Shown here: positions 1 through 64,000 of the stretch, in pieces
How the letters are laid out: every line of letters starts with the position of its first letter
How positions within the stretch are numbered: position 1 is the first letter of the stretch
Translations under genes and position numbers: made by a program
Notes under the pieces: model-generated
What the model saw: only the letters and a program-made list of their open reading frames with translations
What the model was told of the DNA's origin: nothing
Database searches by the model: none
NCBI RefSeq assembly: GCF_900105075.1
Contig: NZ_FNSK01000001.1
Span: 2,555,001-2,619,000 of the forward strand
Source: Rhodobacter sp. 24-YEA-8
GTDB taxonomy: Bacteria; Pseudomonadota; Alphaproteobacteria; Rhodobacterales; Rhodobacteraceae
Reading direction: 5' to 3'
DNA length: 64,000 nucleotides

Positions 1-440
1 ATCATCGGCAGCGTCACCGTCAGCCAGACCCAGGGTTTTGATGCCCCCAGCGTGGCGCTCGCCTGTTCCAGTTTCGGATCCACCGCCTCGATGGCAAGCC
101 GCATGGCGCGCACCATCAGCGGGAAGGCCATGACGGCCGCGGCCATCGCGGCCCCGGTCCAGCGAAAGGCAAAGACGATCCCGAACCACTGGTCGAGATA
201 TTGCCCCACCGTGCCTTTGCGCCCGAAAGTGATCAGCAGCAGATAGCCGGTGACGACCGGCGGCAGGATCAGCGGCAGATGCACGATGCCATTGAGCACC
301 TGCTTGCCGGGAAACTCCCACCGGGCAAGGGCATGGGCGATGAAAAGGCCGAAAGGCAGGCTGACCAGCACCGCCCAGAACGACACCCGCAGCGAAAGCA
401 TCACCGCGTTCCATTCGTCAGGAGACAGCCAGTCCGTCAC
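1..440 (-). CDS. modB: Molybdate ABC transporter permease ModB (partial, N-terminal part)
   Basis: This is the inner-membrane channel subunit of the molybdate importer, working with ModA (next gene) and an ATPase that should lie beyond the left edge. About 146 codons are visible, from a GTG start at 440 (VTDWLSPDEWNAV). They show several hydrophobic segments and the region ILPPVVTGYLLL, typical of ModB. The reading frame runs off the window, so the C-terminus is missing. The start is 25 bases after the modA stop, which fits a modABC operon read leftward from the Mo-box near 1275. The start codon was chosen by family N-terminus; a strong ribosome site is not obvious. Confidence 0.88.
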   Translation of the reverse strand, partial: MTDWLSPDEWNAVMLSLRVSFWAVLVSLPFGLFIAHALARWEFPGKQVLNGIVHLPLILPPVVTGYLLLITFGRKGTVGQYLDQWFGIVFAFRWTGAAMAAAVMAFPLMVRAMRLAIEAVDPKLEQASATLGASKPWVWLTVTLPM

Positions 441-464
441 GCCTCTCAGGCCCTTTCAACAGTC

Positions 465-1247
465 TCAGTTCAGGATCGAAAAGCCTTCTGCGGCGAAGAT
501 CCTGTGGGCCTCATCCCCCGAAAGCGCCTCGTAAAAGGCGCGGTCCGCCGCATCTGCCGCGCCGGTCAGCAGGGCGGCAGGGTAGACGATCGGTTTGTGG
601 CTGTCAGCGGGGAAGGTGCCGACCACGGTGACATTATCCTCGGCCACGGCGTCGGTCGCATAGACGATGCCGTAAGGCGCCTCGCCCTGGGCTACCAGCG
701 CCAGCGTCGCGCGGACATTGTCGGCCTGAGCGACCGATCCCTCAACCGCACCCCATTGACCCAGATGTTCCAGCGCAGCCTTGCCATACTGGCCGGCGGG
801 CACGGAATCGATCAAGGCCATGGCAAGCTTCTCATCGCCCAAAAGCGCCTTCAGATCAAAGCCCTCGCCAATCTCGACCGGTGCGGCATCCTTGCCATGT
901 GCGACCAGGACCAGCGTATTGCCCAAAAGATCTTCACGCGCGCCTTCGACAACCAGACCGGCCTTTTCGACCTCATCCATCCAGTTGACGGCGGCCGAGA
1001 TAAAGATGTCGGCGGGCGCACCCTCGATGATCTGTTTTGCCAGCGCATTCGAGCCGGCATAGGAAATCACCACCGTATTGCCGGTTTCCTCCTGGAATTT
1101 CGCCGCGACCTCATCCAGCGCGTTCTTCATCGATGCGGCGGCAAAGACCACAACCTCTTCGGCCTGGGCCATGGCGGGCAGCGCAAGGCTGAAAGCGGTC
1201 GCAAACAGTGCAGCGCGGCGGGCGAATTTACGGCTGGCGAAAGACAT
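465..1247 (-). CDS. modA: Molybdate-binding periplasmic protein ModA
   Basis: ModA captures molybdate (and tungstate) in the periplasm and delivers it to ModB. The 260-residue product has a Sec-type signal peptide ending near residue 29 (LALPAMAQA), followed by VVVFAAASMKNAL, the conserved start of the mature protein with the oxyanion-binding Ser, and SYAGSNALAKQI, which holds the second binding Ser. Length matches the family. An AGGAG-type ribosome site sits about 7 bases upstream of the ATG. A ModE-type operator lies directly upstream, so repression by molybdate-loaded ModE is expected. Confidence 0.95.
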   Translation of the reverse strand: MSFASRKFARRAALFATAFSLALPAMAQAEEVVVFAAASMKNALDEVAAKFQEETGNTVVISYAGSNALAKQIIEGAPADIFISAAVNWMDEVEKAGLVVEGAREDLLGNTLVLVAHGKDAAPVEIGEGFDLKALLGDEKLAMALIDSVPAGQYGKAALEHLGQWGAVEGSVAQADNVRATLALVAQGEAPYGIVYATDAVAEDNVTVVGTFPADSHKPIVYPAALLTGAADAADRAFYEALSGDEAHRIFAAEGFSILN

Positions 1248-1262
1248 GGGATTCCTCCGGTT

Positions 1263-1286
1263 CGATATATCTTTACGGATATAAAG
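1263..1286 (-). promoter_or_regulatory. Mo-box (predicted ModE operator) upstream of modA
   Basis: Two half sites, CGATATATC and GATATAAAG, face each other across 6 bases. Seven of nine positions are complementary, and spacing and AT-rich core match the known ModE operator layout (half sites with TATA cores around 6-7 bases). It lies 16 bases before the modA start codon, between modE and modA, a position where binding would block modABC transcription. Confidence 0.75.
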
Positions 1287-1348
1287 ACCGCCAGGACGAA
1301 CAGGTGCAAGGGTTATTTCCCGACCACCACAACGCCCATAGCCGCAGA

Positions 1349-1693
1349 TCAGGGCTGAGCCGGGGCCAGCATTGTCTCGAGCACCGCGATCTCTTCGGCG
1401 CCTGCCTCGCGCGATTTGCGCTCGATCTCGCGGAAAAGCGCCAGCACCTGTTCACCCTCGGGCGTCAGATGCGCGCCGCCCCCGCCCGAGCCGCCGCGCG
1501 CGCTGGCGACGAGCGGACTGGCAAAGGCCGCGTTCAGCTCTTCCACCAGCATCCAGGCGCGTTTGTAACTCATCCCCATGGCACGACCGGCCGCCGAGAT
1601 GGAGCCGGTCTCGCGGATATGTTCCAGCAATTCGGCCTTGCCGGGGCCGACCATCGCATTGTCAAAGTAAAGGCGCAGGAAAAAGCGTTTCAT
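1349..1693 (-). CDS. modE: Molybdate-responsive regulator, single-domain ModE type
   Basis: This 114-residue protein has the LysR-like winged helix of ModE: the segment SISAAGRAMGMSYKRAW around residues 31-47 is the helix-turn-helix. It stops after the DNA-binding domain and lacks the C-terminal TOBE (Mop) molybdate-binding repeats of E. coli ModE. Either it senses molybdate through another protein or it belongs to the short ModE/Mop-less branch common in alphaproteobacteria. The ATG at 1693 is preceded by a GGAGGGG ribosome site; an upstream in-frame ATG at 1843 lies inside the bestrophin gene and is rejected. It is transcribed toward modA with the Mo-box in between. Confidence 0.85.
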   Translation of the reverse strand: MKRFFLRLYFDNAMVGPGKAELLEHIRETGSISAAGRAMGMSYKRAWMLVEELNAAFASPLVASARGGSGGGGAHLTPEGEQVLALFREIERKSREAGAEEIAVLETMLAPAQP

Positions 1694-1733
1694 CACACCA
1701 GTTTCCCCCTCCTGCGCCCGGCTGGCAAGAGGT

Positions 1734-2618
1734 CTAGCTGAGATAATGCTCGACCGGACCCAGCGGTTTCGGCGGCTCTTCCCCCAGATGCGGCGCAAGG
1801 CTGATCTCGCAGGCGCGGCAGATCGCATCCAGCGCGAGGCCATTTGGGCTGGTGCCGAAGGGATGGCTCAGCTCCTCGGTCACTTCCGCCAGACCAAGGA
1901 ACATATAGGCCACGATGGCGGTGAATAAAGGCGAAAGCCAGCCGGTGGTTTCCGCCAGTGCCAGTGGCAGCAGCAGGCAATATAGCCAGGTCGTGCGGTA
2001 GATCAGCAGCGAATAGACATAGGGCAACGGGCTGTTGGCGATGCGCTCGGCCCCCGCCTGAAGCAGGGCGAGATTGGCCATGCGGGTCGTCAGCGCGCGC
2101 GCGCCGAAGCCGTCGATCTCGCCCGACCGGCAGCCCGCGCTCAGCTCCTCGGTGATCGCATCCAGGGCAGCACAGGGCGGATGGGGTGCCGCGCGGAACT
2201 GCGCCCCGGGCCCGGTCTCGGGCGGCACCAGCTTGCGCAGGTTGATCCGGTGGGCATGGATGAATTCCAGCGACAGCCGCAGCATCCGCTCGCGCCGCTG
2301 CGGGTCGGGCACGAAAGTTCCGACCTCCCGGGCATAGCTGCGCAGATCGGCCAGCAGCCCGCCCCAGAGCTTTCTCGCCTCCCACCAGCGATCATAGGCG
2401 GCGGCATTGCGAAACCCGAGGAAAAGCGACAGCCCGATCCCGAACACCGTATAGGCAGCCGCATTCAGATGCGGCACCCAGGGCGTCAGATGATCCAGCA
2501 GGACCACCACAAGCGCGAAACAGGCAACAAAGAGCACCGGCGACGCGACCTGGAAGATGATCGAGCCGCGCGTGGCGGTCAGCAGTTGCAGCGGGGTGGG
2601 TTTGTCACGGACGATCAT
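1734..2618 (-). CDS. Bestrophin-family anion channel
   Basis: A 294-residue integral membrane protein of the bestrophin/YneE family (pentameric chloride or other anion channels of the inner membrane). The N-terminus MIVRDKPTPLQLLTATRGS, the segment LGFRNAAAYDRWWEARKLWG and the C-terminal HPFGTSPNGLALDAICR are typical family signatures. The start was set at 2618 because the family begins here; the upstream extension to 2762 in the same frame looks like non-coding translation. Its stop lies 40 bases from modE, but a functional link to molybdate is not implied. The gene is divergent from the regulator at 2924. Confidence 0.88.
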   Translation of the reverse strand: MIVRDKPTPLQLLTATRGSIIFQVASPVLFVACFALVVVLLDHLTPWVPHLNAAAYTVFGIGLSLFLGFRNAAAYDRWWEARKLWGGLLADLRSYAREVGTFVPDPQRRERMLRLSLEFIHAHRINLRKLVPPETGPGAQFRAAPHPPCAALDAITEELSAGCRSGEIDGFGARALTTRMANLALLQAGAERIANSPLPYVYSLLIYRTTWLYCLLLPLALAETTGWLSPLFTAIVAYMFLGLAEVTEELSHPFGTSPNGLALDAICRACEISLAPHLGEEPPKPLGPVEHYLS

Positions 2619-2923
2619 CCTGGACCACGACCTTTTCAAATTGGCGATGCGGCACTCGTTGCACAGGCTCGTGACGGCACCACAAGATTTCTTGCCCCCG
2701 AAAGCAGAACATGCGTTACTCTGTCGCATCCGGAGTGATGCAGTTCTGCGGGCAATGCCCATATAGCTGGCAGCGGCAGATCGGCGTCACCAACCGGCGA
2801 CCCTGCAGCCCTGGCTCAGAGAGTAGCAGAAAAGCCGGGCGCCGGGGGAAAGAACTGCTGTTTCCAAGATGCAATTCCGGCCGGGATCCGGGTCCCGGAC
2901 GGCGGAGGGGGGAAGGCCGATCC
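2619..2923. other. Divergent intergenic region, bestrophin gene / GAF-Fis regulator
   Basis: About 305 bases separate the two start codons. A purine-rich ribosome site (GGAGGGGGGAAGG) precedes the right-hand gene. I saw no convincing gene, RNA or long inverted repeat here; promoters for both directions must lie inside but I could not fix their -35/-10 elements. Confidence 0.5.
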
Positions 2924-3886
2924 ATGCCAGGCAATATCACCACCAGCCGCACCATCCGCGACCATGTGGCCCATGTTTCCGCCGCGCTGGAAACGGGTCA
3001 GGCAGCGCGGTCTTCGATTGTCGCCTCCTGGGCGCGTTCGGCCCGCCATGGGCTGGCACCATCGGCCCTTGCGCCACGCGATCAGCGGCTGGACGGGATG
3101 GGCCTGACCCGGCTGCGCGAGAGGATGGAGCCGGTGACCCGCGCCGCCCGCCCGACGCTGGAGCGGCTGTTTCAGGTGGTCGGCGGTTTTGGCGCCAGCG
3201 TGATCCTCGCAAGCGAGGACGGCATTCCCTTTGAACGCCTGGTGAAGCAATCGGAAGACCGCGATTTCCAGGATGCCGGCCTCAGCGCCGGCTCGGACTG
3301 GAGCGAAGCGGCGGCCGGCACCAATGGGATCGGCACCTGCCTTGCCGAAGGGCGACCGGTGGTGATCCATCGTGACCAGCATTACCTTGCCGCAAATACC
3401 GCGCTGACCTGCGCTTCGGCGCCGATCTGGGATCCTTCGGGAGATCTGGTGGCGGTGCTGGATGTCTCGACCGTGCGCGCCGATATTGCCGAAGGGTTTT
3501 CAGGCCTTTTGAGCCATTCGGTGCATGAGGCCGCGCGCCGGATCGAGGCCGATCTTTTCCAGGCGCGCTACAGCGGCGCGCGGATGGTGCTGGTTCCCGG
3601 TGCGGATCGCGGCACCGGCGCGCTTCTGGCGGTCGATGCCGATGAACTGGTGATCGGTGCCACGCGCATGGCGCGCCAGCATCTGGGCCTGACCGGTGAC
3701 CTGGCCAGAAACCCGGTTCCTGCCGCCGATCTGCTGGGCGTCAGCAGCCATCTGCGCCCCGAGGATGGCGAGCGCGCGGTGATCCACCGCGCCATCGCGC
3801 GCACCGGCGGCAATATCTCGGCCGCAGCACGGGCGCTTGGGATCAGCCGCGCGACCCTGCATCGCAAAATGGGCCGTCCCGACTGA
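2924..3886 (+). CDS. AcoR-like GAF/Fis transcriptional regulator lacking the sigma-54 ATPase domain
   Basis: 320 residues. The N-terminal half resembles the sensor part of AcoR (GAF-like, with SDWSEAAAGTNGIGTCLAEG, a hallmark of this group). The C-terminus is a Fis-type helix-turn-helix (NISAAARALGISRATLHRKM). The central AAA+ domain that contacts sigma-54 in AcoR is absent, so it probably acts as a conventional DNA-binding regulator. It is followed 194 bases later by an aldehyde dehydrogenase, the usual partner of such regulators, and an inverted repeat lies in that gap. The start at 2924 follows a strong GGAGG site; a longer frame from 2711 overlaps the divergent promoter region. Confidence 0.85.
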   Translation: MPGNITTSRTIRDHVAHVSAALETGQAARSSIVASWARSARHGLAPSALAPRDQRLDGMGLTRLRERMEPVTRAARPTLERLFQVVGGFGASVILASEDGIPFERLVKQSEDRDFQDAGLSAGSDWSEAAAGTNGIGTCLAEGRPVVIHRDQHYLAANTALTCASAPIWDPSGDLVAVLDVSTVRADIAEGFSGLLSHSVHEAARRIEADLFQARYSGARMVLVPGADRGTGALLAVDADELVIGATRMARQHLGLTGDLARNPVPAADLLGVSSHLRPEDGERAVIHRAIARTGGNISAAARALGISRATLHRKMGRPD

Positions 3887-3968
3887 GTGCGGCCCGACTG
3901 ACTGCTGCCAGACGGACCGCCGCACTCCCATCGCCCTGACGGGCAGTCGGCAGGACAGACTGTCTCAG

Positions 3969-3990
3969 AACTGCGACAGCTTTCGCAGTT
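3969..3990. promoter_or_regulatory. Inverted repeat, candidate operator of the aldehyde dehydrogenase gene
   Basis: Perfect 8-base arms AACTGCGA and TCGCAGTT are separated by 6 bases. The element sits 91 bases upstream of the aldehyde dehydrogenase start and 83 bases past the regulator stop. Position and symmetry suit a binding site for the adjacent Fis-type regulator. Function is inferred only from location. Confidence 0.45.
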
Positions 3991-4080
3991 GCGGCATATT
4001 CCCGGGGGTGACCCGCGCGAAATCAGACGCCAGCTTGGTGTCATCAGCCGCAAGGGAGAGCGGCCAATGGAGGAGCTACC

Positions 4081-5598
4081 ATGACCAAGCACGAAGAATT
4101 CGGCCTGAGCACTGCGCCCTATAAAACCCGCTATGAAAACTTCATCGGCGGCCAGTGGGTCGCGCCGAAAGCCGGGCGCTATATGGAGAATGTCTCGCCG
4201 GTGACCGGCGGTGTGATCTGTGAGGTTCCGCGTTCGGACGCTTCCGATATCGAAGCGGCGCTGGATGCCGCCCATGCCGCCCGTCGTGGCTGGGCACAGA
4301 CTTCGGCGACGACGCGTTCAAACATCCTGCTGCAGATCGCCGCACGGATCGAAGAGAACCTCGAAGCCATCGCGATTGCCGAAACCTGGGATAACGGCAA
4401 GCCCCTGCGCGAGACCATGGCGGCCGATATCCCGTTGGCAGTGGACCATTTCCGCTATTTTGCCGGCGCGATCCGGGCACAGGAGGGCTCGATCGGGCAG
4501 ATCGATGATGACACCGTCGCCTATCACTTCCACGAACCGCTGGGCGTTGTGGGCCAGATCATCCCCTGGAACTTCCCGATCCTGATGGCGGCCTGGAAAC
4601 TGGCACCGGCACTCGCGGCGGGGAATTGTGTCGTATTGAAACCGGCGGAACAGACCCCGGCCTCGATCCTGTTCCTGCTTTCATTCATCGAAGACCTGCT
4701 GCCGCCAGGCGTGCTGAACATCGTCAACGGCACCGGAACCGAAGCCGGTGCGGCGCTGGCAGCCTCGCCCCGGATTGCCAAGATCGCCTTCACGGGCTCG
4801 ACCCCTGTGGGCAAGTCGATCATGCGGGCTGCAGCGGATAATCTGACCAATATCACCCTGGAGCTGGGCGGCAAATCGCCGAACATCTTCTTTGAAGACG
4901 TGATGGATGAAGATGACGATTACTTCGATAAGGCGCTGGAAGGCTTCACCCTTTTCGCGCTGAACCAGGGCGAGGTCTGCACCTGTCCGTCGCGGGCCCT
5001 GATCCAGGAATCGATCTATGACCGGTTCATGGAACGGGCGCTGAAACGGGTCGAAGCCATCGTGGCAGGCGACCCGCGTCAGGCGAATACGATGATCGGC
5101 GCCCAGGCTTCGAAACAGCAATTCGACAAGATCTCATCCTATCTCGAACTCGGGCCGAAGGAAGGCGCGAAAGTTCTGACCGGCGGCCAGGCGAACCATT
5201 TCAACGGCGACATCTCGAAAGGCTTCTATATCCAGCCGACCGTCTTCGAGGGCACCAACAAGATGCGGGTCTTCCAGGAAGAGATCTTCGGGCCGGTCGT
5301 GTCGGTGACCACCTTCAAGACCCAGGACGAGGCAATCGAGATTGCCAATGACACCGTCTTCGGTCTGGGCGCCGGGGTCTGGTCGCGCAATGCAAACACC
5401 GCCTACCGCGCCGGTCGTGCGATCGAAGCAGGCCGGGTCTGGACCAATTGCTACCATCTCTATCCCGCCGGCGCGGCCTTTGGCGGGTACAAACAGTCCG
5501 GGATCGGGCGCGAGAACCATAAGATGATGCTCGACCATTATCAGGAAACCAAGAACCTGCTGGTCTCCTACAATCCGAAGAAACTCGGTTTCTTCTGA
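4081..5598 (+). CDS. NAD-dependent aldehyde dehydrogenase (acetaldehyde-type, ExaC/AcoD-like)
   Basis: A full-length 505-residue cytoplasmic aldehyde dehydrogenase that oxidises a short-chain aldehyde to the acid with NAD. Cofactor region [20 protein letters not shown] is near residue 161, catalytic Glu261 lies in ELGGKSPN, and the nucleophile is Cys300 in [11 protein letters not shown], a variant sequence typical of ExaC/AcoD enzymes. A GGAG ribosome site precedes the ATG. The upstream AcoR-like regulator supports a role in acetaldehyde, ethanol or acetoin-type metabolism; the exact substrate is not known. A 26-base perfect palindrome follows the stop. Confidence 0.93.
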
Positions 5599-5619
5599 GC
5601 CCCACCGATCCGGGGCAAA

Positions 5620-5645
5620 GCCGGGGGAGAGTACTCTCCCCCGGC
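5620..5645. terminator. 26-base perfect palindrome between convergent genes
   Basis: The element is self-complementary over all 26 bases (centre AGTACT, outer GCCGGGGG/CCCCCGGC). It follows the aldehyde dehydrogenase stop by 21 bases and lies downstream of the convergent amidase as well. A strong GC stem without a clear T-run suits a bidirectional transcription end. Confidence 0.65.
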
Positions 5646-5761
5646 CCCCCTCTTGCTCTCCCTGTCGGAGGATGCATCGGGTTCCGGCCCGGGCAACCTC
5701 TGGCCCTCCGGCCCGCCCTGGCCCGAGGCCCGCCCTTTCCGGTTTTCCGGGGGGCAGGGCC

Positions 5762-7180
5762 TCAGATCCGGGGCGGGTTCTTTTCCGGCCAGCGCGTCGC
5801 GCGGTGCCAGGCCTCGCCCATCGCGAGAATCGCGGCATCGGATCCGTGGCGGCCCGCAATCTGGATACCCGTCGGCAGGCCGTTCGCGCCGAATCCAACC
5901 GGAACCGCCAAGGAGGGCAGGCCGATCAGTGAGACCGGCACCACCACCTCCATCCAGCGGTGATAGGTGTCCATCCTTTGGCCATCGATGCTTTCGGGAT
6001 AGCGCCAGTCGGCCGGGAAGGGCCAGACCTGCGCCACCGGCATCACCAGCGCATCGTAATCCGCCAGCAGCTGATGCGCGTGCGCATACCAGGCGGAGCG
6101 GATTTTCGACGCCTGGTAGAGCGCCTCTGCCGTCACCCCTGCGCCGGTCTCGACCTCCCATTGCGTTTCGGGTTTGAGTTGCGCCCAGCGGGCAGGCGTA
6201 TGGCGCTCAGCCCCTTTGCCCCCGAAATTCAGGAAGCTGCGGATCGTGACCCAGGCGTGCCAGAGATCGGCCATCGGCAGAGGGAACTGCACCGGCACCA
6301 CTTCGGCGCCGAGGCTTTCAAAGGTCTTCAGCCCGGCTTCACAGGCGGCAATGATGCCGGATTCAAACGGGATCTGACCGTTGAAATCGCCAAACCAGGC
6401 AATGCGTTTCCCGCTGAGGTCATCCGGTGCGGCCCGGACCGCACCAAGGTAATCCTGGGCGGGCTGACCGAAGGGGGTCAGCGGATTGGGCCCGGCCTGA
6501 ACGCCCAGGAGCAGCGCAAGATCGGCGATATCGCGGGCCATCGGGCCTTCCGTCGCCATCGTGTCAAGGAAGGTCTCGGCCCCGGCATCGGTCGGAACAA
6601 GCCCCCAGCTCGGACGAAACCCGTAGACATTACAAAAGGCTGCGGGGTTTCTGAGGCTGCCCATCATATCCGAACCATCCGCCAGCGGCACCATCCGTGC
6701 GGCCAGCGCCGCCGCCGCGCCCCCCGATGACCCGCCCGCGCTGCGTGTCAGATCATAGGGATTGCGCGTCACGCCATGCACCGGGTTAAAGCTGTGACTG
6801 CCATGCCCCCATTCCGGCGTATTGGTCTTGCCGATCACGACCGCCCCCGCCGCCCGCATCCGCGCAACGATCAGATCATCGGCCTCGGGTATATGATCGG
6901 CGTAAAGCGGCGAGCCATAGGTTGTCCGGATGCCTTTGGTGTTCAGCAGATCCTTCACCGCCAGCGGCAGGCCAAACAGCGCGCCCGCAGGTGCCACATC
7001 GTCCAGCGCCCGCGCCTCTGCCATGATCTGGTCGGGATCGCGCAGCGAGATCACCGCATTCACCTGCGGGTTCACCAAAGCGATGCGGGCCAGATGTGCC
7101 TCCATCACCTCAGACGGTTTAACCTCGCGGCGGGCGATCAGCTGCGAGAGATCGAGAGCGGAGCAAGCGGTAAGATCCAT
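5762..7180 (-). CDS. Amidase (amidase-signature family)
   Basis: 472 residues, hydrolysing an unidentified carboxamide in the cytoplasm. The Ser-cisSer-Lys triad is visible: Lys in PLAVKDLL (about residue 74), the glycine/serine stretch [13 protein letters not shown], and [16 protein letters not shown] with cis-Ser and nucleophilic Ser. The usual GSDxGGS reads GSDMMGS here, a small departure seen in non-GatA members. The gene stands alone and is convergent with the aldehyde dehydrogenase. GatA itself is unlikely because gatC/gatB are absent and the residues around the nucleophile differ. Confidence 0.9.
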
Positions 7181-7326
7181 GGCAGTCCCGTGACAATGCG
7201 TTCACCCGAAGGCTAGCAGAGGCGGCGCCCCGGGTTAAAGACCCTCAGGGCGGGAAAGCACCCCGTGCAAAACCGGCGCACGGACATGCATTTTGCGCTC
7301 TGGATTGCGGGACGGCGCAGGCGTAT

Positions 7327-8190
7327 ATGGGGCGCATGACACAGGGCCCTGACCCCAGCGGCCTGCCCTTCATCAAGATGCATGGGGCGGGCAATGATTT
7401 CGTGGTGATCGACTCGCGGGCTCGCGGCGAGGCGGTGGTGACGGCTGCGTTGGCGCGCGCGCTTGGCGACCGCAACCGGGGCGTGGGCTTTGATCAGCTG
7501 GCCGAGATCCGTCCGGCGCCCGAAGGTCAGGGCGGCGTGGATTTCACGCTGGATTTCTGGAACACCGATGGCAGCCGCGCCGGGGCCTGCGGCAATGCCA
7601 CACGCTGCGTCTCGGATTACGTGATGCGCGATCTGGGCAAAGATGCGGTGACGCTGGTCACCCAACGCGGAACGCTTCGGGCCGAGCGGCTGAAGGATGG
7701 CCGGGTCAATGTGAATATGGGCCAGCCGCAGCTGGACTGGGCCGAGGTGCCTCTGTCACATCCGGTCGATACCGCGCAGCTGCCGCTCGACGGTGCGCCG
7801 GTGGCGGTTGGCATGGGCAACCCGCATTGCGTGTTCTTTGTGCCTGATGCGGATACGGCGGATGTCGCTGGCCTTGGCCCGCGGATCGAACATGACCCGC
7901 TGTTCCCCGAGCGCACCAATGTCGAATTCGCCAGCCTGACCGGCCCTGACCGGCTGCGCATGCGGGTCTGGGAGCGCGGTGCCGGCATCACGCTCGCCTG
8001 CGGCTCGGGCGCCTGTGCGACGGCAGTGGCGGCGCATCTGCGCGGGCTGACCGGGCGACGCGTGACGCTTGATCTCGATGGCGGCGTGCTGGAAATCGAC
8101 TGGCGCGAGGATGGCGTCTGGATGGCCGGGCCGGTGGCTCTGGTCTTCGAGGGCCGTATCCCGCCCGCCTTCCTGGGCGCGCTGACATGA
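7327..8190 (+). CDS. dapF: Diaminopimelate epimerase DapF
   Basis: DapF converts LL- to meso-diaminopimelate for lysine and peptidoglycan synthesis. The two catalytic thiols are present: Cys88 in AGACGNATR and Cys225 in [21 protein letters not shown] opens the family domain. Either ATG 7327 or ATG 7336 (MTQGPD) could be the start; 7336 has a GGGG tract just upstream and gives a 284-residue protein, the usual size. The stop overlaps the mtaB start by 4 bases (ATGA), so the two are translationally coupled. Confidence 0.95.
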
Positions 8191-9461
8191 ACGCCCCCGT
8201 TTTCGCCACGCTGGGCTGTCGCCTGAACGCCTATGAGACCGAGGCGATGAAAGAACTCGCGGCGGCGGCCGGGGTGAATGGCGCAGTGGTCGTGAACACC
8301 TGCGCTGTCACCGCCGAGGCCGTCAGAAAGGCCAAACAGGAAATCCGCCGTCTGGCGCGGGAAAACCCCGGCGCCCCGGTCATCGTCACCGGCTGCGCGG
8401 CTCAGACCGAACCCGAGACCTTTGCAGCGATGCCCGAGGTGACGAAAGTCATCGGCAATCACGAGAAAATGCAGGCCGAGACCTGGACAGGGCTGCGCGC
8501 GCCCCTCCTGGCCCCGGACCTGATCGGCGTGACCGAAAAAACGCTGGTTAATGACATCATGTCGGTGAAAGAAACCGCCGGCCATCTGATCGACGGCTTT
8601 GGTCGCCATCGCGCCTATGTCCAGGTGCAGAATGGCTGCGACCATCGCTGCACCTTCTGTATCATCCCTTATGGGCGTGGCAATTCGCGCTCTGTCCCTG
8701 CCGGCGTGGTGATCGAACAGATCAAGCGCCTGGTGGATAAGGGATTTCAGGAAGTTGTCCTGACCGGTGTCGACCTCACCTCCTGGGGGGCCGATCTGCC
8801 CGCAACGCCGCGCCTTGGCGATCTGGTGATGCGGATCCTGCGGCTGGTGCCGGATCTGGCACGGCTCAGGATCTCGTCGATTGACAGCATCGAGGCCGAT
8901 GAGAACCTGATGCAGGCCATCGCGACCGAGCGCCGGCTGATGCCGCATCTGCATCTCAGCCTGCAGGCAGGCGATGACATGATCCTGAAACGGATGAAGC
9001 GCCGCCATCTGCGCGATGACGCGATCCGGTTCTGCGAAGAGGCGCGCAGCCTGCGCCCTGATCTGATCTTCGGCGCCGATATCATTGCGGGTTTCCCGAC
9101 CGAGACCGACGAGATGTTTGAAAACAGCCTGAAGCTGGTCTCGGATTGCGACCTGACCTTCCTGCATGTCTTCCCCTATTCGCCCCGCAAAGGCACGCCT
9201 GCCGCGCGGATGCCACAGGTGAAAGGCCCGCTGATCCGTGACCGCGCCGCCCGGCTTCGCGCCGCGGGGGAAAGTGCGCTCATCCGCCATCTGGAAAGCC
9301 AGCAGGGCGCTTTGCATCAGGTCCTGACCGAAGGCCCGCATAATGGCCGCACCGGCCAGTTCACTGAAGTGAGCTTTGCCGCGCCCCAGCCCGAGGGCCG
9401 CATCATCCCGGCCCGGATCACCGGCCAGGACGGCGCGCGCCTGATCGCCACCCCGGTCTGA
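8187..9461 (+). CDS. mtaB: tRNA-t6A37 methylthiotransferase MtaB
   Basis: A radical-SAM methylthiotransferase that converts t6A37 to ms2t6A37 in tRNAs. At 424 residues it has the N-terminal UPF0004 domain with cluster ligands Cys11, Cys39 and Cys70, then the radical-SAM motif CDHRCTFC (Cys150, 154, 157), and a C-terminal TRAM-like stretch. The order of the three N-terminal cysteines and the [17 protein letters not shown] signature fit MtaB better than MiaB or RimO. It shares a 4-base overlap with dapF, a common arrangement in this family. Confidence 0.93.
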
Positions 9462-9603
9462 TTTCCCCGATCATCCTCACCGCGAAATTCCCGCACCGGC
9501 TCCAGGGCCGGCGGGCGCCAGGGTCTGGTTTTCCTGAACAAATCACTTTTGATCTGGGTCTCATCACCTGTCTGTGACAGCTTGCTCAAAATCACACAGA
9601 GTT

Positions 9604-10710
9604 ATGAGTTCGATGTCATACACCAACCTGACCCTCCCCGATCGCCCGCTGAAACTCACCCCCGGCAGTATCTCGCCACCGGGTGCTGCCCTGTTCATGG
9701 TTCTTGTGCTGCTGGTGATCGGCGGCTTCCTGGCCTGGTGGCAGGGGCCGGATATCTGGCGCGACTGGCAAATCAGCCAGAACCCGGTGACGGTTGAGGA
9801 CAGTGATGTCCGGAACGGCCAATGCACCACTCGCAAGGCCTTCTTCACCGATTGCGAGGCTCATGTCGCCTATAATTACGAGGGCCGGCATTACGAATCC
9901 GATATCAAGCTGATGTTCGTCGATATCCACAGCGGCGATTACTGGGTCGATGTGGTGATCTCGGCCGATAAGCCGCATCTCGCGACACTGAGCCTTGGCG
10001 TCGAAAAGATCTGGAACCGGATCTTTATGCTGGCGGCCTTCGCCTTGCTGTTCTTCGGCGGCGCGGCGGCGATCCTCTGGCAGCAGCTCCGGGCAGGCAA
10101 GGCGTCGCGCGCGCTCGCGCAGCCCTCACGCCTGACGCTGCTGCCGCTTGTGATCACCAATATGCAGCAATTGCGCGGCAAAACGCAGATCAGCTATCAT
10201 GACAAGTACCAGCCCAAACCCGTGCTGACCACGACCCTGCGCAAGGGCGACGATCCGCTGATGGTCTGGGATGATCAGGGCAATGGCTATGGCCTGGGGG
10301 TAAGGGGCACCGGCTCACGGCTGCCGGCCTTGCTTGACCGCGCCCTGACGCGGATCGACCTGACAGATCAGGAACGTCGTGAGGCGCTGGCGCTGCTCGA
10401 CCGCGAGGAGGCCGAAAAATTCGGCCAGGCGCAGCACAGCGAGGCCCCGGCAAAGAAACGCGGCGGCGGAGCCCTTCGCAATCTGCTGGCCGGGCTGGGG
10501 GTGATCCTCTTCTTCGTTCTGGCGGCGCTTGGCTGGTGGCTCTGGTATGTGACCGGCAGCTCGGATTCGCATGATCCGATCGGCATGGAGATCAATGCGA
10601 TGATGCCGGAACCGGTCAATCTCTGGGCCTGCGGCAAGCTCGAACAGCGCTTCGGGGATCGGAACGCGCCCTATGGCTGCACCATGGATGACCATGTCAG
10701 CTGGAAATGA
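9604..10710 (+). CDS. Membrane protein of unknown function (three predicted membrane segments)
   Basis: I do not recognise the family with certainty; the N-terminal half has the feel of a DUF3592-type protein. The 368-residue product has a membrane segment near the start (FMVLVLLVIGGFLAWW), an extracytoplasmic part with two Cys (NGQCTTRKAFFTDCEAHVAY), a second segment (FALLFFGGAAAILW), a large probably cytoplasmic domain, and a third segment near residue 305 (LGVILFFVLAALGWWLW), then a short tail with two more Cys. ATG 9604 was chosen; ATG 9613 is equally possible. It stands alone, followed by the palindromic repeat. Confidence 0.6.
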   Translation: MSSMSYTNLTLPDRPLKLTPGSISPPGAALFMVLVLLVIGGFLAWWQGPDIWRDWQISQNPVTVEDSDVRNGQCTTRKAFFTDCEAHVAYNYEGRHYESDIKLMFVDIHSGDYWVDVVISADKPHLATLSLGVEKIWNRIFMLAAFALLFFGGAAAILWQQLRAGKASRALAQPSRLTLLPLVITNMQQLRGKTQISYHDKYQPKPVLTTTLRKGDDPLMVWDDQGNGYGLGVRGTGSRLPALLDRALTRIDLTDQERREALALLDREEAEKFGQAQHSEAPAKKRGGGALRNLLAGLGVILFFVLAALGWWLWYVTGSSDSHDPIGMEINAMMPEPVNLWACGKLEQRFGDRNAPYGCTMDDHVSWK

Positions 10711-10747
10711 CCAGCGCCCGCCGGTGGCATCTTCGGAAGCCTCCGGC

Positions 10748-10808
10748 GGGGATATTTAAGGACAGATGAAATCAGGCATCGGGATTTCATCTGTCCTTAA
10801 ATATCCCC
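10748..10808. repeat. Extragenic palindromic repeat with 25-base perfect arms
   Basis: Arms at 10748-10772 and 10784-10808 are perfectly complementary over 25 bases around an 11-base loop. Outside them, GAAGCCTCCGG and GGGAGGCTCC extend the pairing imperfectly. The core AT-rich word flanked by GGGG/CCCC is a style of extragenic palindrome I remember from rhodobacterial genomes. It sits between a + strand gene and a - strand gene, so it can act as a bidirectional terminator, and it may also be one copy of a dispersed repeat family. Confidence 0.8.
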
Positions 10809-10862
10809 GGGGGAGGCTCCGCAAGGAGACGGGGGCAGAGCCCCCTGCCCGCATTCCGCCCA

Positions 10863-11954
10863 TCAAAGCTTGCGGATGGTATCGCCCGGCTGCAGCTTCG
10901 GCTCGAACTCGATCACCTCGCCGCCGATCACCCCGCTCGACCGTTTGCCGGCAATAATCTCGGCCGCAGCGACTCCGGTTTCCAGCCGGCAGGCATCCAT
11001 CGTCGCCAGCCGGCGGGGCAGACCGTCGAGCAGTTCGACCCCGTTGAACCCGGCAAGGCCGATCCGGCCCGGCACATCCAACCCCTGTTCAAGGCACCAC
11101 AACAGCCCGCCTGCGCCGATCATATCATTGGAATAATACAGGAAATCGACATCCGGGCGACGTTTCAGAAGGGCCTCTGTCATCTCGCGCCCCTTGGCAA
11201 GCGCCGAGCCGCCGGAATAGAATTCGCGGTCCACCAGCGAGAGGCCCGCAGCGGCCAGCGCCTCTTCAAACCCTTCCAGCCGCTTCCTCGCACGGTGGTC
11301 ATTCGTCGGCATATGGGTGCCAAGAAAGGCAATCTTGCGATAGCCCGCCGCAATGATCGCCTCGGCCATCTTGCGCCCGGCACGGCGATGCGAGATCCCC
11401 ACCATACTGTCGACCGCTGTGCCGTCGATATCCATGATCTCGACAATCGGGATACCGGCCTGCGCCAGCATCGCCTTTGACGCGGCGGAATGTTCCAGCC
11501 CCGCCACGATCAGCCCCGAGGGCCGCCAGGACAGCATCTCATAGATGACCTGTTCCTCGCGATCGATCTGATAATTCGAGACGCCCACCACCGGCTGCAA
11601 ACCGGTATCTTCCAGCGTCTTCGAAATCCCGGTCATCACCTCGGGAAAGACCATATTCGACAAAGACGGAATCACCACGCCGACCAGATTGACCCGCTGG
11701 CTCGCCAGCGCGCCCGCGATTTTATTGGGCACATAGCCCAGACGGCGCGCCGCCTCGAGCACCCTGGCCCGCGTCGTCTCTGACACATCTCCGCGATTGC
11801 GCAACACCCGGCTGACCGTCATTTCGCTGACCCCGGAGGCCTCTGACACATCGCGAAGGGTCAGGGCGCGATGGGGTTCGGGCGGCGTTGGTTTGGTCAA
11901 TGGGTGGTCCTCTGGCGGGATCTGAAAAGAGGCGGGCAGATCGGGGCGGGTCAT
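10863..11954 (-). CDS. LacI-family transcriptional repressor (GntR/gluconate-type)
   Basis: 363 residues. The LacI helix-turn-helix is at about residues 31-64 (TLRDVSEASGVSEMTVSRVL), with the hinge helix near GYVPNKIAGALASQ and a periplasmic-binding-protein-like effector domain after it (FLYYSNDMIGAGGL is typical). An AGGAAAG ribosome site precedes the ATG. A sugar-acid operon that it might control is not in the window. Three sites with an AGCGCT/TTAGCGC core lie just upstream of its own start, suggesting autoregulation. Confidence 0.9.
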   Translation of the reverse strand: MTRPDLPASFQIPPEDHPLTKPTPPEPHRALTLRDVSEASGVSEMTVSRVLRNRGDVSETTRARVLEAARRLGYVPNKIAGALASQRVNLVGVVIPSLSNMVFPEVMTGISKTLEDTGLQPVVGVSNYQIDREEQVIYEMLSWRPSGLIVAGLEHSAASKAMLAQAGIPIVEIMDIDGTAVDSMVGISHRRAGRKMAEAIIAAGYRKIAFLGTHMPTNDHRARKRLEGFEEALAAAGLSLVDREFYSGGSALAKGREMTEALLKRRPDVDFLYYSNDMIGAGGLLWCLEQGLDVPGRIGLAGFNGVELLDGLPRRLATMDACRLETGVAAAEIIAGKRSSGVIGGEVIEFEPKLQPGDTIRKL

Positions 11955-12034
11955 GAAACAGCGCTTTCCTGATTGTTAGCGCCTCATGAGGGGCTTGAAC
12001 AGGCAGTAATCCCCTGCTAATGATAGCGCTAACA
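11953..12034. promoter_or_regulatory. Cluster of LacI-type operator-like sites upstream of the LacI gene
   Basis: Three partly symmetric sites share a CG-centred core common to LacI-family operators: GAAACAGCGCTTTCC (about 11954-11968, overlapping the start region), TTGTTAGCGCCTCA (11973-11986) and TGATAGCGCTAACA (12021-12034, nearly perfectly palindromic). Since no other gene start is nearby, they most likely bind the product of the same gene. The third site is the most convincing. Confidence 0.6.
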
Positions 12035-12175
12035 GTGAAAGCTGTGATCCGGATGCTCTGTGCAAGCTCTCTTTTGGAGCCTCCGGACCCCTGAGGGGGG
12101 GTGGTGGGCCAAATTCACCCCCCTTCACATCCTCTCCCCTTTTCGCCGCCTCTCCGCCCGCCTATCCCATAAACA

Positions 12176-12775
12176 TCAGTAGGTTGGCGGGCTTATCGCC
12201 CAGATCACCTCGGTCTCTGCCGGGCCCGGATTGCGATAGCGATGCGGCTCACTTGAGGCGAAGGAAAAGCTGTCCCCCGCCTTCAGCCGGAAATGACGGT
12301 CGCCGACCCAGAGCTCCAGCTGCCCCGAAAGCACCAGACCCACCTCGTCACCGTCGTGACTATAGGCGTCCTGCACCTCAGCGCCGGGCGGCAGGCGCGA
12401 GCGGATCATCTCCAGCGCCATCGACAGGCGCGGCGTCAGCAATTCATCAACCGCACCGCCCTGATAGGCGACCTGGAGGCGGTTGGCCTGGCGGATGACA
12501 TAGCCCTGTTCGGCTTCGGGCACCGGTTGCTCGTCGCCGGCGAAAAACCATTGCACCGTGACACCCAGATGCTGCGCAATGGAAACCAGCGCGTTGATAG
12601 AAGGTTCGGCCAGATCCCGTTCGATCTGGCTCAGATAGCCGATAGAAAGCCCAGCCCCATCCGCCAGCTGCGCCAGGGTTTGTTTGCGCCGCTTGCGCAG
12701 CTCACGCAGCCTTTCGCCCAGGATGCGACCCTCGGCGGCAGGCGCAGCCTTCAGACGCGGCTCATCCGGCTTCAT
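12176..12775 (-). CDS. XRE-family regulator with C-terminal cupin domain
   Basis: 199 residues. An XRE helix-turn-helix lies at about 20-75 (TLAQLADGAGLSIGYLSQIE) and a small-molecule-binding cupin barrel at about 125-195 (YSHDGDEVGLVLSGQLELWV, then GDSFSFASSEPHRYRN). Regulators of this design often control amine, polyamine or betaine catabolism. It is divergent from the FMN/Fe-S oxidoreductase gene, which starts 100 bases away, making that gene the obvious target. The intervening sequence has an AT-rich stretch around 12805-12830 suitable for promoters. Confidence 0.88.
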   Translation of the reverse strand: MKPDEPRLKAAPAAEGRILGERLRELRKRRKQTLAQLADGAGLSIGYLSQIERDLAEPSINALVSIAQHLGVTVQWFFAGDEQPVPEAEQGYVIRQANRLQVAYQGGAVDELLTPRLSMALEMIRSRLPPGAEVQDAYSHDGDEVGLVLSGQLELWVGDRHFRLKAGDSFSFASSEPHRYRNPGPAETEVIWAISPPTY

Positions 12776-12874
12776 CCTGCATCCCCTCTCCTTCCGTCAG
12801 TAAAAAATACTATTGATTTTTTTACTTGCCCTGTCAAACCTGCCGCATCCGCCACCCAGGGAGCCCGGGCAGCC

Positions 12875-14833
12875 ATGACCGACGCGATGTTTCCGCACCT
12901 GTTCCGCCCATTGACCATCCGTGGGCGCGAGATCCGCAACCGCATCGTCTCAACCGGGCATGACACCTGCCTGCCGGAACATGGGCTCGTGAACGAGGCC
13001 TATATCGCCTATCAGGAAGCCCGCGCAAAAGGTGGCGCCGGGCTGATCGTGACCCAGGTGGCGGGCGTGCATGAGACAGCGCGCTATACTTCGCATCTGA
13101 TCATGGCCACGACAGATGACTGTATCCCGGGCTATGCCGAACTGGCACGGCGCTGCCACAGGCATGGTGCGCGGGTGGTTTCGCAACTGTTCCATCCCGG
13201 GCGCGAGATCATGGAAAGCGCGAATGGGATGCTGGCGGTGGCGTATTCCGCATCCGGCACCCCGAATGAGCGGTTCCGCAATATGCCGCGCGAGATGGAT
13301 GCCGCGATGATCGCCGAAATCACGCAAGGCTATGCCGATGCGGCGCAGCGGATGTACAGGGCCGGCCTTGACGGCGTCGAACTGGTCGCCTCGCATGGCT
13401 ATCTTCCGGCGCAGTTCCTGAATCCGCGCGTCAACCGGCGTCAGGATGAATATGGCGGGTCAGATGACAACCGTCTGAAATTCATGGCAGATGTGCTGGA
13501 GGCCATGCGCGCGGCGACGGGCGATGATTTCATCATCGGGCTCAGGATCTCGGCCAGTGAGAAAGACGAGGCCGGGCTGACCAATGCCGAGACGCTGGCG
13601 GCGGCGAAAGGGCTTGGCGCGCGGATCGATTATCTTTCCGTCACCATCGGTACCTCGGCGACCATCGGTGGCGCGGTCCATATCGCGCCGCCGATGAATT
13701 TCCAGGCCGCCTATACCGCGCCGGAGGCCCGCGCATTCAAGACGGCACTTCAGGTGCCGGTGTTCATCACCGGCCGCATCAACCAGCCGCAAGAGGCCGA
13801 ACTGGTGATCGCGCGCGGCGAGGCCGATGGCTGCGGCATGACCCGCGCGCTGATCTGTGACCCCGAAATGCCGGTCAAGGCGGATCAGGGGCGGTTCGAC
13901 GATATCCGCGCCTGTATCGGCTGCAACCAGGCCTGTATTCATCACTTCCATCGCGGATTGCCGATTTCCTGCATCCAGCATCCCGAAACCGGGCGCGAGA
14001 CTGTGTTCGGCAGTCATCCTGTAACCACGCATCCCCGCAAGATCATGGTGATCGGCGGCGGCCCGGCCGGGCTGAAAGCGGCGGCGGTGGCGGCAGAGCG
14101 CGGCCATCACGTGACGCTTTTCGAGGCGGAACCCCGCCTGGGTGGCCAGGCATTGCTGGCGCAGCTTTTGCCGCATCGCGCGGAATTCGGCGGCATCGTG
14201 ACCAATCTGACCCGCGAATGCGCGCTTGCGGGCGTTACGATCCGCAAGAATACCCGCGTCGATGCAAGCCTGTTGCACGAATTCGCCCCGGATGCGGTGG
14301 TGCTTGCGACCGGGGCCACGCCTTACCTGCCGCCCTTCGAGACGGATGGCGAGATCCGGGTGGCCACCGCCTGGCAGATCCTGCGGCGCGAGGTGAAACC
14401 CGGTGCGCGGGTGGTGGTGGCCGACTGGCGCGCCGACTGGATCGGGCCGGGCGTGGCCGAGGCACTGGCGCGCGACGGCGCCGGGGTCGATCTGGCGGTG
14501 AACGGGCTTTATATGGGCGAGGCGATGCCCTTCTACGTTCGCGATGCGACGGCGGCCTCGCTGCACCGGCTTGGTGTGCGGGTCACGCCCTATGCGCGAC
14601 TGATCGGCACCTTTGGCGATACGGTCTTCCTGCAGCATACCGCATCAGAGCTGCCGATTGAAATCGAAGGCGTGGATATGCTGGTCCTGTCGAGCGGACA
14701 TCTGCCCTTTGACGGGCTCAGGTCTGAGATCACGGCCCTGGGCATCGAATATCATGGCATCGGCGATTGCGAGACACCCCGCACGGCGGAAGAGGCGGTC
14801 TATGAGGGGATGCTGGCCGGTCGCGCCCTCTGA
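12875..14833 (+). CDS. FMN/[4Fe-4S] amine oxidoreductase (trimethylamine/dimethylglycine/N-methylproline demethylase type)
   Basis: 652 residues with the two-part build of the trimethylamine-dehydrogenase group: an N-terminal old-yellow-enzyme FMN barrel (start MFPHLFRPLTIRGREIRNRI), the Fe-S cysteines in CIGCNQACI and ISCIQHP near residues 345-360, and a C-terminal dinucleotide-binding domain opening with VIGGGPAGLKAA. Known relatives include DgcA (dimethylglycine), stachydrine/N-methylproline demethylases and histamine dehydrogenase; the sequence alone does not settle which. The ATG at 12875 follows a GGAG-like site. The long same-frame extension to 12293 is antisense to the regulator and not used. 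Confidence 0.88.
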   Translation: MTDAMFPHLFRPLTIRGREIRNRIVSTGHDTCLPEHGLVNEAYIAYQEARAKGGAGLIVTQVAGVHETARYTSHLIMATTDDCIPGYAELARRCHRHGARVVSQLFHPGREIMESANGMLAVAYSASGTPNERFRNMPREMDAAMIAEITQGYADAAQRMYRAGLDGVELVASHGYLPAQFLNPRVNRRQDEYGGSDDNRLKFMADVLEAMRAATGDDFIIGLRISASEKDEAGLTNAETLAAAKGLGARIDYLSVTIGTSATIGGAVHIAPPMNFQAAYTAPEARAFKTALQVPVFITGRINQPQEAELVIARGEADGCGMTRALICDPEMPVKADQGRFDDIRACIGCNQACIHHFHRGLPISCIQHPETGRETVFGSHPVTTHPRKIMVIGGGPAGLKAAAVAAERGHHVTLFEAEPRLGGQALLAQLLPHRAEFGGIVTNLTRECALAGVTIRKNTRVDASLLHEFAPDAVVLATGATPYLPPFETDGEIRVATAWQILRREVKPGARVVVADWRADWIGPGVAEALARDGAGVDLAVNGLYMGEAMPFYVRDATAASLHRLGVRVTPYARLIGTFGDTVFLQHTASELPIEIEGVDMLVLSSGHLPFDGLRSEITALGIEYHGIGDCETPRTAEEAVYEGMLAGRAL

Positions 14834-14848
14834 CCTTCGCGTCAAGTC

Positions 14849-14872
14849 CCGCCCGGGCCTGCGCCCGGGCGG
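14849..14872. terminator. Stem-loop terminator between convergent genes
   Basis: Perfect 10-base arms CCGCCCGGGC and GCCCGGGCGG with a 4-base loop lie in the 49-base gap between the oxidoreductase stop and the eutH stop. Placement between convergent genes supports a bidirectional terminator. Confidence 0.7.
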
Positions 14873-14882
14873 CAAGGAAGGA

Positions 14883-16079
14883 TCAGCGCTCTGCCGCTGC
14901 CAGGGCCTCAGCTTTCGGCACAGACAGCCAGACCGCGAGGATAAAGCCCGCCACACCGCCGAGGAGCTTGCCCAGGATCAGCGGCGCAATCAGCGTCGGC
15001 TGGAAATTCGCGGTGAAGGCAAGGTGATCGCCGAAGGTAAAGGCCGCGCAAACCGCAAAGGCAATCGCCACCACCTTGTCACGCGGACGCATCTTTTCGA
15101 CCAGGCGGAACATGGCAAGGATATTGGCGCAGGCCGCGAGCAGCCCCGCCGCGCCTTCGGGCGCCACGCCGATCTTCGCGCCCAGCACCTCCATCGGTTT
15201 CGCAAGATATTTCGTCAGCAGGTAGACCATCGGGAAAGCGCCCGCGAGCATGATGCCGATATAGCCCGCCACTTCCAGCGCGCGGAACTGGTCCGCCTCA
15301 TCCGCGATGATCGGATCAAAGCCCCAATGGCCAAAGACATTGGTAAAGAACCCGGTGAAATATTCGACGATCGAGGCCACCAGCACCAGCGTGATGCCCG
15401 CATACATAATCTTTCCGAACCACAGGAAGCCGGTGATCATGGCATCCGGCGCGAAACGCAGGCCGAGCGCAATTGCCACGCAGAAGATGATCAGCGGCAG
15501 GAGATTGCGGAATATCTCGCCAAAGCCGAGCGTCAGGGCGAAATTCGCATCAGACGCGGTCGAGACCTCCGGGCGGATATCCAGCCCCGAAAGTGCGATC
15601 ACCGTGCAGGAGATCAGCACCCCGACCGGCACCGAGAGAATGCCGGACATGATGCCCAGCGCCATATATTTATGATCAGCCTTCTTCAGCATGGCGAGGC
15701 CGACCGGGATCGAGAAGATGATCGTCGCGCCCGACATGAAACCGACCACGGTCGCAATCGCCCATGCCTCGCGGGTCTGGGCGATTTTGTCGGCCAGCTG
15801 GTAGCCCCCCATATCGCCCGCAATCACCGTGGTCGCGGCAATCGAGGGGTCAGCACCCACAAGGGCGAAAAGCGGCCCGGCCGCGAATTCGATAAAATGC
15901 GAGAGATAAGGAATCGCGGCCATGATCCCGGCCACAGGAATGAAAATCGGACCGATGGAATGCAGACCCTCGGTGAACTCTTTACCAAGCCCCTTTTCAG
16001 GGTCACGGATCGCGGCAATCGCACCCAGAACGGCGCAAACCATGATCAGCCAGATAATATAGGTTCCAATGGAAGCCAT
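14883..16079 (-). CDS. eutH: Ethanolamine permease EutH
   Basis: 398 residues with about ten hydrophobic segments and the EutH signature region FIPVAGIMAAIPYLSHFIEF near residues 45-64, followed by GPLFALVGADPSIAATTVI. EutH carries ethanolamine across the inner membrane. An AGGAGGG ribosome site is 7 bases before the ATG. No eutBC ammonia-lyase or microcompartment genes are in the window, so this EutH is an orphan and may serve an N-methylated ethanolamine or feed the kinase/oxidoreductase genes upstream. It appears to have its own promoter region, since a terminator-like stem separates it from the preceding gene. Confidence 0.9.
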   Translation of the reverse strand: MASIGTYIIWLIMVCAVLGAIAAIRDPEKGLGKEFTEGLHSIGPIFIPVAGIMAAIPYLSHFIEFAAGPLFALVGADPSIAATTVIAGDMGGYQLADKIAQTREAWAIATVVGFMSGATIIFSIPVGLAMLKKADHKYMALGIMSGILSVPVGVLISCTVIALSGLDIRPEVSTASDANFALTLGFGEIFRNLLPLIIFCVAIALGLRFAPDAMITGFLWFGKIMYAGITLVLVASIVEYFTGFFTNVFGHWGFDPIIADEADQFRALEVAGYIGIMLAGAFPMVYLLTKYLAKPMEVLGAKIGVAPEGAAGLLAACANILAMFRLVEKMRPRDKVVAIAFAVCAAFTFGDHLAFTANFQPTLIAPLILGKLLGGVAGFILAVWLSVPKAEALAAAER

Positions 16080-16114
16080 TGCTGTCCCTCCTGTTGATTA
16101 TTGTTTTCATTGAT

Positions 16115-16142
16115 AAAAGGCCGGGCCATTTCGGGCCCGGCC
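16115..16142 (-). terminator. Rho-independent terminator between the GcvT-type oxidoreductase gene and eutH
   Basis: On the - strand a GGCCGGGCC/GGCCCGGCC stem with a short loop is followed by TTTT. It lies 10 bases past the oxidoreductase stop and 36 bases before the eutH start, so it should end the upstream operon while leaving eutH to its own or read-through transcription. Confidence 0.7.
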
Positions 16143-16151
16143 TGCAGTCAC

Positions 16152-18608
16152 TTATGCTTTCACCCGCAGCGAGCCCGGATCGTAAAGAGGATCGAGATGC
16201 AGTTTCGCGGGCCGGATCTCATTGGCGACGACCAGCTCATAGCGGCCCGATTGCAGGAAAGCGTCGCTGACGCCCGCCTCATTGCGCACATAGCCAAAGC
16301 CGATCGGGCTTTGCAGGCTGTAGCCGTAACCGCCGCTGGTCAGATAGCCGACCGGCTCACCATCCCTGAGGACCGTTTCACGCCCCAGCAGCACCACATC
16401 GGCATCATCGGTGGTGAACCCGGCAAGCCGTTTGGTCAGGGCGGCGCCAGCCGCCGCCTCGCAGGCTTTGCGGCCGATAAAGTCAGTGCCGCGTTTCAGC
16501 TTGACCGCCCAGCCAAGGCCCGCCTCGAACGGGGTGTCATTCGCAGTGATGTCGGATCCCCAGGCGCGGTAACCTTTTTCCAGGCGCAGGCTTTCAATCG
16601 CGCGGTAGCCGGTCGGGCGAATGCCATGCGGCGCCCCCGCCACCATCAGCGCGTCAAACACATCGCCGGTGCCGGAAAGGGGTACATGCAACTCCCATCC
16701 GAGTTCGCCGACATAGGTGACCCGCAGCGCACGGACCTGATGGCCGGCGATCTCCAGCTCGCGAACCGCCCCGAAGGGGAAGGCCTCATTCGAGACATCC
16801 GCCTTTGTGACCGAAGTCAGCACCTCGCGCGCCTTCGGCCCCATCAGGGACAGCGTGCCATAGTCCTCGGTCACGTCGCTGATCGCCACATCGCCCGATG
16901 GCAGATGGTCGGAAATCCAGGCAAGATCATGGGTGCGCGACCCCGTTCCGGTCACGAGATAAAAACGGTCATCGGCCAGCCGCGCAACGGTCAGATCACA
17001 TTCAATGCCGCCGCGCGAATTCAGGATCTGGGTATAGGTCAGGCGGCCCGGCGCCTTCGCGACATGGTTCGCACAGATCAGTTCCAGCGCATCGGCCGCC
17101 CCTGCCCCCGCCACCTCATATTTCGCGAAGGACGACTGGTCGAAAACGCCTACCCCTTCGCGGACGAGCCGGTGTTCCCGGCCCACCGCATCAAACCAGT
17201 TCTGGCGGCCCATCGAATAGATATCGCGCGGCTCTTCGCCCGGGCCGGCAAACCAGTTTGGCCGTTCCCATCCAAGTTTCGATCCGAACACCGCGCCATG
17301 GTCTTTCAGCCGCGTATAAAGCGGCGAGGTGATGCGCGGGCGCCCGCTTTCATATTCCTCATGCGGGAAGCCGATGGTGTAATGCTTGCCGTAAGCCTCA
17401 AGCGTGCGTTCCTCGACCCAGACGCGGTCACGATGCAGCCCCGAAAAGCGGCGGATATCAACCGACCAGAGATCCAGCGGCGCCTCGCCCCGCATGACCC
17501 ATTCCGCCAGCGCCCAGCCCGCGCCGCCGCCCGAGGCGATGCCAAAGGCGTTGAACCCGGCGCCCACGAACATATTTGCGCATTCCGGCGCGAGGCCGAG
17601 GATGAAATTCCCGTCCGGTGTGAAACTCTCCGGCCCGTTGATCATCTGCTTGAGGCCGGTTTCCGCGAGCTTTGGCACCCGGGCGATGGCCTCTTTCATA
17701 TGCTGCTCGAAATGGTCGAAATCATCATCGAACAGCTGGAATTCCCACTGGTCGGGCACATCGCCGCCAGGTAGCCCCGTGCGCCAGCTCTGCGGGTTCG
17801 GCTCATAGCCCCCCATCACGAGGCCACCCACCTCTTCCTTGAAATAGGTGCGCCGGTCGGGGTCGCGCAAAGTCGGCGCATCAGACGCGAGGCCCTCGAT
17901 CTTTTCCGTCACGATATATTGGTGCTTCACCGGTTGCAGCGGCACGTTCACACCCGCTTTCGCCCCCACCTGCCGCGCCCATTGCCCGCCGCAATTCACC
18001 ACCTTCTCGCAGGCAATCACGCCCTGATCGGTCTCGACCGCTGTGATACGGTTCCCATCCATCTGAAACCCGGTGACGCGCACGTTCTCCACCAGCTTCG
18101 CACCGTGCATCCGCGCGCCTTTGGCCAGCGACTGCGTGATATCCGATGGGCTCGCCTGCCCGTCCGTCGGCAACCAGGAGGCGCCGACCAGATCCGAGAC
18201 ATCCATCAGCGGCCACATGCGTTTGACCTCTTCGGGCGAGACAAGATGCATCTCCATTCCGAAGCTTCTCGCGGTGGTCGCCAGGCGGCGATATTCGGTC
18301 CAGCGGTCCTGGTTGGTCGCCAGCCGCAGACAGCCGGTCATCTTCCAGCCGGTCTCAAGCCCGGTCTCGGCGGCGAGATTTTTGTACAGGTCAACCGAGT
18401 ATTTCAGAACCTTGGTGATCGAGGCCGAAGATCGCAACTGCCCCACCAGCCCCGCCGCATGCCAGGTCGACCCCGATGTGATCTTGCCCTGTTCCAGCAG
18501 GATCACATCCGCCTTGTGATCGCGCGCCAGGTGATAGGCGGTCGAGCAGCCGATAATTCCGCCCCCGATCACCACGATCTGGGCATGTGCGGGCAGGGTC
18601 TGCGACAT
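16152..18608 (-). CDS. FAD-dependent oxidoreductase with GcvT domain (dimethylglycine/sarcosine dehydrogenase-like)
   Basis: 818 residues. An N-terminal FAD-binding DAO domain (VVIGGGIIGCSTAYHLA at residues 12-28, GSTWHAAGLVGQLR for flavin attachment) is followed at about 430-810 by the GcvT tetrahydrofolate-binding domain (GYRAIESLRLEKGYRAWGSD). Enzymes of this build oxidise N-methyl groups of dimethylglycine, sarcosine or related amines and hand the one-carbon unit to folate in the cytoplasm. The start overlaps the preceding kinase-like gene as TGATG, so both are co-translated. A divergent DeoR-type operator stands upstream of the pair. Confidence 0.9.
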   Translation of the reverse strand: MSQTLPAHAQIVVIGGGIIGCSTAYHLARDHKADVILLEQGKITSGSTWHAAGLVGQLRSSASITKVLKYSVDLYKNLAAETGLETGWKMTGCLRLATNQDRWTEYRRLATTARSFGMEMHLVSPEEVKRMWPLMDVSDLVGASWLPTDGQASPSDITQSLAKGARMHGAKLVENVRVTGFQMDGNRITAVETDQGVIACEKVVNCGGQWARQVGAKAGVNVPLQPVKHQYIVTEKIEGLASDAPTLRDPDRRTYFKEEVGGLVMGGYEPNPQSWRTGLPGGDVPDQWEFQLFDDDFDHFEQHMKEAIARVPKLAETGLKQMINGPESFTPDGNFILGLAPECANMFVGAGFNAFGIASGGGAGWALAEWVMRGEAPLDLWSVDIRRFSGLHRDRVWVEERTLEAYGKHYTIGFPHEEYESGRPRITSPLYTRLKDHGAVFGSKLGWERPNWFAGPGEEPRDIYSMGRQNWFDAVGREHRLVREGVGVFDQSSFAKYEVAGAGAADALELICANHVAKAPGRLTYTQILNSRGGIECDLTVARLADDRFYLVTGTGSRTHDLAWISDHLPSGDVAISDVTEDYGTLSLMGPKAREVLTSVTKADVSNEAFPFGAVRELEIAGHQVRALRVTYVGELGWELHVPLSGTGDVFDALMVAGAPHGIRPTGYRAIESLRLEKGYRAWGSDITANDTPFEAGLGWAVKLKRGTDFIGRKACEAAAGAALTKRLAGFTTDDADVVLLGRETVLRDGEPVGYLTSGGYGYSLQSPIGFGYVRNEAGVSDAFLQSGRYELVVANEIRPAKLHLDPLYDPGSLRVKA

Positions 18609-19516
18609 CAGGTTTTCTTTCCGTAAACTGAGCGGTAATGGTCGAGCGCGATCTCAAACCGCGCGAGGTTTTCTTCGGTATAAGCCGGGTAATCGGTGCC
18701 GGGCGCGTTCAGATACAGCTCGGACGCCATGCTCCACATCGCCTCACGCAAAAGGCTGGCGCATTGCATCGCGGCCATAGCGCGCAGCAACTCGCGCGAC
18801 GGCGTCTCGCCGAAATAGGCGCGCAGCAGCGTGTTCGTCTCTGTCGCCGAAAAGCCCGCATTCGACGACACGCCGGCAAGGTCGAACATCGCGGTCGAGA
18901 ACCCGGCATATTCGAAATCAATCAGCCAGAGCCGGTTGCCATCATCGAGGAAATTCGCCGGAAGCAGGTCATTATGGCTGAAAATGATCGGCAGCGGGAT
19001 CTGCGCTTCCTCCAGCTCATCGGCCAAAGCGAGGTAACGCGGCAGATCGGCCAGTTTGCGACTGCCGCCCGTCCGCAAGGTACGGGCATAATCGCGGATC
19101 ACATGGAAGGGCCAGAAGATGAATCCCGGCCCTGAGACATGGCGCCCCATCTCACGATGGAAATCGCGGATCAGCCGCGCCACGCCGTCGATATTGCCGC
19201 GCACGTCACCCGCGTTGAACGTATGCGCGCTCAGGTGGCGGCTGACCATGACCCCCGGCCCGGCGAATTCTACCGCCGGAGCGAAACCGGCGGCTTCGGC
19301 GGCGCGGGCGGTCATGATCTCGCGCTCGCGGATCACGTGGTGGAACGGATAATCCTTGCCAAAGCGCACCACATGGCCGCCCTGCGCATCGCGCACCAGC
19401 CAGCTTTCATTGCTGATGCCGCCCAGAAGCGGCGCGATGCTGATTTCCCCCTGCCAGAGCGGCAGCGCTCCGATGATCGCCGCCTTCTCTGGCGGAACTC
19501 TTGTCTCTCCGGTCAT
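18608..19516 (-). CDS. Choline/ethanolamine kinase-like phosphotransferase
   Basis: 302 residues of the APH/choline-kinase fold. The catalytic loop reads FSHNDLLPANFL and the metal-binding segment LWLIDFEYAG, both as in LicA/choline kinases. The ATG at 19516 has an AGGGGGG ribosome site; the longer frame to 19585 would run into the operator. The neighbourhood (EutH downstream, demethylating oxidoreductase overlapping) points to an amino-alcohol as substrate, most simply ethanolamine, an N-methylated form, or choline. The true substrate remains untested. Confidence 0.85.
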   Translation of the reverse strand: MTGETRVPPEKAAIIGALPLWQGEISIAPLLGGISNESWLVRDAQGGHVVRFGKDYPFHHVIREREIMTARAAEAAGFAPAVEFAGPGVMVSRHLSAHTFNAGDVRGNIDGVARLIRDFHREMGRHVSGPGFIFWPFHVIRDYARTLRTGGSRKLADLPRYLALADELEEAQIPLPIIFSHNDLLPANFLDDGNRLWLIDFEYAGFSTAMFDLAGVSSNAGFSATETNTLLRAYFGETPSRELLRAMAAMQCASLLREAMWSMASELYLNAPGTDYPAYTEENLARFEIALDHYRSVYGKKT

Positions 19517-19593
19517 ATGCCCCCCTGCAGTCTGTCGCCGCATCTTGGTGTAAGACTGGCGGTGGCTTCGGGATTGCGTCAACAAAAATGTGG

Positions 19594-19638
19594 ATTTATG
19601 ACCGACTATGGCCGATATCTGTGGAAACGGTCATAAAT
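19594..19638. promoter_or_regulatory. 45-bp DeoR-type operator between divergent genes
   Basis: Perfect 11-base arms ATTTATGACCG (19594-19604) and CGGTCATAAAT (19628-19638) are 23 bases apart. A further ACGGTCA copy occurs at 19658-19664, just before the DeoR ribosome site. The arrangement lies between the kinase-like gene and the DeoR gene and would let one repressor control both. Confidence 0.75.
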
Positions 19639-19680
19639 TCGCGCGCCAGATGCGCAAACGGTCACGAGGTCAGGGCTTTC

Positions 19681-20442
19681 ATGGATCACTCTCCGCGTCA
19701 CGGCCAGATCCTCGCGATGCTGTCGGACCAGGGAACGGTTGGAATCAACGAACTTGCAGCGCGGCTGCGTGTCTCGGCCGAGACCATTCGTCGCGACGTG
19801 AAGAGCCTGGCCGCGCAGGGCGAAATCGTGCGGATGCATGGGATGGTCGGGCTGGCCTCGACGCTGCGCGAGGCCCCCTTCGAGCGCCGGATGCGCGAAA
19901 ACCGCGCGGCGAAAGACATCATCGTGCGCCGTGCCGCCGCCACGATCCGCGACGGGGATTCGGTGATGCTTGATACCGGCACGACGACGAGCCTGCTGGC
20001 ACGCGCGCTTTTGCAGCATCATCAGCTGGTGGTGGTGACGAATTCTTCAGACATTGCCCGCACACTGGCCACGGTGAATGGCAACCAGGTCTATATGGCG
20101 GGCGGCAGGCTGCGGAGCGACAGTGGTGCGTCCTTCGGGGTCTCGGCGATAGATTTTGTCAGCCGGTTCAGCGTTGATCATGCGGTGATTTCGGCCGGGG
20201 CGATGGATGCCCTGACCGGGGTGATGGATTACGATCTGGAGGAGGCGGAATTCGCCCTCGCCATGCTGCGCTGCGGCCGCAGACGGGTGGTGGTGACGGA
20301 TGCGACGAAATTCGGAGTGCAGGGCCTGGTCCAGGTCTGCGGCTTTGACGCGATTGACGAGGTGATCTGCGACCTGCCACCGCCCCCGGACCTCGAGGCC
20401 GCGCTGCAGGCCGAAGGCGTGCTGATCCGCGCCAGCGACTGA
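19681..20442 (+). CDS. DeoR-family transcriptional repressor
   Basis: 253 residues: N-terminal DeoR helix-turn-helix (VGINELAARLRVSAETIRRD, about residues 20-39) and a C-terminal DeoR sensor domain with the phospho-ligand loop LDTGTTTSLLARAL. Members usually sense a phosphorylated intermediate; a kinase encoded divergently could produce that signal. The start at 19681 was chosen because the HTH begins about 20 residues later as in the family and a GAGGTCAGG site precedes it; longer frames cross the operator. Confidence 0.9.
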   Translation: MDHSPRHGQILAMLSDQGTVGINELAARLRVSAETIRRDVKSLAAQGEIVRMHGMVGLASTLREAPFERRMRENRAAKDIIVRRAAATIRDGDSVMLDTGTTTSLLARALLQHHQLVVVTNSSDIARTLATVNGNQVYMAGGRLRSDSGASFGVSAIDFVSRFSVDHAVISAGAMDALTGVMDYDLEEAEFALAMLRCGRRRVVVTDATKFGVQGLVQVCGFDAIDEVICDLPPPPDLEAALQAEGVLIRASD

Positions 20443-20457
20443 ACCGGCGCAGCACCC

Positions 20458-21645
20458 TCAGTCTCCCAGGAACTCGCGCCAGCGCCGGATCAGGTAATTA
20501 TGTTCAGGCATGATGGTCGACCAGACGGCGATACGGGCAACACGGCCCTGATAGCTGCCGCCTTCACGCCGCTCGCCGCGCCGGACCACGATCTGCCCGT
20601 CACTGCCCGCGAGATCTTCGCAGGCAGGCTCGCCTGCATACCAGAAGGCCCATTCGGCCGGCGTCAGCGTGTCGCGCAGCGGCTGGACCACCGACATGTA
20701 ATAGCCCTGCCGCGCCATGATCGCCCCGGGAACACCGTCGAGCCACCAGTTCAGCCATGCATATGCCATGTCGAGCCGTTCGCCCGACAGCGCCGCCGAA
20801 AGGCAAAGTCCGGAATGCCAGCCGCGATAGCCCTCGACCGGCGCCGCATAATGCAGATCGCGCCCCATGGCCCGCATCGCGTAATAGGCCGGCGACCACA
20901 AAGCCGAAATCACCGGCCCGCCACCACTGCCCTGAGGCGTCATCAGCCGCACCGCATCATCGGATGTCGCCCAGAAGCGCGTAAAATGTCCCGACCGGCG
21001 CAGGGGCATTAGCACAGCGAAAAGAGCGTCGATCTCTTCGATGGTCAGATCGCCCGGATCGGCAATGTCGACCAGCCCCGCCGCCCGCGCAGCCAGCGCA
21101 AGTTCTACCACACTTGCGGCCGGATCGGCGGCGAGGGCTGCGCGCCCATGCCAGCGCCCATCGAGAAGCCAGGCCCAGCTTTCCGGTTCTCCCGCGTGGC
21201 GAAGCGCCGGCATTTCCGGTGTCCAGACAAAGCTGTCGACGTTGTAAGTTGTTGGCAACATGGATATTTGCGGCGCAGCTCCCGGCTGCGGCGTCGCGGC
21301 AAGGCTGCGATCAGATTGCGCATAAAGAAGGCTTCCGGGCCAAGTCCCGGGTTGGCGCCCATCGGCGCCGGGGCGCGTTCCTGCAATGGTCACCTCATCC
21401 CACCGCGCGAGCCGCGTCGTGTCGATCGGGCGGATCGAAGCCGCCGTCCATAAAAGATCCAGCGAATGGAACCACTGGTCATAAACATCGAAGCTTTCGG
21501 GCGCCATCACGCCGCGGCGCTGACAATCGAGCCCGTCCAGCACCTCGAACTGAATGCCGAACGGCAAATCTGCCGCCGCCCGCGCGCACAGTTCAGGCGT
21601 CAGGGTAGCAGGTGTTCCGATCACGCGCAGCACGGTGTCCGTCAT
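20458..21645 (-). CDS. Solute-binding-protein paralogue without a signal peptide
   Basis: 395 residues related along their length to the exported binding protein at 22959: for example EGYRGWHSGLCL versus EGYRGWGLGMGL, YLNWYLSG matched by WLNWWLDG, and IARQGYYSSV matched by MARQGYYMSV. Yet the N-terminus (MTDTVLRVIGTPATL) starts straight into the first strand, with no Sec, Tat or lipoprotein signal. It begins inside the GntR stop codon (ATGA), so it is made together with that regulator. A cytoplasmic, ligand-binding sensor or co-regulator is a reasonable inference; an alternative is a pseudo-paralogue that lost its export signal. Its convergent neighbour, the DeoR gene, ends 15 bases away. Confidence 0.8.
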   Translation of the reverse strand: MTDTVLRVIGTPATLTPELCARAAADLPFGIQFEVLDGLDCQRRGVMAPESFDVYDQWFHSLDLLWTAASIRPIDTTRLARWDEVTIAGTRPGADGRQPGTWPGSLLYAQSDRSLAATPQPGAAPQISMLPTTYNVDSFVWTPEMPALRHAGEPESWAWLLDGRWHGRAALAADPAASVVELALAARAAGLVDIADPGDLTIEEIDALFAVLMPLRRSGHFTRFWATSDDAVRLMTPQGSGGGPVISALWSPAYYAMRAMGRDLHYAAPVEGYRGWHSGLCLSAALSGERLDMAYAWLNWWLDGVPGAIMARQGYYMSVVQPLRDTLTPAEWAFWYAGEPACEDLAGSDGQIVVRRGERREGGSYQGRVARIAVWSTIMPEHNYLIRRWREFLGD

Positions 21646-22691
21646 ATTCCCCCCTGATGTGCCGGAATCAGCCAGGCCACCCGGCGCGGCGGCGGCAGGA
21701 GCGACAGCACGCGGAGCCGCGCAAGGGTAAGCCGCCCGATCCGCAACAAATGGCTGCGCATCAGGACCTGCGCCGCCTCGGCTTCGTCCCGGCCCAGATG
21801 ATGCAGGATCCGCGCGTAATCAAGCAATGCGGCCAGGTCATCGGTCAGCGGGAAGTGGTGACGGAAAAGATGCGGCACCACCAGCGAGATCTGATTGCGT
21901 CGGATCGAGGCCAGCAGTCGCGAATTCCGCAGCCCGGCAAACATCTCCTGAAACATCGCCTGGTCGATCTGATCCAGCGCCTGGGGGTCCACCTGCGGGA
22001 AGACGCGGATCAGTGCCGCGACCTGCGTCTCGAGCCCCGCGAGCCAGGCCCGGTCAAGGCCCGGCAACACCTGGACCAGCGCCGCCGGCTCCATCAGCGC
22101 CCGCATTTCCAACGTTTCGCGCAGGTCGCGCGCGGTCATCTGGCCGACGATCCAATGCGACTTGCTGTCCTTGTCGACCAGGCGCCGGTCCATCAGCCGC
22201 CAGAGCACCTCGCGCGCGACGGTCCGGCTGACATTGAAATGGTCGCCAAGCGCCGCCTCCTGAATACGCCAGGAGCCGAAAGGCATGGCGGCGGTGATTT
22301 CCTCGCGCACCTCGTCGAAAATCCGCTCCCAGGAAGGCGAGCGGTCGATTTCCTCCGGCTCGCCGGTGAGAATCTGGTGGAGCTGGCGCAGCGGCAGCTG
22401 CACCGGCTCCGCCTGGCCAACCTTAAACCCCTGACCGCCGGCCTCAAAGATCAGCCCGGCCTCGGCCAGGAGCGCCAGCGCACGGCGCACCGGAGCCCGG
22501 CTGACCCCGAGCTGCCCGGCAACTGGCGCTTCTTTCAGCACCGTCCCGGGCGGCAGCTCGCCGCTGCTGATTTTGCGGAACAGAAGGTCGCGAATCGAGA
22601 CATAGAGAAAGGCCGGACGTGACCCCGCCGCCGCCATCGACATCGCCGGGCGGTCGATCAGCTGGGCAGATTCGGTGATGTTCTGGCTCAT
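21642..22691 (-). CDS. GntR/FadR-type regulator with two winged-helix domains
   Basis: About 349 residues. A first GntR winged helix (residues about 25-90, GVSRAPVRRALALLAEAGLI) is followed by a second (residues about 120-185, FNVSRTVAREVLWRLMDRRL), then an FCD-like helical ligand domain with TLEMRALMEPAAL. The usual family has one DNA-binding domain. ATG 22691 was taken; ATG 22712 adds seven residues and is possible, while the frame further up to 22841 lacks a ribosome site and crosses the promoter region. Divergent from the ABC operon starting at 22959, it should control that operon. Confidence 0.85.
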   Translation of the reverse strand: MSQNITESAQLIDRPAMSMAAAGSRPAFLYVSIRDLLFRKISSGELPPGTVLKEAPVAGQLGVSRAPVRRALALLAEAGLIFEAGGQGFKVGQAEPVQLPLRQLHQILTGEPEEIDRSPSWERIFDEVREEITAAMPFGSWRIQEAALGDHFNVSRTVAREVLWRLMDRRLVDKDSKSHWIVGQMTARDLRETLEMRALMEPAALVQVLPGLDRAWLAGLETQVAALIRVFPQVDPQALDQIDQAMFQEMFAGLRNSRLLASIRRNQISLVVPHLFRHHFPLTDDLAALLDYARILHHLGRDEAEAAQVLMRSHLLRIGRLTLARLRVLSLLPPPRRVAWLIPAHQGGI

Positions 22692-22712
22692 CCGTCCGAT
22701 CTTTCTGTCCAT

Positions 22713-22958
22713 CGCATACAAAGGCCGCACATATCCCGACAAACACTGGGAAACCTGCCCGAAAAACCGGCAGTTCGGGCGCCTGACCGGAAGTATGCGG
22801 CCACGCCTAACATCTTTCCAGATAAAAATTGTGCATTGCATCCTAAGAACACTTTGCTAGCGTACTTGTCAGAGTGATATCCGCTCCGGATAGTTCGCAT
22901 CAGCGCCTGACCGGTCAGAAGACCCGGCAGGCCACCTCCAGCAACAGGGAGAATGACC
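22713..22958. promoter_or_regulatory. Divergent promoter region of the GntR pair and the ABC operon
   Basis: About 250 bases. Toward the ABC operon TTGCAT (22836-22841) and TAGCGT (22858-22863), 16 bases apart, form a possible sigma-70-type promoter. A small hyphenated palindrome TGCATTGCA (22832-22840) overlaps it and may be an operator. A GGGAG ribosome site at 22947-22951 serves the binding-protein gene. Promoter placement is tentative. Confidence 0.35.
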
Positions 22959-24248
22959 ATGACGACCAGCAAGAAACCGGGCCTCAGCCGCCGGGGCTTT
23001 ATGAAAGCCTCAGCCGCCGGAGCCGGCGCGGCAGTAGGTTCGGGGATTCTCGGCGCGCCGATGATCTGGGCCCAGACAATCAAAGACATCACGCTCAACC
23101 AGGTGGGCCCCTCTTATTCGGTGATCGCCGATATCTGCGAAAAGGCCTCGGCCGATCTCGGGTTCAAAATCGTGCCGCAAACCGCTGACAGCACCTCACT
23201 GATGGCCAAGGTGGTGAACCAACCCGAGACCATCGACATTGCCGATCTGGAATTCTGGGCGATGCAGAAGGTCTGGCGCTCGGGCCAGCTGCAGCCGGTC
23301 GAAGTGGCGAAGATCGCGAAATGGGGCGACATCACGCCGGTGATGAAGGACGGCAAGAATTTCGACGGATCCGCCCAGTCGATGCAGGGCACCACGCCGG
23401 TCAAGGTGATGTATACCGGCGGCCCGGGCGACACCGCCTTTTCTGCCAGCCCGACCGAGTTCGCCACCACGATGCCGACCATCTTCAATGCCGACACGGT
23501 CGGCATCCGGCCAGACCTGATCGGGCGCCCGGTGGAAAGCTGGGGCGAGCTGTTCAACCCGGAATTCAAGGGCAAGACCGCGCTGGTGAACATCCCGCAG
23601 ATCGGCATCATGGACGCCGCCATGGCGATGGAGGCTCTGGGCGAGCTGACCTATGGCGACAAGGGCAACATGACGAAGGAAGAGATCGACACCACGATCA
23701 ACCGCCTGATCGAGCTGAAGAAAGCCGGTCAGTTCCGGGCCTTCTGGTCGACCTTTGACGAATCCGTCAACCTGATGGCGGGTGGCGAGGTGGTGATCCA
23801 GTCGATGTGGTCGCCCGCCGTGACGGCGGTGAAATCGCGCGGCACTGCCTGCGTCTATCAGGGGCTGAAAGAGGGCTATCGCGGCTGGGGCCTCGGCATG
23901 GGGCTGATGAACCACCTCGAAGGCATCAAACTTGAAGCCGCCTATGAATATCTGAACTGGTATCTCTCGGGCTGGCAGGGCGCGTTCATCGCGCGGCAGG
24001 GCTATTATTCCTCGGTGCCGACCACGGCAAAGGAACAGCTGACCGAGAATGAATGGGGCTATTGGTATGAAGGCCAGGCCGCGAAAGAGGACATCCTCGA
24101 TCCTTACGGCGCGGTGATGGACAAGGCGGGCGCTGTGCGTGATGGCGGCTCGTTCGAGGCCCGCATGGGCAATGTCGCCTGCTGGAACACTGTGATGGAT
24201 GAAGAGCGCTACATGGTGCAGCGCTGGAACGAATTCGTCTCGGCCTGA
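22959..24248 (+). CDS. ABC transporter solute-binding protein (PotD-like), Tat signal
   Basis: 429 residues. The N-terminus has a twin-arginine export signal (LSRRGFMKASAAGAGAAVG) with likely cleavage after IWAQ, followed by a type II periplasmic binding fold of the polyamine/opine group. Two ATG codons are close, 22953 and 22959; the second is 7 bases from the GGGAG site and was preferred. It begins an operon with two permeases and an ATPase. The ligand is not evident; the downstream hydrolase suggests an imide, ureide or amide rather than a polyamine. A stem-loop right after the gene should raise its expression relative to the permeases. Confidence 0.9.
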   Translation: MTTSKKPGLSRRGFMKASAAGAGAAVGSGILGAPMIWAQTIKDITLNQVGPSYSVIADICEKASADLGFKIVPQTADSTSLMAKVVNQPETIDIADLEFWAMQKVWRSGQLQPVEVAKIAKWGDITPVMKDGKNFDGSAQSMQGTTPVKVMYTGGPGDTAFSASPTEFATTMPTIFNADTVGIRPDLIGRPVESWGELFNPEFKGKTALVNIPQIGIMDAAMAMEALGELTYGDKGNMTKEEIDTTINRLIELKKAGQFRAFWSTFDESVNLMAGGEVVIQSMWSPAVTAVKSRGTACVYQGLKEGYRGWGLGMGLMNHLEGIKLEAAYEYLNWYLSGWQGAFIARQGYYSSVPTTAKEQLTENEWGYWYEGQAAKEDILDPYGAVMDKAGAVRDGGSFEARMGNVACWNTVMDEERYMVQRWNEFVSA

Positions 24249-24256
24249 TCCAATTT

Positions 24257-24279
24257 CCGGCGGGGTCGCGCCCCGCCGG
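24257..24279 (+). terminator. Stem-loop between binding-protein and permease genes
   Basis: Perfect arms CCGGCGGGG and CCCCGCCGG around 5 bases, without a T-run, in the 51-base gap. Such intercistronic stems after binding-protein genes stabilise the upstream message or partly stop transcription, giving excess binding protein over membrane subunits. Confidence 0.6.
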
Positions 24280-24299
24280 CACTCTCACGAGGTTAATCA

Positions 24300-25172
24300 A
24301 TGTCGCGTTCTTCCGGGCGGTCTTCGCCGCTGACGCCCTATCTCCAGGTCGCGCCGCTGGCGCTGATCATGCTGGCGATGGTGGGCATTCCGCTGATCAC
24401 CGTGTTGCTTTTAAGCTTCTGGCAAACCGATGGCATCACGATCTACCCGGAATTCACCTGGGACAACTACGCGCAGGTGCTGACCTCGCCGGTCACGCTG
24501 ACACTGTTTCTGAACACGCTGAAATACGCCGCGCTGACCCTGATCGCGACCATGCTGATCGGCTTCACCTGTTCGTATTTTCTGGTGTTCCATGTGCGGA
24601 ACCTGAAATGGCAGATCGGGCTGTTTTTGCTCTGCACCATTCCGTTCTGGACATCGAACGTCATCCGCATGGTGTCCTGGATCCCGTTTCTGGGCCGCGA
24701 GGGCGTCTTCAACCAGGCGCTGATATCAGCCGGGGTGATCGATCAACCGCTTGATATCCTGCTTTATTCCGACTTCGCGGTGGTCCTGACCTATATCCAT
24801 CTCTTCACCCTTTTCATGATCGTGCCGATCTTCAACTCGATGGCCAAGATCAACCCGAACCTGATCGAAGCCGCCCGCGATGCCGGCGCCTCGGGCTGGC
24901 AGATCCTCTGGACGGTGATCGTGCCGCTGTCTCGCACCGGGATCGCACTTGGCTCGATCTTTGTCGTCACGCTGGTGATGGGCGATTTCTTCGTCGTCCG
25001 TGTCATGAGCGGCGGGCAAAGCGCATCGGTCGTCTCGGCGATGAAGAACCAGATCGACCAGTTGTTCTACCCGGAAGCTGCCGCGATGGCGGTTCTGCTG
25101 ATCGTGGTCGTGTTGCTGATGGTCTCGGCGATCCTGAGGATCGTCGATATCCGCTCTGAACTGGCGAAGTGA
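24300..25172 (+). CDS. ABC transporter permease (PotB-like)
   Basis: 290 residues with six predicted membrane helices, the first near residues 17-40. The cytoplasmic EAA loop (IEAARDAGASGWQILWTVIV) that docks on the ATPase is near residue 190. It forms the translocation channel with the next permease. An acgaggttaatca stretch gives a GAGG ribosome site at good distance. Confidence 0.92.
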   Translation: MSRSSGRSSPLTPYLQVAPLALIMLAMVGIPLITVLLLSFWQTDGITIYPEFTWDNYAQVLTSPVTLTLFLNTLKYAALTLIATMLIGFTCSYFLVFHVRNLKWQIGLFLLCTIPFWTSNVIRMVSWIPFLGREGVFNQALISAGVIDQPLDILLYSDFAVVLTYIHLFTLFMIVPIFNSMAKINPNLIEAARDAGASGWQILWTVIVPLSRTGIALGSIFVVTLVMGDFFVVRVMSGGQSASVVSAMKNQIDQLFYPEAAAMAVLLIVVVLLMVSAILRIVDIRSELAK

Positions 25173-25179
25173 GGGTGTA

Positions 25180-26007
25180 ATGTCACAGGCAACCCAAAAA
25201 CGCGGGCTCGGATTTTACCTGCTGGCGGCGTTTTTCGCGCTTTTCGTAATCTTTCTTTACGGCCCGATGCTGGTGATCTTCATCCTCAGCTTCCAAGGGC
25301 CAACGGGCGGGCTGACCTTCCCGTTGCGCGGCGTCTCGACCCATTGGTTCAACGACCTCTGGACCTCAACGCGCTATGGCGATCTTGGCGGCGCCTTCCG
25401 GCGGTCGATGGTTCTGGGCGCGATGTCTCTGGCCATTACCGCAATCGTCTGCCTTTTCGCCGGGCTCGCCTTTCGCAAGCGCTTCATCGGTGCAGGGCCG
25501 CTGTTTTACCTGGCGATCACCAGCCTCGTGGTGCCGGGGATCCTGCTCGGCCTCGGGATTTCGCAACTGTTCCAGCTGCTTGGCTTTAGGTTGAACTGGT
25601 GGCTTTCGGGCCTAGGCGCGCATCTGAGCTGGACGCTGCCTTTTGGCCTTTTGATCATGTTCGCGGTTCTGAACCGGTTTGACGGCTCCTGGGAAGAGGC
25701 CGCCCGCGATGCCGGCGCTACCCCCTGGCAGACGCTGCGCTATGTGACCGTGCCGATCCTGTTCCCCGGTCTGATCGCCGTGGCACTGTTCGGCTTTACC
25801 CTGTCTTACGATGAAATGCCGCGCTCACTGTTGACGGTAGGCGGCAGGAATACCCTGCCCATCGAGATCTCAAATATGACGACGAATGTGACCACACCCG
25901 CGCTTTACGCGATCGGCACCGTGACTTCGGTGCTCAGCTTCGCCGTCATCGCACTGGCCTTCGCCGGCATCGCCCTAATCCAGAAACGCCGTGCCCGCGC
26001 GAAGTGA
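25180..26007 (+). CDS. ABC transporter permease (PotC-like)
   Basis: 275 residues and six predicted membrane helices; the EAA loop reads WEEAARDAGATPWQTLRYV around residue 170-190. Starts 7 bases after the previous stop, so the two channel subunits are co-translated. PotC-type partner of the upstream permease. Confidence 0.92.
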   Translation: MSQATQKRGLGFYLLAAFFALFVIFLYGPMLVIFILSFQGPTGGLTFPLRGVSTHWFNDLWTSTRYGDLGGAFRRSMVLGAMSLAITAIVCLFAGLAFRKRFIGAGPLFYLAITSLVVPGILLGLGISQLFQLLGFRLNWWLSGLGAHLSWTLPFGLLIMFAVLNRFDGSWEEAARDAGATPWQTLRYVTVPILFPGLIAVALFGFTLSYDEMPRSLLTVGGRNTLPIEISNMTTNVTTPALYAIGTVTSVLSFAVIALAFAGIALIQKRRARAK

Positions 26008-26018
26008 GGAAACTGACT

Positions 26019-27134
26019 ATGTCTGATGTAAGCCGTATTGATATCAAGGGCGTAACCAAGCTTTACGGGTCGGTGAAGGCGGTCAACAACGTCGATCTGG
26101 TGATCGAGGGCGGGTCTTACTGCTGCATGATCGGCCCCTCTGGCTGTGGCAAGACCACACTTTTGCGGATGATTGCCGGGCACGAGACCCCCTCCTCCGG
26201 CAATATTTCTATCGGCGGGCAGGACGTCACCCATGCGAAAACCGGCAGCCGCGGCACGGCGCTGATGTTCCAGAATTACGCCCTCTTCCCGCATCTTTCG
26301 CTGACCGACAACGTCGCCTTCTCGCTGCGCGTGAAAGGCGAGGCAACCGAAGCCCGTCGCCTCAAGGCGCGTGAGATGCTGGACCGCGTACAACTGGGCC
26401 ACCTCGCGGACCGCCTGCCCTCGGAACTGTCTGGCGGACAGCAACAGCGGGTGGCACTGGCGCGCGCCCTGATCACCAATCCAAAGGTCCTCCTGCTGGA
26501 TGAGCCGCTGTCTGCACTTGACGAATTCCTGCGCCTGCGGATGCGGGTTGAACTGAAGCGCCTGCAAAACGAGCTTGGGATCACCTTCATCCATGTCACC
26601 CATACCCAGCCAGAAGCCATCGCGCTGGCCGATCAGGTCGTCGTCATGGATCACGGGCTGATCGAACAGGCCGCCTCACCGCGCGACATCTATAACCGCC
26701 CGCACAGCCCCTATGTGGCCCGGTTTATGGGCGGCCAGAATGTGCTGGCAGGCAAGGTCGAAAGCACCTCAGGCGATTCGGCAAGCGTCATCACCGCGGA
26801 TGGGCACCGCTATGACCTGCCCTCCGCGCCCGGAGTGACCCCGGGCGCAGAAATTCGTTTCTCAGTCCGCCGCGACCGTATTCACCTCTCGCCCGATACC
26901 CCCGCAAGAAACGGGCTTACCGGCAAGGTCATCAACACCGAATACCAGGGCACTTTCGTCAAAGTCGCCCTCGATACGGGATCGCGCGAAGAATTCATCA
27001 TCTACCTGCCCGATGAAGCCTGGTTCGCACGGCCCATCACGGTCGGCGAGACCATCCATGCCAGTTGGGAGCCCACCGCAAGCCACCATCTGAAAGGCAC
27101 GAACAATTCCGCCGGAGCGCCTCTGGAAGACTGA
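26019..27134 (+). CDS. ABC transporter ATP-binding protein (PotA-like)
   Basis: 371 residues. Walker A is GPSGCGKTT (39-47), the signature LSGGQQQRVALARAL, Walker B LLLDEPLSALDE and the switch His in VTHTQPEA. A C-terminal TOBE domain follows (about 280-355), as in PotA/FbpC/MalK-type importers. ATG 26019 has a GAGGA site 8 bases away; a GTG at 26004 in the same frame is less likely. It powers the importer formed with the three preceding genes. Confidence 0.93.
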   Translation: MSDVSRIDIKGVTKLYGSVKAVNNVDLVIEGGSYCCMIGPSGCGKTTLLRMIAGHETPSSGNISIGGQDVTHAKTGSRGTALMFQNYALFPHLSLTDNVAFSLRVKGEATEARRLKAREMLDRVQLGHLADRLPSELSGGQQQRVALARALITNPKVLLLDEPLSALDEFLRLRMRVELKRLQNELGITFIHVTHTQPEAIALADQVVVMDHGLIEQAASPRDIYNRPHSPYVARFMGGQNVLAGKVESTSGDSASVITADGHRYDLPSAPGVTPGAEIRFSVRRDRIHLSPDTPARNGLTGKVINTEYQGTFVKVALDTGSREEFIIYLPDEAWFARPITVGETIHASWEPTASHHLKGTNNSAGAPLED

Positions 27135-27160
27135 GGCAAATCCGTTAACAGGAGGATAAC

Positions 27161-28063
27161 ATGGCCAAGAAAATCTACTGCGCCTTCGGCACCGATATTG
27201 ATTCGGTCGCTGGCTGGATCGGGTCTTATGGCGGCGGCGACAGCCCGTCAGATATCCAGCGCGGCATCTTCGCGACAGAGGTCGGCATCCCCCGGCTGCT
27301 GCGTCTGTTCAAAAAATACGATCTCCAGACCAGTTTTTTTATCCCCGGCCACTCGCTGGAAACCTTTCCGAAAGAAATGCGGATGATCGTGGATGCAGGC
27401 CATGAGGTCGGCGCCCATGGCTACCTGCATGAAAACCCGATCGCGATGACGCCACAACAGGAGGAGGATGTTCTCGTCAAATCCATCGAACTGATCGACA
27501 AGCTGACAGGCCGCCCGCCGCGCGGCTATGTGGCGCCCTGGTGGGAAATGTCGAACTCAACGGCAGCTTTGTTGCAGAAATACAATTTCAGCTATGATCA
27601 CAGCCAGGGCTATCGGGATTTTCAGCCCTTCTATGCGCGTGTCGGCGATGAATGGAATGTCATCGATTATACGAAACAGGCCAAAGACTGGATGCATCCG
27701 CTGAAACACGGGCGCGAGATCGATCTCGTCGATATCGCAGCCAACTGGTATGTCGACGATCTTCCGCCGATGATGTTCATGAAGAAGTCGCCCAACAGCC
27801 ACGGCTTCGTCAATCCGCGCGATATCGAAGAGCTGTGGCGCGACCAGTTCGACTGGGTCTACCGCGAAATGGATTATGCGGTCTTTGCCTTCACCATCCA
27901 CCCGGATGTGGCCGGGCGCCCGCAGGTTCTGCTGATGCTGGAACGGCTTATCGAATACATTAATGGCCATGATGGCGTCGAATGGGCGACGTTTGAACAG
28001 ATCACCGATGACTTCCGCAAACGCTATCCGTTTGAAAGCGGTAAGCGGCCAGAGGTGATCTGA
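27161..28063 (+). CDS. NodB-fold hydrolase, imidase/allantoinase-like ('polysaccharide deacetylase' family)
   Basis: 300 residues, no signal peptide, so cytoplasmic and unlikely to act on a polymer. NodB motifs: [11 protein letters not shown] with the metal/catalytic Asp pair near residue 10-12, GAHGYLHE supplying two metal His, RGYVAPWWE and [12 protein letters not shown]. The sequence resembles from memory the cyclic-imide hydrolase and PuuE allantoinase branch rather than peptidoglycan or chitin deacetylases. It follows the ATPase by 26 bases behind an AGGAGG site. I infer that it hydrolyses the compound imported by the upstream transporter; the substrate is not established. Confidence 0.8.
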
Positions 28064-28075
28064 AACGGGGGCGAT

Positions 28076-28369
28076 ATGTGTTCCGCCTGTGGGTTTCCAA
28101 GCCGGCCCGGGCATTGGACTGATGCCGGGGGCTCTACCCCCGGCGACAGGTTGCGACTGCGCTTCATCCGGGTGGCCGCGATCAACCGGCTGCTCGCGCC
28201 CTGGGGGTTAAAGGCCTATGATGACGGTGTGACGCCCGGGTTGCAGCTCTTTGCACCCGGTGGCGCAAGGGAACTTGTGGCCGATCTCGACAACCTCTGG
28301 GCGGTGGCTTCCCGCATGGCCGGATCACCGGTAGACCCGCTTTCGCTGACCGTGCTCAACAATGACTGA
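28076..28369 (+). CDS. Small protein with N-terminal CxxC motif, unknown function
   Basis: 97 residues, starting MCSACGFPSRPGHW and ending in a basic then acidic helical part. The CxxC at residues 2-5 could bind zinc or iron; only these two Cys are near each other. I do not recognise a family. The gene begins 12 bases after the hydrolase stop and overlaps the next start by 8 bases, so it belongs to the operon and is likely a conserved companion of the hydrolase or of the metal chaperone that follows. Confidence 0.6.
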   Translation: MCSACGFPSRPGHWTDAGGSTPGDRLRLRFIRVAAINRLLAPWGLKAYDDGVTPGLQLFAPGGARELVADLDNLWAVASRMAGSPVDPLSLTVLNND

Positions 28370-29366
28370 GGCTTCCATCCAGGGGCAGAACGCCAAAGGC
28401 GATGGCCTTTTGCCACTGACCATCCTTGGCGGTTTTCTCGGGGCCGGGAAAAGCAGCTGGCTGCGCCATCAGCTGCATCAGGGATTGCTCCGCGATCAGC
28501 ATATTATCGTCAACGAGGCTGCGGGAACGCCGGTAGACAATCTGCTCCTGGGCAAGGCTACGCGACTTACGGTCCTCGCCGGGGGCTGCGCCTGTTGCGA
28601 AGGCCTGACGACACTGATTGCGACGCTGCGCGACATCTGCGATCAGGCCAGCGGTCAGGACGCAGGAAAAACGACCGGCATCCTGCTCGAGACCAGTGGC
28701 CTCGCCGATCCGGGCGTCATCGCGAGTGCCATTGCCGCAGACCCCATCCTCGCCCGCCGGCTCCGGCTGTCAGAAATAATCGTGCTCGCCGATGCGCAGC
28801 ACGGGACTTCGCAGCTTATGGAAGAGCCGCTGGCGCGTGCCCAGGCTGAGACAGCCGACCGCATTATAATGACCAAAACCGCATCGGCCCCGCCGGATCA
28901 GACCGCCCGCCTGCTGGCGACGCTGCGACTGCTGAACCCCGGTGCCCGGATCGAAGCTGCAGAGCTCGGGATCCCCCGTGATCTGCCCGAGCCGGGTCAG
29001 CCCTATGCGCTGCCAGCCGCCAGGGCTGACACACCGGACGCACCGATCCGGCCTTTCCGGCTGACGATCGGAGGAGCCTCGCGCGATGATGATGTCCTCG
29101 GCTGGGTGGCGCTTTCGACCTGGCTTTCCGCGCTCCTCTTCGCGCGGGGCAAAGATGTCATCCGCGTCAAGGGTGTGGTGCGGACGCCGGCGGGGCGGCT
29201 CCTGCTGCAATCCGTGCGCCATGTGATGCAGCCGCCCGAGATCCTGCCAGAGATCATGCCCGAGACCTTCGCCGGGCCGCAGCCCGAGGAAGGTGTCATC
29301 GTGCTGATAGGGCGCAATTTTGATGCCGGTCTTATCGCGCAGTCATGGGCCCGCTTTGGCGGCTGA
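28362..29366 (+). CDS. COG0523 (CobW/UreG-type) GTPase, putative metal chaperone
   Basis: 334 residues. Walker A GFLGAGKSS is at about 24-32, and the family metal-binding motif CACC (Cys76, Cys78, Cys79) follows in LAGGCACCEGL. A CobW C-terminal domain is present but short. These GTPases place zinc, nickel, cobalt or iron into client enzymes. Being last in the operon with a metal-dependent NodB hydrolase, that hydrolase is the natural client (inference). Its last 24 bases overlap the 3' end of the convergent gene on the opposite strand. Confidence 0.88.
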   Translation: MTEASIQGQNAKGDGLLPLTILGGFLGAGKSSWLRHQLHQGLLRDQHIIVNEAAGTPVDNLLLGKATRLTVLAGGCACCEGLTTLIATLRDICDQASGQDAGKTTGILLETSGLADPGVIASAIAADPILARRLRLSEIIVLADAQHGTSQLMEEPLARAQAETADRIIMTKTASAPPDQTARLLATLRLLNPGARIEAAELGIPRDLPEPGQPYALPAARADTPDAPIRPFRLTIGGASRDDDVLGWVALSTWLSALLFARGKDVIRVKGVVRTPAGRLLLQSVRHVMQPPEILPEIMPETFAGPQPEEGVIVLIGRNFDAGLIAQSWARFGG

Positions 29367-30419
29367 CCCGCCGGCTTTTTCCAGGGCGCGTTTCGCTTTC
29401 AGCTGACCGGATTCGAACAGCGCGACCAGCACGAGGCCCAGAACCAGCGGCAACATCAGATAGAAAAGCCGGAACACCAACAGCGCCGCCAGCACCGTCT
29501 CGGGTGGAAATTCCGGCAGGCCGGTGATCACCGCCAGCTCGAACACCCCGATCCCACCTGGCGCATGCGACAGCAGCGCCAGTGAGAAGCCGACCACGAA
29601 CACCCCCATGACCACCATATATCCAGGGTTATTCGCCTCAGGCAGCGCGAAATAGAGGATGCCGGCGGCAAAAAGCAGCTCCACCGGTGCAATCGTCACC
29701 TGCTTCAGCGCGATGGAAAACCGCGGGTAAGAAATGCGGAAATTACGGATCTTCAGATCCGGCAGACCAAGCGCCGAAGAGGCCAGATAGGCCACCACAA
29801 TTGCCAGCGTAACCAGCGCCGCCCATTGCACCACATGCGGCGAGATATGGGTGGATACGCGCTCGCCCAGACCCGGCGTCAGGAGAAAGGCAAAACCCAG
29901 AACGATCATCACGGCAAGGCTGAAGGTCAGCGAGCAGAAAGTGACCAGCACCCCTACTTCGGGCCCCGAAAGCCCCCTGGTCGTATAGGCGCGGTAGCGG
30001 ATCACGGCGCCGGAAAAGGCAGAGGCACCAATGGTATGGGCAAGCGAATAGGTGGTCAGGGCACAGCCGACAACAAAGGGAAAGCTCACCTTTTTGCGCA
30101 GATGCTGCAGCGCGATCACGTCATAAAAGGCAAGATTGATATAGCAGGCGAGCGTGCAGAGCACGATCAGCAGCCAGTGCCAGGAATTGATTGCCCCGAA
30201 GCCGGCCCAGAGCGCCTCCCAGGACATATCTTTCAGCTCATGCGTCAGAAACCAGAAGGAAATCCCGATTGCCAACAGGCCGATCACCGGCCAGATGAAT
30301 TTCTTCCACTTCGCGCCGCCTGACGTCGTACCTGCCACGTGCCATTGTCCTGTTGTTTTTGGCCCCGCCGGCAACAAAATAATCCCCGGCAAGTTGCCAC
30401 TATTGGAACCGCATTCCAT
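29343..30419 (-). CDS. UPF0104-family membrane protein (YbhN/MprF transmembrane-region type)
   Basis: About 358 residues from the outermost start, with around eight membrane helices. Motifs such as TIGASAFSGAVIRYRAYTTRG and SHAPGGIGVFELAVI are typical of the lysylphosphatidylglycerol-synthase transmembrane family, which includes lipid flippases. No synthase domain is attached, so lysyl-lipid synthesis is not implied. The first ~35 residues are poorly hydrophobic and the start may be internal. Convergent with the GTPase gene, with a 24-base overlap. Confidence 0.82.
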   Translation of the reverse strand: MECGSNSGNLPGIILLPAGPKTTGQWHVAGTTSGGAKWKKFIWPVIGLLAIGISFWFLTHELKDMSWEALWAGFGAINSWHWLLIVLCTLACYINLAFYDVIALQHLRKKVSFPFVVGCALTTYSLAHTIGASAFSGAVIRYRAYTTRGLSGPEVGVLVTFCSLTFSLAVMIVLGFAFLLTPGLGERVSTHISPHVVQWAALVTLAIVVAYLASSALGLPDLKIRNFRISYPRFSIALKQVTIAPVELLFAAGILYFALPEANNPGYMVVMGVFVVGFSLALLSHAPGGIGVFELAVITGLPEFPPETVLAALLVFRLFYLMLPLVLGLVLVALFESGQLKAKRALEKAGGSAAKAGP

Positions 30420-30625
30420 GACAAGGGCAATTCCGGTGCCCGGGAAAAATGCAGAAAATCACGAAATTCTGTTTGGCTGTCACAGCATCGCGGGCCCCGG
30501 CCAGGCGGGCGCGGCCCGAACCTGCCGCCAGGGTTGCGTGGCTTGCCACCATTGCGCGCGCAGAGCCAGGTCAGCCGGTGGTTTCCGGGCGCCAGCGAGA
30601 TGTATTGCGGTGGCCAGAGGCCCGC

Positions 30626-31300
30626 TCAGCCCATCCTGCCCTGGTTCAGACGCACCACACGGTCCATACGCGCGGCCAGCTCAAGGTTATGCGTCGCGAT
30701 CAGCGCCCCCATCCCGGTCGAGCGCACCAGATCCATCAACGCGCCGAAGACCTGATCCGAGGTTCCGGGGTCAAGGTTGCCGGTCGGCTCGTCGGCCAGC
30801 AAAAGCCCCGGCCCATTGGCCAGCGCGCGGCAAAAGGCGACCCGCTGCTGCTCGCCCCCCGAAAGCGCTGCAGGGCGGTGATCCGCTCTCGCTGACAGGC
30901 CGACCTTCTCAAGCAGATTGAGCGCCCGCGCGGATGCCTCCGATTTCGACACGCCATTCGCCAGCTGCGGGATCACAACATTTTCCAGCGCGGTGAATTC
31001 GGGCAGCAGATGGTGGAACTGGTAGATGAAGCCGACATCGCCGCGCCGCGCCTCGGTCCGGAGCCTGTCAGACAGGCCGCCCATCTCGCGCCCGCCCATC
31101 ACGACCCGGCCCTGATCCGGCGTATCAAGCAGGCCCGCAATATGCAAAAGCGTCGATTTCCCCGCCCCCGAAGGTGCGACCAGCGCCACGACCTCGCCTT
31201 TCGCAATCGACAGATCGACGCCGCGCAACACCTGGACTTCCGAGGGTTTCCCCTTGTTATATCCCTTGGTGATCCCCTCGAGAACCAATGCCTCACTCAT
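30626..31300 (-). CDS. lolD: Lipoprotein-releasing ABC ATPase LolD
   Basis: 224 residues. Walker A ([18 protein letters not shown], with the LolD-typical HIAGLLDTP continuation), signature [15 protein letters not shown], Walker [13 protein letters not shown]. It energises extraction of outer-membrane lipoproteins from the inner membrane. Its start overlaps the end of the lolC/E gene by 8 bases, the usual lol arrangement. Confidence 0.95.
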
Positions 31301-32579
31301 TGCGCAATGCCTCCACCGGGTCCATGCGGGCGGCGCGACGCGCCGGAAGAACAGTCACGCTGAACGACAGGCCCAGGGCAAGCGCCACCGCCGAAATCAC
31401 GTCATCTGCCTGTAACTTCGCGGGCAGCGAATAAATACCCCGGACCGAGGCATCCCAGACCGGGCTGCCATTGATCCAGGCGATCCCCGCCATGACCTGG
31501 TCGACATTCAGCGCCACAAGGCAGCCAAGCGCCAGGCCTGCGAGGGTGCCGATCACGCCGGTCACCGCGCCGCAGATGAAAAACACCCGCAGGATAGAGC
31601 CCTGGCTCAGCCCCATGGTGCGCAGGATGCCGATATCGCGCCCCTTGTTTTTCACCAGCATGATCAGCCCCGATACGATGTTCAGAGAGGCAATCAGCAC
31701 CAGGATCGACAGGATCAGGAACATCACATTGTCTTCGATATCCAGCGCCCTGAGGAAGGACCCGGCTGAATCGCGCCAGGTCCAGGGGTTGGCCTCCGGC
31801 CCCGCAGCATTCAGGATCGGCAGCACATAGTCGTCAACCTTTTCCGGATCCTGCACGATGATCTCGATCTCATCGGCAAAGCCCTCGCGGTTCAGAAAGC
31901 TCTGCGCCTCGGTAAAGGGCATATACATCCGCACCTTGTCGATATCGTAGCGCCCGGCGGTGAAGATATAGACGACCTCATAGGCCTTGGTGCGCGGGCT
32001 GACCCCCATCGCCGTTTTCGGGCCGTTCAGCGTGATCACCCGCACCCGGTCGCCGACGACCACGCCCAGATCGCGCGCCAGCACCGAGCCAAGCGCGATA
32101 CCTTCGGGAAACTGGTCAATATCGCCAATGGAGTCGGAGCCGACCCCGATCCGGGGGATCTTTGCCAGCTCCTCGGGCGAGATGCCGTAAAGATCGGCGC
32201 CGACGCTGCGCTCTCCATCCGAGACCATCACCTGACCCCGGATCAGCGGCGCCGCACGCTCCACCCCTGGCACTTCGGCCACGCGGGCGGCGAGCGCCTC
32301 ATAATCCGCAAACCCCCGGATCTTCACGCCGGCCTCATCGGTCCGCTCTGAAGACCAGAGCGTCACATGCGCATTGGCGCCAAGGATCGTATCGACGAAT
32401 TCCTCACGGAACCCCGCACGAACGGCGAGGGTCACGATCAGCGCCGCAACCGCAAGCGTGATACCGATCAGCGAGATCCAGGTCATCACCGAGACCCCGC
32501 CCTCGGCACGGCGCGCGCGCAGATAGCGCCAGGCGATCAGCCACTCAAAAGCGGCGAAAGGTGCGGTCTTTTCAGCCAT
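31293..32579 (-). CDS. lolC: Lipoprotein-releasing system permease LolC/LolE
   Basis: 428 residues: an N-terminal membrane helix ([18 protein letters not shown]), a large periplasmic MacB-type domain, then three C-terminal FtsX-family helices. The sequence [18 protein letters not shown] is typical for LolC/E. Many alphaproteobacteria have a single such permease working as a homodimer with LolD, so C versus E is not meaningful here. ATG 32579 has an AGGA site at 9 bases; the frame extends to 32633 but the shorter form matches the family. Confidence 0.92.
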
Positions 32580-32666
32580 ATGCCCGGTCCTCATGCCCGT
32601 TTCTTCGGTCTTGCCGGGCCGGTGCCCGTTCATCGGCGCGGAAAGTGACCTTTGAGGCGCGAAAGG

Positions 32667-33941
32667 TCAAGAAAGCCTCTCGTGATCGGCTGTTACAGTC
32701 GTGTCAGCGCCAAACAGATCCGCCAGCGCCCCGGCCCGTCTTCTGTGCATCGTGGCATGGGTATAGGCCCGCGCCGTCTGCAGCGCGGCTGGTGCCATAC
32801 CGGCCAGCGCCGCAGCATCCTGCGCAAGATCAGCCAGAGCCCCGACCAGCGCTCCGGCCTGACCGGGTACACAAAGGCGGCCATTCACGCCGTCCTGCAC
32901 CACCTCACGATTGCCGGTCGTCGCTGTCGCCACCACCGGCACGCCTTGCGAAAATGCGTCAAACAGGATGCGCGGCTGTTCATCGCCGGTCGTCGGCACC
33001 ACCACTGCATGATAGCCGCGCAACAGCGCCATAAAGGGCGCGCCATACTCCACCGGATCCAGCAGCCCGAGCCGGACATGCCGCGCCTGCGCCGCAAAAG
33101 CCCCAAGATCCGCGCGCATCGGCCCTTCGCCGATCACGTCAACCGCCAGGGCAATGCCCCGCATTTCCAGCTGCTCCAGCGCCGCCAGAAACAGCCCGAT
33201 CCCCTTTTCCGCCACCAGCCGCGAGGCCATCAGAAAGCGCGGGACATCGCTTTTTGCGGCCCAGGCGGCCTGCATCTCAGCTTCGCTCAGGATCATCTCC
33301 TCCGAGATCCAGCTTGCCGGCAGCACCAGTGCCCTGCCCTGCGGGCCAACGGGCAGGCTCTCGCGATATGCTTCACTGGTATAGACCCCAAGCCGGGCGC
33401 GGCGCATCGACCATCGCGCGAAGCTTTCCGTCAGACGGGCGCGCAGCCGCGCCTTGCGCCCCGCGCGGGCCGGGTCCGGCAGCCGCCAGAAGGCGCTTTC
33501 GATCACCATCACAAGCGGGCGCCGGCGGATCACCGCAACCGGGTTAAGCACCAGACCAGACGGCAGAGGCCATCCCGCTACACCGGAATGCACGATCTCT
33601 GCCGCGCCCACCGCGCGCCAGGCCGCCAGCGCCATGCCTGGCAGGGCGAAAACCGCACGCAGCGCGCGCCCTTCTGCCCGCCCGAAAGGGCAAAACCGCA
33701 ACCGGCGTCCCGGTGGCACCGCCACCCGTACCATATCCGGCCCCGGCGCGGTGATCCGCACCTCCGGCGCCAGCACGGCCAGATCGGCAATATAATCAAG
33801 ATGCGCGCGCAGATCATGCGCCCAGAGACGGCCGAGCCAGACCTCCCCCTGCGGGTCGCGGTAGAACGGGATCAGGACCGAGAGCAGATAGCGCTGCGAG
33901 ATCAGCGGCAGCGCCGGCAGATCGGGGGAATCTTCGGTCAT
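32667..33941 (-). CDS. Glycosyltransferase, GT4-like
   Basis: 424 residues of GT-B fold. The C-terminal donor-binding half contains FLMASRLVAEKGIGLFLAAL and the retaining-enzyme region EQPRILFDAFSQGVPVVATA with the conserved Glu replaced in context. An N-terminal half without signal peptide fits a cytoplasmic, membrane-associated enzyme. It stands between proS and lolC/E; its acceptor is unknown. A GGGGGAG site precedes the ATG. Confidence 0.8.
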   Translation of the reverse strand: MTEDSPDLPALPLISQRYLLSVLIPFYRDPQGEVWLGRLWAHDLRAHLDYIADLAVLAPEVRITAPGPDMVRVAVPPGRRLRFCPFGRAEGRALRAVFALPGMALAAWRAVGAAEIVHSGVAGWPLPSGLVLNPVAVIRRRPLVMVIESAFWRLPDPARAGRKARLRARLTESFARWSMRRARLGVYTSEAYRESLPVGPQGRALVLPASWISEEMILSEAEMQAAWAAKSDVPRFLMASRLVAEKGIGLFLAALEQLEMRGIALAVDVIGEGPMRADLGAFAAQARHVRLGLLDPVEYGAPFMALLRGYHAVVVPTTGDEQPRILFDAFSQGVPVVATATTGNREVVQDGVNGRLCVPGQAGALVGALADLAQDAAALAGMAPAALQTARAYTHATMHRRRAGALADLFGADTTVTADHERLS

Positions 33942-33973
33942 GATCTCCCCCTTTTCTCTGTGTCAGATCGCAA

Positions 33974-33998
33974 CGGCCCGGGCCAGAGACCCGGGCCG
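33974..33998 (-). terminator. Stem-loop downstream of proS
   Basis: Perfect arms CGGCCCGGG and CCCGGGCCG around a 7-base loop, 10 bases past the proS stop and before the glycosyltransferase start. No clear T-run follows; it probably ends or attenuates the proS message. Confidence 0.6.
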
Positions 33999-34007
33999 CG
34001 CGCGCCC

Positions 34008-35348
34008 TCAGCGATGGGGGGCGTAGATTTCTTCGATTCGGGCGACGGCGGCCTCCGGCGTCAGCTCTTCGCTCTCGCCCGTGCGGCGCGAGGTGAGTTC
34101 GACCACGCCATTCGCCAGACCGCGCGGGCCGACGGTGATCCGCCAGGGCAGACCGATCATATCCATCGTGGCGAATTTTGCACCCGCCCGATCGTCACGA
34201 TCGTCGTAAAGCGGCTCCAGCCCCTTCGCGAGCAGCGCCTTTTCAAGGCTGGCGCAGGCTGCATCCGCCGCCGCATCGCCTTGCTTGAGATTCACGATCC
34301 CGACCGGGAAAGGCGTCACGCCTTCGGGCCAGATGATGCCTTTGTCATCATGGCTGGCCTCGATGATCGCGCCCAGAAGACGCGAAACGCCGATCCCGTG
34401 CGAGCCCATTTCGACCGGCACTTTCGTCCCGTCCTTGGTCACGACGGTCGCGCCCATCGCTTCGGAATATTTGGTGCCGAAATAGAAGATCTGGCCAACC
34501 TCGATACCGCGCCCGACCTTGCGGTGCTCTTCCGGGATCTGGTCGAAAAGCCCCGCATCATGGGTCTCATCGGTGCGGGCGTAAAGCGTGGTGAACTCTT
34601 TGCAGACGCCATCGACCTCTTCGCGATTGTCGTAATCGACCTCGCGGTTCCCGAGTTTCAGCCCGGTCACGCGGTCATCATAAAAGACTTCGCTCTCGCC
34701 GGTATTCGCCAGCACGAGGAATTCATGCGTATTGTCGCCGCCGATCGGGCCAGAATCGGCGCGCATCGGGATCGCGGTCAGGCCCATACGTTCATAGGTG
34801 CGCAGATAGCTGACCATATGGCGTTTATAGGCATGCAGCGCCGAGTCCTTGTCGACGTCGAAATTATAGCCGTCTTTCATATAGAATTCGCGGCCGCGCA
34901 TGACGCCGAAACGCGGGCGGACCTCGTCGCGGAACTTCCACTGGATCTGGTACAGCGTCAGCGGCAGGTCTTTGTAGCTGTTCACATGGGCGCGGAAGAT
35001 ATCGGTGATCATCTCTTCATTGGTGGGCCCATAGAGCATATCGCGCTCATGGCGGTCTTTGATGCGCAGCATCTCGGCGCCATAAGCGTCATAGCGACCG
35101 CTTTCGCGCCAGAGATCGGCGGGCTGCATCGTCGGCATCAGCACCGGAATATGCCCTGCGCGCACCTGTTCCTCATTCACGATCTGCGCGATGCGGTTCA
35201 GAACGCGCAACCCCAGCGGCAGCCAGGAATAGATGCCGGCGGCCTGCTGCTTGATCATGCCCGCGCGCAGCATATAGCGGTGCGAGACGATCTGGGCCTC
35301 TTTGGGATCTTCTTTCAGAACGGGCAGAAAGTAGCGCGACAGACGCAT
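34008..35348 (-). CDS. proS: Prolyl-tRNA synthetase (short alphaproteobacterial form)
   Basis: 446 residues, class II synthetase charging tRNA-Pro. Motif 1 is around [15 protein letters not shown], motif 2 near [20 protein letters not shown], motif 3 near [16 protein letters not shown], then an anticodon-binding domain. Between motifs 2 and 3 it lacks the ~180-residue editing insertion of the E. coli enzyme, as is usual in alphaproteobacteria, where a separate deacylase does the editing. AGAGG precedes the ATG by 5 bases. Confidence 0.95.
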
Positions 35349-35569
35349 GGCGGCCTCTTTGGCTCAGATGTGGCGGCGGGTATTCGCCCCCGTTCCTAGC
35401 GGCTGGCCCCCCTGCGGGCAAGAGAGCGCAGAACCTGCATATCGACGCATTCTCCGCAGTGCCGAGCCATGGAAGCCGGTGATTGCATCACCAGGATCCT
35501 TTTCACCCTCTCTCTCACCCGGAAAATGCTGCTCCTGCTGTCCGTGATTAAGGCCCTTAGCCTCCTGCT

Positions 35570-36085
35570 GTCGCAAGGTGTTCCCCCGCCGCCCTTTCTC
35601 GCCTGTTCACCGAGCGCATCGGCAAAGCGGTCGATCAACCCGGTGTCGAAAAATCAGTGAAAACCGGCACTGGCGAAGATGGCAAAACCCTCCTGCACCT
35701 GAACCTGTCCGCCCATAAAATCCAAAACGCCCCGACTGGATTTGCGAATCGCACCAGATGTTCCGTGCCGTCGAAACCCCTCACAAGCTGAAGGGGAAGC
35801 AAAACAGAAGTATCGCCTCGCCCGCGCTCGGTGGACCTCGACGGCCTGTTTCTGACGGGCGGAAATTTCTCCGGCGCGCACATGCAGGGGGAGCGGTTCG
35901 AGGCAGCGGAGTTTTACCCGCCCGACCTGACCGGCGCCCGAATGTCCCGATGCCAGCCGGATCTTGCCAATCCGAGCGCGACAGTACTGCATGGTACCCG
36001 ACCCGATGGCGCACAACACTCCCTGGGGGCGAATTCGCGGTTTCGGCACTGTCGTCACACCATCACTTACTCTCCGGGCTGCTGA
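35570..36085 (+). pseudogene. Decayed coding remnant with pentapeptide-repeat-like section
   Basis: One frame reads as plausible protein (LFTERIGKAVDQPGVEKSVK, GEDGKTLLHLNLSAHKIQ) until a TGA at 35789-35791, then continues in the same frame with GGNFSGAHMQGERFEAAEF and YPPDLTGARMSRCQPDLAN, where F/L/M recur every fifth residue as in pentapeptide-repeat proteins. No proper start or ribosome site is visible. I read it as a broken gene; the stop in the middle is the main evidence of decay. The first section is not identified. Confidence 0.4.
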
Positions 36086-36123
36086 CATGCGCGGTGTGCG
36101 AATTAGGGATTGCAATGCCATGA
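36046..36123 (+). pseudogene. Short serine-recombinase-like fragment (zinc-ribbon region)
   Basis: A 25-codon stretch reads HHHLLSGLLTCAVCELGIAM then stops. The pattern HLLSGLLxCxxC followed by a glycine/methionine is characteristic of the zinc-ribbon region of large serine recombinases. Upstream parts of such a gene are not seen, so this would be a scar of a former integrated element. The match rests on a short motif. Confidence 0.4.
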
Positions 36124-36262
36124 TCTTCTGAACCCCTGGCGGAGGCACTATAAGCTCTCCGACTGGCCCCATTAGGGCTGACCCCGCCCATCCCTGCCCT
36201 TCCCCTTGCGCCCGCAGCGTTCCACGGCAATATCTCTCCCCGTAACGAGGGAAAGGTCTGCC

Positions 36263-37402
36263 ATGTCACTGCCGATCCAGACACAGGCGAAATACTGGGC
36301 GATCGCCGGGCTGGTGCTGATCGTGCTCCTCTGGCTGCTTGGCGATGTGCTTTTGCCTTTCGTCCTCGGGGCGGCGCTGGCCTATTTCCTCGATCCGGTT
36401 GCCGACCGGCTGGAGCGGCTGGGGCTGAGCCGCGTGGTGGCGACTTCGGTGATCGCGCTGGTCGCGGTGCTGATCTTCGTACTTCTTGTTCTGTCGATCA
36501 TCCCGACCCTGATCCAGCAGTTGATGGCGCTGATCGAATCCGCGCCCGAGATATCCAAAAAGCTGCAGGGCTTCCTCGTGGATCGTTTCCCCGAACTGGC
36601 CGACCGCACCTCGACCCTGCGCCAGACGCTTGCCGAACTTGGCGAGACGGTGAAGGCCCAGGGCGGCAAGGTCGTGGGGGGGCTGATCCAGACCGCATTC
36701 GGCGCGGTGTCGATCGTTCTTGTCCTGCTGGTGGCGCCGGTCGTGACCTTTTATCTGCTGCTGGACTGGGACCGGATGATCGCCCGCACCGATGCGCTGC
36801 TGCCGCGCCAGCATATCGACAGCATCCGCCAGATCGCCTCTGAAATCGACGTGACGCTGGCAGGGTTCCTGCGCGGACAGGTCATGGTCTGCCTGATCCT
36901 TGGCGCTTTCTACGCCATCGCGCTGATGGCGGCAGGGCTGCAATATGGGCTGATCGTCGGCGCGCTGGCCGGGGCGATCACCTTCATCCCTTATATCGGC
37001 GCGCTGTTTGGCGGCGTCCTCGCCATCGGCCTTGCGCTGTTCCAGTTCTGGGGCGACTGGTTTTCCATCGGCATCATTGTGGCGATTTTCGCGGTGGGCC
37101 AGTTTGCCGAGGGCAATATCCTGTCGCCCAAGCTGGTGGGGCAATCGGTCGGGCTGCACCCGGTCTGGCTTTTGCTGGCGCTTTCGGCCTTTGGCTCGCT
37201 CTTTGGCTTTGTGGGTATGCTGGTGGCCGTTCCGGTTGCGGCGGTGATCGGGGTGTTGGTGCGCTTTGGCGTCGCTCAGTATCAGAACAGCCCGCTTTTC
37301 ATCGGAGAACAGTCCGTAAATCCACTTCCGACACAACCAGCGCGCAGCCGCAGATCGCCCCTTAAAGACGCGGACCGCGCAGAAAGCGGAGATGAGGCGT
37401 GA
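36263..37402 (+). CDS. AI-2E/PerM-family membrane transporter
   Basis: 379 residues with about eight membrane helices and a cytoplasmic/periplasmic helical section near residues 90-150. Motifs FLDPVADRLERLGLSRVVAT and FIPYIGALFGGVLAIGLAL are typical of the PerM/AI-2E exporter superfamily. Its substrate is unknown; in many alphaproteobacteria this gene precedes the hda-like gene as here. The start at 36263 follows GAGGGAAAGG. The stop overlaps the next GTG start by 4 bases. Confidence 0.87.
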   Translation: MSLPIQTQAKYWAIAGLVLIVLLWLLGDVLLPFVLGAALAYFLDPVADRLERLGLSRVVATSVIALVAVLIFVLLVLSIIPTLIQQLMALIESAPEISKKLQGFLVDRFPELADRTSTLRQTLAELGETVKAQGGKVVGGLIQTAFGAVSIVLVLLVAPVVTFYLLLDWDRMIARTDALLPRQHIDSIRQIASEIDVTLAGFLRGQVMVCLILGAFYAIALMAAGLQYGLIVGALAGAITFIPYIGALFGGVLAIGLALFQFWGDWFSIGIIVAIFAVGQFAEGNILSPKLVGQSVGLHPVWLLLALSAFGSLFGFVGMLVAVPVAAVIGVLVRFGVAQYQNSPLFIGEQSVNPLPTQPARSRRSPLKDADRAESGDEA

Positions 37403-38088
37403 GCAGACAACTCGCCTTTCACCTGCCGCCCCAGGAGAATCTCGGGCGCGAGGATTACATCGTCACCCCCGCGACCGCATTGGCGCTTTGCGCGATTGAC
37501 CGCTGGCGCGACTGGCCGGGCGGCAAAATGCTGCTGATCGGGCCCGAGGGGTCGGGAAAGTCGCATCTCGCCGCGATCTGGGCCGGATCGACCGCCGCGC
37601 CGCGCATAGCCGCGCGGGATCTGGCGCAGCTGCAATCCGATCAGGATCTGCCCGAACTCGCCGCGTCCGGCGTGGTCGCGATCGAGGACGCGGACCAGAT
37701 CGCCGGCGACCGCGCGGCCGAGACGGCGCTGTTCCATCTGCATAACCTGCTTTTGCCGCAGGGAAGGCTGCTGGTGACCGGCAAGACCCCGCCGCGCGAC
37801 TGGGGCCTGACATTGCCGGACCTGCTCTCGCGCCTCCAGGCTGCGGCGTTGACGCGGATCGAGGCGCCTGATGATGCGCTGCTGAACGGGGTCTTGGTAA
37901 AGCTCTTTGCCGACCGGCAGCTGCAGCCGCCGGCGAACCTGATCCCCTGGGCCATAGCGCGGATGCCGCGCTCGATCCGGGCGGCGCGCGTGCTGGTCAG
38001 CCGGATGGACGAGCTGGCGCTGGAGCGGGGCTGCGCCCCGGGCCTGCGGCTTGCGGCCGAGATCCTGGGCGAAACGCTGCCGGAATAA
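37399..38088 (+). CDS. hdaA: DnaA-related regulatory protein HdaA (Hda-like)
   Basis: 229 residues, an AAA+ protein lacking the DnaA N-terminal and DNA-binding domains. Walker A is GPEGSGKSH; the Walker B region reads VVAIEDADQI, followed by FHLHNLLLPQGRLLVTGK. Hda-type proteins stimulate ATP hydrolysis by DnaA after replication starts, limiting re-initiation. GTG start overlaps the PerM stop (GTGA). A clamp-binding motif near the N-terminus (RQLAFHLP, residues 3-10) agrees with Hda. Confidence 0.9.
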   Translation: MSRQLAFHLPPQENLGREDYIVTPATALALCAIDRWRDWPGGKMLLIGPEGSGKSHLAAIWAGSTAAPRIAARDLAQLQSDQDLPELAASGVVAIEDADQIAGDRAAETALFHLHNLLLPQGRLLVTGKTPPRDWGLTLPDLLSRLQAAALTRIEAPDDALLNGVLVKLFADRQLQPPANLIPWAIARMPRSIRAARVLVSRMDELALERGCAPGLRLAAEILGETLPE

Positions 38089-38120
38089 TCCCCTGCCCTG
38101 TAGCCGGATGACATTATTCG

Positions 38121-38138
38121 GTTACATATAAGTTTCAT
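38121..38138 (+). promoter_or_regulatory. PHO-box-like direct repeat upstream of ppk
   Basis: Two 7-base words GTTACAT and GTTTCAT are 11 bases apart (4-base AT-rich spacer ATAA), the geometry of a PhoB site. A third, weaker CTTCACA follows at 38142. The element is 46 bases before the ppk start. Phosphate-starvation control of ppk-ppx is known in other bacteria. Confidence 0.55.
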
Positions 38139-38183
38139 AAACTTCACAACCCTTCCCGGAAGCGCCGACATATAAGCCGCGAA

Positions 38184-40394
38184 ATGACACAGGCAGATTT
38201 TCTCAAAACGACCGCCCCCGCGATTGTCACCCTCCCGGATGACGAGGTTCATGGGCCGAAACGCTTTTTCAACCGAGAGCTCAGCTGGCTTGCATTCAAC
38301 TGGCGCGTCCTGGAAGAGGCGGCAAACCCTGCCGTGCCGCTGTTGGAACGGCTGCGGTTTCTGTCGATCTCGGCGACCAATCTTGATGAATTCTACACCG
38401 TCCGCGTGGCGGGTCTGCGGGCCCTGAAACGCACGGGCAATAACGTCTTTTCCGAAGATGGCCGCACTCCAGCCGAACAGCTGGAACTGATCAGCGCTGA
38501 TGCGCGGCGCCTGATGCAGGTGCAACAGACCACCTTCAAGAAACTGCGCGCCGAGATGGAAGAGGTCGGGATCATCCTGCTGACCCGGTCCAAGCTGAAT
38601 GTGCGCGATCTGAAATTCCTTGAGGAATACTTTCTCTCGAATGTTTTTCCGGTGCTGTCGCCGCTGGCCATCGACCCGGCGCACCCTTTCCCCTTCATCC
38701 CCAATACCGGCTTTTCGCTGGCGCTGGAGCTGGAGCGCACCTCGGACCGGCGCCGGCTGAATGCGCTGCTTCCGATCCCGCAACAGGTCTCGCGCTTTGT
38801 CCAGCTGCCGGGCAATCCCGGCCAGGACCGGTTCCTGCCGCTGGAAGAGCTGCTGCTCCTGCATCTCGACATGCTGTTCCCCGGCTTTTCGGATCGCGGG
38901 CATTGCACCTTCCGCGTGCTGAGGGACAGTGACCTTGAGGTCGAGGAAGAGGCCGAAGACCTTGTCCGCGAATTCGAGACCGCGCTGAAACGCCGCCGTC
39001 GCGGCGAGGTGATCCGGCTGAAAATGTCGGCGGGCGCACCGCCCGAACTGCGGCAGCTGATCATGCAGGAGATCGACGCCGACGAGGATGAGGTGATCGA
39101 GGTGCGTGGCCTGATCGGCATCGCCGATCTGAAAGCGCTGGTGCTGAATTCGCGCCCCGATCTCTTGTGGCCGCCCTTCAGCCCGCGCGTGCCGGAACGG
39201 GTGCGCGACCATGAGGGCAATATTTTCGCCGCGATCAAGCAAAAGGATATGCTGCTGCATCATCCTTACGAAACCTTCGACACCGTGATCCGCTTTCTGG
39301 AACAGGCGGCGCGCGACCCCAATGTGGTGGCGATCAAACAGACGCTGTATCGCACCTCCTGGGACAGCCCCATCGTCTCGGCTTTGTGCGAGGCGGCCGA
39401 GGCAGGCAAATCGGTCACGGCGCTGGTCGAGCTGAAAGCGCGCTTTGACGAGGCCGCGAATATCCGCCAGTCACGTCGGCTGGAACGGTCGGGTGCCCAT
39501 GTGGTTTACGGGTTCATGAACCTGAAAACCCACGCGAAGATCTCGACCGTGGTGCGGCGCGAAGGCGACAGCCTCGTCACCTATACCCATTACGGCACCG
39601 GCAATTACCACCCGATCACCGCCAAGATCTATACCGATCTCTCGCTGTTCACCTGCGATGCGGCGCTCGGGCGCGATGCGACCAAGGTGTTCAACTACCT
39701 TTCGGGCTATGTGCAGCCCCAGGGGCTGGAAAACCTCTCGATCTCGCCGATCTCGCTGAAACCCCGTTTGATCGAGCTGATCGCAGCCGAGGCCGATCAC
39801 GCCCGCGCGGGCCGTCCTGCCGGGATCTGGGCCAAGATGAATTCGGTGATCGACGCCGATGTGATCGACGCGCTTTATGCCGCCTCCCAGGCGGGGGTGA
39901 AGATCAGCCTCGTGATCCGCGGCATCTGCGGGCTCCGGCCGGGCGTCAAAGGCCTGTCGGAAAACATCCGGGTGAAATCAATCGTCGGGCGTTTTCTCGA
40001 ACATTCGCGCATCGTCTGTTTCGGCAATGGCTTTGGCCTGCCATCGCAAAAGGCGCGGGTCTTTATCTCTTCCGCCGACTGGATGGGCCGGAACCTCACC
40101 CGCCGCGTCGAGACCCTGGTCGAAGCGATCAACCCGACGGTCAAAAGCCAGATCCTGTCGCAGATCATGGCGGCAAACCTTGCGGATGAGGCACAAAGCT
40201 GGGTCCTCTCCGCTGATGGGCGCTACCGCCGCGACCTGGGGGCGGCGGACGGATCCCTCTTCAATTGCCACCGCTTCTTCATGGAGAACCCGTCGCTTTC
40301 GGGCCGGGGCACCGCCGGGGCCAAGGATGCGCCGCGTATCCTTTGCGGGCGCGATGAGGAGACGGGGGCTGCCGCGAAAACCGGGTCCGGCTGA
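38184..40394 (+). CDS. ppk: Polyphosphate kinase 1
   Basis: 736 residues. PPK1 builds polyphosphate from ATP. N-terminal domain begins [19 protein letters not shown], and the catalytic region contains [15 protein letters not shown] with the phosphorylated His and [10 protein letters not shown]; the C-terminal PLD-like half has [20 protein letters not shown]. Full length for the family. The ATG lacks a strong ribosome site. ppx follows 87 bases later. Confidence 0.95.
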
Positions 40395-40481
40395 AGCCTG
40401 ATCCGGGGGTTGCGGCAGACTGACGGTTGACCTGGCCCCGCTGAGGCGCAAAACAGAAGACCTGATGATCCGTGAGATGCG

Positions 40482-42050
40482 ATGAGCCCTGACACCCAGC
40501 CCCGCCCCGCCGCCGCACAGCATGAGGAAGAATGGGCCCCCTTTGGCCGCCCGCTCTTTCTGGACGACGGCGCGCGGGCGCTGTCCAGGGTCGGCGTGGT
40601 GGATGTGGGGTCGAACTCGGTCCGGATGGTGGTCTTTGATGGTGCGGCCCGCAGCCCGGCCTATTTCTACAATGAAAAGATCATGTGCGGGCTTGGCAAA
40701 GGCCTTGTTCAGACCGGCTATCTGAACCCCGAAGGCCGGGTCCGGGCATTGAAGGCGCTCAAACGCTTTGCGCTTCTGGCCAAAGGGATGGAGATCGGCC
40801 CCCTGACCGTGGTCGCAACCGCTGCCACCCGCGAGGCGAAAGACGGGCCTGAATTTCAGGCCGATGTGCTGCGCGAAACCGGGCTGAAGCTGCATGTGGT
40901 CGACGGACCCGAGGAGGCGCGGCTTTCAGCCCAGGGGGTGCTTTTGGGCTGGCCCGATGCCAAGGGTCTTGTCTGCGATATCGGCGGCAATTCGATGGAA
41001 CTGGCGCGGATTGGCGATGGGAAGGTCGGCAAGCGCGTCTCGACCCAGCTTGGCCCGTTCCGCCTGTTGCAGCTTGAGGGCGGCGTGAAAAAGCGCGAGG
41101 CGCATATCGACCGCGTGCTGAAAGACGTGCAGGCGCAGGTAAAATCCGAAGGTGAGCGGATCTATCTCGTCGGCGGCTCCTGGCGCGTGATCGCACGCCT
41201 CGATATGGAGCGGCGGAACTATCCGCTTCTGGTGCTGCATGAATACCGCATGACACCGGAAAGCCTTCTGGACACGCTGGACTGGATCGCGGCTTCGGAT
41301 CTGGCGGTGTTGCGCGCCCGCACCGGCACCTCGGTCGAACGGATGGAACTGGTGCCGATCGCCTGCGAGGTGCTGCGCGAGCTGATCAAAGTGCTGAAGC
41401 CGCGCGAGATCGACATTTCCGCCTATGGCATCCGCGAGGGGCTATTATATGAGCAGATGCCCGAACGGCTGCGCGAACGGGATCCGCTGATCGAGGCGGC
41501 ACGGCTGACCGAACGCAGCCAGGCCCGCATTCCGGGGCTGGGCAAAAAGCTTTACGAATTCCTGCTGCCGCTGTTCAAAGGCGAAAGTGCCGAGCGGATG
41601 CGGCTGATCAAGGCGGCCTGTCTGCTGCATGACACCACCTGGCGCGCGCATCCCGATTACCGCGCCGAGGCCTGTTTCGACAATGCGACCCGCGCCAATC
41701 TCGGCGGCCTCGACCATCCGGGCCGCGTCTTCCTCGGCCTGTCGCTCTTGCATCGCTACAAGAACAGCCGCGCCGGCAACCGGATGGAGGCGTTGTTCCG
41801 GCTCCTGAATGACGAGGAACTGCGCCTCGCCGAGGTGCTGGGCAAGGCTTTGCGCTTTGGGGCGATGTTTGCGGCGGATGATCCCGCCCAGGCCGGACGC
41901 CTGACCTGGTCGCCGAAAAAGCGGCTGCTCGGGCTGGAACTGACGCAGGACGGCGAGGATCTCTTTGGCGAAGTGGCCCAGGCCCGGTTTGCCTCGCTGA
42001 CCACGGCGCTGAAGGCAAAATCAAAGGTCACCCCGGCCGTCAGGGACTGA
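40482..42050 (+). CDS. ppx: Exopolyphosphatase / Ppx-GppA phosphatase
   Basis: 522 residues of the ASKHA fold. VGVVDVGSNSVRMVVFDG near residue 37 and VCDIGGNSMELARI near 165 are the two nucleotide/phosphate loops. The C-terminal ~200 residues form the HD-like helical domain seen in long Ppx proteins. It degrades polyphosphate or pppGpp; next to ppk the former is more likely. Its stop precedes the next start by 3 bases. Confidence 0.93.
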   Translation: MSPDTQPRPAAAQHEEEWAPFGRPLFLDDGARALSRVGVVDVGSNSVRMVVFDGAARSPAYFYNEKIMCGLGKGLVQTGYLNPEGRVRALKALKRFALLAKGMEIGPLTVVATAATREAKDGPEFQADVLRETGLKLHVVDGPEEARLSAQGVLLGWPDAKGLVCDIGGNSMELARIGDGKVGKRVSTQLGPFRLLQLEGGVKKREAHIDRVLKDVQAQVKSEGERIYLVGGSWRVIARLDMERRNYPLLVLHEYRMTPESLLDTLDWIAASDLAVLRARTGTSVERMELVPIACEVLRELIKVLKPREIDISAYGIREGLLYEQMPERLRERDPLIEAARLTERSQARIPGLGKKLYEFLLPLFKGESAERMRLIKAACLLHDTTWRAHPDYRAEACFDNATRANLGGLDHPGRVFLGLSLLHRYKNSRAGNRMEALFRLLNDEELRLAEVLGKALRFGAMFAADDPAQAGRLTWSPKKRLLGLELTQDGEDLFGEVAQARFASLTTALKAKSKVTPAVRD

Positions 42051-42053
42051 GCG

Positions 42054-42581
42054 ATGCCGGAAACCGCGCCGGATGCAGCCCCCGCAGATCTGCGCATCCT
42101 GGCGGCCGTGCCCGAAGACAGCGCCGCGGTTGCCGCACTCTGGGCGCCCTGGATCCGCGATACCGCGATCACCTTTGCCCCTACGCCGCGCAGCGCCTCC
42201 GAGGTCGCGGCCCTGATCCGCGACCGCAACGCCGCCGGACACGGCTTTTTTGTCGCCCGTGACAGCGGCGGTGATCTGCTTGGATTTGCAAGCTACAGCC
42301 AGTTTCGCGCCGGGGCCGGCTATGCCCGCAGCATGGAACACACCGTGATCCTCGCCCCCGAAGCCCGCGGGCGCGGGGCGGGGCGCGCCCTGATGGCTGC
42401 GGTGGAAACCCATGCGAAAGCGCGGGGGGCACATCTGATGGTCGCGGCGGTCTCGGGCGAGAACCCTTCGGCGCGGCTCTTCCACGAGGCACTCGGTTAC
42501 CGCCATTGCGGCACCATCCCCGGAGCGGGGTTCAAATTCGGCCGCTATCTCGACCTGATCCTGCTGGCCAAGGAATTGTAA
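42054..42581 (+). CDS. GNAT N-acetyltransferase (phosphinothricin/methionine sulfoximine type)
   Basis: 175 residues. The acetyl-CoA loop reads APEARGRGAGRALM (about residues 101-114), and AVSGENPSARLFHEALGYRH with the C-terminal GFKFGRYLDLILLAKEL matches the PAT family. Likely acetylates an amino acid or small amine. It follows ppx so closely that they should share a transcript; no functional link is evident. Confidence 0.85.
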   Translation: MPETAPDAAPADLRILAAVPEDSAAVAALWAPWIRDTAITFAPTPRSASEVAALIRDRNAAGHGFFVARDSGGDLLGFASYSQFRAGAGYARSMEHTVILAPEARGRGAGRALMAAVETHAKARGAHLMVAAVSGENPSARLFHEALGYRHCGTIPGAGFKFGRYLDLILLAKEL

Positions 42582-42616
42582 ACCTCTGGTCCGTAAGCTT
42601 TGTCTGTCCGCGATAT

Positions 42617-42657
42617 GAGAATGTCGTGATGGCGCATTATTCTGACCGGACATTCTC
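42617..42657. terminator. Inverted repeat followed by T-run after the acetyltransferase gene
   Basis: Perfect 9-base arms GAGAATGTC (42617-42625) and GACATTCTC (42649-42657) with a 23-base loop, followed by TTTTCCCC. Outer words CGATAT and ATATCG add symmetry. It lies 36 bases after the acetyltransferase stop and ends 25 bases before the next start: either a terminator of the ppk operon or an operator for the next gene. Confidence 0.5.
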
Positions 42658-42681
42658 TTTTCCCCGCGATATCGTGATTGC

Positions 42682-43395
42682 ATGTCAATCTGGACCCGCA
42701 TTGCCGAAGCCCTTGCCGCCCTTGTCCGGGGCGAGCCACTTTCCGTGGTTTTTGAACGCCTGCGCGGCGAAACCAGCCCCGAGAAATCCATCGGGTTCAC
42801 CATCGCGGTGATCGCCCTTGGCGCCAAAATGGCCAAGGCCGATGGCGAAGTCTCGCGCGAAGAGGTCACTGCCTTCCGCCGCATCTTCACGGTTCCCGAT
42901 GGGGAAGAGGCCCATGCCGCCCGCGTCTTCAACCTCGCGCGCGAGGATATCGCGGGCTTTGACGCTTACGCCCGCAAAATCGCGTATCTCTTCAACCCCG
43001 AAGAGCGCCGGCTCTGCGCCGATGACCACCATGTGCTGCTTGATGTGCTTGAGGCACTGTTCCAGATCGCGCTGGCCGATGGCAATTACCACCCGGGCGA
43101 AGATGATTTCCTGCGCCATGTCGCTGGCATTTTCGGGCTGGATGACGGCTGTTTCAACGCGGTCCGCGCGCGTCTGGTCGAAGGCGCGCCGCGCGATCCG
43201 CATGATGTGCTGGGCATCCCGCATGGCGCCAGTATCGACATGGCCCGCACCGCCTGGAAACGGCTGGTCCGCGACACCCATCCCGATGTGATGACCGCGC
43301 GCGGCGTGCCACCCGAAGCGGTGCATCTGGCCGAACGCCGGCTTATCGCCATCAATGCCGCCTGGGAGGAACTTTCCGGGCGCGAAGCGGCCTGA
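42682..43395 (+). CDS. TerB-DnaJ domain protein (DjlA-like co-chaperone)
   Basis: 237 residues. The N-terminal TerB-like helical domain (about 20-150) contains KMAKADGEVSREEVTAFRRI, and a C-terminal J domain (about 172-235) includes HDVLGIPHGASIDMARTAWK and the THPDV loop with the essential HPD. It should stimulate DnaK. E. coli DjlA has an N-terminal membrane helix; here none is evident, so it is probably cytoplasmic. The next gene starts 3 bases after. Confidence 0.9.
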   Translation: MSIWTRIAEALAALVRGEPLSVVFERLRGETSPEKSIGFTIAVIALGAKMAKADGEVSREEVTAFRRIFTVPDGEEAHAARVFNLAREDIAGFDAYARKIAYLFNPEERRLCADDHHVLLDVLEALFQIALADGNYHPGEDDFLRHVAGIFGLDDGCFNAVRARLVEGAPRDPHDVLGIPHGASIDMARTAWKRLVRDTHPDVMTARGVPPEAVHLAERRLIAINAAWEELSGREAA

Positions 43396-43398
43396 GCG

Positions 43399-44481
43399 AT
43401 GCCAGCCGCTGCCCCCCTCCCTGCCAGGCGTCCGGGACTGCGCATCGCCACCTGGAATGTCGAATGGTTCGACCGGCTCTTCGACGATTCCGGGCGCGGC
43501 TATGAGGATCACCAGCCCTCGGCCCGCTATGGAATCAGCCGCGGTGCGCAGCTGGGCGCGCTCGGGCTCGTGTTCACCGCGCTGGATGCCGACGGGATCA
43601 TGATCATCGAGGGGCCGGACACCACGTCGAAACGGTCGACCGTGCGCGCACTGGAATGGTTCGCGCAAAAGTACGGGCTCCGGGCGCGCCGCGTGGTGCA
43701 TGGGTTTTCATCGGAAACCGAACAGGAAATCGCCTTTCTCTATGACCCCGACCGAATGCAGGCGCATCATGACCCGATCGGCGAGCCAACCGGCAAACGC
43801 GGGCCCGCGGGCGAGACCACCGAAGCGCCGCGCTTTGACGGCACTTTCCGCTATGATCTCGACACCGATCATACGCCCGACACCATCCGCTTTGCCAAAC
43901 CGCCGCTGGAGCTGGTGCTGACCCTTCCCACCGGGCGCAGCCTGCGGCTGATCGGTGTCCATGCGAAATCGAAAAACCCGCATGGTGCGACGAATGAGGC
44001 CTCGCGCATCCGCATCTCTATCGAAAACCGCCGCAAGCAGCTGGCACAATGTATCTGGATCCGCGAACGCGTCACCGAACATCTGACGCGGGGCGAGGAC
44101 ATCATCGTATTGGGCGATTTCAACGATGGCCCGGGGCTCGATGAATTTGAAAAGCTCTTTGGCCGCAGCGGGGTCGAGATCGTGCTGGGTCAGGATCGCG
44201 ATCCGGCGCAGCGGCTCTTTGACCCCAATGCCGATATGGCGCTGTGTTCGCGTTTTGGCTTTTGCCCGACCACGGCACGGTTTTACCTCGCGCCGCAAAA
44301 GCGCTGGTTCGAGGCGCTGCTGGATTTCGTCATGGTCTCTCCGGGGCTGATGGTCCCGGAACCGGAATGGCGGATCTGGCACCCGTTCCAGGATCCCCGC
44401 ATCATGGCCCTGCCAGAGCTGCGCGAGGCGCTGCTTCAGGCCTCGGATCATTTTCCTGTCACAGTTGATCTGGCCCTCTGA
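43399..44481 (+). CDS. Endonuclease/exonuclease/phosphatase-fold protein
   Basis: 360 residues. RIATWNVEWFDRLFDD near residue 15 and IVLGDFNDGPGLDEFE near 235 are the two metal-site motifs of the EEP superfamily, and QASDHFPVTVDL at the C-terminus supplies the last His. No signal peptide. Substrate could be DNA, a phospholipid or a phosphoester; the sequence does not decide. Likely co-transcribed with the DnaJ-like gene. Confidence 0.85.
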   Translation: MPAAAPLPARRPGLRIATWNVEWFDRLFDDSGRGYEDHQPSARYGISRGAQLGALGLVFTALDADGIMIIEGPDTTSKRSTVRALEWFAQKYGLRARRVVHGFSSETEQEIAFLYDPDRMQAHHDPIGEPTGKRGPAGETTEAPRFDGTFRYDLDTDHTPDTIRFAKPPLELVLTLPTGRSLRLIGVHAKSKNPHGATNEASRIRISIENRRKQLAQCIWIRERVTEHLTRGEDIIVLGDFNDGPGLDEFEKLFGRSGVEIVLGQDRDPAQRLFDPNADMALCSRFGFCPTTARFYLAPQKRWFEALLDFVMVSPGLMVPEPEWRIWHPFQDPRIMALPELREALLQASDHFPVTVDLAL

Positions 44482-44586
44482 GCAGGCGACAGCCCGCCGC
44501 CGCAGCGAGTTGTGAATTGCGCGACCGGCAAGGCGCGCGCGATACTTATCCTGCCCCTGTTCGCGTCCCTCAGGAAAGGACCCCAA

Positions 44587-45141
44587 ATGGCCAGCATTTT
44601 CAGGCGCATCTTCGTCCGGCGCGGGGCGGGCAGTATCGGGCTGAGAGCCGTCGGGCTGCGCAATATCGGTCTCGCGCTCTTCCTGCTGGCCATGGCGCCA
44701 CTGCCTTTGCCGCATCTGCGCCCGGCTCATGCCGAGGCCGAAACCGGAACCGGCCCGCGCGAGGCGGAAACCGAAAAGGGCTTTTCGCTGATCGAAGAAG
44801 GGGCAAAGCTCCTTTTCCGCGGGCTGATGAGCGAGATGGAGCCCTCCATCACCGAGCTTGAAGGCGCTGTCCGCGAGATCATGCCGGAGCTTGAGGCGCA
44901 GATCGGTGCGCTCGGCCCGCAGCTGCGCGAGCTGGCGCGGCTGATGAAGGACGTACAGAATTACGAGATGCCGGTGATGCTCGACAACGGCGATATCCTG
45001 ATACGCCGGAAGGATCCGCTGCCCCCTGGCCGGCGCGACGACACCCGGCCCGAAGTCACACCGCCGGAGACGCCCAAAGATGCACCAAAGCCGCGCAACT
45101 GGCCGCCATTGCCCGGCCCGAATGGCGAGGTGGAGCTCTGA
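44587..45141 (+). CDS. Secreted/periplasmic conserved protein, rhodobacterial type
   Basis: 184 residues with an N-terminal hydrophobic segment (GLALFLLAMAPLPLP) ending near an AHAEAE cleavage site, a helical middle (about 65-125, SELEGAVREIMPELEAQIG-like heptads) and a proline-rich C-terminus. Similar proteins in rhodobacters are often labelled 'AAA+ family ATPase', but I see no Walker motifs and would not use that name. AGGAAAGGA precedes the ATG at 44587. Confidence 0.7.
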   Translation: MASIFRRIFVRRGAGSIGLRAVGLRNIGLALFLLAMAPLPLPHLRPAHAEAETGTGPREAETEKGFSLIEEGAKLLFRGLMSEMEPSITELEGAVREIMPELEAQIGALGPQLRELARLMKDVQNYEMPVMLDNGDILIRRKDPLPPGRRDDTRPEVTPPETPKDAPKPRNWPPLPGPNGEVEL

Positions 45142-45255
45142 GACAGCAGCAGATGGCGCAACCACCATCCGGTCAGAATTCTGCCGTTGATCGAATCACC
45201 GAAAGAAATAACTATCCCGGTGCTTCGTGCCGCTGTTGAGCAAGGTGCCAAACGG

Positions 45256-45774
45256 ATGCGTCCCGCCTGTTGCCTATCAAAACAAGCCCGCCCCCACCGT
45301 TGGTCAGCCCTGAAAGACGGCGCCAGACTTGCTGTAATATTCGGACTGGCAATTCCGCTTTCAGCTTTTTCAGTTGGCGCCCAGACCGGGGACCTGGTCA
45401 TAAACAATATGGTGCACAAGGTGGCGGCGGATTCCATGACCACGACGACCTCAGTTTACTGCACCATCGCGGGGCGGACAGATGGAGATGCAGGCCGTAT
45501 CGCCTGCTCAGAGCTGCTGGCCCTGCTGCAGACCTCGCATCCGCAATATGGCTTTACCCTTGCGGACGGCGCCAGCGCTCCGCCCGCACTCGAGATCCGG
45601 ATCCTGCTTGCGACGGACAATAATCTCAGTCTGGTCCTCAGCCTGACCGGCGCGGATGGCACGAGACTGGAAACAGAAAATTTCTCCGTTTCCGCCATGG
45701 ATCGCAAACTGACGCCACAATTGAGAAACAACGTCTACCGCCGTGCCATCGCAGATATTGTGCCGGCAGGCTGA
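45256..45774 (+). CDS. Small secreted protein next to the RTX protease, unknown family
   Basis: 172 residues from ATG 45256 (AAGG site 10 bases upstream); the frame also allows 45187. A hydrophobic signal (RLAVIFGLAIPLSAFSVGAQ) ends near residue 44. The mature part has two Cys (VYCTIAGR and RIACSELL) and beta-rich composition. It ends 27 bases before the RTX protease start, so the two are probably co-transcribed. Serralysin operons often carry a small inhibitor in this position; I cannot match it to the known Inh family, so the role is a guess. Confidence 0.55.
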   Translation: MRPACCLSKQARPHRWSALKDGARLAVIFGLAIPLSAFSVGAQTGDLVINNMVHKVAADSMTTTTSVYCTIAGRTDGDAGRIACSELLALLQTSHPQYGFTLADGASAPPALEIRILLATDNNLSLVLSLTGADGTRLETENFSVSAMDRKLTPQLRNNVYRRAIADIVPAG

Positions 45775-45801
45775 CACAGTTCATTTATTTCGGAGATCAG
45801 A

Positions 45802-48800
45802 ATGTGCTTTTTGTGCTCCACCCAGTCCGACACTCCGGCAGACCTGCTATCCATCCTTGATACTCATACCGGCGGATCTGCCGGCGGCACACTGCCGGCT
45901 CTTCCCGCCGGCAATGGCAGTTCGGCGCCCTATACACTTGACCAGATCGCCGGCTATCTGACCGACGGATACTGGGGCTTTAACGGCGGATCCTGGCGCG
46001 CTTTCGATATCAGCGCCGCGCGCATTCTCACCTATAGCACATCGATGCTCTCGCCGCTGGCGGCGGCAATTGTCGAATATTCGCTGGATGTCTGGAGCGC
46101 AGCGACCGGTATCAGTTTCGTGAATGTTGGCGTGGTGCCGTCGAGTTTCACCGAGACCACCGATGTGGGCGGCAGCACCGGGACTGCCACCGCAATCGGC
46201 ACCAATACTGTCATTCAGGGAACCATCGGCTCAGTAAACGATAACGATTTCTATCGGGTTACGCTTGTCGCCGGGCAGACCTACATGATCTCGCTGTCGC
46301 GATCCGGCGGGTCCACGATTGATCCCTATCTGGAACTTCGCAACGGCACCGGCGCTCTGATCAGCAGTGCCGACGATCCCTCTTCCGCCGCGGCAGGCGA
46401 ATATATCACCTTCACCGCGCCCACCACCGGCACCTATTATCTTGTGGCCCGGGATTATAGCACGCGCACCGGTTCATATGAGCTGACGGTTCAGGTGGCC
46501 GCCGACCTGACCTTTAACGATGCCGATGTCAGCGGTGCCTATGCCTGGTCCGATATGACAGGCAACAGGATCATCAATTCCTTTATCAACGTCCATGACA
46601 GCTGGGATACTCTGAACCTCAACGGATATATGGTGCAGACCTATATCCACGAGATCGGCCATGCGCTCGGCCTCGGACATGCCGGGCCCTATAACGGGAC
46701 AGCAGTCTGGGGCACTAACAACCTTTACGATAACGACAGCTGGTCGGCCACGATCATGTCCTATTTCAATCAGGAAAATAACCCGAATGATCCGGCGGCA
46801 TACGCCTATCTCGCGACGATCATGCCTGCTGATATCATCGCAATCCAGAATCTCTATGGCGCGGGATCGCTGGGCTATCAACCGGGCAACACGATCTGGG
46901 GGCCGGGCGGCAATATTGGCGGTTACTTCCAGCAATTGCTGAACATGTGGGGCGGCCTGACGGCGGCAGACCCCCTCATCTATGCGGGCAACGACTTTGC
47001 CTTCACCGTTTATGACACTGGCGGGAATGATACGCTTAATTTCTCTGTATTCGACCAGAACCAGTTTATCTCTCTCGTCGCGCTTCAATATTCGAATATT
47101 GGCGGCGGCACCGGCAATGTGGTGATCGCGCGCGGCACTGTGATCGAAAACGCTATTGGCGGCAGCGGAAATGATACCATCATCGGGAATGCAGAAGCCA
47201 ACCGGCTTGAAGGCGGATCGGGCAACGACCTCCTGAACGCGGGGGCTGGAAATGATACGATCATCGGCGGCGCGGGCACCGATACAGCGGTGATGGGCGT
47301 GGCCTCAGGCTCGATCACTGTCACCGGCAATGCGTCCCAGGTGGTGATCACCTCCAGTATGGGGGTCGACACTTTTATCGGCGTCGAGAATTTTCAGTTC
47401 ACGAACGTAACCCTGACCCTGGCACAGATTCTGGCACTTATCGAAAGTGGCGGGCCCAACACACCCACGGCGGGGAATGACACACTGACCGGCACAGCCG
47501 GCAATGACACGATCAATGGTCTTGCCGGAAATGACATCATTTACGGGCTCGGCGGAGCAGATGTGCTCTACGGCAATCTCGGTAATGACAGCCTCTACGG
47601 TGGTGACGGCGACGACTGGCTTTACGGCGGCGCGGGCGCTGACCACCTTTACGGCGGCGCGGGCCGTGACCGCGCCCATTACGGCGAAGCGACTGCGGCG
47701 GTGCGGGCCGATCTGCAGGTGCCGACAAACAACAGCGGCGCTGCGGCCGGCGACCAGTATTTCAGCATCGAGGATTTGGCCGGCACCGCCTATAACGACA
47801 CGCTGCTGGGCGATGCATCCGGCAATATGATCCTGGGCGCAGCAGGCGTCGACGTGATCTATGGCCGCGCAGGCAATGACACGCTTTATGGCGGCGATGG
47901 CGATGACTGGCTTTATGGCGGCGATGGTGCCGACTGGCTCTATGGTGGCGCGGGCCGTGACCGGGCGCATTATGGCGACGCGACTGCAGCCGTTCGGGTC
48001 GATCTGCAATCGCCGGGCAGCAATACCGGCTTTGCTGCCGGAGACCGCTTCTTCGAGATCGAGGATCTTGTCGGGTCGGCCTATAACGACACGCTCCTGG
48101 GGGATGCCGGCAACAACATGATCCAGGGCGCAGGCGGCATTGATGCGATCTATGGCCGCGCAGGCAATGACACGCTTTACGGCGGCGATGGCGATGACTG
48201 GCTCTATGGCGGCGATGGTGCCGACTGGCTCTATGGTGGCGCAGGTCGTGACCGGGCGCATTATGGCGACGCGATTGCAGCCGTTCGGGTCGATCTGCAA
48301 TCACCGGGCAACAACACCGGCATTGCCGCCGGAGACCGCTTCTTCGAGATCGAGGATCTTGCCGGATCGGCTTATAACGACACGCTCATGGGGGATGCCG
48401 GCAACAACATGATCCAGGGCGCAGGCGGCATTGATGTTATCTATGGCCGCGCGGGCAATGACACGCTTTACGGTGGCGACGGAGATGACTGGCTTTATGG
48501 CGGCGATGGAGCCGACTGGCTCTATGGTGGTGCCGGCCGCGACCGGGCGCTTTATGGCGACGCGACTGCAGCCGTTCGGGCCGATCTGCAATCGCAGGGT
48601 CTGAACAGCGGTTTTGCTGCCGGAGACCGCTTCTTCGAGATCGAGGATCTTGTCGGGTCGGCCTATAACGACACGCTGCTGGGGGATGCCGGCAACAACA
48701 TGATCCAGGGCGCCGGCGGCATTGATGCGATCTACGGCCGCGATGGCAATGACACGCTTTACGGAGGCGACGGAGATGACTGGCTCTATGGCGGCGCCGG

Positions 48801-49374
48801 GGCAGACTTGCTCTATGGCGGCGCGGGCCGTGACCGGGCACATTACGGTGACGCGACCGCCGCCGTTCGGGCCGATCTGCAATCACCGGGCAGCAATACC
48901 GGCTTTGCTGCCGGAGACCGCTATTTCGAGATCGAGGATCTCGTCGGATCGGCCTATAATGACGTGCTTCTGGGCGATGCCGGGAACAACATGATCTCTG
49001 GCGGGGCTGGGAATGACACGCTCTATGGTCGTGAGGGCAATGACACCCTCATCGGCGGCGCGGGAAGGGATGTGTTCGTGTTCAACACGGCACCGGGCGT
49101 GGCAAATGCCGATCTCATCAGTGACTTCAGCATTGCCGATGACATCATCCATCTCGACGACGCGATCTATTTCAGCCTGACTGTCGGCGCACTGGACGCG
49201 TCGCGCTTTGCGGTTGGAGCGGCAGCCACGACTGCGGCCCATCGCATCGTCTACAATCAGAGTTCCGGCGCGATCTTTTACGATGCGGATGGCTCTGGCG
49301 CGGGTGAAATGGTGCTGATCGCAACGGTGACGGCAAACACTGCTCTCACTGCCGGTCACTTCCTGATCACCTGA
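45802..49374 (+). CDS. RTX M10 metalloprotease (serralysin-like) with inserted PPC domain
   Basis: 1190 residues, secreted by a type I system (no N-terminal signal). Catalytic zinc motif [11 protein letters not shown] is at 283-293 and the Met-turn MSYF near 319. Between the first part of the catalytic domain (about 45-110) and the zinc helix lies a PPC domain (about 125-232, [20 protein letters not shown]). From about 560 to 1075 there are glycine-rich calcium-binding repeats ([12 protein letters not shown] type) arranged in five ~97-residue units. The C-terminus (FLIT after NTALTAGH) looks like an RTX secretion signal. GGAG ribosome site is present. Confidence 0.9.
47572..49026 (+). repeat. 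Five tandem 291-bp repeats inside the RTX gene
   Basis: A 291-base unit (97 codons) recurs with starts near 47572, 47863, 48154, 48445 and 48736. Each unit has three GGxGxDxLYGG turns, a [17 protein letters not shown] section and an [18 protein letters not shown] section. Units 2-5 are nearly identical at nucleotide level; unit 1 is more diverged. Such arrays change copy number by recombination. Confidence 0.85.
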
Positions 49375-49390
49375 TCCACAGGCAGCGCGC

Positions 49391-49427
49391 GTCCCGATGG
49401 TCACATTTCCAGCCCGACCATCGGGAC
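49391..49427. terminator. Stem-loop after the RTX gene
   Basis: Perfect 12-base arms GTCCCGATGGTC and GACCATCGGGAC around a 13-base loop, 16 bases past the RTX stop. A probable transcription end for the protease operon, though without a T-run. Confidence 0.65.
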
Positions 49428-49740
49428 CCGGCAAACCCGAATTCCTTTCTGACAGCACCTCCTGACCAAACCGGGCAGTTAGCACTTTCAACACTGCGCA
49501 TTTCCCCGGGCGACAGGTGCAGTGTAGAAGCATTGCGCGACGTCGTTGTTGCGAAAATGTCGGGGCCACAAGCAAAGCTTTGCTCAGGTCAAAATCCCCA
49601 GGGTGGCAGAGACAGCGCAGAGAGTATATTGCCCGGAAAGGCAGCTTTTCGGCTCCATACTGCTCCTGCGCAGCCGCTCCGGATCTTACGGAATGGGGAT
49701 CAGGTGTTCTGGCAGCAGGGCCACCGACAGGTAGAGTTTT
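49428..49740. other. Intergenic region before the polysaccharide genes
   Basis: About 310 bases with no gene on either strand that I can support. A 14-base perfect palindrome AGCAAAGCTTTGCT lies at 49571-49584 and may be a regulator site for the operon that starts at 49741. The base composition is less GC-rich than in neighbouring genes, as for a promoter region. Confidence 0.45.
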
Positions 49741-51048
49741 ATGATCAAGAAACTAGTAGATAGTATCGCGAACCATCGGGCGAAAATCGGCATCCTCGGC
49801 CTCGGCTATGTTGGGATACCACTCGCGCAGCGCATCAATGAAGTCGGCTTTCCGGTATTGGGTCTTGATGTTTCAGCCGAGCGGATAGAGCAGCTGAATA
49901 GCGGCCAGAGCCCGATAAAGCATATCCCGCACCAGGCAATTGCCGCCATGCGCGAAAGCGGCTTCGAAGCGACAGCTGACTTTTCCCGCGCCGCCGAATG
50001 CGATGCGCTGCTCATCTGCGTCCCGACCCCGCTCAACAAATTCCGCGAGCCGGATCTGAGCTTCGTGACAGCCACCATGGACAGTATCGCGCCGTATCTG
50101 CGGGCGGGCCAGCTTCTCTCGCTCGAAAGCACCACCTGGCCCGGCACGACCGACGAAGTGCTGCTGCCTTATGTCACCGATGCCGGCCTGATCCCGGGCG
50201 ATGATTTCTTCCTGGTCTATTCGCCCGAGCGCGAAGATCCCGGCAATCCCAACTTCCACACAAGGACCATCCCGAAAGTGGTCGGCGGCCATACGCGGGC
50301 CTGTCTTGATGTCGGCAGTGCTCTTTACGGCGCCTTCATCGACCGCGTCGTGCCGGTCAGCTCGACCCGCGCCGCCGAGATGGTCAAGCTGCTGGAAAAT
50401 ATCCACCGCTCGGTCAATATCGGGCTTGCCAATGAGATGAAGCTCGTCGCCGAACGGATGGGGCTCGATATTTTCGAGGTCGTCGACGCGGCGGCGACCA
50501 AGCCCTTCGGCTTCACCCCCTTCTATCCCGGGCCCGGCATCGGCGGTCACTGCATCCCGATCGACCCTTTCTACCTGACCTGGAAGGCGCGGGAATACGG
50601 GCTGCATACCCGCTTCATCGAGCTGGCCGGCGAAATCAATGCCGCGATGCCCGACTATGTCATCTCGCGGCTGGTTTCGGCGCTGAACGCGCGGCAGAAA
50701 TCGCTGGCAGGGGCAAAGGTGCTGGCGCTTGGCATCGCCTATAAGCGCGACGTGGATGACATGCGTGAAAGCCCTTCGGTTTTCGTGATGGAACGGCTGC
50801 GCGAATGGGGGGCTCTGGTCGATTATTCAGACAGTAATGTGCCGGTCTTTCCCAGGATGCGGGAACATCAGTTCGATCTGAAATCTGTGTCACTGAGCCC
50901 GGAGGTGATCGCCTCATATGACGCGGTCGTGCTGCTGACCGATCACAGCGATTTCGATTATGAGATGATCCGCGAAAATGCGCGCCTTCTGATTGATACC
51001 AGGGGCAAATATCGTGGTCAGGTCGCCGAGAATATAAGCCGCGCGTAA
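49741..51048 (+). CDS. wbpA: UDP-N-acetylglucosamine 6-dehydrogenase (WbpA-like)
   Basis: 435 residues. An N-terminal NAD-binding fold ([18 protein letters not shown]) and the central [19 protein letters not shown] with the catalytic Cys and the motif typical of WbpA/WecC-type dehydrogenases, plus the C-terminal UDP-binding domain ([16 protein letters not shown]). It oxidises UDP-GlcNAc to UDP-GlcNAcA, the first step of the pathway completed by the next three genes. The following gene starts 10 bases later. Confidence 0.9.
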
Positions 51049-51058
51049 GGGGACTTCG

Positions 51059-52030
51059 ATGTCGGATGTGAAAATAGCGCAGATCGGCTGCGGCTACTGG
51101 GGCAAGAACCTTGCCCGGAACTTCGCCGAAATCGGCGCGCTCGGCGCAATCGTCGATGACCACCCTGCCACGGCAACGGCGATCTCGGCCCAGCACGGCG
51201 TGCCCGCGAGAACGCTGGACGAGGTTCTGGCCGATCCGGAAACCCAGGGCCTTTCCTTCGCCACCCCGGCCGAAACTCATGCCGGCCTTGCCGCAAGGGC
51301 ACTGGCGGCCGGTAAGCATGTCTATGTCGAAAAGCCGATGGCCCTGACGGCTGCGGAATGCCGGCAGATGATTGGCGCGGCAGCGCAGGCGGACCGCGTG
51401 CTGATGGTCGGTCACCTGCTGCAATACCACCCGATCTTCGTGGCGCTGCGCGACCGCGTGCATTCCGGGGATCTGGGTGAACTGCGCTATATCTATTCGA
51501 ACCGGCTCTCGCTTGGGAAGTTCCGCGTCGAAGAGGATGTCCTCTGGTCCTTTGCGCCGCATGATATCTCGATGATCCTTGCGCTGGCGAACCGGCCGGT
51601 CGCGCAGGTCTCGGCTCAGGCGGCGGCTTTCGTCAGCCCCGGAATTGCTGATATGGCCACCTGCCAGATCGGTTTCGGCGATGGGCTGCGTGCGCATGTC
51701 TTCACCTCCTGGAGCCATCCTTTCAAGGAACAGCGCCTGGTGGTCGTTGGCAGCACCGGCATGGCGGTGTTTGAGGACAGCCAGCCCGACTGGGACCGTA
51801 AGCTCGCGCTCTACCGCCACCAGATCGACACCAGCGGCCCGGTGCCGATCCCTGAATCGGTTCCGGCGGAATATGTCGCAGTGCCGAGGGGCGAGCCACT
51901 TAAGGATGAATGCCGCGAATTTGTCGCGGCCATCGCGCAGGGCCGCGCCGCTCGCACCGACGGGGCCGAGGGCCTCGCAGTGATCGACGTGCTGGAGCGC
52001 GCCTCGCAAGCGATCAAAGCCGGTCACTGA
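51059..52030 (+). CDS. wbpB: UDP-GlcNAcA 3-dehydrogenase (WbpB-like, Gfo/Idh/MocA)
   Basis: 323 residues. Rossmann start IAQIGCGYWGKNLARNFAEI, then HVYVEKPMALTAAECRQM with the conserved EKP, and the substrate domain with HDISMILAL. WbpB oxidises C3 of UDP-GlcNAcA to a keto group for the aminotransferase. Position between wbpA and wbpE homologues supports the role. Confidence 0.85.
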   Translation: MSDVKIAQIGCGYWGKNLARNFAEIGALGAIVDDHPATATAISAQHGVPARTLDEVLADPETQGLSFATPAETHAGLAARALAAGKHVYVEKPMALTAAECRQMIGAAAQADRVLMVGHLLQYHPIFVALRDRVHSGDLGELRYIYSNRLSLGKFRVEEDVLWSFAPHDISMILALANRPVAQVSAQAAAFVSPGIADMATCQIGFGDGLRAHVFTSWSHPFKEQRLVVVGSTGMAVFEDSQPDWDRKLALYRHQIDTSGPVPIPESVPAEYVAVPRGEPLKDECREFVAAIAQGRAARTDGAEGLAVIDVLERASQAIKAGH

Positions 52031-52031
52031 G

Positions 52032-52937
52032 ATGTTTACCGGCAATCGCATCAGGCTTTCGCGCATCGCTGCGGATCTGGGGCTTACTCTCTGGCGTGAC
52101 GGCGAAATCGCCTGTGTCGGCAAAGTGCCGACGCGGCTCGACGCCCGGCTGGTGCCAGCAGGCAAAGCCGTCCATCTGACAGATGCCGCCAGAGAAAACG
52201 GCATCGCAGCCTATGTCGTGCCCGAAGATCTCGCCGCTTCTGTGCCGCAGGCAGCCGGGGTTATCCTCTCGGGTCAGCCTGTTGCCACCGCGATGGCTGT
52301 GCATGAATATCTCTGCGATCTGCCCGGCTTTCTCTGGACCGACTTTCCCAGCGAAATCGACCCGGCCGCCATCATCATGCCCGGAGCCTTCGTCGCGCCA
52401 AAGAATGTGCGGATCGGCGCAGGAACAGTCATCGGCCCGAATGCCGTCATTCTGGAGCGCAGCCTGATCGGCGCAAACTGCCAGATCGGTGCGACCGTGG
52501 TGATCGGGATGGAGGCCTTTGAGCAAAAAGTGGGCGTCAGCCCGAAAGCGCTTTTGCGCCAGGCGGGCGGCGTCAGGATCGGCGACAATGTAAGCCTTCT
52601 GCCCGGCTGCACCATCGCGCGTTCGACTTTTGGCGGCTTTAACCACATCGGGGCCGAAACCAAGATCGACGCCCAGACCTATATCGCGCATGACTGTGTT
52701 ATCGGCGAGCGGGTGACGATCTGCGCCTGTTGCGATATTTCGGGCCGGGTCGAAATCGGCGATGACGCCTATCTTGGGCCGAACTGCACCATATCCAACG
52801 GCTTGCGCATCGGCCGCAAGGCAACAATCAGCCTTGGCGCTGTGGTCACCCGCGATGTCGAAGACGGCACCAGGGTCACCGGAAACTTCGCCATGCCGCA
52901 TGACAACTGGCTGAAACTCATTCGCGATTACAGATAG
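52032..52937 (+). CDS. LpxD-like left-handed beta-helix acyltransferase
   Basis: 301 residues. About 100 N-terminal residues resemble the uridine-binding part of LpxD, followed by hexapeptide repeats (VRIGAGTVIGPNAVILERSL) and a catalytic-type His in YIAHDCVIGERV. In the standard wbp set a ~190-residue WbpD acetyltransferase acts here on the C3 amine; this gene is larger and LpxD-like. It probably acylates UDP-3-amino-GlcNAcA with acetyl or another group. The true LpxD of lipid A should sit with fabZ/lpxA elsewhere. Confidence 0.75.
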   Translation: MFTGNRIRLSRIAADLGLTLWRDGEIACVGKVPTRLDARLVPAGKAVHLTDAARENGIAAYVVPEDLAASVPQAAGVILSGQPVATAMAVHEYLCDLPGFLWTDFPSEIDPAAIIMPGAFVAPKNVRIGAGTVIGPNAVILERSLIGANCQIGATVVIGMEAFEQKVGVSPKALLRQAGGVRIGDNVSLLPGCTIARSTFGGFNHIGAETKIDAQTYIAHDCVIGERVTICACCDISGRVEIGDDAYLGPNCTISNGLRIGRKATISLGAVVTRDVEDGTRVTGNFAMPHDNWLKLIRDYR

Positions 52938-52950
52938 ACAGGGGCTCACC

Positions 52951-54069
52951 ATGCAGTTCATCGACCTCGCCGCGCAGCAGGCACGGATCAAGGACAGGAT
53001 CGACAGCCGGATCCAGGCTGTGCTGGCGCATGGCGGCTATATCATGGGCCCGGAAGTGAAAGAACTGGAGTCGCAGCTCGCCGCCTTTTCGGGGGTCAGA
53101 CACGCGCTTGGCTGCGCCAATGGGACCGATGCGCTGCAACTGGCCCTGATGGCGCTTGGGGCTTCGGCCGGGGACGCGGTCTTCTGCCCGACATTCACCT
53201 TCGCCGCCACCGCCGAGATCGTGCCGCTTTTCGGGGCCAAGCCGGTCTTTGTCGATGTGCTGGAAACCAGCTTCAACATGGACCCCGCCAGCCTCGAACG
53301 CGCCATCGCCGAAGCAAAGCGTCAGGGTCTGCGCCCCGCCGGCATCATTCCGGTCGACCTTTTCGGCCTGCCCGCCGATTACGACGCGATCGAGGCGATT
53401 GCCGAACGCGAAGGCATCTGGATCGTGGCCGACAGCGCCCAGGGCTATGGCGGTCTTTATAAGGGGCGCCGCACCGGCTCCATCGGAACCATCGCCACCA
53501 CCTCTTTCTTCCCGGCGAAACCGCTGGGCTGCTATGGCGATGGCGGTGCGGTGTTCACCAATGACGATGAGCTCGCGAAGCTGCTCGACTCGCTCCGGGT
53601 TCATGGCAAAGGCAGTGACAAATATGACAATGTGCGCATCGGCCTGAACTCGCGGCTCGACACGCTGCAGGCTGCGATTCTGCTGGAAAAGCTGGCGATC
53701 TATAAGGATGAGATCGAAAGCCGGCAGCGGGTGGCACAGCGCTATAATAATGCACTGGCCAATCACTTTGCGGTTCCGGTGGTGCCAGAGGGCATGGTCT
53801 CGGTCTGGGCCCAATATACGCTGCTGGCAAAAGACACAGCCGAACGCGATGCGGCGCTTGCAGCGCTCAAGGCGGCCGGCATTCCCGGCATGGTTTACTA
53901 TCCCCGCCCTCTGCACACCCAGACGGCCTATCAGGATTTTCCGAAAGACCCAAAGGGCCTGCCGGTCGCCGAAAGCCTTGCCGGCCGCGTTTTCAGCCTT
54001 CCCATGCATCCCTATCTGACCGAAGCTGATCAGGATCGCGTCATTAACGCGCTTCGCGAGGCGTCATAA
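52951..54069 (+). CDS. wbpE: PLP aminotransferase of the DegT/DnrJ/EryC1 family (WbpE-like)
   Basis: 372 residues. PLP Lys is in SFFPAKPLGCYGDGGAVF (near residue 190), with LGCANGTDALQLALMALG and VADSAQGYGG as other cofactor-site motifs. It transfers an amino group to C3 of the keto sugar made by the WbpB-like enzyme. The set makes a UDP-2,3-diamino-uronic acid, a capsule or O-antigen precursor. Confidence 0.9.
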   Translation: MQFIDLAAQQARIKDRIDSRIQAVLAHGGYIMGPEVKELESQLAAFSGVRHALGCANGTDALQLALMALGASAGDAVFCPTFTFAATAEIVPLFGAKPVFVDVLETSFNMDPASLERAIAEAKRQGLRPAGIIPVDLFGLPADYDAIEAIAEREGIWIVADSAQGYGGLYKGRRTGSIGTIATTSFFPAKPLGCYGDGGAVFTNDDELAKLLDSLRVHGKGSDKYDNVRIGLNSRLDTLQAAILLEKLAIYKDEIESRQRVAQRYNNALANHFAVPVVPEGMVSVWAQYTLLAKDTAERDAALAALKAAGIPGMVYYPRPLHTQTAYQDFPKDPKGLPVAESLAGRVFSLPMHPYLTEADQDRVINALREAS

Positions 54070-54112
54070 TCTGGCGCCGGCGGTCCGGCAGGGAATGGGA
54101 AAGGGGATACGG

Positions 54113-57100
54113 ATGGCAGATGATGTCTTCACCATTTCGGACGGTGATACGACTTACAAGCATTACCTGCCGGATCATGAACTTGACTACGTGCAGAAGT
54201 TTGTGCGCCAGAACGCAACCCCATATGAGCTGGACATGCTCCGGGATATGGCAACAAGGCTGCATCCCGGAGATATTGTCTTCGATATCGGCGCGAATGT
54301 CGGCAATCACACGCTGTATCTGGCGAGCCGGGTTGGCTGTCATGTTGTGGCATTCGAACCGAATACCCATCTGGCCGAGGCCATCAGCCAAAGCGCCAGG
54401 CTGAACAACCTTTCCGAGCTGATCACTGTCAAAAATGTCGGTGTCGGCGACCGGCGCGGCAATGCGCATTTCGTAAAGGAAATTCCCGAAAATCTCGGCG
54501 GTCAGAGCATTGAGATGGGGGCCGGGACGATCTCGGTGATCCCGCTCGACTCACTGAAAAAGCCCGCGCCAGTGCGTATGCTGAAGATTGATGTCGAAGG
54601 GTTCGAGATCCCGGTTTTGCGCGGCGCGAAAAAGCTGATTGCCCGTGATCGGCCGGTTATCTACGCCGAATGTCAGAATGAGGCGCAGTTCCGTGAAGTA
54701 TCGGCGCTGCTTCTCGACATGGAATACCTCGTGCATTCGCAATTCAACGCCACGCCGACTCATCTCTTCATTCCGGCCGAGCAAACCAGCCTGACCGCCT
54801 ATTCGCGTGAGGTTGTAACTGAAAAGACAGGCGAGATTTACAGGTTGAACGAGCGCTACACGGAAACGCGGGGCTCACTCGTCGCGGCCAGCAACAAGTA
54901 TTACAATCTGGGCCTGCGCATGAATGAGGCCACCGAAGCCGCGACGCAAAAAGATGCGCAGTTCAGAGAGACCCTTGCTGAGCGCGATGCGAAGATCGTG
55001 AAGGTGGAGCAGGAGATCGTTGCTCTTGGCAAAATTGCAAGCGAGCGCGACCTGAAAATTGCCAGCCTCGCGCAGGACTCCGACAAGCTGGCGGACCAGC
55101 TGAAAGTGGCGGCGAAAGAGGCAGGCGAGACGCGGCAACTGCTGCAGATCGCCGAGGCGGCGAAGCTTTCGACCGAGCAGAAACTCGAAGCTGAGCGGAG
55201 CATTGCGTTGACGGAACGCAGCGCTGCCCTTGCCGAGCGCAATGCGGCGGCGGCGGAGCGCAATGCGGCCATAGCAGAGGGCATCGTCGCGCTGGAGCGG
55301 CAGAACGCCCTTCAAAGAAAGCTGGAGACCGCCGAGGCGGCTTATGCAGCTGCCCAGTCCCGCCTCTCCGCGCTCGGATCCGAGCGCGATGCGGCGCGGG
55401 CGCAAGCGGATGCATTCCGGCAGGAGCGTGATGCCGCGCAGGCCGAAATCGACATCCTGGCAAAGAAAAGCGAGGCTCAGAGTGACGCGCTGCGCAAGCT
55501 CGAAGACCGTCTGACAACCGTGCAGGCGCAAGCCGCTGAAGACCTCAGCGCGGCCCGCGCCTATGCCCTGAAGCGCGAAAATGTTGCACTCGGAGCGAAG
55601 CGCCGCATGGAGCTGGAGCTCCAGGCCGCACATGCCATAACCCGCAAAGAGCTTAACGGCGCCCGCAGGGACCTGGAAAAGCGGCAGACGGCGCTTGTCG
55701 GTTCCCAGAAAGCCCTGGCTTCAACCCGCAAGGCACTCTCGGAACGCGCATCGCTGCGGCGCCACTTCAGGCTTGTGCTGCGCAAGCGTCTTGGTCTCGG
55801 CAGCGAAAAACCCGCACCGACTACGGGCGGCAGCGCTTTCGCAGAAGGGGTGCTCAGATTTCACGACACACGTGTCATGCGCGCGCTCTCGGACACTCTT
55901 GCCCCCCGCGGATTGCGCCGCAAATTCGGGAACTGGCTGCGCCGCAGGGCAAAGCCGCACCCGCCGACGCTGCACAGACCGATCGCGCATCAGCCCCCTC
56001 CGGCCAGTCTGCCGGGCAGCGTGGTCCCGGCCCCCGCGTCCGTTCTGGCCATGACGGCCTCCGAGGCAGCCACGCCGGATCTTGCTCTGCCCTCCGCGAA
56101 GCAACAGTCGGGCGCGCTTGGCGAAGCGCTGGCGAAAGCGGATTTCATCGTGCTGGTTAACGCCTATCCCGCAGGAGATGGCGCTTATGGCGGAGAATTC
56201 ATCCGGACCCGTGTCGATGCCTATGCCGAAGCGGGGCTGCTTGGATGTGTGATAGAGTTGAACGCGCGCAACCGCGACCTGCAGCAGGATCCGACCGGAA
56301 CGGTTCCGGTTTTCCGGATGCCCGCTCATGAGGCAGAAGCGCTTGCCCGCAGGCTGAGCACGGTCAGGGGCACAGTCCTGGTTCATTCGCCATCGCCCCA
56401 GATGCAGCAGCTGCTGCCACAGCATATTGATGGCAAGCGGTTGGTCTACTGGTTCCACGGTTTTGAGCTGCGCGATATCCGCCGGCTGTCTTACAACTTC
56501 ACCACCGAGGAACGTGAGACGCGGCGCGCAAGCCTTGATCTGACCAACCGGCAACGCTGGGAGGCGGCGCGCGCGACCTTTGCCAATCCCGATATACGGG
56601 TGATCTTCGTATCAGATTACCTGCGTGGCATCGCCGGTCGCGATGTCGGCAGTCTGCCCACGCGCTCCTCCGTGATCCACAATTTCATCGATGGGGATTA
56701 TTACAGTTTCGTACCGGCCGCCCAGCGCGGCAGCGGCAGGATCCTGCTCCTGCGCCCGTTCAAGCAGCGCAATTATGCCGGCGACATTGCGACCCGAGCC
56801 GTGAAACTTCTGTCTGATCGCCCTGGATTCGAGCGCCTCAGCTTCACCATTCGCGGCTTTGGTCCGCTTTACGCCGAGAATACCGAATTCCTTCGCGGCA
56901 TGAGCAATGTCACCTTACAAGAGCAATACAGCAGCCGCGACGAAATGAAGGCGCTTTACGCGAGCCACGATATTGCTCTCTGCCCGACGCGGCATGACAC
57001 CCAGGGCGTGAGCCTCGGAGAGGCGATGGCCAGGGGCATGGCCTGTATCTCGAACGATGTCACAGGTATTCCGGAATTTGCCGGTCAGGGAGCCGCTGTT

Positions 57101-57265
57101 CTGGTGCGCCCGGACGATGTGCGCGGCTATGCGGATGCGATCTGGGATCTGGCACATGACAAGCAGCGGATCGGCAGAATTGGCGCTGCCGGCGCGGAGC
57201 GTGTTCGCAGGCAATGCGGCCTGGATGCCACTATCCGCCGTGAAATCGCATTGCTCAGGGAATGA
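54113..57265 (+). CDS. FkbM methyltransferase - coiled coil - GT4 glycosyltransferase fusion
   Basis: 1050 residues with three parts. Residues about 1-240: FkbM methyltransferase with the SAM loop VFDIGANVGNHTLYLASRV and MLKIDVEGFEIPVLRGAKK. About 250-550: a long alpha-helical coiled coil rich in Ala, Glu and Arg (LAERNAAAAERNAAIAEG). About 680-1050: GT4-type glycosyltransferase with HDIALCPTRHDTQGVSLGEA donor-site motif. Start 54113 chosen for the AAGGGG site. The linker suggests a molecular ruler or scaffold for chain extension and capping. Confidence 0.85.
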   Translation: MADDVFTISDGDTTYKHYLPDHELDYVQKFVRQNATPYELDMLRDMATRLHPGDIVFDIGANVGNHTLYLASRVGCHVVAFEPNTHLAEAISQSARLNNLSELITVKNVGVGDRRGNAHFVKEIPENLGGQSIEMGAGTISVIPLDSLKKPAPVRMLKIDVEGFEIPVLRGAKKLIARDRPVIYAECQNEAQFREVSALLLDMEYLVHSQFNATPTHLFIPAEQTSLTAYSREVVTEKTGEIYRLNERYTETRGSLVAASNKYYNLGLRMNEATEAATQKDAQFRETLAERDAKIVKVEQEIVALGKIASERDLKIASLAQDSDKLADQLKVAAKEAGETRQLLQIAEAAKLSTEQKLEAERSIALTERSAALAERNAAAAERNAAIAEGIVALERQNALQRKLETAEAAYAAAQSRLSALGSERDAARAQADAFRQERDAAQAEIDILAKKSEAQSDALRKLEDRLTTVQAQAAEDLSAARAYALKRENVALGAKRRMELELQAAHAITRKELNGARRDLEKRQTALVGSQKALASTRKALSERASLRRHFRLVLRKRLGLGSEKPAPTTGGSAFAEGVLRFHDTRVMRALSDTLAPRGLRRKFGNWLRRRAKPHPPTLHRPIAHQPPPASLPGSVVPAPASVLAMTASEAATPDLALPSAKQQSGALGEALAKADFIVLVNAYPAGDGAYGGEFIRTRVDAYAEAGLLGCVIELNARNRDLQQDPTGTVPVFRMPAHEAEALARRLSTVRGTVLVHSPSPQMQQLLPQHIDGKRLVYWFHGFELRDIRRLSYNFTTEERETRRASLDLTNRQRWEAARATFANPDIRVIFVSDYLRGIAGRDVGSLPTRSSVIHNFIDGDYYSFVPAAQRGSGRILLLRPFKQRNYAGDIATRAVKLLSDRPGFERLSFTIRGFGPLYAENTEFLRGMSNVTLQEQYSSRDEMKALYASHDIALCPTRHDTQGVSLGEAMARGMACISNDVTGIPEFAGQGAAVLVRPDDVRGYADAIWDLAHDKQRIGRIGAAGAERVRRQCGLDATIRREIALLRE

Positions 57266-57770
57266 CGTGAAGATCAGTATGACCTGGTCATCCCCTGAGA
57301 CAGACCGGGCCACCACGTCAGGTGCCGGTTTCTGGCGGCTCTTGTTCTGGTGGATCATACAGTTTCCAGAAGCCTGCCATTTGCAGGCCCGGCGCAGATC
57401 CCGCGCTTCAAGACCAGGCTGAGCGTTGCGATTTGCAGTATCCGGCTGCCATCCGAGCTCTTCGAGATGGGTAAGGTCATCCGTGACAGAAAGCTGGCCG
57501 AATGGCAGCCGATCCTCGACTGGCTTGCAGGGATTGCGGGGTCGTTCTCATCCATGACAACGACTGCGACACGCCGACGAAACTATTCGATGACATGGCT
57601 TATGGCAGGATCTGCTGATCCTGAGCGATGGCGAACAGGGTGCCGGCGCGGCCGATCCGCTGGTCAAAGGTGTCGAGCGGGTGTTCTGGGCAAATAACAC
57701 GCCCGAGGCGATTGCCGCATTTCTCGGGGATTATCGGCCCTCGTCAGAGCGGCGGGCCCCGCGCACATCA
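57266..57770 (+). pseudogene. Frameshifted gene remnant in the capsule region
   Basis: No single frame spans this 505-base stretch, but three neighbouring frames each give protein-like sequence in order: FEMGKVIRDRKLAEWQPILD, then VVLIHDNDCDTPTKLFDD, then LLILSDGEQGAGAADPLVKG and RVFWANNTPEAIAAFLGDYR. This is what a gene with at least two frameshifts would look like. The family is not recognised; a role in polysaccharide synthesis is likely from position. The last frame runs into the convergent GT2 gene. Confidence 0.5.
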
Positions 57771-58739
57771 TCAGACCCTGCGGCGGATCCAGTGGCGCAG
57801 CTTTGGCAACAGGCGTGTCTTGAGCGCGTAAAGCCAGGGTGTGGAATTGGCCAGCATCATTGCCCTGTCGATCCGGCTCAGCCCGCCGATGAAAAGAAGC
57901 GCCAGCCACCTTCCGCGGCTGCGGAGTTCTTCGGCGCGGATGATGGCCTCAAGCCGGCGTCGCCCGGACGCGGTGATCTCGCGGTCAAAGCGTTCCAGCG
58001 CCAGCGCATAGGCGGCATTCCTCTCGCGCAGATTGCGGTCGGCTTCGGCAAAGCTGCGCAGCGGACCCACGGAATTTCCGGCGTGAATGCGGTAATGCAG
58101 CCCGAGGCAATCCAGCGGAACCACCTGCAGATCCAGCGCTATCGCCAATGCCCGCAGCCAGCTGTCCTCGTTCGGCAGCTGTTCTGGAATCGGGAAGTAG
58201 CGCCCGGCAAAGGCCCGGTTGAAACTGACCGCGCCGCCTGCGATGTGATCCTCCATTCCCGGTCGCGGAAAGAGGATACCGGCCAGCCCGGGATGTGTGT
58301 CTGAAAAGCTGCGGTAGCGACATTGCGCGACACAGGGGGATCGCGCTGTCATGCCGGCTGTCACGGCCGCCAGACGGGCCGGCAGGGCGCTGCCGACAAG
58401 CAGGTCATCGCCGGCGAAGAAAATGAAGGCGTCCCCCCTGGCGGCGAGAAATGCCAGATTGAGCGCCCCCGCCTTCCCCCGGTGGCCATTGCGGATCACC
58501 TGCATCGGAATCGCCGACCCGGCTGCGAAATCAGCCGCTATCGCCGCGCTCTCATCCTCGGAGCCGTCATCGACCAGCACGATCTCACATAACAGCCCCG
58601 ATGGGGGTTCTATTGACGCGAGACAGGATTTCAGAAAGGCAGCCTCATTGCGCACCGGCATGAGTATCGTAAGCACTGGCTCATCTTCGGAAGAGGAGTG
58701 CTGAGCTGCCGTCGTCATTGGTGCTATGTCCAACTGCAC
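57771..58739 (-). CDS. GT2-family glycosyltransferase
   Basis: 322 residues. GT-A fold with VLTILMPVRNEAAFLKSCL, CEIVLVDDGSEDES and FIFFAGDDLLVGS (DxD-like) in the first 110 residues, and NEDSWLRALAIALDL further down. No membrane helices, so likely a cytoplasmic enzyme adding a residue to the capsule repeat. GTG 58739 leaves a 5-base gap to the KpsT stop; ATG 58718 is the alternative. Confidence 0.85.
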   Translation of the reverse strand: MQLDIAPMTTAAQHSSSEDEPVLTILMPVRNEAAFLKSCLASIEPPSGLLCEIVLVDDGSEDESAAIAADFAAGSAIPMQVIRNGHRGKAGALNLAFLAARGDAFIFFAGDDLLVGSALPARLAAVTAGMTARSPCVAQCRYRSFSDTHPGLAGILFPRPGMEDHIAGGAVSFNRAFAGRYFPIPEQLPNEDSWLRALAIALDLQVVPLDCLGLHYRIHAGNSVGPLRSFAEADRNLRERNAAYALALERFDREITASGRRRLEAIIRAEELRSRGRWLALLFIGGLSRIDRAMMLANSTPWLYALKTRLLPKLRHWIRRRV

Positions 58740-58744
58740 CCGGA

Positions 58745-59413
58745 TCAGACGACCGGACGCGCCTGCATGTTACGATTGTGATGCGCGATCGCGTCATCCA
58801 CATCATCGTAATAGGTCAGGATACCGCGTTCCAGCACGGCACCGGCGCTGCACATGCTGCGCAACATCGTATCGTTGTGAGAGACTACGATGGCCCCGGC
58901 ATTGCTCAGCCGATCTTCCATCACTTCGTTGCATTTCGCCCGGAAGGAGGCGTCACCGACGGATGTGACCTCGTCGATCAGGTAGTAGCTGAAGGGGATG
59001 CTCATCGAGACGCCAAAAGCGAAACGGGCACGCATCCCCGAACTGTAAGTCCGGAATGGCATGTCGAAACTGTCGCCAAGCTCGGCGAAATCCGCGACGC
59101 TGCGCGCCAGACTGTCGCTGTCGACCCCATAGATCCGGGCAATGAAGCGGGTATTCTGTGTCCCGGTCAGATCCGGGTGAAAACTGCCGGCAAAGCCGAT
59201 CTGCCAGGAAATCCGGCCGCTGCTCATAACCTTGCCGCTGTCGGGCCGCATGGTGCCGCCAATGACTTTGAGCAATGTGGATTTTCCGGCACCGTTGCGG
59301 CCCAGGAGCGCAACCGAAGTGCGCGAGGGGAAGACAGCATTGATGTTGCGGGCCACGTAATTCAGCCTGTGTCCGCGACGAAATGCTTTGGTCACCCCTT
59401 TGAGAACGATCAT
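58745..59413 (-). CDS. kpsT: Capsule polysaccharide export ATPase (KpsT-like)
   Basis: 222 residues. Walker [17 protein letters not shown] at about 45-60, signature region YSSGMRARFAFGVSMSI and Walker B YYLIDEVTSVGD are the KpsT/CtrD pattern. With KpsM (60838) it forms the ABC-2 exporter for group 2-type capsule. The ATG overlaps the KpsE-like stop (ATGA), so these are translationally coupled. Confidence 0.92.
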   Translation of the reverse strand: MIVLKGVTKAFRRGHRLNYVARNINAVFPSRTSVALLGRNGAGKSTLLKVIGGTMRPDSGKVMSSGRISWQIGFAGSFHPDLTGTQNTRFIARIYGVDSDSLARSVADFAELGDSFDMPFRTYSSGMRARFAFGVSMSIPFSYYLIDEVTSVGDASFRAKCNEVMEDRLSNAGAIVVSHNDTMLRSMCSAGAVLERGILTYYDDVDDAIAHHNRNMQARPVV

Positions 59414-60717
59414 CCCCGGTCCCGCAGAGAATAGCCGATCATCACCAGCAGCGCCCATCCCAGCAGACAGATCGCGGCAAAAATCCCGGTGATCATCGCC
59501 CGACGCGGATACAGAGGACTGTCGGCCAAAGTCGGCTCGATATGGACGGCAACATAGCGGCTGCGGCGTTCGGCTTCGGCGCGCGCGATATCATAGGCCG
59601 CAGTGGCAGAGAGAAACGCCTTCTCGGCGAATTCCCGCTCTACGGTCAACGCCTCGAAGGTTCCCACGATCTGCACAAGGCTTGAAGTGTCGCCATCGCT
59701 TACCGAGTTGCGCTCTTCGTCGATCCGCTTGCGAATGGCCGCGATACGGGAATCTGACTGGCCGATCCGCGGATCGCTCTCTGGCGGATTGTTGGAAAGC
59801 AGCATGTCCTTGGCCAGCAGGGCCTCTACCAGCTGCTGCTGCAAGATGCCCATGACGCCGCCATTGCTCGCGAGATCCAGCGTCGGGTCAATGATATTGG
59901 TGGTTGCGCGGAAGGTGCTCAGATTACCGCGTGCCGCTTTCAGGCGCTCCCGTGACTCTTCGAGGTCGACCTCGGCATAGCGCAGGGCATCTTCACGGGC
60001 AATCAGGCTCAGCCGGTCGGTCAGTGCCTGGGTTTCGCGCAGAATGGCGCCATTGATGGCCTGGGCCTCCTGGGGCGTGAATGCGAGGCTTTCGATGCGC
60101 AGGACACCGCTGCCCTTTTCCAGCCGCACAGAGATCATACGCTTCCAGTAATCGCGCATCTCTTCGATGCTGGCCCCGTCAGGAAGGGTGAAATACCTGT
60201 CTCCCCGATCACGGCCAAAAATCGCCCGAAGGTCCAGGTCTTTATTGATATCTTCAACGATTTTCTGGCTGCTGAGATATTCGTGAACGATCTCAGAGTC
60301 GGAAGAAGAGCCGGTCGCGATCTGCCCCAGACCGCTGAGCGCCTCAAGCGGGTTCACGTGCTGTTCGGAGCGCAGCGAGAAAGACATTTGGGAGGAATAC
60401 TGATCCGCCGCGATCAGATAGAGATACCCAGCAACGAGTGTCACCGGCAGCAGAACAATCGCGAAAAAGGCGACAAGAACTGCCAGATGCCGCCGCCGCA
60501 GCCGGGCGGGCTGTGCCGTCGCCATGACTTTTGGCTTTTTCACCACTGTGGGCGACGGGCCTGGCGTGGGAGACTGGCCCGGCCCGGGCACCACGGCCGG
60601 GATCGGCCTGACAGCGCGAATAACCGGGTCATTGACCGGAGCATGAACCGGCGCCGGGAGAGCGGGATTTTCCGTAAGCACCCGAAGGGGGGCACGGATA
60701 ACAGGTTCAGCAGCCAC
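59410..60717 (-). CDS. kpsE: Capsule export inner-membrane/periplasmic protein (KpsE/CtrB-like, PCP family)
   Basis: 435 residues. After a long Pro-rich cytoplasmic N-terminus (about 1-70) come one membrane helix (AVLVAFFAIVLLPVTLVAG), the polysaccharide co-polymerase core (about 100-400) with a coiled coil near DLEESRERLKAARGNL, and a second C-terminal helix (MITGIFAAICLLGWALLVMI). It links the ABC exporter to the outer-membrane channel, which is not in the window. GTG start with a GAGGAAGGG site. The proline-rich extension is longer than in E. coli KpsE. Confidence 0.9.
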   Translation of the reverse strand: MAAEPVIRAPLRVLTENPALPAPVHAPVNDPVIRAVRPIPAVVPGPGQSPTPGPSPTVVKKPKVMATAQPARLRRRHLAVLVAFFAIVLLPVTLVAGYLYLIAADQYSSQMSFSLRSEQHVNPLEALSGLGQIATGSSSDSEIVHEYLSSQKIVEDINKDLDLRAIFGRDRGDRYFTLPDGASIEEMRDYWKRMISVRLEKGSGVLRIESLAFTPQEAQAINGAILRETQALTDRLSLIAREDALRYAEVDLEESRERLKAARGNLSTFRATTNIIDPTLDLASNGGVMGILQQQLVEALLAKDMLLSNNPPESDPRIGQSDSRIAAIRKRIDEERNSVSDGDTSSLVQIVGTFEALTVEREFAEKAFLSATAAYDIARAEAERRSRYVAVHIEPTLADSPLYPRRAMITGIFAAICLLGWALLVMIGYSLRDRG

Positions 60718-60837
60718 AGCTGTCCCTTCCTCAATACCATCCGCGGGGCGTTGACTGCACCCACTTGCCTGATCTACGCTTGTAAACGTTGCAGGGGCCT
60801 GTTAGCAAGTCTGGACATCAGGATCGAGAAAATCGAG

Positions 60838-61677
60838 ATGACCGACCAGCCGAATCCGGGCATGGTTCCGCTTACCAAAACTCCAGAACTTCACGAAAGT
60901 GGCGACTTTCGCCTCAGATTTCAGAGTCTGCGTGTAATTCTGGCTTTGCTCGTCCGGGAAATGATCACGACGTTCGGGAGATCTAGGCTCGGTTACCTCT
61001 GGGCCGTGCTGGAGCCGGTCGGCGGTATCGTCGTGCTGACGCTTGGTTTTTCAATTCTGTTCAAACAGCCGCCTGTCGGTACCAGTTTCTCTTTGTTTTA
61101 CGCGACAGGGTTCATTCCCTTTGCGTGTTACACAAACAGTTATGCCCAGATAGCGACGGCGCTGAAAGCAAACCGGATGCTGCTTTTCTATCCGGCGGTC
61201 ACTTTCATGGATGTGATCTTCGCCCGTCTCATCCTGCTGATCATGACCCAGTTTACCGTGGCTTTCCTCGTCTTCACCGGCATCGTGCTGCTTGAGGATA
61301 CCGGAAGCCAGATTAATTTCGGCAGGGCCGTGGGCTCCCTCCTGATGGCGGTGGGGATCGGCACGGGGATCGGCCTGATCAACGCGGTTCTGTTCGAGAT
61401 GGCCCCCTCCTGGCAAAACCTGTGGAGTATCCTGAACCGTCCGATTTTCTTCCTGTCCTGCGTTTTTTACTCTTTCGATGCGATGCCCGAACAGGTGCAG
61501 GTATTTCTCTGGTGGAATCCGCTGGTTCATGTGGTGGGTGAGATGAGGATGGCGTTCTACCCCGAATACCAGGGTGACTATCTCTCTCCGCTCTATGTCG
61601 TCTGCCTGATGATGCTGCTCATTACTATTGGCCTTCTGAACATGCGCGCTATGCGCAAGTTCATCATGAATAACTAG
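60838..61677 (+). CDS. kpsM: Capsule polysaccharide export permease (KpsM-like)
   Basis: 279 residues with six hydrophobic segments and the ABC-2 permease motif region REMITTFGRSRLGYLWAVLE near the N-terminus. WWNPLVHVVGEMRMAFYPEY near the C-terminus is typical of KpsM/BexB. It is divergent from the KpsE-KpsT pair with 120 bases between, so a shared control region is likely. The longer frame to 60283 crosses the KpsE gene and is not used. Confidence 0.9.
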   Translation: MTDQPNPGMVPLTKTPELHESGDFRLRFQSLRVILALLVREMITTFGRSRLGYLWAVLEPVGGIVVLTLGFSILFKQPPVGTSFSLFYATGFIPFACYTNSYAQIATALKANRMLLFYPAVTFMDVIFARLILLIMTQFTVAFLVFTGIVLLEDTGSQINFGRAVGSLLMAVGIGTGIGLINAVLFEMAPSWQNLWSILNRPIFFLSCVFYSFDAMPEQVQVFLWWNPLVHVVGEMRMAFYPEYQGDYLSPLYVVCLMMLLITIGLLNMRAMRKFIMNN

Positions 61678-61766
61678 ATGATACGCATGAGCGATAAAGA
61701 CGTCCGGATTTCACCCTTGCCCTGCGCCTGCGATCGCACCCTGAACCGGTTGGATTGAATCAGGGC

Positions 61767-63128
61767 ATGCGCGTCTCGATGATCGTCCCCAACCCCTGCG
61801 CGCCGGATTTTCGCGTGATGAAAGAGGCCGAAAGTCTCGCGGCGGCGGGACATGAGGTATGTGTTTTCTGTGTTGCCATGCCCGGACTGCCTCAGGACGA
61901 AGTGAGGGCCGGCGTGCGCTATCAGCGCCTCGAATGGAAAGGCGCATCACCGAGGCAGGCGCTTGAACAGCTTTTCCGGCGGCGCATTCAAGCCCCCGCT
62001 GCGACACAGCCCGGGGCGCCGACCTCAGCGCCGTCTGTCGCCCCTCCAAACCCCACGCCCAATTCCGGCAGGCTCGCAAAAATTTTGGGCGCGGAACGTG
62101 CGGCAGTCATTCGCGCCTGGCTGCGCGACCAAAGCCAGACATTGCATCAGCCCTGGCTCGCGGCCAGTTTCGGTCGGTCTTTCGAGGCGGCGCTGACCGC
62201 CTCGCGGGCCGATGTGATCCATGCGCATGATCTGCCCGCCTTGCCGGTTGCCTCCCGGGTGGCGATGAATACCGGCGCGGCCTTCATCTTCGACAGCCAT
62301 GAGCTGGAAACCCATCGCAATCCCCCGCTCAGTCCGGCGCGCAGACGGCAGGTGGAGCGTCTGGAGGCGCGGCTGCTGCCCAGGGCCGCCGCCGTGATCA
62401 CGGTCGGGGACAGCATCGCCGACCACCTTGCGACGCACTATGGCATCCCCCGCCCGCTGGTGCTTTACAACACCCCGCGGGCAGCTGATCAAAGCCCTCG
62501 TTCCGACCAGGATCCCGGGTTGCGGATGCGGGCAGGCCTGCCGGAGGACAGCTTCCTTCTGGTTTACACCGGAAATGTTGCGATCAATCGCGGGCTGGAA
62601 ACCGTTGTCGCTGCGCTTGGCCAGTTGCGGCAAAACGCGCCGGAGCACGGTTTCGGGCGCCCGGTCTGCCTTGTCACGGTTGGACGCAGCCCGCCATCGG
62701 TGGCCGCCCGCCTCTCCCGCCTCGCGCAAGAGGCCGGTGTCCTTGACAGGCTGGCAATGCTGCCCCCGGTCCCGCCGGAAGACGTCTCCCGCGTGATAGC
62801 CTCCGCTGATGCCGCGATCATTCCGATCATCCCGGTGGCTTTGTCCTATCAATACGCCATGCCGAACAAATTGTTCGAGGCGCTGATGGCCGGCCTGCCG
62901 GTAATTGGCTCCGATCTCGCCGAAATGGGGCCTTTTCTGCGGGACCGGCAGCTTGGCCTGACCTTCCCTGCGGGAGACGCATCCGCGCTGGCGGAGACAA
63001 TACTGACAATGGCCCGGGCGACGCCTGGCACCTTCCGGAAGCTCGCAGCCGAAAGCATCGGCTGGGAAGCACAGGCAGAGCGTCTGGTTGAGTTCTATCA
63101 CCAGCTCGGCCAGGAACGGTGCGATTAA
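61767..63128 (+). CDS. GT4-family glycosyltransferase
   Basis: 453 residues, GT-B fold. VIHAHDLPALPVA and FIFDSHELETHRNPP lie in the acceptor half, and LPVIGSDLAEMGPFL with PNKLFEALMAGLPV (retaining-enzyme Glu) in the donor half. A flexible Pro/Ala stretch (about 75-100) separates early strands. ATG 61767 chosen; a TTG at 61755 is in frame. It belongs with the capsule genes. Confidence 0.85.
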   Translation: MRVSMIVPNPCAPDFRVMKEAESLAAAGHEVCVFCVAMPGLPQDEVRAGVRYQRLEWKGASPRQALEQLFRRRIQAPAATQPGAPTSAPSVAPPNPTPNSGRLAKILGAERAAVIRAWLRDQSQTLHQPWLAASFGRSFEAALTASRADVIHAHDLPALPVASRVAMNTGAAFIFDSHELETHRNPPLSPARRRQVERLEARLLPRAAAVITVGDSIADHLATHYGIPRPLVLYNTPRAADQSPRSDQDPGLRMRAGLPEDSFLLVYTGNVAINRGLETVVAALGQLRQNAPEHGFGRPVCLVTVGRSPPSVAARLSRLAQEAGVLDRLAMLPPVPPEDVSRVIASADAAIIPIIPVALSYQYAMPNKLFEALMAGLPVIGSDLAEMGPFLRDRQLGLTFPAGDASALAETILTMARATPGTFRKLAAESIGWEAQAERLVEFYHQLGQERCD

Positions 63129-63215
63129 GCCCCTGCCTGCGCGATATGGCCCCCTCCACGCTTGACCGGAATGTCAAAAGGGTGAAGCAATGGGCGCAAT
63201 TGCAGGAGATGCAGC

Positions 63216-63947
63216 ATGGCACAAGATCCGAGCGTTTTCATCCTGGGCTCATGCGTCACTCGCGATGCTTTTGAGCTGGTGCCACATGGCTACAAGCTTG
63301 CAGGCTACATTTGCCGCACCTCTTTCGGCAGCGGCTTTGCGGCAAAACCTTTCAGCCTCTCTCTGGAAGAAATCGATCCCGCAAATGAAATGATCAGCCA
63401 GTTCCAGCGCACGATGGTGCACACGGATCTGACCAAGGCGTTGACACAAATGCTCTGCGATCTGCCTGCGGATACCACGATCATCGTCGACCTGATCGAC
63501 GAGAGATTTCAGTTGCTGGAACGCGACGGAACCATCGCAACCAATTCAGTCGAGATGCAGCGTCCAAAGCCTTTGGCGCGCTACCCCGATATCAGGGTGA
63601 TCAAGGCAAATACAGATGAGCATTTCGCCCTGTGGTCAAAGGGGGCGGACGAGTTCGCCGCGCTGGTGGCCGAACAGAAGCTCCGCGTTGTTCTCAACAA
63701 GGTCCACTGGTCGGCAGGCGATACGGGGGGCGGACGCTTCGATGCCACCCATGTGCAGACCCACAATGCCCATCTTGACCGGATGTATGCCTATCTTGAA
63801 AGCCGGATGGCTGTTGCTTCCGTCTCTTACCCCATATCCTTTGTGTCCGATCATGAGCATAAATGGGGCCTCTCTCCCTTCCACTATTCCCGCGACATTT
63901 ATGAGCACCTGATCGGAGAGCTGAACCGGATCACGCTTGCTGGCTGA
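63216..63947 (+). CDS. DUF6270-type capsule-locus protein
   Basis: 243 residues. The start FILGSCVTRDAFELVPHG and the end SPFHYSRDIYEHLIGEL are the pattern of DUF6270 proteins, found in polysaccharide loci. The GSCVTRD motif recalls the GDS/SGNH nucleophile loop, so a role as an acyl- or acetyl-esterase/transferase on sugars is possible. No signal peptide. Assignment is from memory of the family. Confidence 0.7.
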   Translation: MAQDPSVFILGSCVTRDAFELVPHGYKLAGYICRTSFGSGFAAKPFSLSLEEIDPANEMISQFQRTMVHTDLTKALTQMLCDLPADTTIIVDLIDERFQLLERDGTIATNSVEMQRPKPLARYPDIRVIKANTDEHFALWSKGADEFAALVAEQKLRVVLNKVHWSAGDTGGGRFDATHVQTHNAHLDRMYAYLESRMAVASVSYPISFVSDHEHKWGLSPFHYSRDIYEHLIGELNRITLAG

Positions 63948-63958
63948 CACCTCCCGGT

Positions 63959-64000
63959 TCAGATGATCAGAAAGTGATCGGCGGTGAGCAGCGTTCCGGG
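63959..64000 (-). CDS. C-terminal end of a probable second RTX protein (partial)
   Basis: The last 42 bases, read on the - strand, end PGTLLTADHFLII then stop. This closely follows the end of the RTX protease in this window ([13 protein letters not shown]), a type I secretion tail. Only 13 codons are visible. The rest lies beyond the right edge, so the protein class is inferred from the tail alone. Confidence 0.5.
   Translation of the reverse strand, partial: PGTLLTADHFLII

Follow-up and report, generated by a model that had tools for sequence, protein, structure and literature searches.

A conserved hydrolase–S97–COG0523 GTPase core in an importer operon of Rhodobacter sp. 24-YEA-8, with a possible role in cyclic imide catabolism

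Gene content and layout of the operon

The window, a stretch of 64,000 nucleotides from Rhodobacter sp. 24-YEA-8 (contig NZ_FNSK01000001.1, positions 2,555,001 to 2,619,000), contains seven tightly packed open reading frames, all on the + strand, whose presence and placement were confirmed in the window sequence. The first-pass annotation had proposed the order importer, hydrolase, 97-residue protein (S97) and GTPase, and this order was borne out, as were the family assignments, which match our Pfam and NCBIfam scans (SBP_bac_8, BPD_transp_1, ABC_tran, Polysacc_deac_1, cobW). The operon had been placed at the correct locus; of the two in-frame ATGs at its start, the annotation had taken the second (22959), and the frame as listed here begins at 22953. 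The features are as follows:

20458..21645, − strand: SBP2, PotD-like protein without signal peptide, adjoining the regulator gene (NCBIfam match, translation)
21642..22841, − strand: GntR/FCD-type regulator, divergent to the operon (family scan)
22953..24248, + strand: Tat-exported PotD/YdcS-like solute-binding protein (SBP_bac_8, twin-arginine (TAT) signal)
24300..25172, + strand: ABC permease, PotB-like (BPD_transp_1)
25180..26007, + strand: ABC permease, PotC-like (PotC-type models)
26004 (GTG) or 26019 (ATG)..27134, + strand: ABC ATPase with TOBE domain, PotA/PhnT2-like (ABC_tran, TOBE_2)
27161..28063, + strand: NodB-fold hydrolase of the putative HP0310/cyclic-imidase type, core gene 1 (Polysacc_deac_1, 3qbu homology)
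28076..28369, + strand: S97, 97-residue protein with invariant N-terminal CxxC, core gene 2 (alignments A1, A3)
28362..29366, + strand: COG0523 (G3E) GTPase, core gene 3 (cobW, CobW_C, GxxGxGKS and GCxCC motifs)
29356..29374, + strand: terminator-like stem followed by five T (consensus match only)

The second permease scored just under the Pfam cut-off (24.9 versus 26.4) and is assigned by the PotC-type models. AGGAGG precedes the hydrolase start, and the S97 and GTPase genes share 8 bases (GTPase start at 28362, S97 end at 28369). Judged by its position, the GntR/FCD-type gene is likely the regulator of the operon; its true start may be the ATG at 22694, and near relatives carry a regulator homologue at the same place. 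The stem behind the GTPase gene is weak evidence by itself, because the region contains 10 terminator-like sites, where shuffled sequence gave a mean of 4.8.

The hydrolase

By sequence, the hydrolase is nearest to HP0310 of Helicobacter pylori, and its match to the HP0310 structure 3qbu is gap-free over the full length (residues 1-291, 484.8 bits). All five metal-site and catalytic residues (D12, D14, H86, H90 and H247) are kept, and each is present in 122 or 123 of the 123 relatives from hydrolase–S97–GTPase triads (117 of the 123 distinct). The translation shows no signal peptide, and the earlier description of a cytoplasmic, imidase-like hydrolase holds. Going by its sequence, the protein falls, within the NodB fold, into the "cyclic imidase" branch of cytoplasmic enzymes with a small pocket, and it probably opens small nitrogen rings (cyclic imides or ureides); substrate class and metal identity are predicted. 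The fungal relative HxnM, in the excerpted text of PMC9304392, is assigned imide ring opening and is linked with HpPgdA as well as with the cyclic imide hydrolase of P. putida YZ-26. PuuE allantoinase, named as the nearest relative of HP0310 in the structure paper of the latter (PMC3084791), was rejected as an identity for the hydrolase (TIGR03212, 81.3 bits versus a cut-off of 424.6).

Public records name this family "polysaccharide deacetylase", and one could take the name literally and see in the operon a device for cell-wall or sugar recycling, with the hydrolase acting on polysaccharide or peptidoglycan. Deacetylation of peptidoglycan extracts by HP0310 has indeed been reported (PMC3084791), and the excerpted account in PMC3688963 describes acetate release from acetylated xylan, chitin and chitosan. 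We nevertheless consider this highly improbable: the pocket in 3qbu is blocked and lacks a groove, no activity on GlcNAc or chitotriose was seen in that study (PMC3084791), the export signal expected of a peptidoglycan or chitin deacetylase is absent from the translation, deacetylase models score far under their cut-offs (best NCBIfam model TIGR03006, 58.4 bits versus 276.2), and the genes found nearby in relatives encode amidases, hydantoinases, asparaginases and racemases.

Conservation of the core

The conserved core consists of hydrolase, S97 and COG0523 GTPase, and the importer is an exchangeable part. In a survey anchored on S97, which kept 80 of 126 relatives, the order hydrolase, S97, GTPase was found in 80 of 80 loci. 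A second survey, anchored on the hydrolase and sharing five loci with the first, found S97 next to the hydrolase or no more than about 4 kb from it at all 44 fetched places, and the GTPase nearby at 42 of them; a pairing of hydrolase and GTPase by mere chance, named at the outset as the outcome that would undo the proposal, is strongly opposed by this linkage, and the survey counts show that the operon arrangement is not accidental. Among 385 genomes of the class, S97 was present in 21 of the 21 that carry the hydrolase and occurred without a close imidase in only two; at one place in the class outside the fetched set (G289:C159), the S97 match adjoins the hydrolase fragment by coordinates. 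In one family genome (G406), the hydrolase is split over two frames and was counted once. The linkage extends over alpha-, beta- and gammaproteobacteria and one actinomycete.

Of 135 loci, a set that includes places fetched twice, 127 satisfied our adjacency script; among the 123 triads, 117 are distinct. Two failures (L063, L066) are artefacts of the distance rule, as stop-to-stop frames overlap there; at L125, L127 and L128, S97 and the GTPase lie about 3–4 kb away; and L104, L131 and L132 have another orientation, with the GTPase match missing at L104 and L131. Exceptions were also met on plasmids, where S97 and GTPase were missing from the fetched stretch in five of ten regions, picked from 100 to 162 records with a view to diversity: the hydrolase homologues concerned come from Rhodococcus (64% identical), Variovorax (53%), Halorussus (45%), Antarctobacter (36%) and Haladaptatus (34%).

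The importer, by comparison, was not confirmed as part of a conserved unit, contrary to the original proposal. A same-strand importer trio was present at 49 or more of the 80 loci, a lower bound because the sequence examined stops at 9 kb or where a contig breaks off; the importers differ in type between loci, and in Pantoea and Paraburkholderia the hydrolase has an MFS gene close by. That HP0310-like genes are linked to importers had already been published in 2011 (PMC3084791). The window's importer stays below the curated equivalog cut-offs of the PotABCD/YdcS polyamine importers throughout (PotA 329.4 versus 482, PotB 138 versus 348, PotC 105.8 versus 326, YdcS 28.1 versus 725), and therefore its ligand is probably a different one. 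The companion genes of relatives, which encode amidase, hydantoinase, asparaginase, racemase and reductases, suggest that cyclic imides or ureides are broken down, so that this part of the earlier proposal gains backing while its importer part does not. None of seven companion families occurs at 15 of the 80 loci, nor in the window's own operon, and this counts against the preferred explanation set out below.

The GTPase and S97

The GTPase carries a cobW domain (96.7 bits) and a CobW_C domain (37.9 bits), its translation contains a GxxGxGKS Walker A motif and GCxCC, and it matches the YjiA structure 1nij, which together place it in the COG0523 G3E family. Cobalamin CobW proper was rejected (TIGR02475, 51.2 bits versus a cut-off of 332.1). 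Walker A is found in all 123 triad GTPases and the CxCC pattern in 119. In the tree, for which no match was obtained at 3 of 31 control loci, the triad GTPases fall within one supported clade, and the triad label clusters (4 changes versus 22.9 in shuffles; rows L169 and L177, labelled "other", are copies of triad GTPases). The GTPase could be a general zinc-economy protein whose linkage reflects co-regulation or co-transfer instead of service to the hydrolase, as the 16 genomes searched contain 2 to 10 PF02492 matches each, and four non-triad GTPases inside the triad clade (L168, L175, L176, L178) lie away from any imidase; but the label clustering and the linkage across several bacterial groups make this quite improbable.

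S97 gave no family match in Pfam and NCBIfam scans and no clear fold match in PDB, where the frataxin/CyaY fold was one of the candidates compared. It has 113 homologues in the first search and 1162 with profile A3, and consists of an ordered body and a disordered Cys tail. Each of the 135 frames examined, which include places fetched twice and represent 117 distinct sequences, starts with (M/V)CxxC. To our knowledge, it has no counterpart in the Nha3/nitrile hydratase maturation system. S97 could be a small subunit of the hydrolase or the GTPase, with a regulatory or structural function; its CxxC would then hold a structural zinc, and the GTPase would be the sole chaperone. Its architecture would suit such a role, as would two second hydrolase copies (L104, L131) that have S97 and no GTPase nearby. 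We nevertheless regard a subunit role as unlikely, since the S97 and GTPase genes behave as a coupled pair: they overlap in 63% of the 110 triads measured out of 123 (median −4 bases, start codons set by a rough rule), and they stay together where about 3 kb separate them from the hydrolase gene (L125, L127, L128, L145, L153, L185, L186).

A putative maturation pair

The regular pairing of the hydrolase with S97, an unstudied protein, and the GTPase suggests that the two are dedicated helpers that load its metal. Our preferred explanation, to which we give slightly better than even odds (about 0.55), is an operon for the catabolism of cyclic imides (or ureides) that brings its own dedicated pair of proteins for metal insertion or enzyme maturation. 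It starts from the observed gene order, homology, residue conservation and strong co-occurrence, and S97 and the GTPase would act on the hydrolase by metal insertion. The polyamine-type ABC importer would take up a small cyclic compound, and the cytoplasmic hydrolase would open the ring to a half-amide; if it resembles HP0310, it would be a tetramer whose mononuclear metal site is buried. Amidase- or asparaginase-type enzymes would finish the half-amide; many relatives encode them alongside, and any that this genome has would be encoded away from the operon. The GTPase would carry or gate the metal, for which Zn is the likeliest candidate and Fe or Co are possible. S97 may connect the GTPase and the hydrolase through its N-terminal CxxC tail, as an adaptor specific to this client or as a relay for the metal.

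The co-occurrence and overlap of S97 and GTPase, the triad clade, the invariant CxxC and the conserved metal-site residues all support the maturation pair, and so do the amide and ureide enzymes nearby and, as far as the excerpted sources go, the Nha3 precedent and HxnM ring opening. Against it count the plasmid homologues without S97 and GTPase and the copies at L104 and L131. Furthermore, the excerpted report PMC3688963 describes essential agreement of native and recombinant HP0310, so that the recombinant enzyme can be active without helpers.

A bolder version, tentative and somewhat unlikely, would make S97 the founder of a new class of metallochaperone adaptor specific to its client, in which the N-terminal Cys exposed by Met cleavage and the second CxxC Cys form a flexible hook that binds metal and passes it from GTPase to imidase, HP0310–HP0312 may represent the same triad, and the imidase/amidase/short-chain dehydrogenase/OYE variant is a bacterial equivalent of the lower fungal nicotinate (hxn) pathway. 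If so, what is called a "peptidoglycan deacetylase" in H. pylori, HP0310, would be an imidase that has undergone maturation.

Many COG0523 GTPases are uncharacterised, with unknown client proteins, according to the excerpted text of PMC9164220. In the majority of the genomes sampled here, one COG0523 clade goes together with a single enzyme family and with one small protein that no curated family covers, which opens both the client and what may be a new accessory factor to a single co-expression experiment. Our analysis also offers substrate candidates for a family publicly labelled otherwise and raises a question about a much-studied H. pylori enzyme.

Comparison with known systems

The importer shares its subunit families with PotABCD/YdcS and differs in its scores, every one of which is under the curated cut-offs of the named importers. 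Nha3, described in excerpts of PMC2770081 and PMC9164220 as a COG0523 member serving one enzyme, Fe-type nitrile hydratase, is likewise a G3E GTPase encoded beside its one client in a nitrogen-compound pathway (PMC2770081), but that client has another fold. The lower nicotinate (hxn) pathway of Aspergillus nidulans comprises imidase, amidase, OYE-type reductase and dehydrogenase (excerpted text of PMC9304392), and families of these kinds occur in eight S97 loci; that pathway is fungal, S97 and GTPase are not described in the excerpted text, and the window operon lacks hxn-type companions. With HP0310/HpPgdA (PDB 3qbu, 4ly4), the hydrolase shares gap-free full-length homology, the metal and catalytic residues and the lack of a signal peptide, whereas it sits in an importer operon with S97 and GTPase and its function is predicted. 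The HP0309–HP0312 gene group of H. pylori, which includes the hydrolase homologue HP0310, was compared as well: excerpts of the sources annotate HP0309 as N-carbamoyl-D-amino-acid amidohydrolase, HP0311 as hypothetical and HP0312 as ATP-binding protein (PMC3866246), and name HP0312 as a COG0523 member (PMC2770081).

A conserved three-gene unit

The conserved unit in this region consists of three genes, encoding a NodB-fold hydrolase of the HP0310/cyclic-imidase type (imidase), a 97-residue protein (S97) and a COG0523 GTPase, and this triad is real and strongly conserved. The first-pass annotation had described it as part of a seven-gene system. Translation found all seven open frames on the + strand where they had been placed, with short gaps or overlaps, and Pfam/NCBIfam scans concur with the family labels given to them:

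5' genes of the operon, + strand: Tat-exported PotD/YdcS-like binding protein, two permeases, ATPase (translation, family scans)
27161-28063, + strand: hydrolase (translation, family scans)
28076-28369, + strand: S97, 97 residues (translation)
28362-29366, + strand: GTPase (translation, family scans)
20458-21645, - strand: SBP2, PotD-like (family scan; signal peptide judged by eye)

In one-per-species genomes, the S97-anchored survey detected 126 relatives, and in the best 80 of these 126 the order hydrolase-S97-GTPase on one strand was found in 80 of 80 loci; in the same set, the nearest S97 relatives among named genomes are from Paracoccus and Pseudogemmobacter. The source genome of the window comprises 5.01 Mb in 7 contigs. 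As such a search starts from S97, a hydrolase-anchored survey was added. At E 1e-60 or better, the hydrolase was detected in 21 of 385 class, 14 of 248 family and 10 of 398 phylum genomes, each including the window's own, and sequence was then retrieved at 44 places outside that genome: 22 of the 23 in the class, all 13 family genomes and all 9 phylum genomes. Five of these loci also belong to the 80 S97-anchored ones. S97 adjoined the hydrolase or lay within about 4 kb of it in 44/44 places and the GTPase in 42/44, and the surveys thus exclude, for the groups sampled, that hydrolase and GTPase genes occur together only by chance. The S97 profile matched 23 of the 385 class genomes, namely all 21 hydrolase-bearing ones and two more (Fisher p 1e-32 for co-occurrence, genomes treated as independent). 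In one of the two additional genomes, a divergent NodB hydrolase adjoins S97 and GTPase; in the other, an amidase lies near both, with no hydrolase match on that 10.5-kb contig.

Both places without the GTPase hold second hydrolase copies that are about 51-53% identical to the query. In G196, the other copy (L090) has a complete triad, which could supply the GTPase to the second copy; in G289, the contig edge cuts the other copy to a fragment, which has S97 alongside. L104 and L131 are such second copies (51-53% identical), with S97 divergent alongside and no GTPase match in the stretch examined. In the gammaproteobacterium Psychrobacter (L056, L062, L064, L065), the triad has no importer match within the stretch, and the L056 and L062 GTPases group with that of the alphaproteobacterial Sneathiella, which suggests lateral transfer.

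Ten plasmid regions were picked for diversity. Hydrolase, S97 and GTPase were present in five, from Rubrobacter (Actinomycetota), Pantoea, Paracoccus, Rhizobium and Paraburkholderia. S97 and GTPase were not found in the other five, whose hydrolases are 45% (Halorussus), 53% (Variovorax), 64% (Rhodococcus), 34% (Haladaptatus) and 36% (Antarctobacter) identical, and the helpers are therefore usual but not universal, even in close homologues. At E 1e-40, imidase homologues occur in 100 plasmid records, 26 of them predicted conjugative; those on haloarchaeal plasmids are more distant.

Surroundings of the operon

Upstream and divergent lie a GntR/FCD regulator and SBP2, another PotD-like protein, which has no signal peptide; by eye, none was visible in any of 22 homologous frames. 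SBP2 (window, L125, L127, L128, L142, L145, L147, L153) is the neighbour of the GntR regulator both here and in near relatives; in gamma-, beta- and rhizobial loci it follows directly 3' of the GTPase. It could be a cytoplasmic binding-protein fold used as a ligand sensor or buffer. Further upstream, 14883-20442 includes a DeoR regulator (family scan) and frames that, by eye, we take to resemble EutH, dimethylglycine-dehydrogenase-like and choline/ethanolamine-kinase-like proteins, perhaps an ethanolamine or amine catabolic group. At 45802-49374 (+), a 1190-residue frame carries, by eye, a zinc-protease-like HExxHxxGxxH motif and long glycine/aspartate-rich RTX-type repeats.

S97 and the GTPase

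A single-sequence search returned 113 S97 homologues and a broad profile 1162. The window S97 belongs to no Pfam/NCBIfam family, and scans of 76 members yielded nothing beyond weak, scattered matches. (M/V)CxxC opens every one of the 135 frames extracted, of which 117 are distinct. A 76-row alignment shows no variation at M1, C2, C5, W14, G63, W75, D87 and P88; H13 is kept in 90% or more of these rows and replaced in some copies reached by profile. AlphaFold models of two distant members concur in a long helix, three strands and a further helix; the Cys pair sits in a low-confidence N-terminal tail, and structural comparison gave no convincing match. Of 110 S97-GTPase gene pairs measured, 63% overlap (median -4 bases).

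The window GTPase is a COG0523 member with GxxGxGKS and GCxCC (family scan, translation); triad GTPases have Walker A in 123/123 and the CxCC pattern in 119/123 cases. In a midpoint-rooted tree of 47 triad and 28 control rows (same or other sampled genomes), a supported branch (100/99) sets apart a group with all 47 triad GTPases and six rows labelled 'other'. Of the six, L169 and L177 are copies of triad genes, and four true non-triad members remain, with neighbours of the CHAD, Fur, fatty-acid hydroxylase plus dienelactone hydrolase, and TctC families; no imidase was found near them. The three proteins have correlated pairwise distances (0.87-0.90) across 123 triads, and equally so across the 117 distinct ones, with shared descent uncontrolled.

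The hydrolase and its substrate

The closest solved relative of the hydrolase is H. pylori HP0310 (3qbu/4ly4, 485 bits), aligned gap-free over 291 residues, and therefore residue numbers coincide. In the HP0310 structure, D14, H86 and H90 hold the metal, with D12 and H247 close to the water, while the pocket is closed off by Y23, W127, W196 and L201; the protein forms a homotetramer and has neither a signal peptide nor a polysaccharide groove (PMC3084791). All nine residues are present in the window hydrolase, and no fewer than 122 of the 123 triad relatives keep each of them. HP0310 was inactive on GlcNAc, chitotriose, acetyl-polyamines, acetyl-dipeptides and allantoin, and the compounds named in that account do not include cyclic imides (PMC3084791). 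The related fungal HxnM, which has been linked to both HpPgdA and the P. putida cyclic imide hydrolase, has been assigned the step of nicotinate catabolism that opens the ring of 3-hydroxypiperidine-2,6-dione (PMC9304392). Against an imidase function, however, HP0310 was described to free acetate from acetylated xylan, chitin and chitosan, with native and recombinant protein in essential agreement (PMC3688963). Allantoinase and deacetylase models scored the window hydrolase far under their cut-offs.

Companion genes were counted in the 80 S97-anchored stretches on the strand of the hydrolase, with one member identified per family: PRK06102-type amidase (40), short-chain dehydrogenase (31), D-hydantoinase (19), carbon-nitrogen hydrolase (11), OYE-type flavin reductase (10), asparaginase (8) and Asp/Glu/hydantoin racemase (6); 15 stretches had none of the seven. 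The importer, counted as part of the system in the first-pass annotation, is exchangeable; an importer trio occurs on that strand in 49/80 stretches. Amidase, dehydrogenase, OYE and imidase occur together in eight loci, the other genes being upstream of the imidase in seven and the dehydrogenase several genes downstream in L029; the lower part of the fungal nicotinate route has enzymes of these types (PMC9304392). An importer or MFS protein, two short-chain dehydrogenases, an amidase/asparaginase, an OYE-type reductase and the imidase are combined in L028, L039, L040, L042, L046, L047 and L077, and, without S97 and GTPase, in L150. Such groups could be the bacterial equivalent of the lower hxn nicotinate route. 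In the helper-less Rhodococcus region, the imidase is accompanied by an asparaginase, two dehydrogenases and an NADH:flavin reductase. Asparaginase is also paired with the imidase in near relatives (e.g., L146), and we speculate that the substrate is an imide with an amino or hydroxy group, which would open to a half-amide similar to asparagine. The window's own operon has none of the seven families, and its substrate can therefore be named only as a small cyclic imide or ureide.

Comparison with known maturation systems

The linkage of HP0310-like genes to importers has been in the literature since 2011 (PMC3084791). In H. pylori, HP0309 is annotated as an N-carbamoyl-D-amino-acid amidohydrolase, HP0311 as a hypothetical protein and HP0312 as an ATP-binding protein (PMC3866246), and HP0312 has been named a COG0523 member (PMC2770081); the triad may therefore extend to the HP0310 gene group. 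We found no description of the imidase-S97-GTPase unit among the sources read, and the triad is apparently under-described.

The simplest reading, which takes the relation of Nha3 to Fe-type nitrile hydratase as its analogy (PMC2770081), would be that S97 acts with the GTPase in maturing the hydrolase; metal and substrate are both assignments that we infer. S97 is likely a client-specific adaptor, because it has an invariant-CxxC tail and remains beside the hydrolase at places that lack the GTPase. The triad probably belongs with the G3E GTPase maturation modules; its client family would probably be new to them, and its small protein has no curated family.
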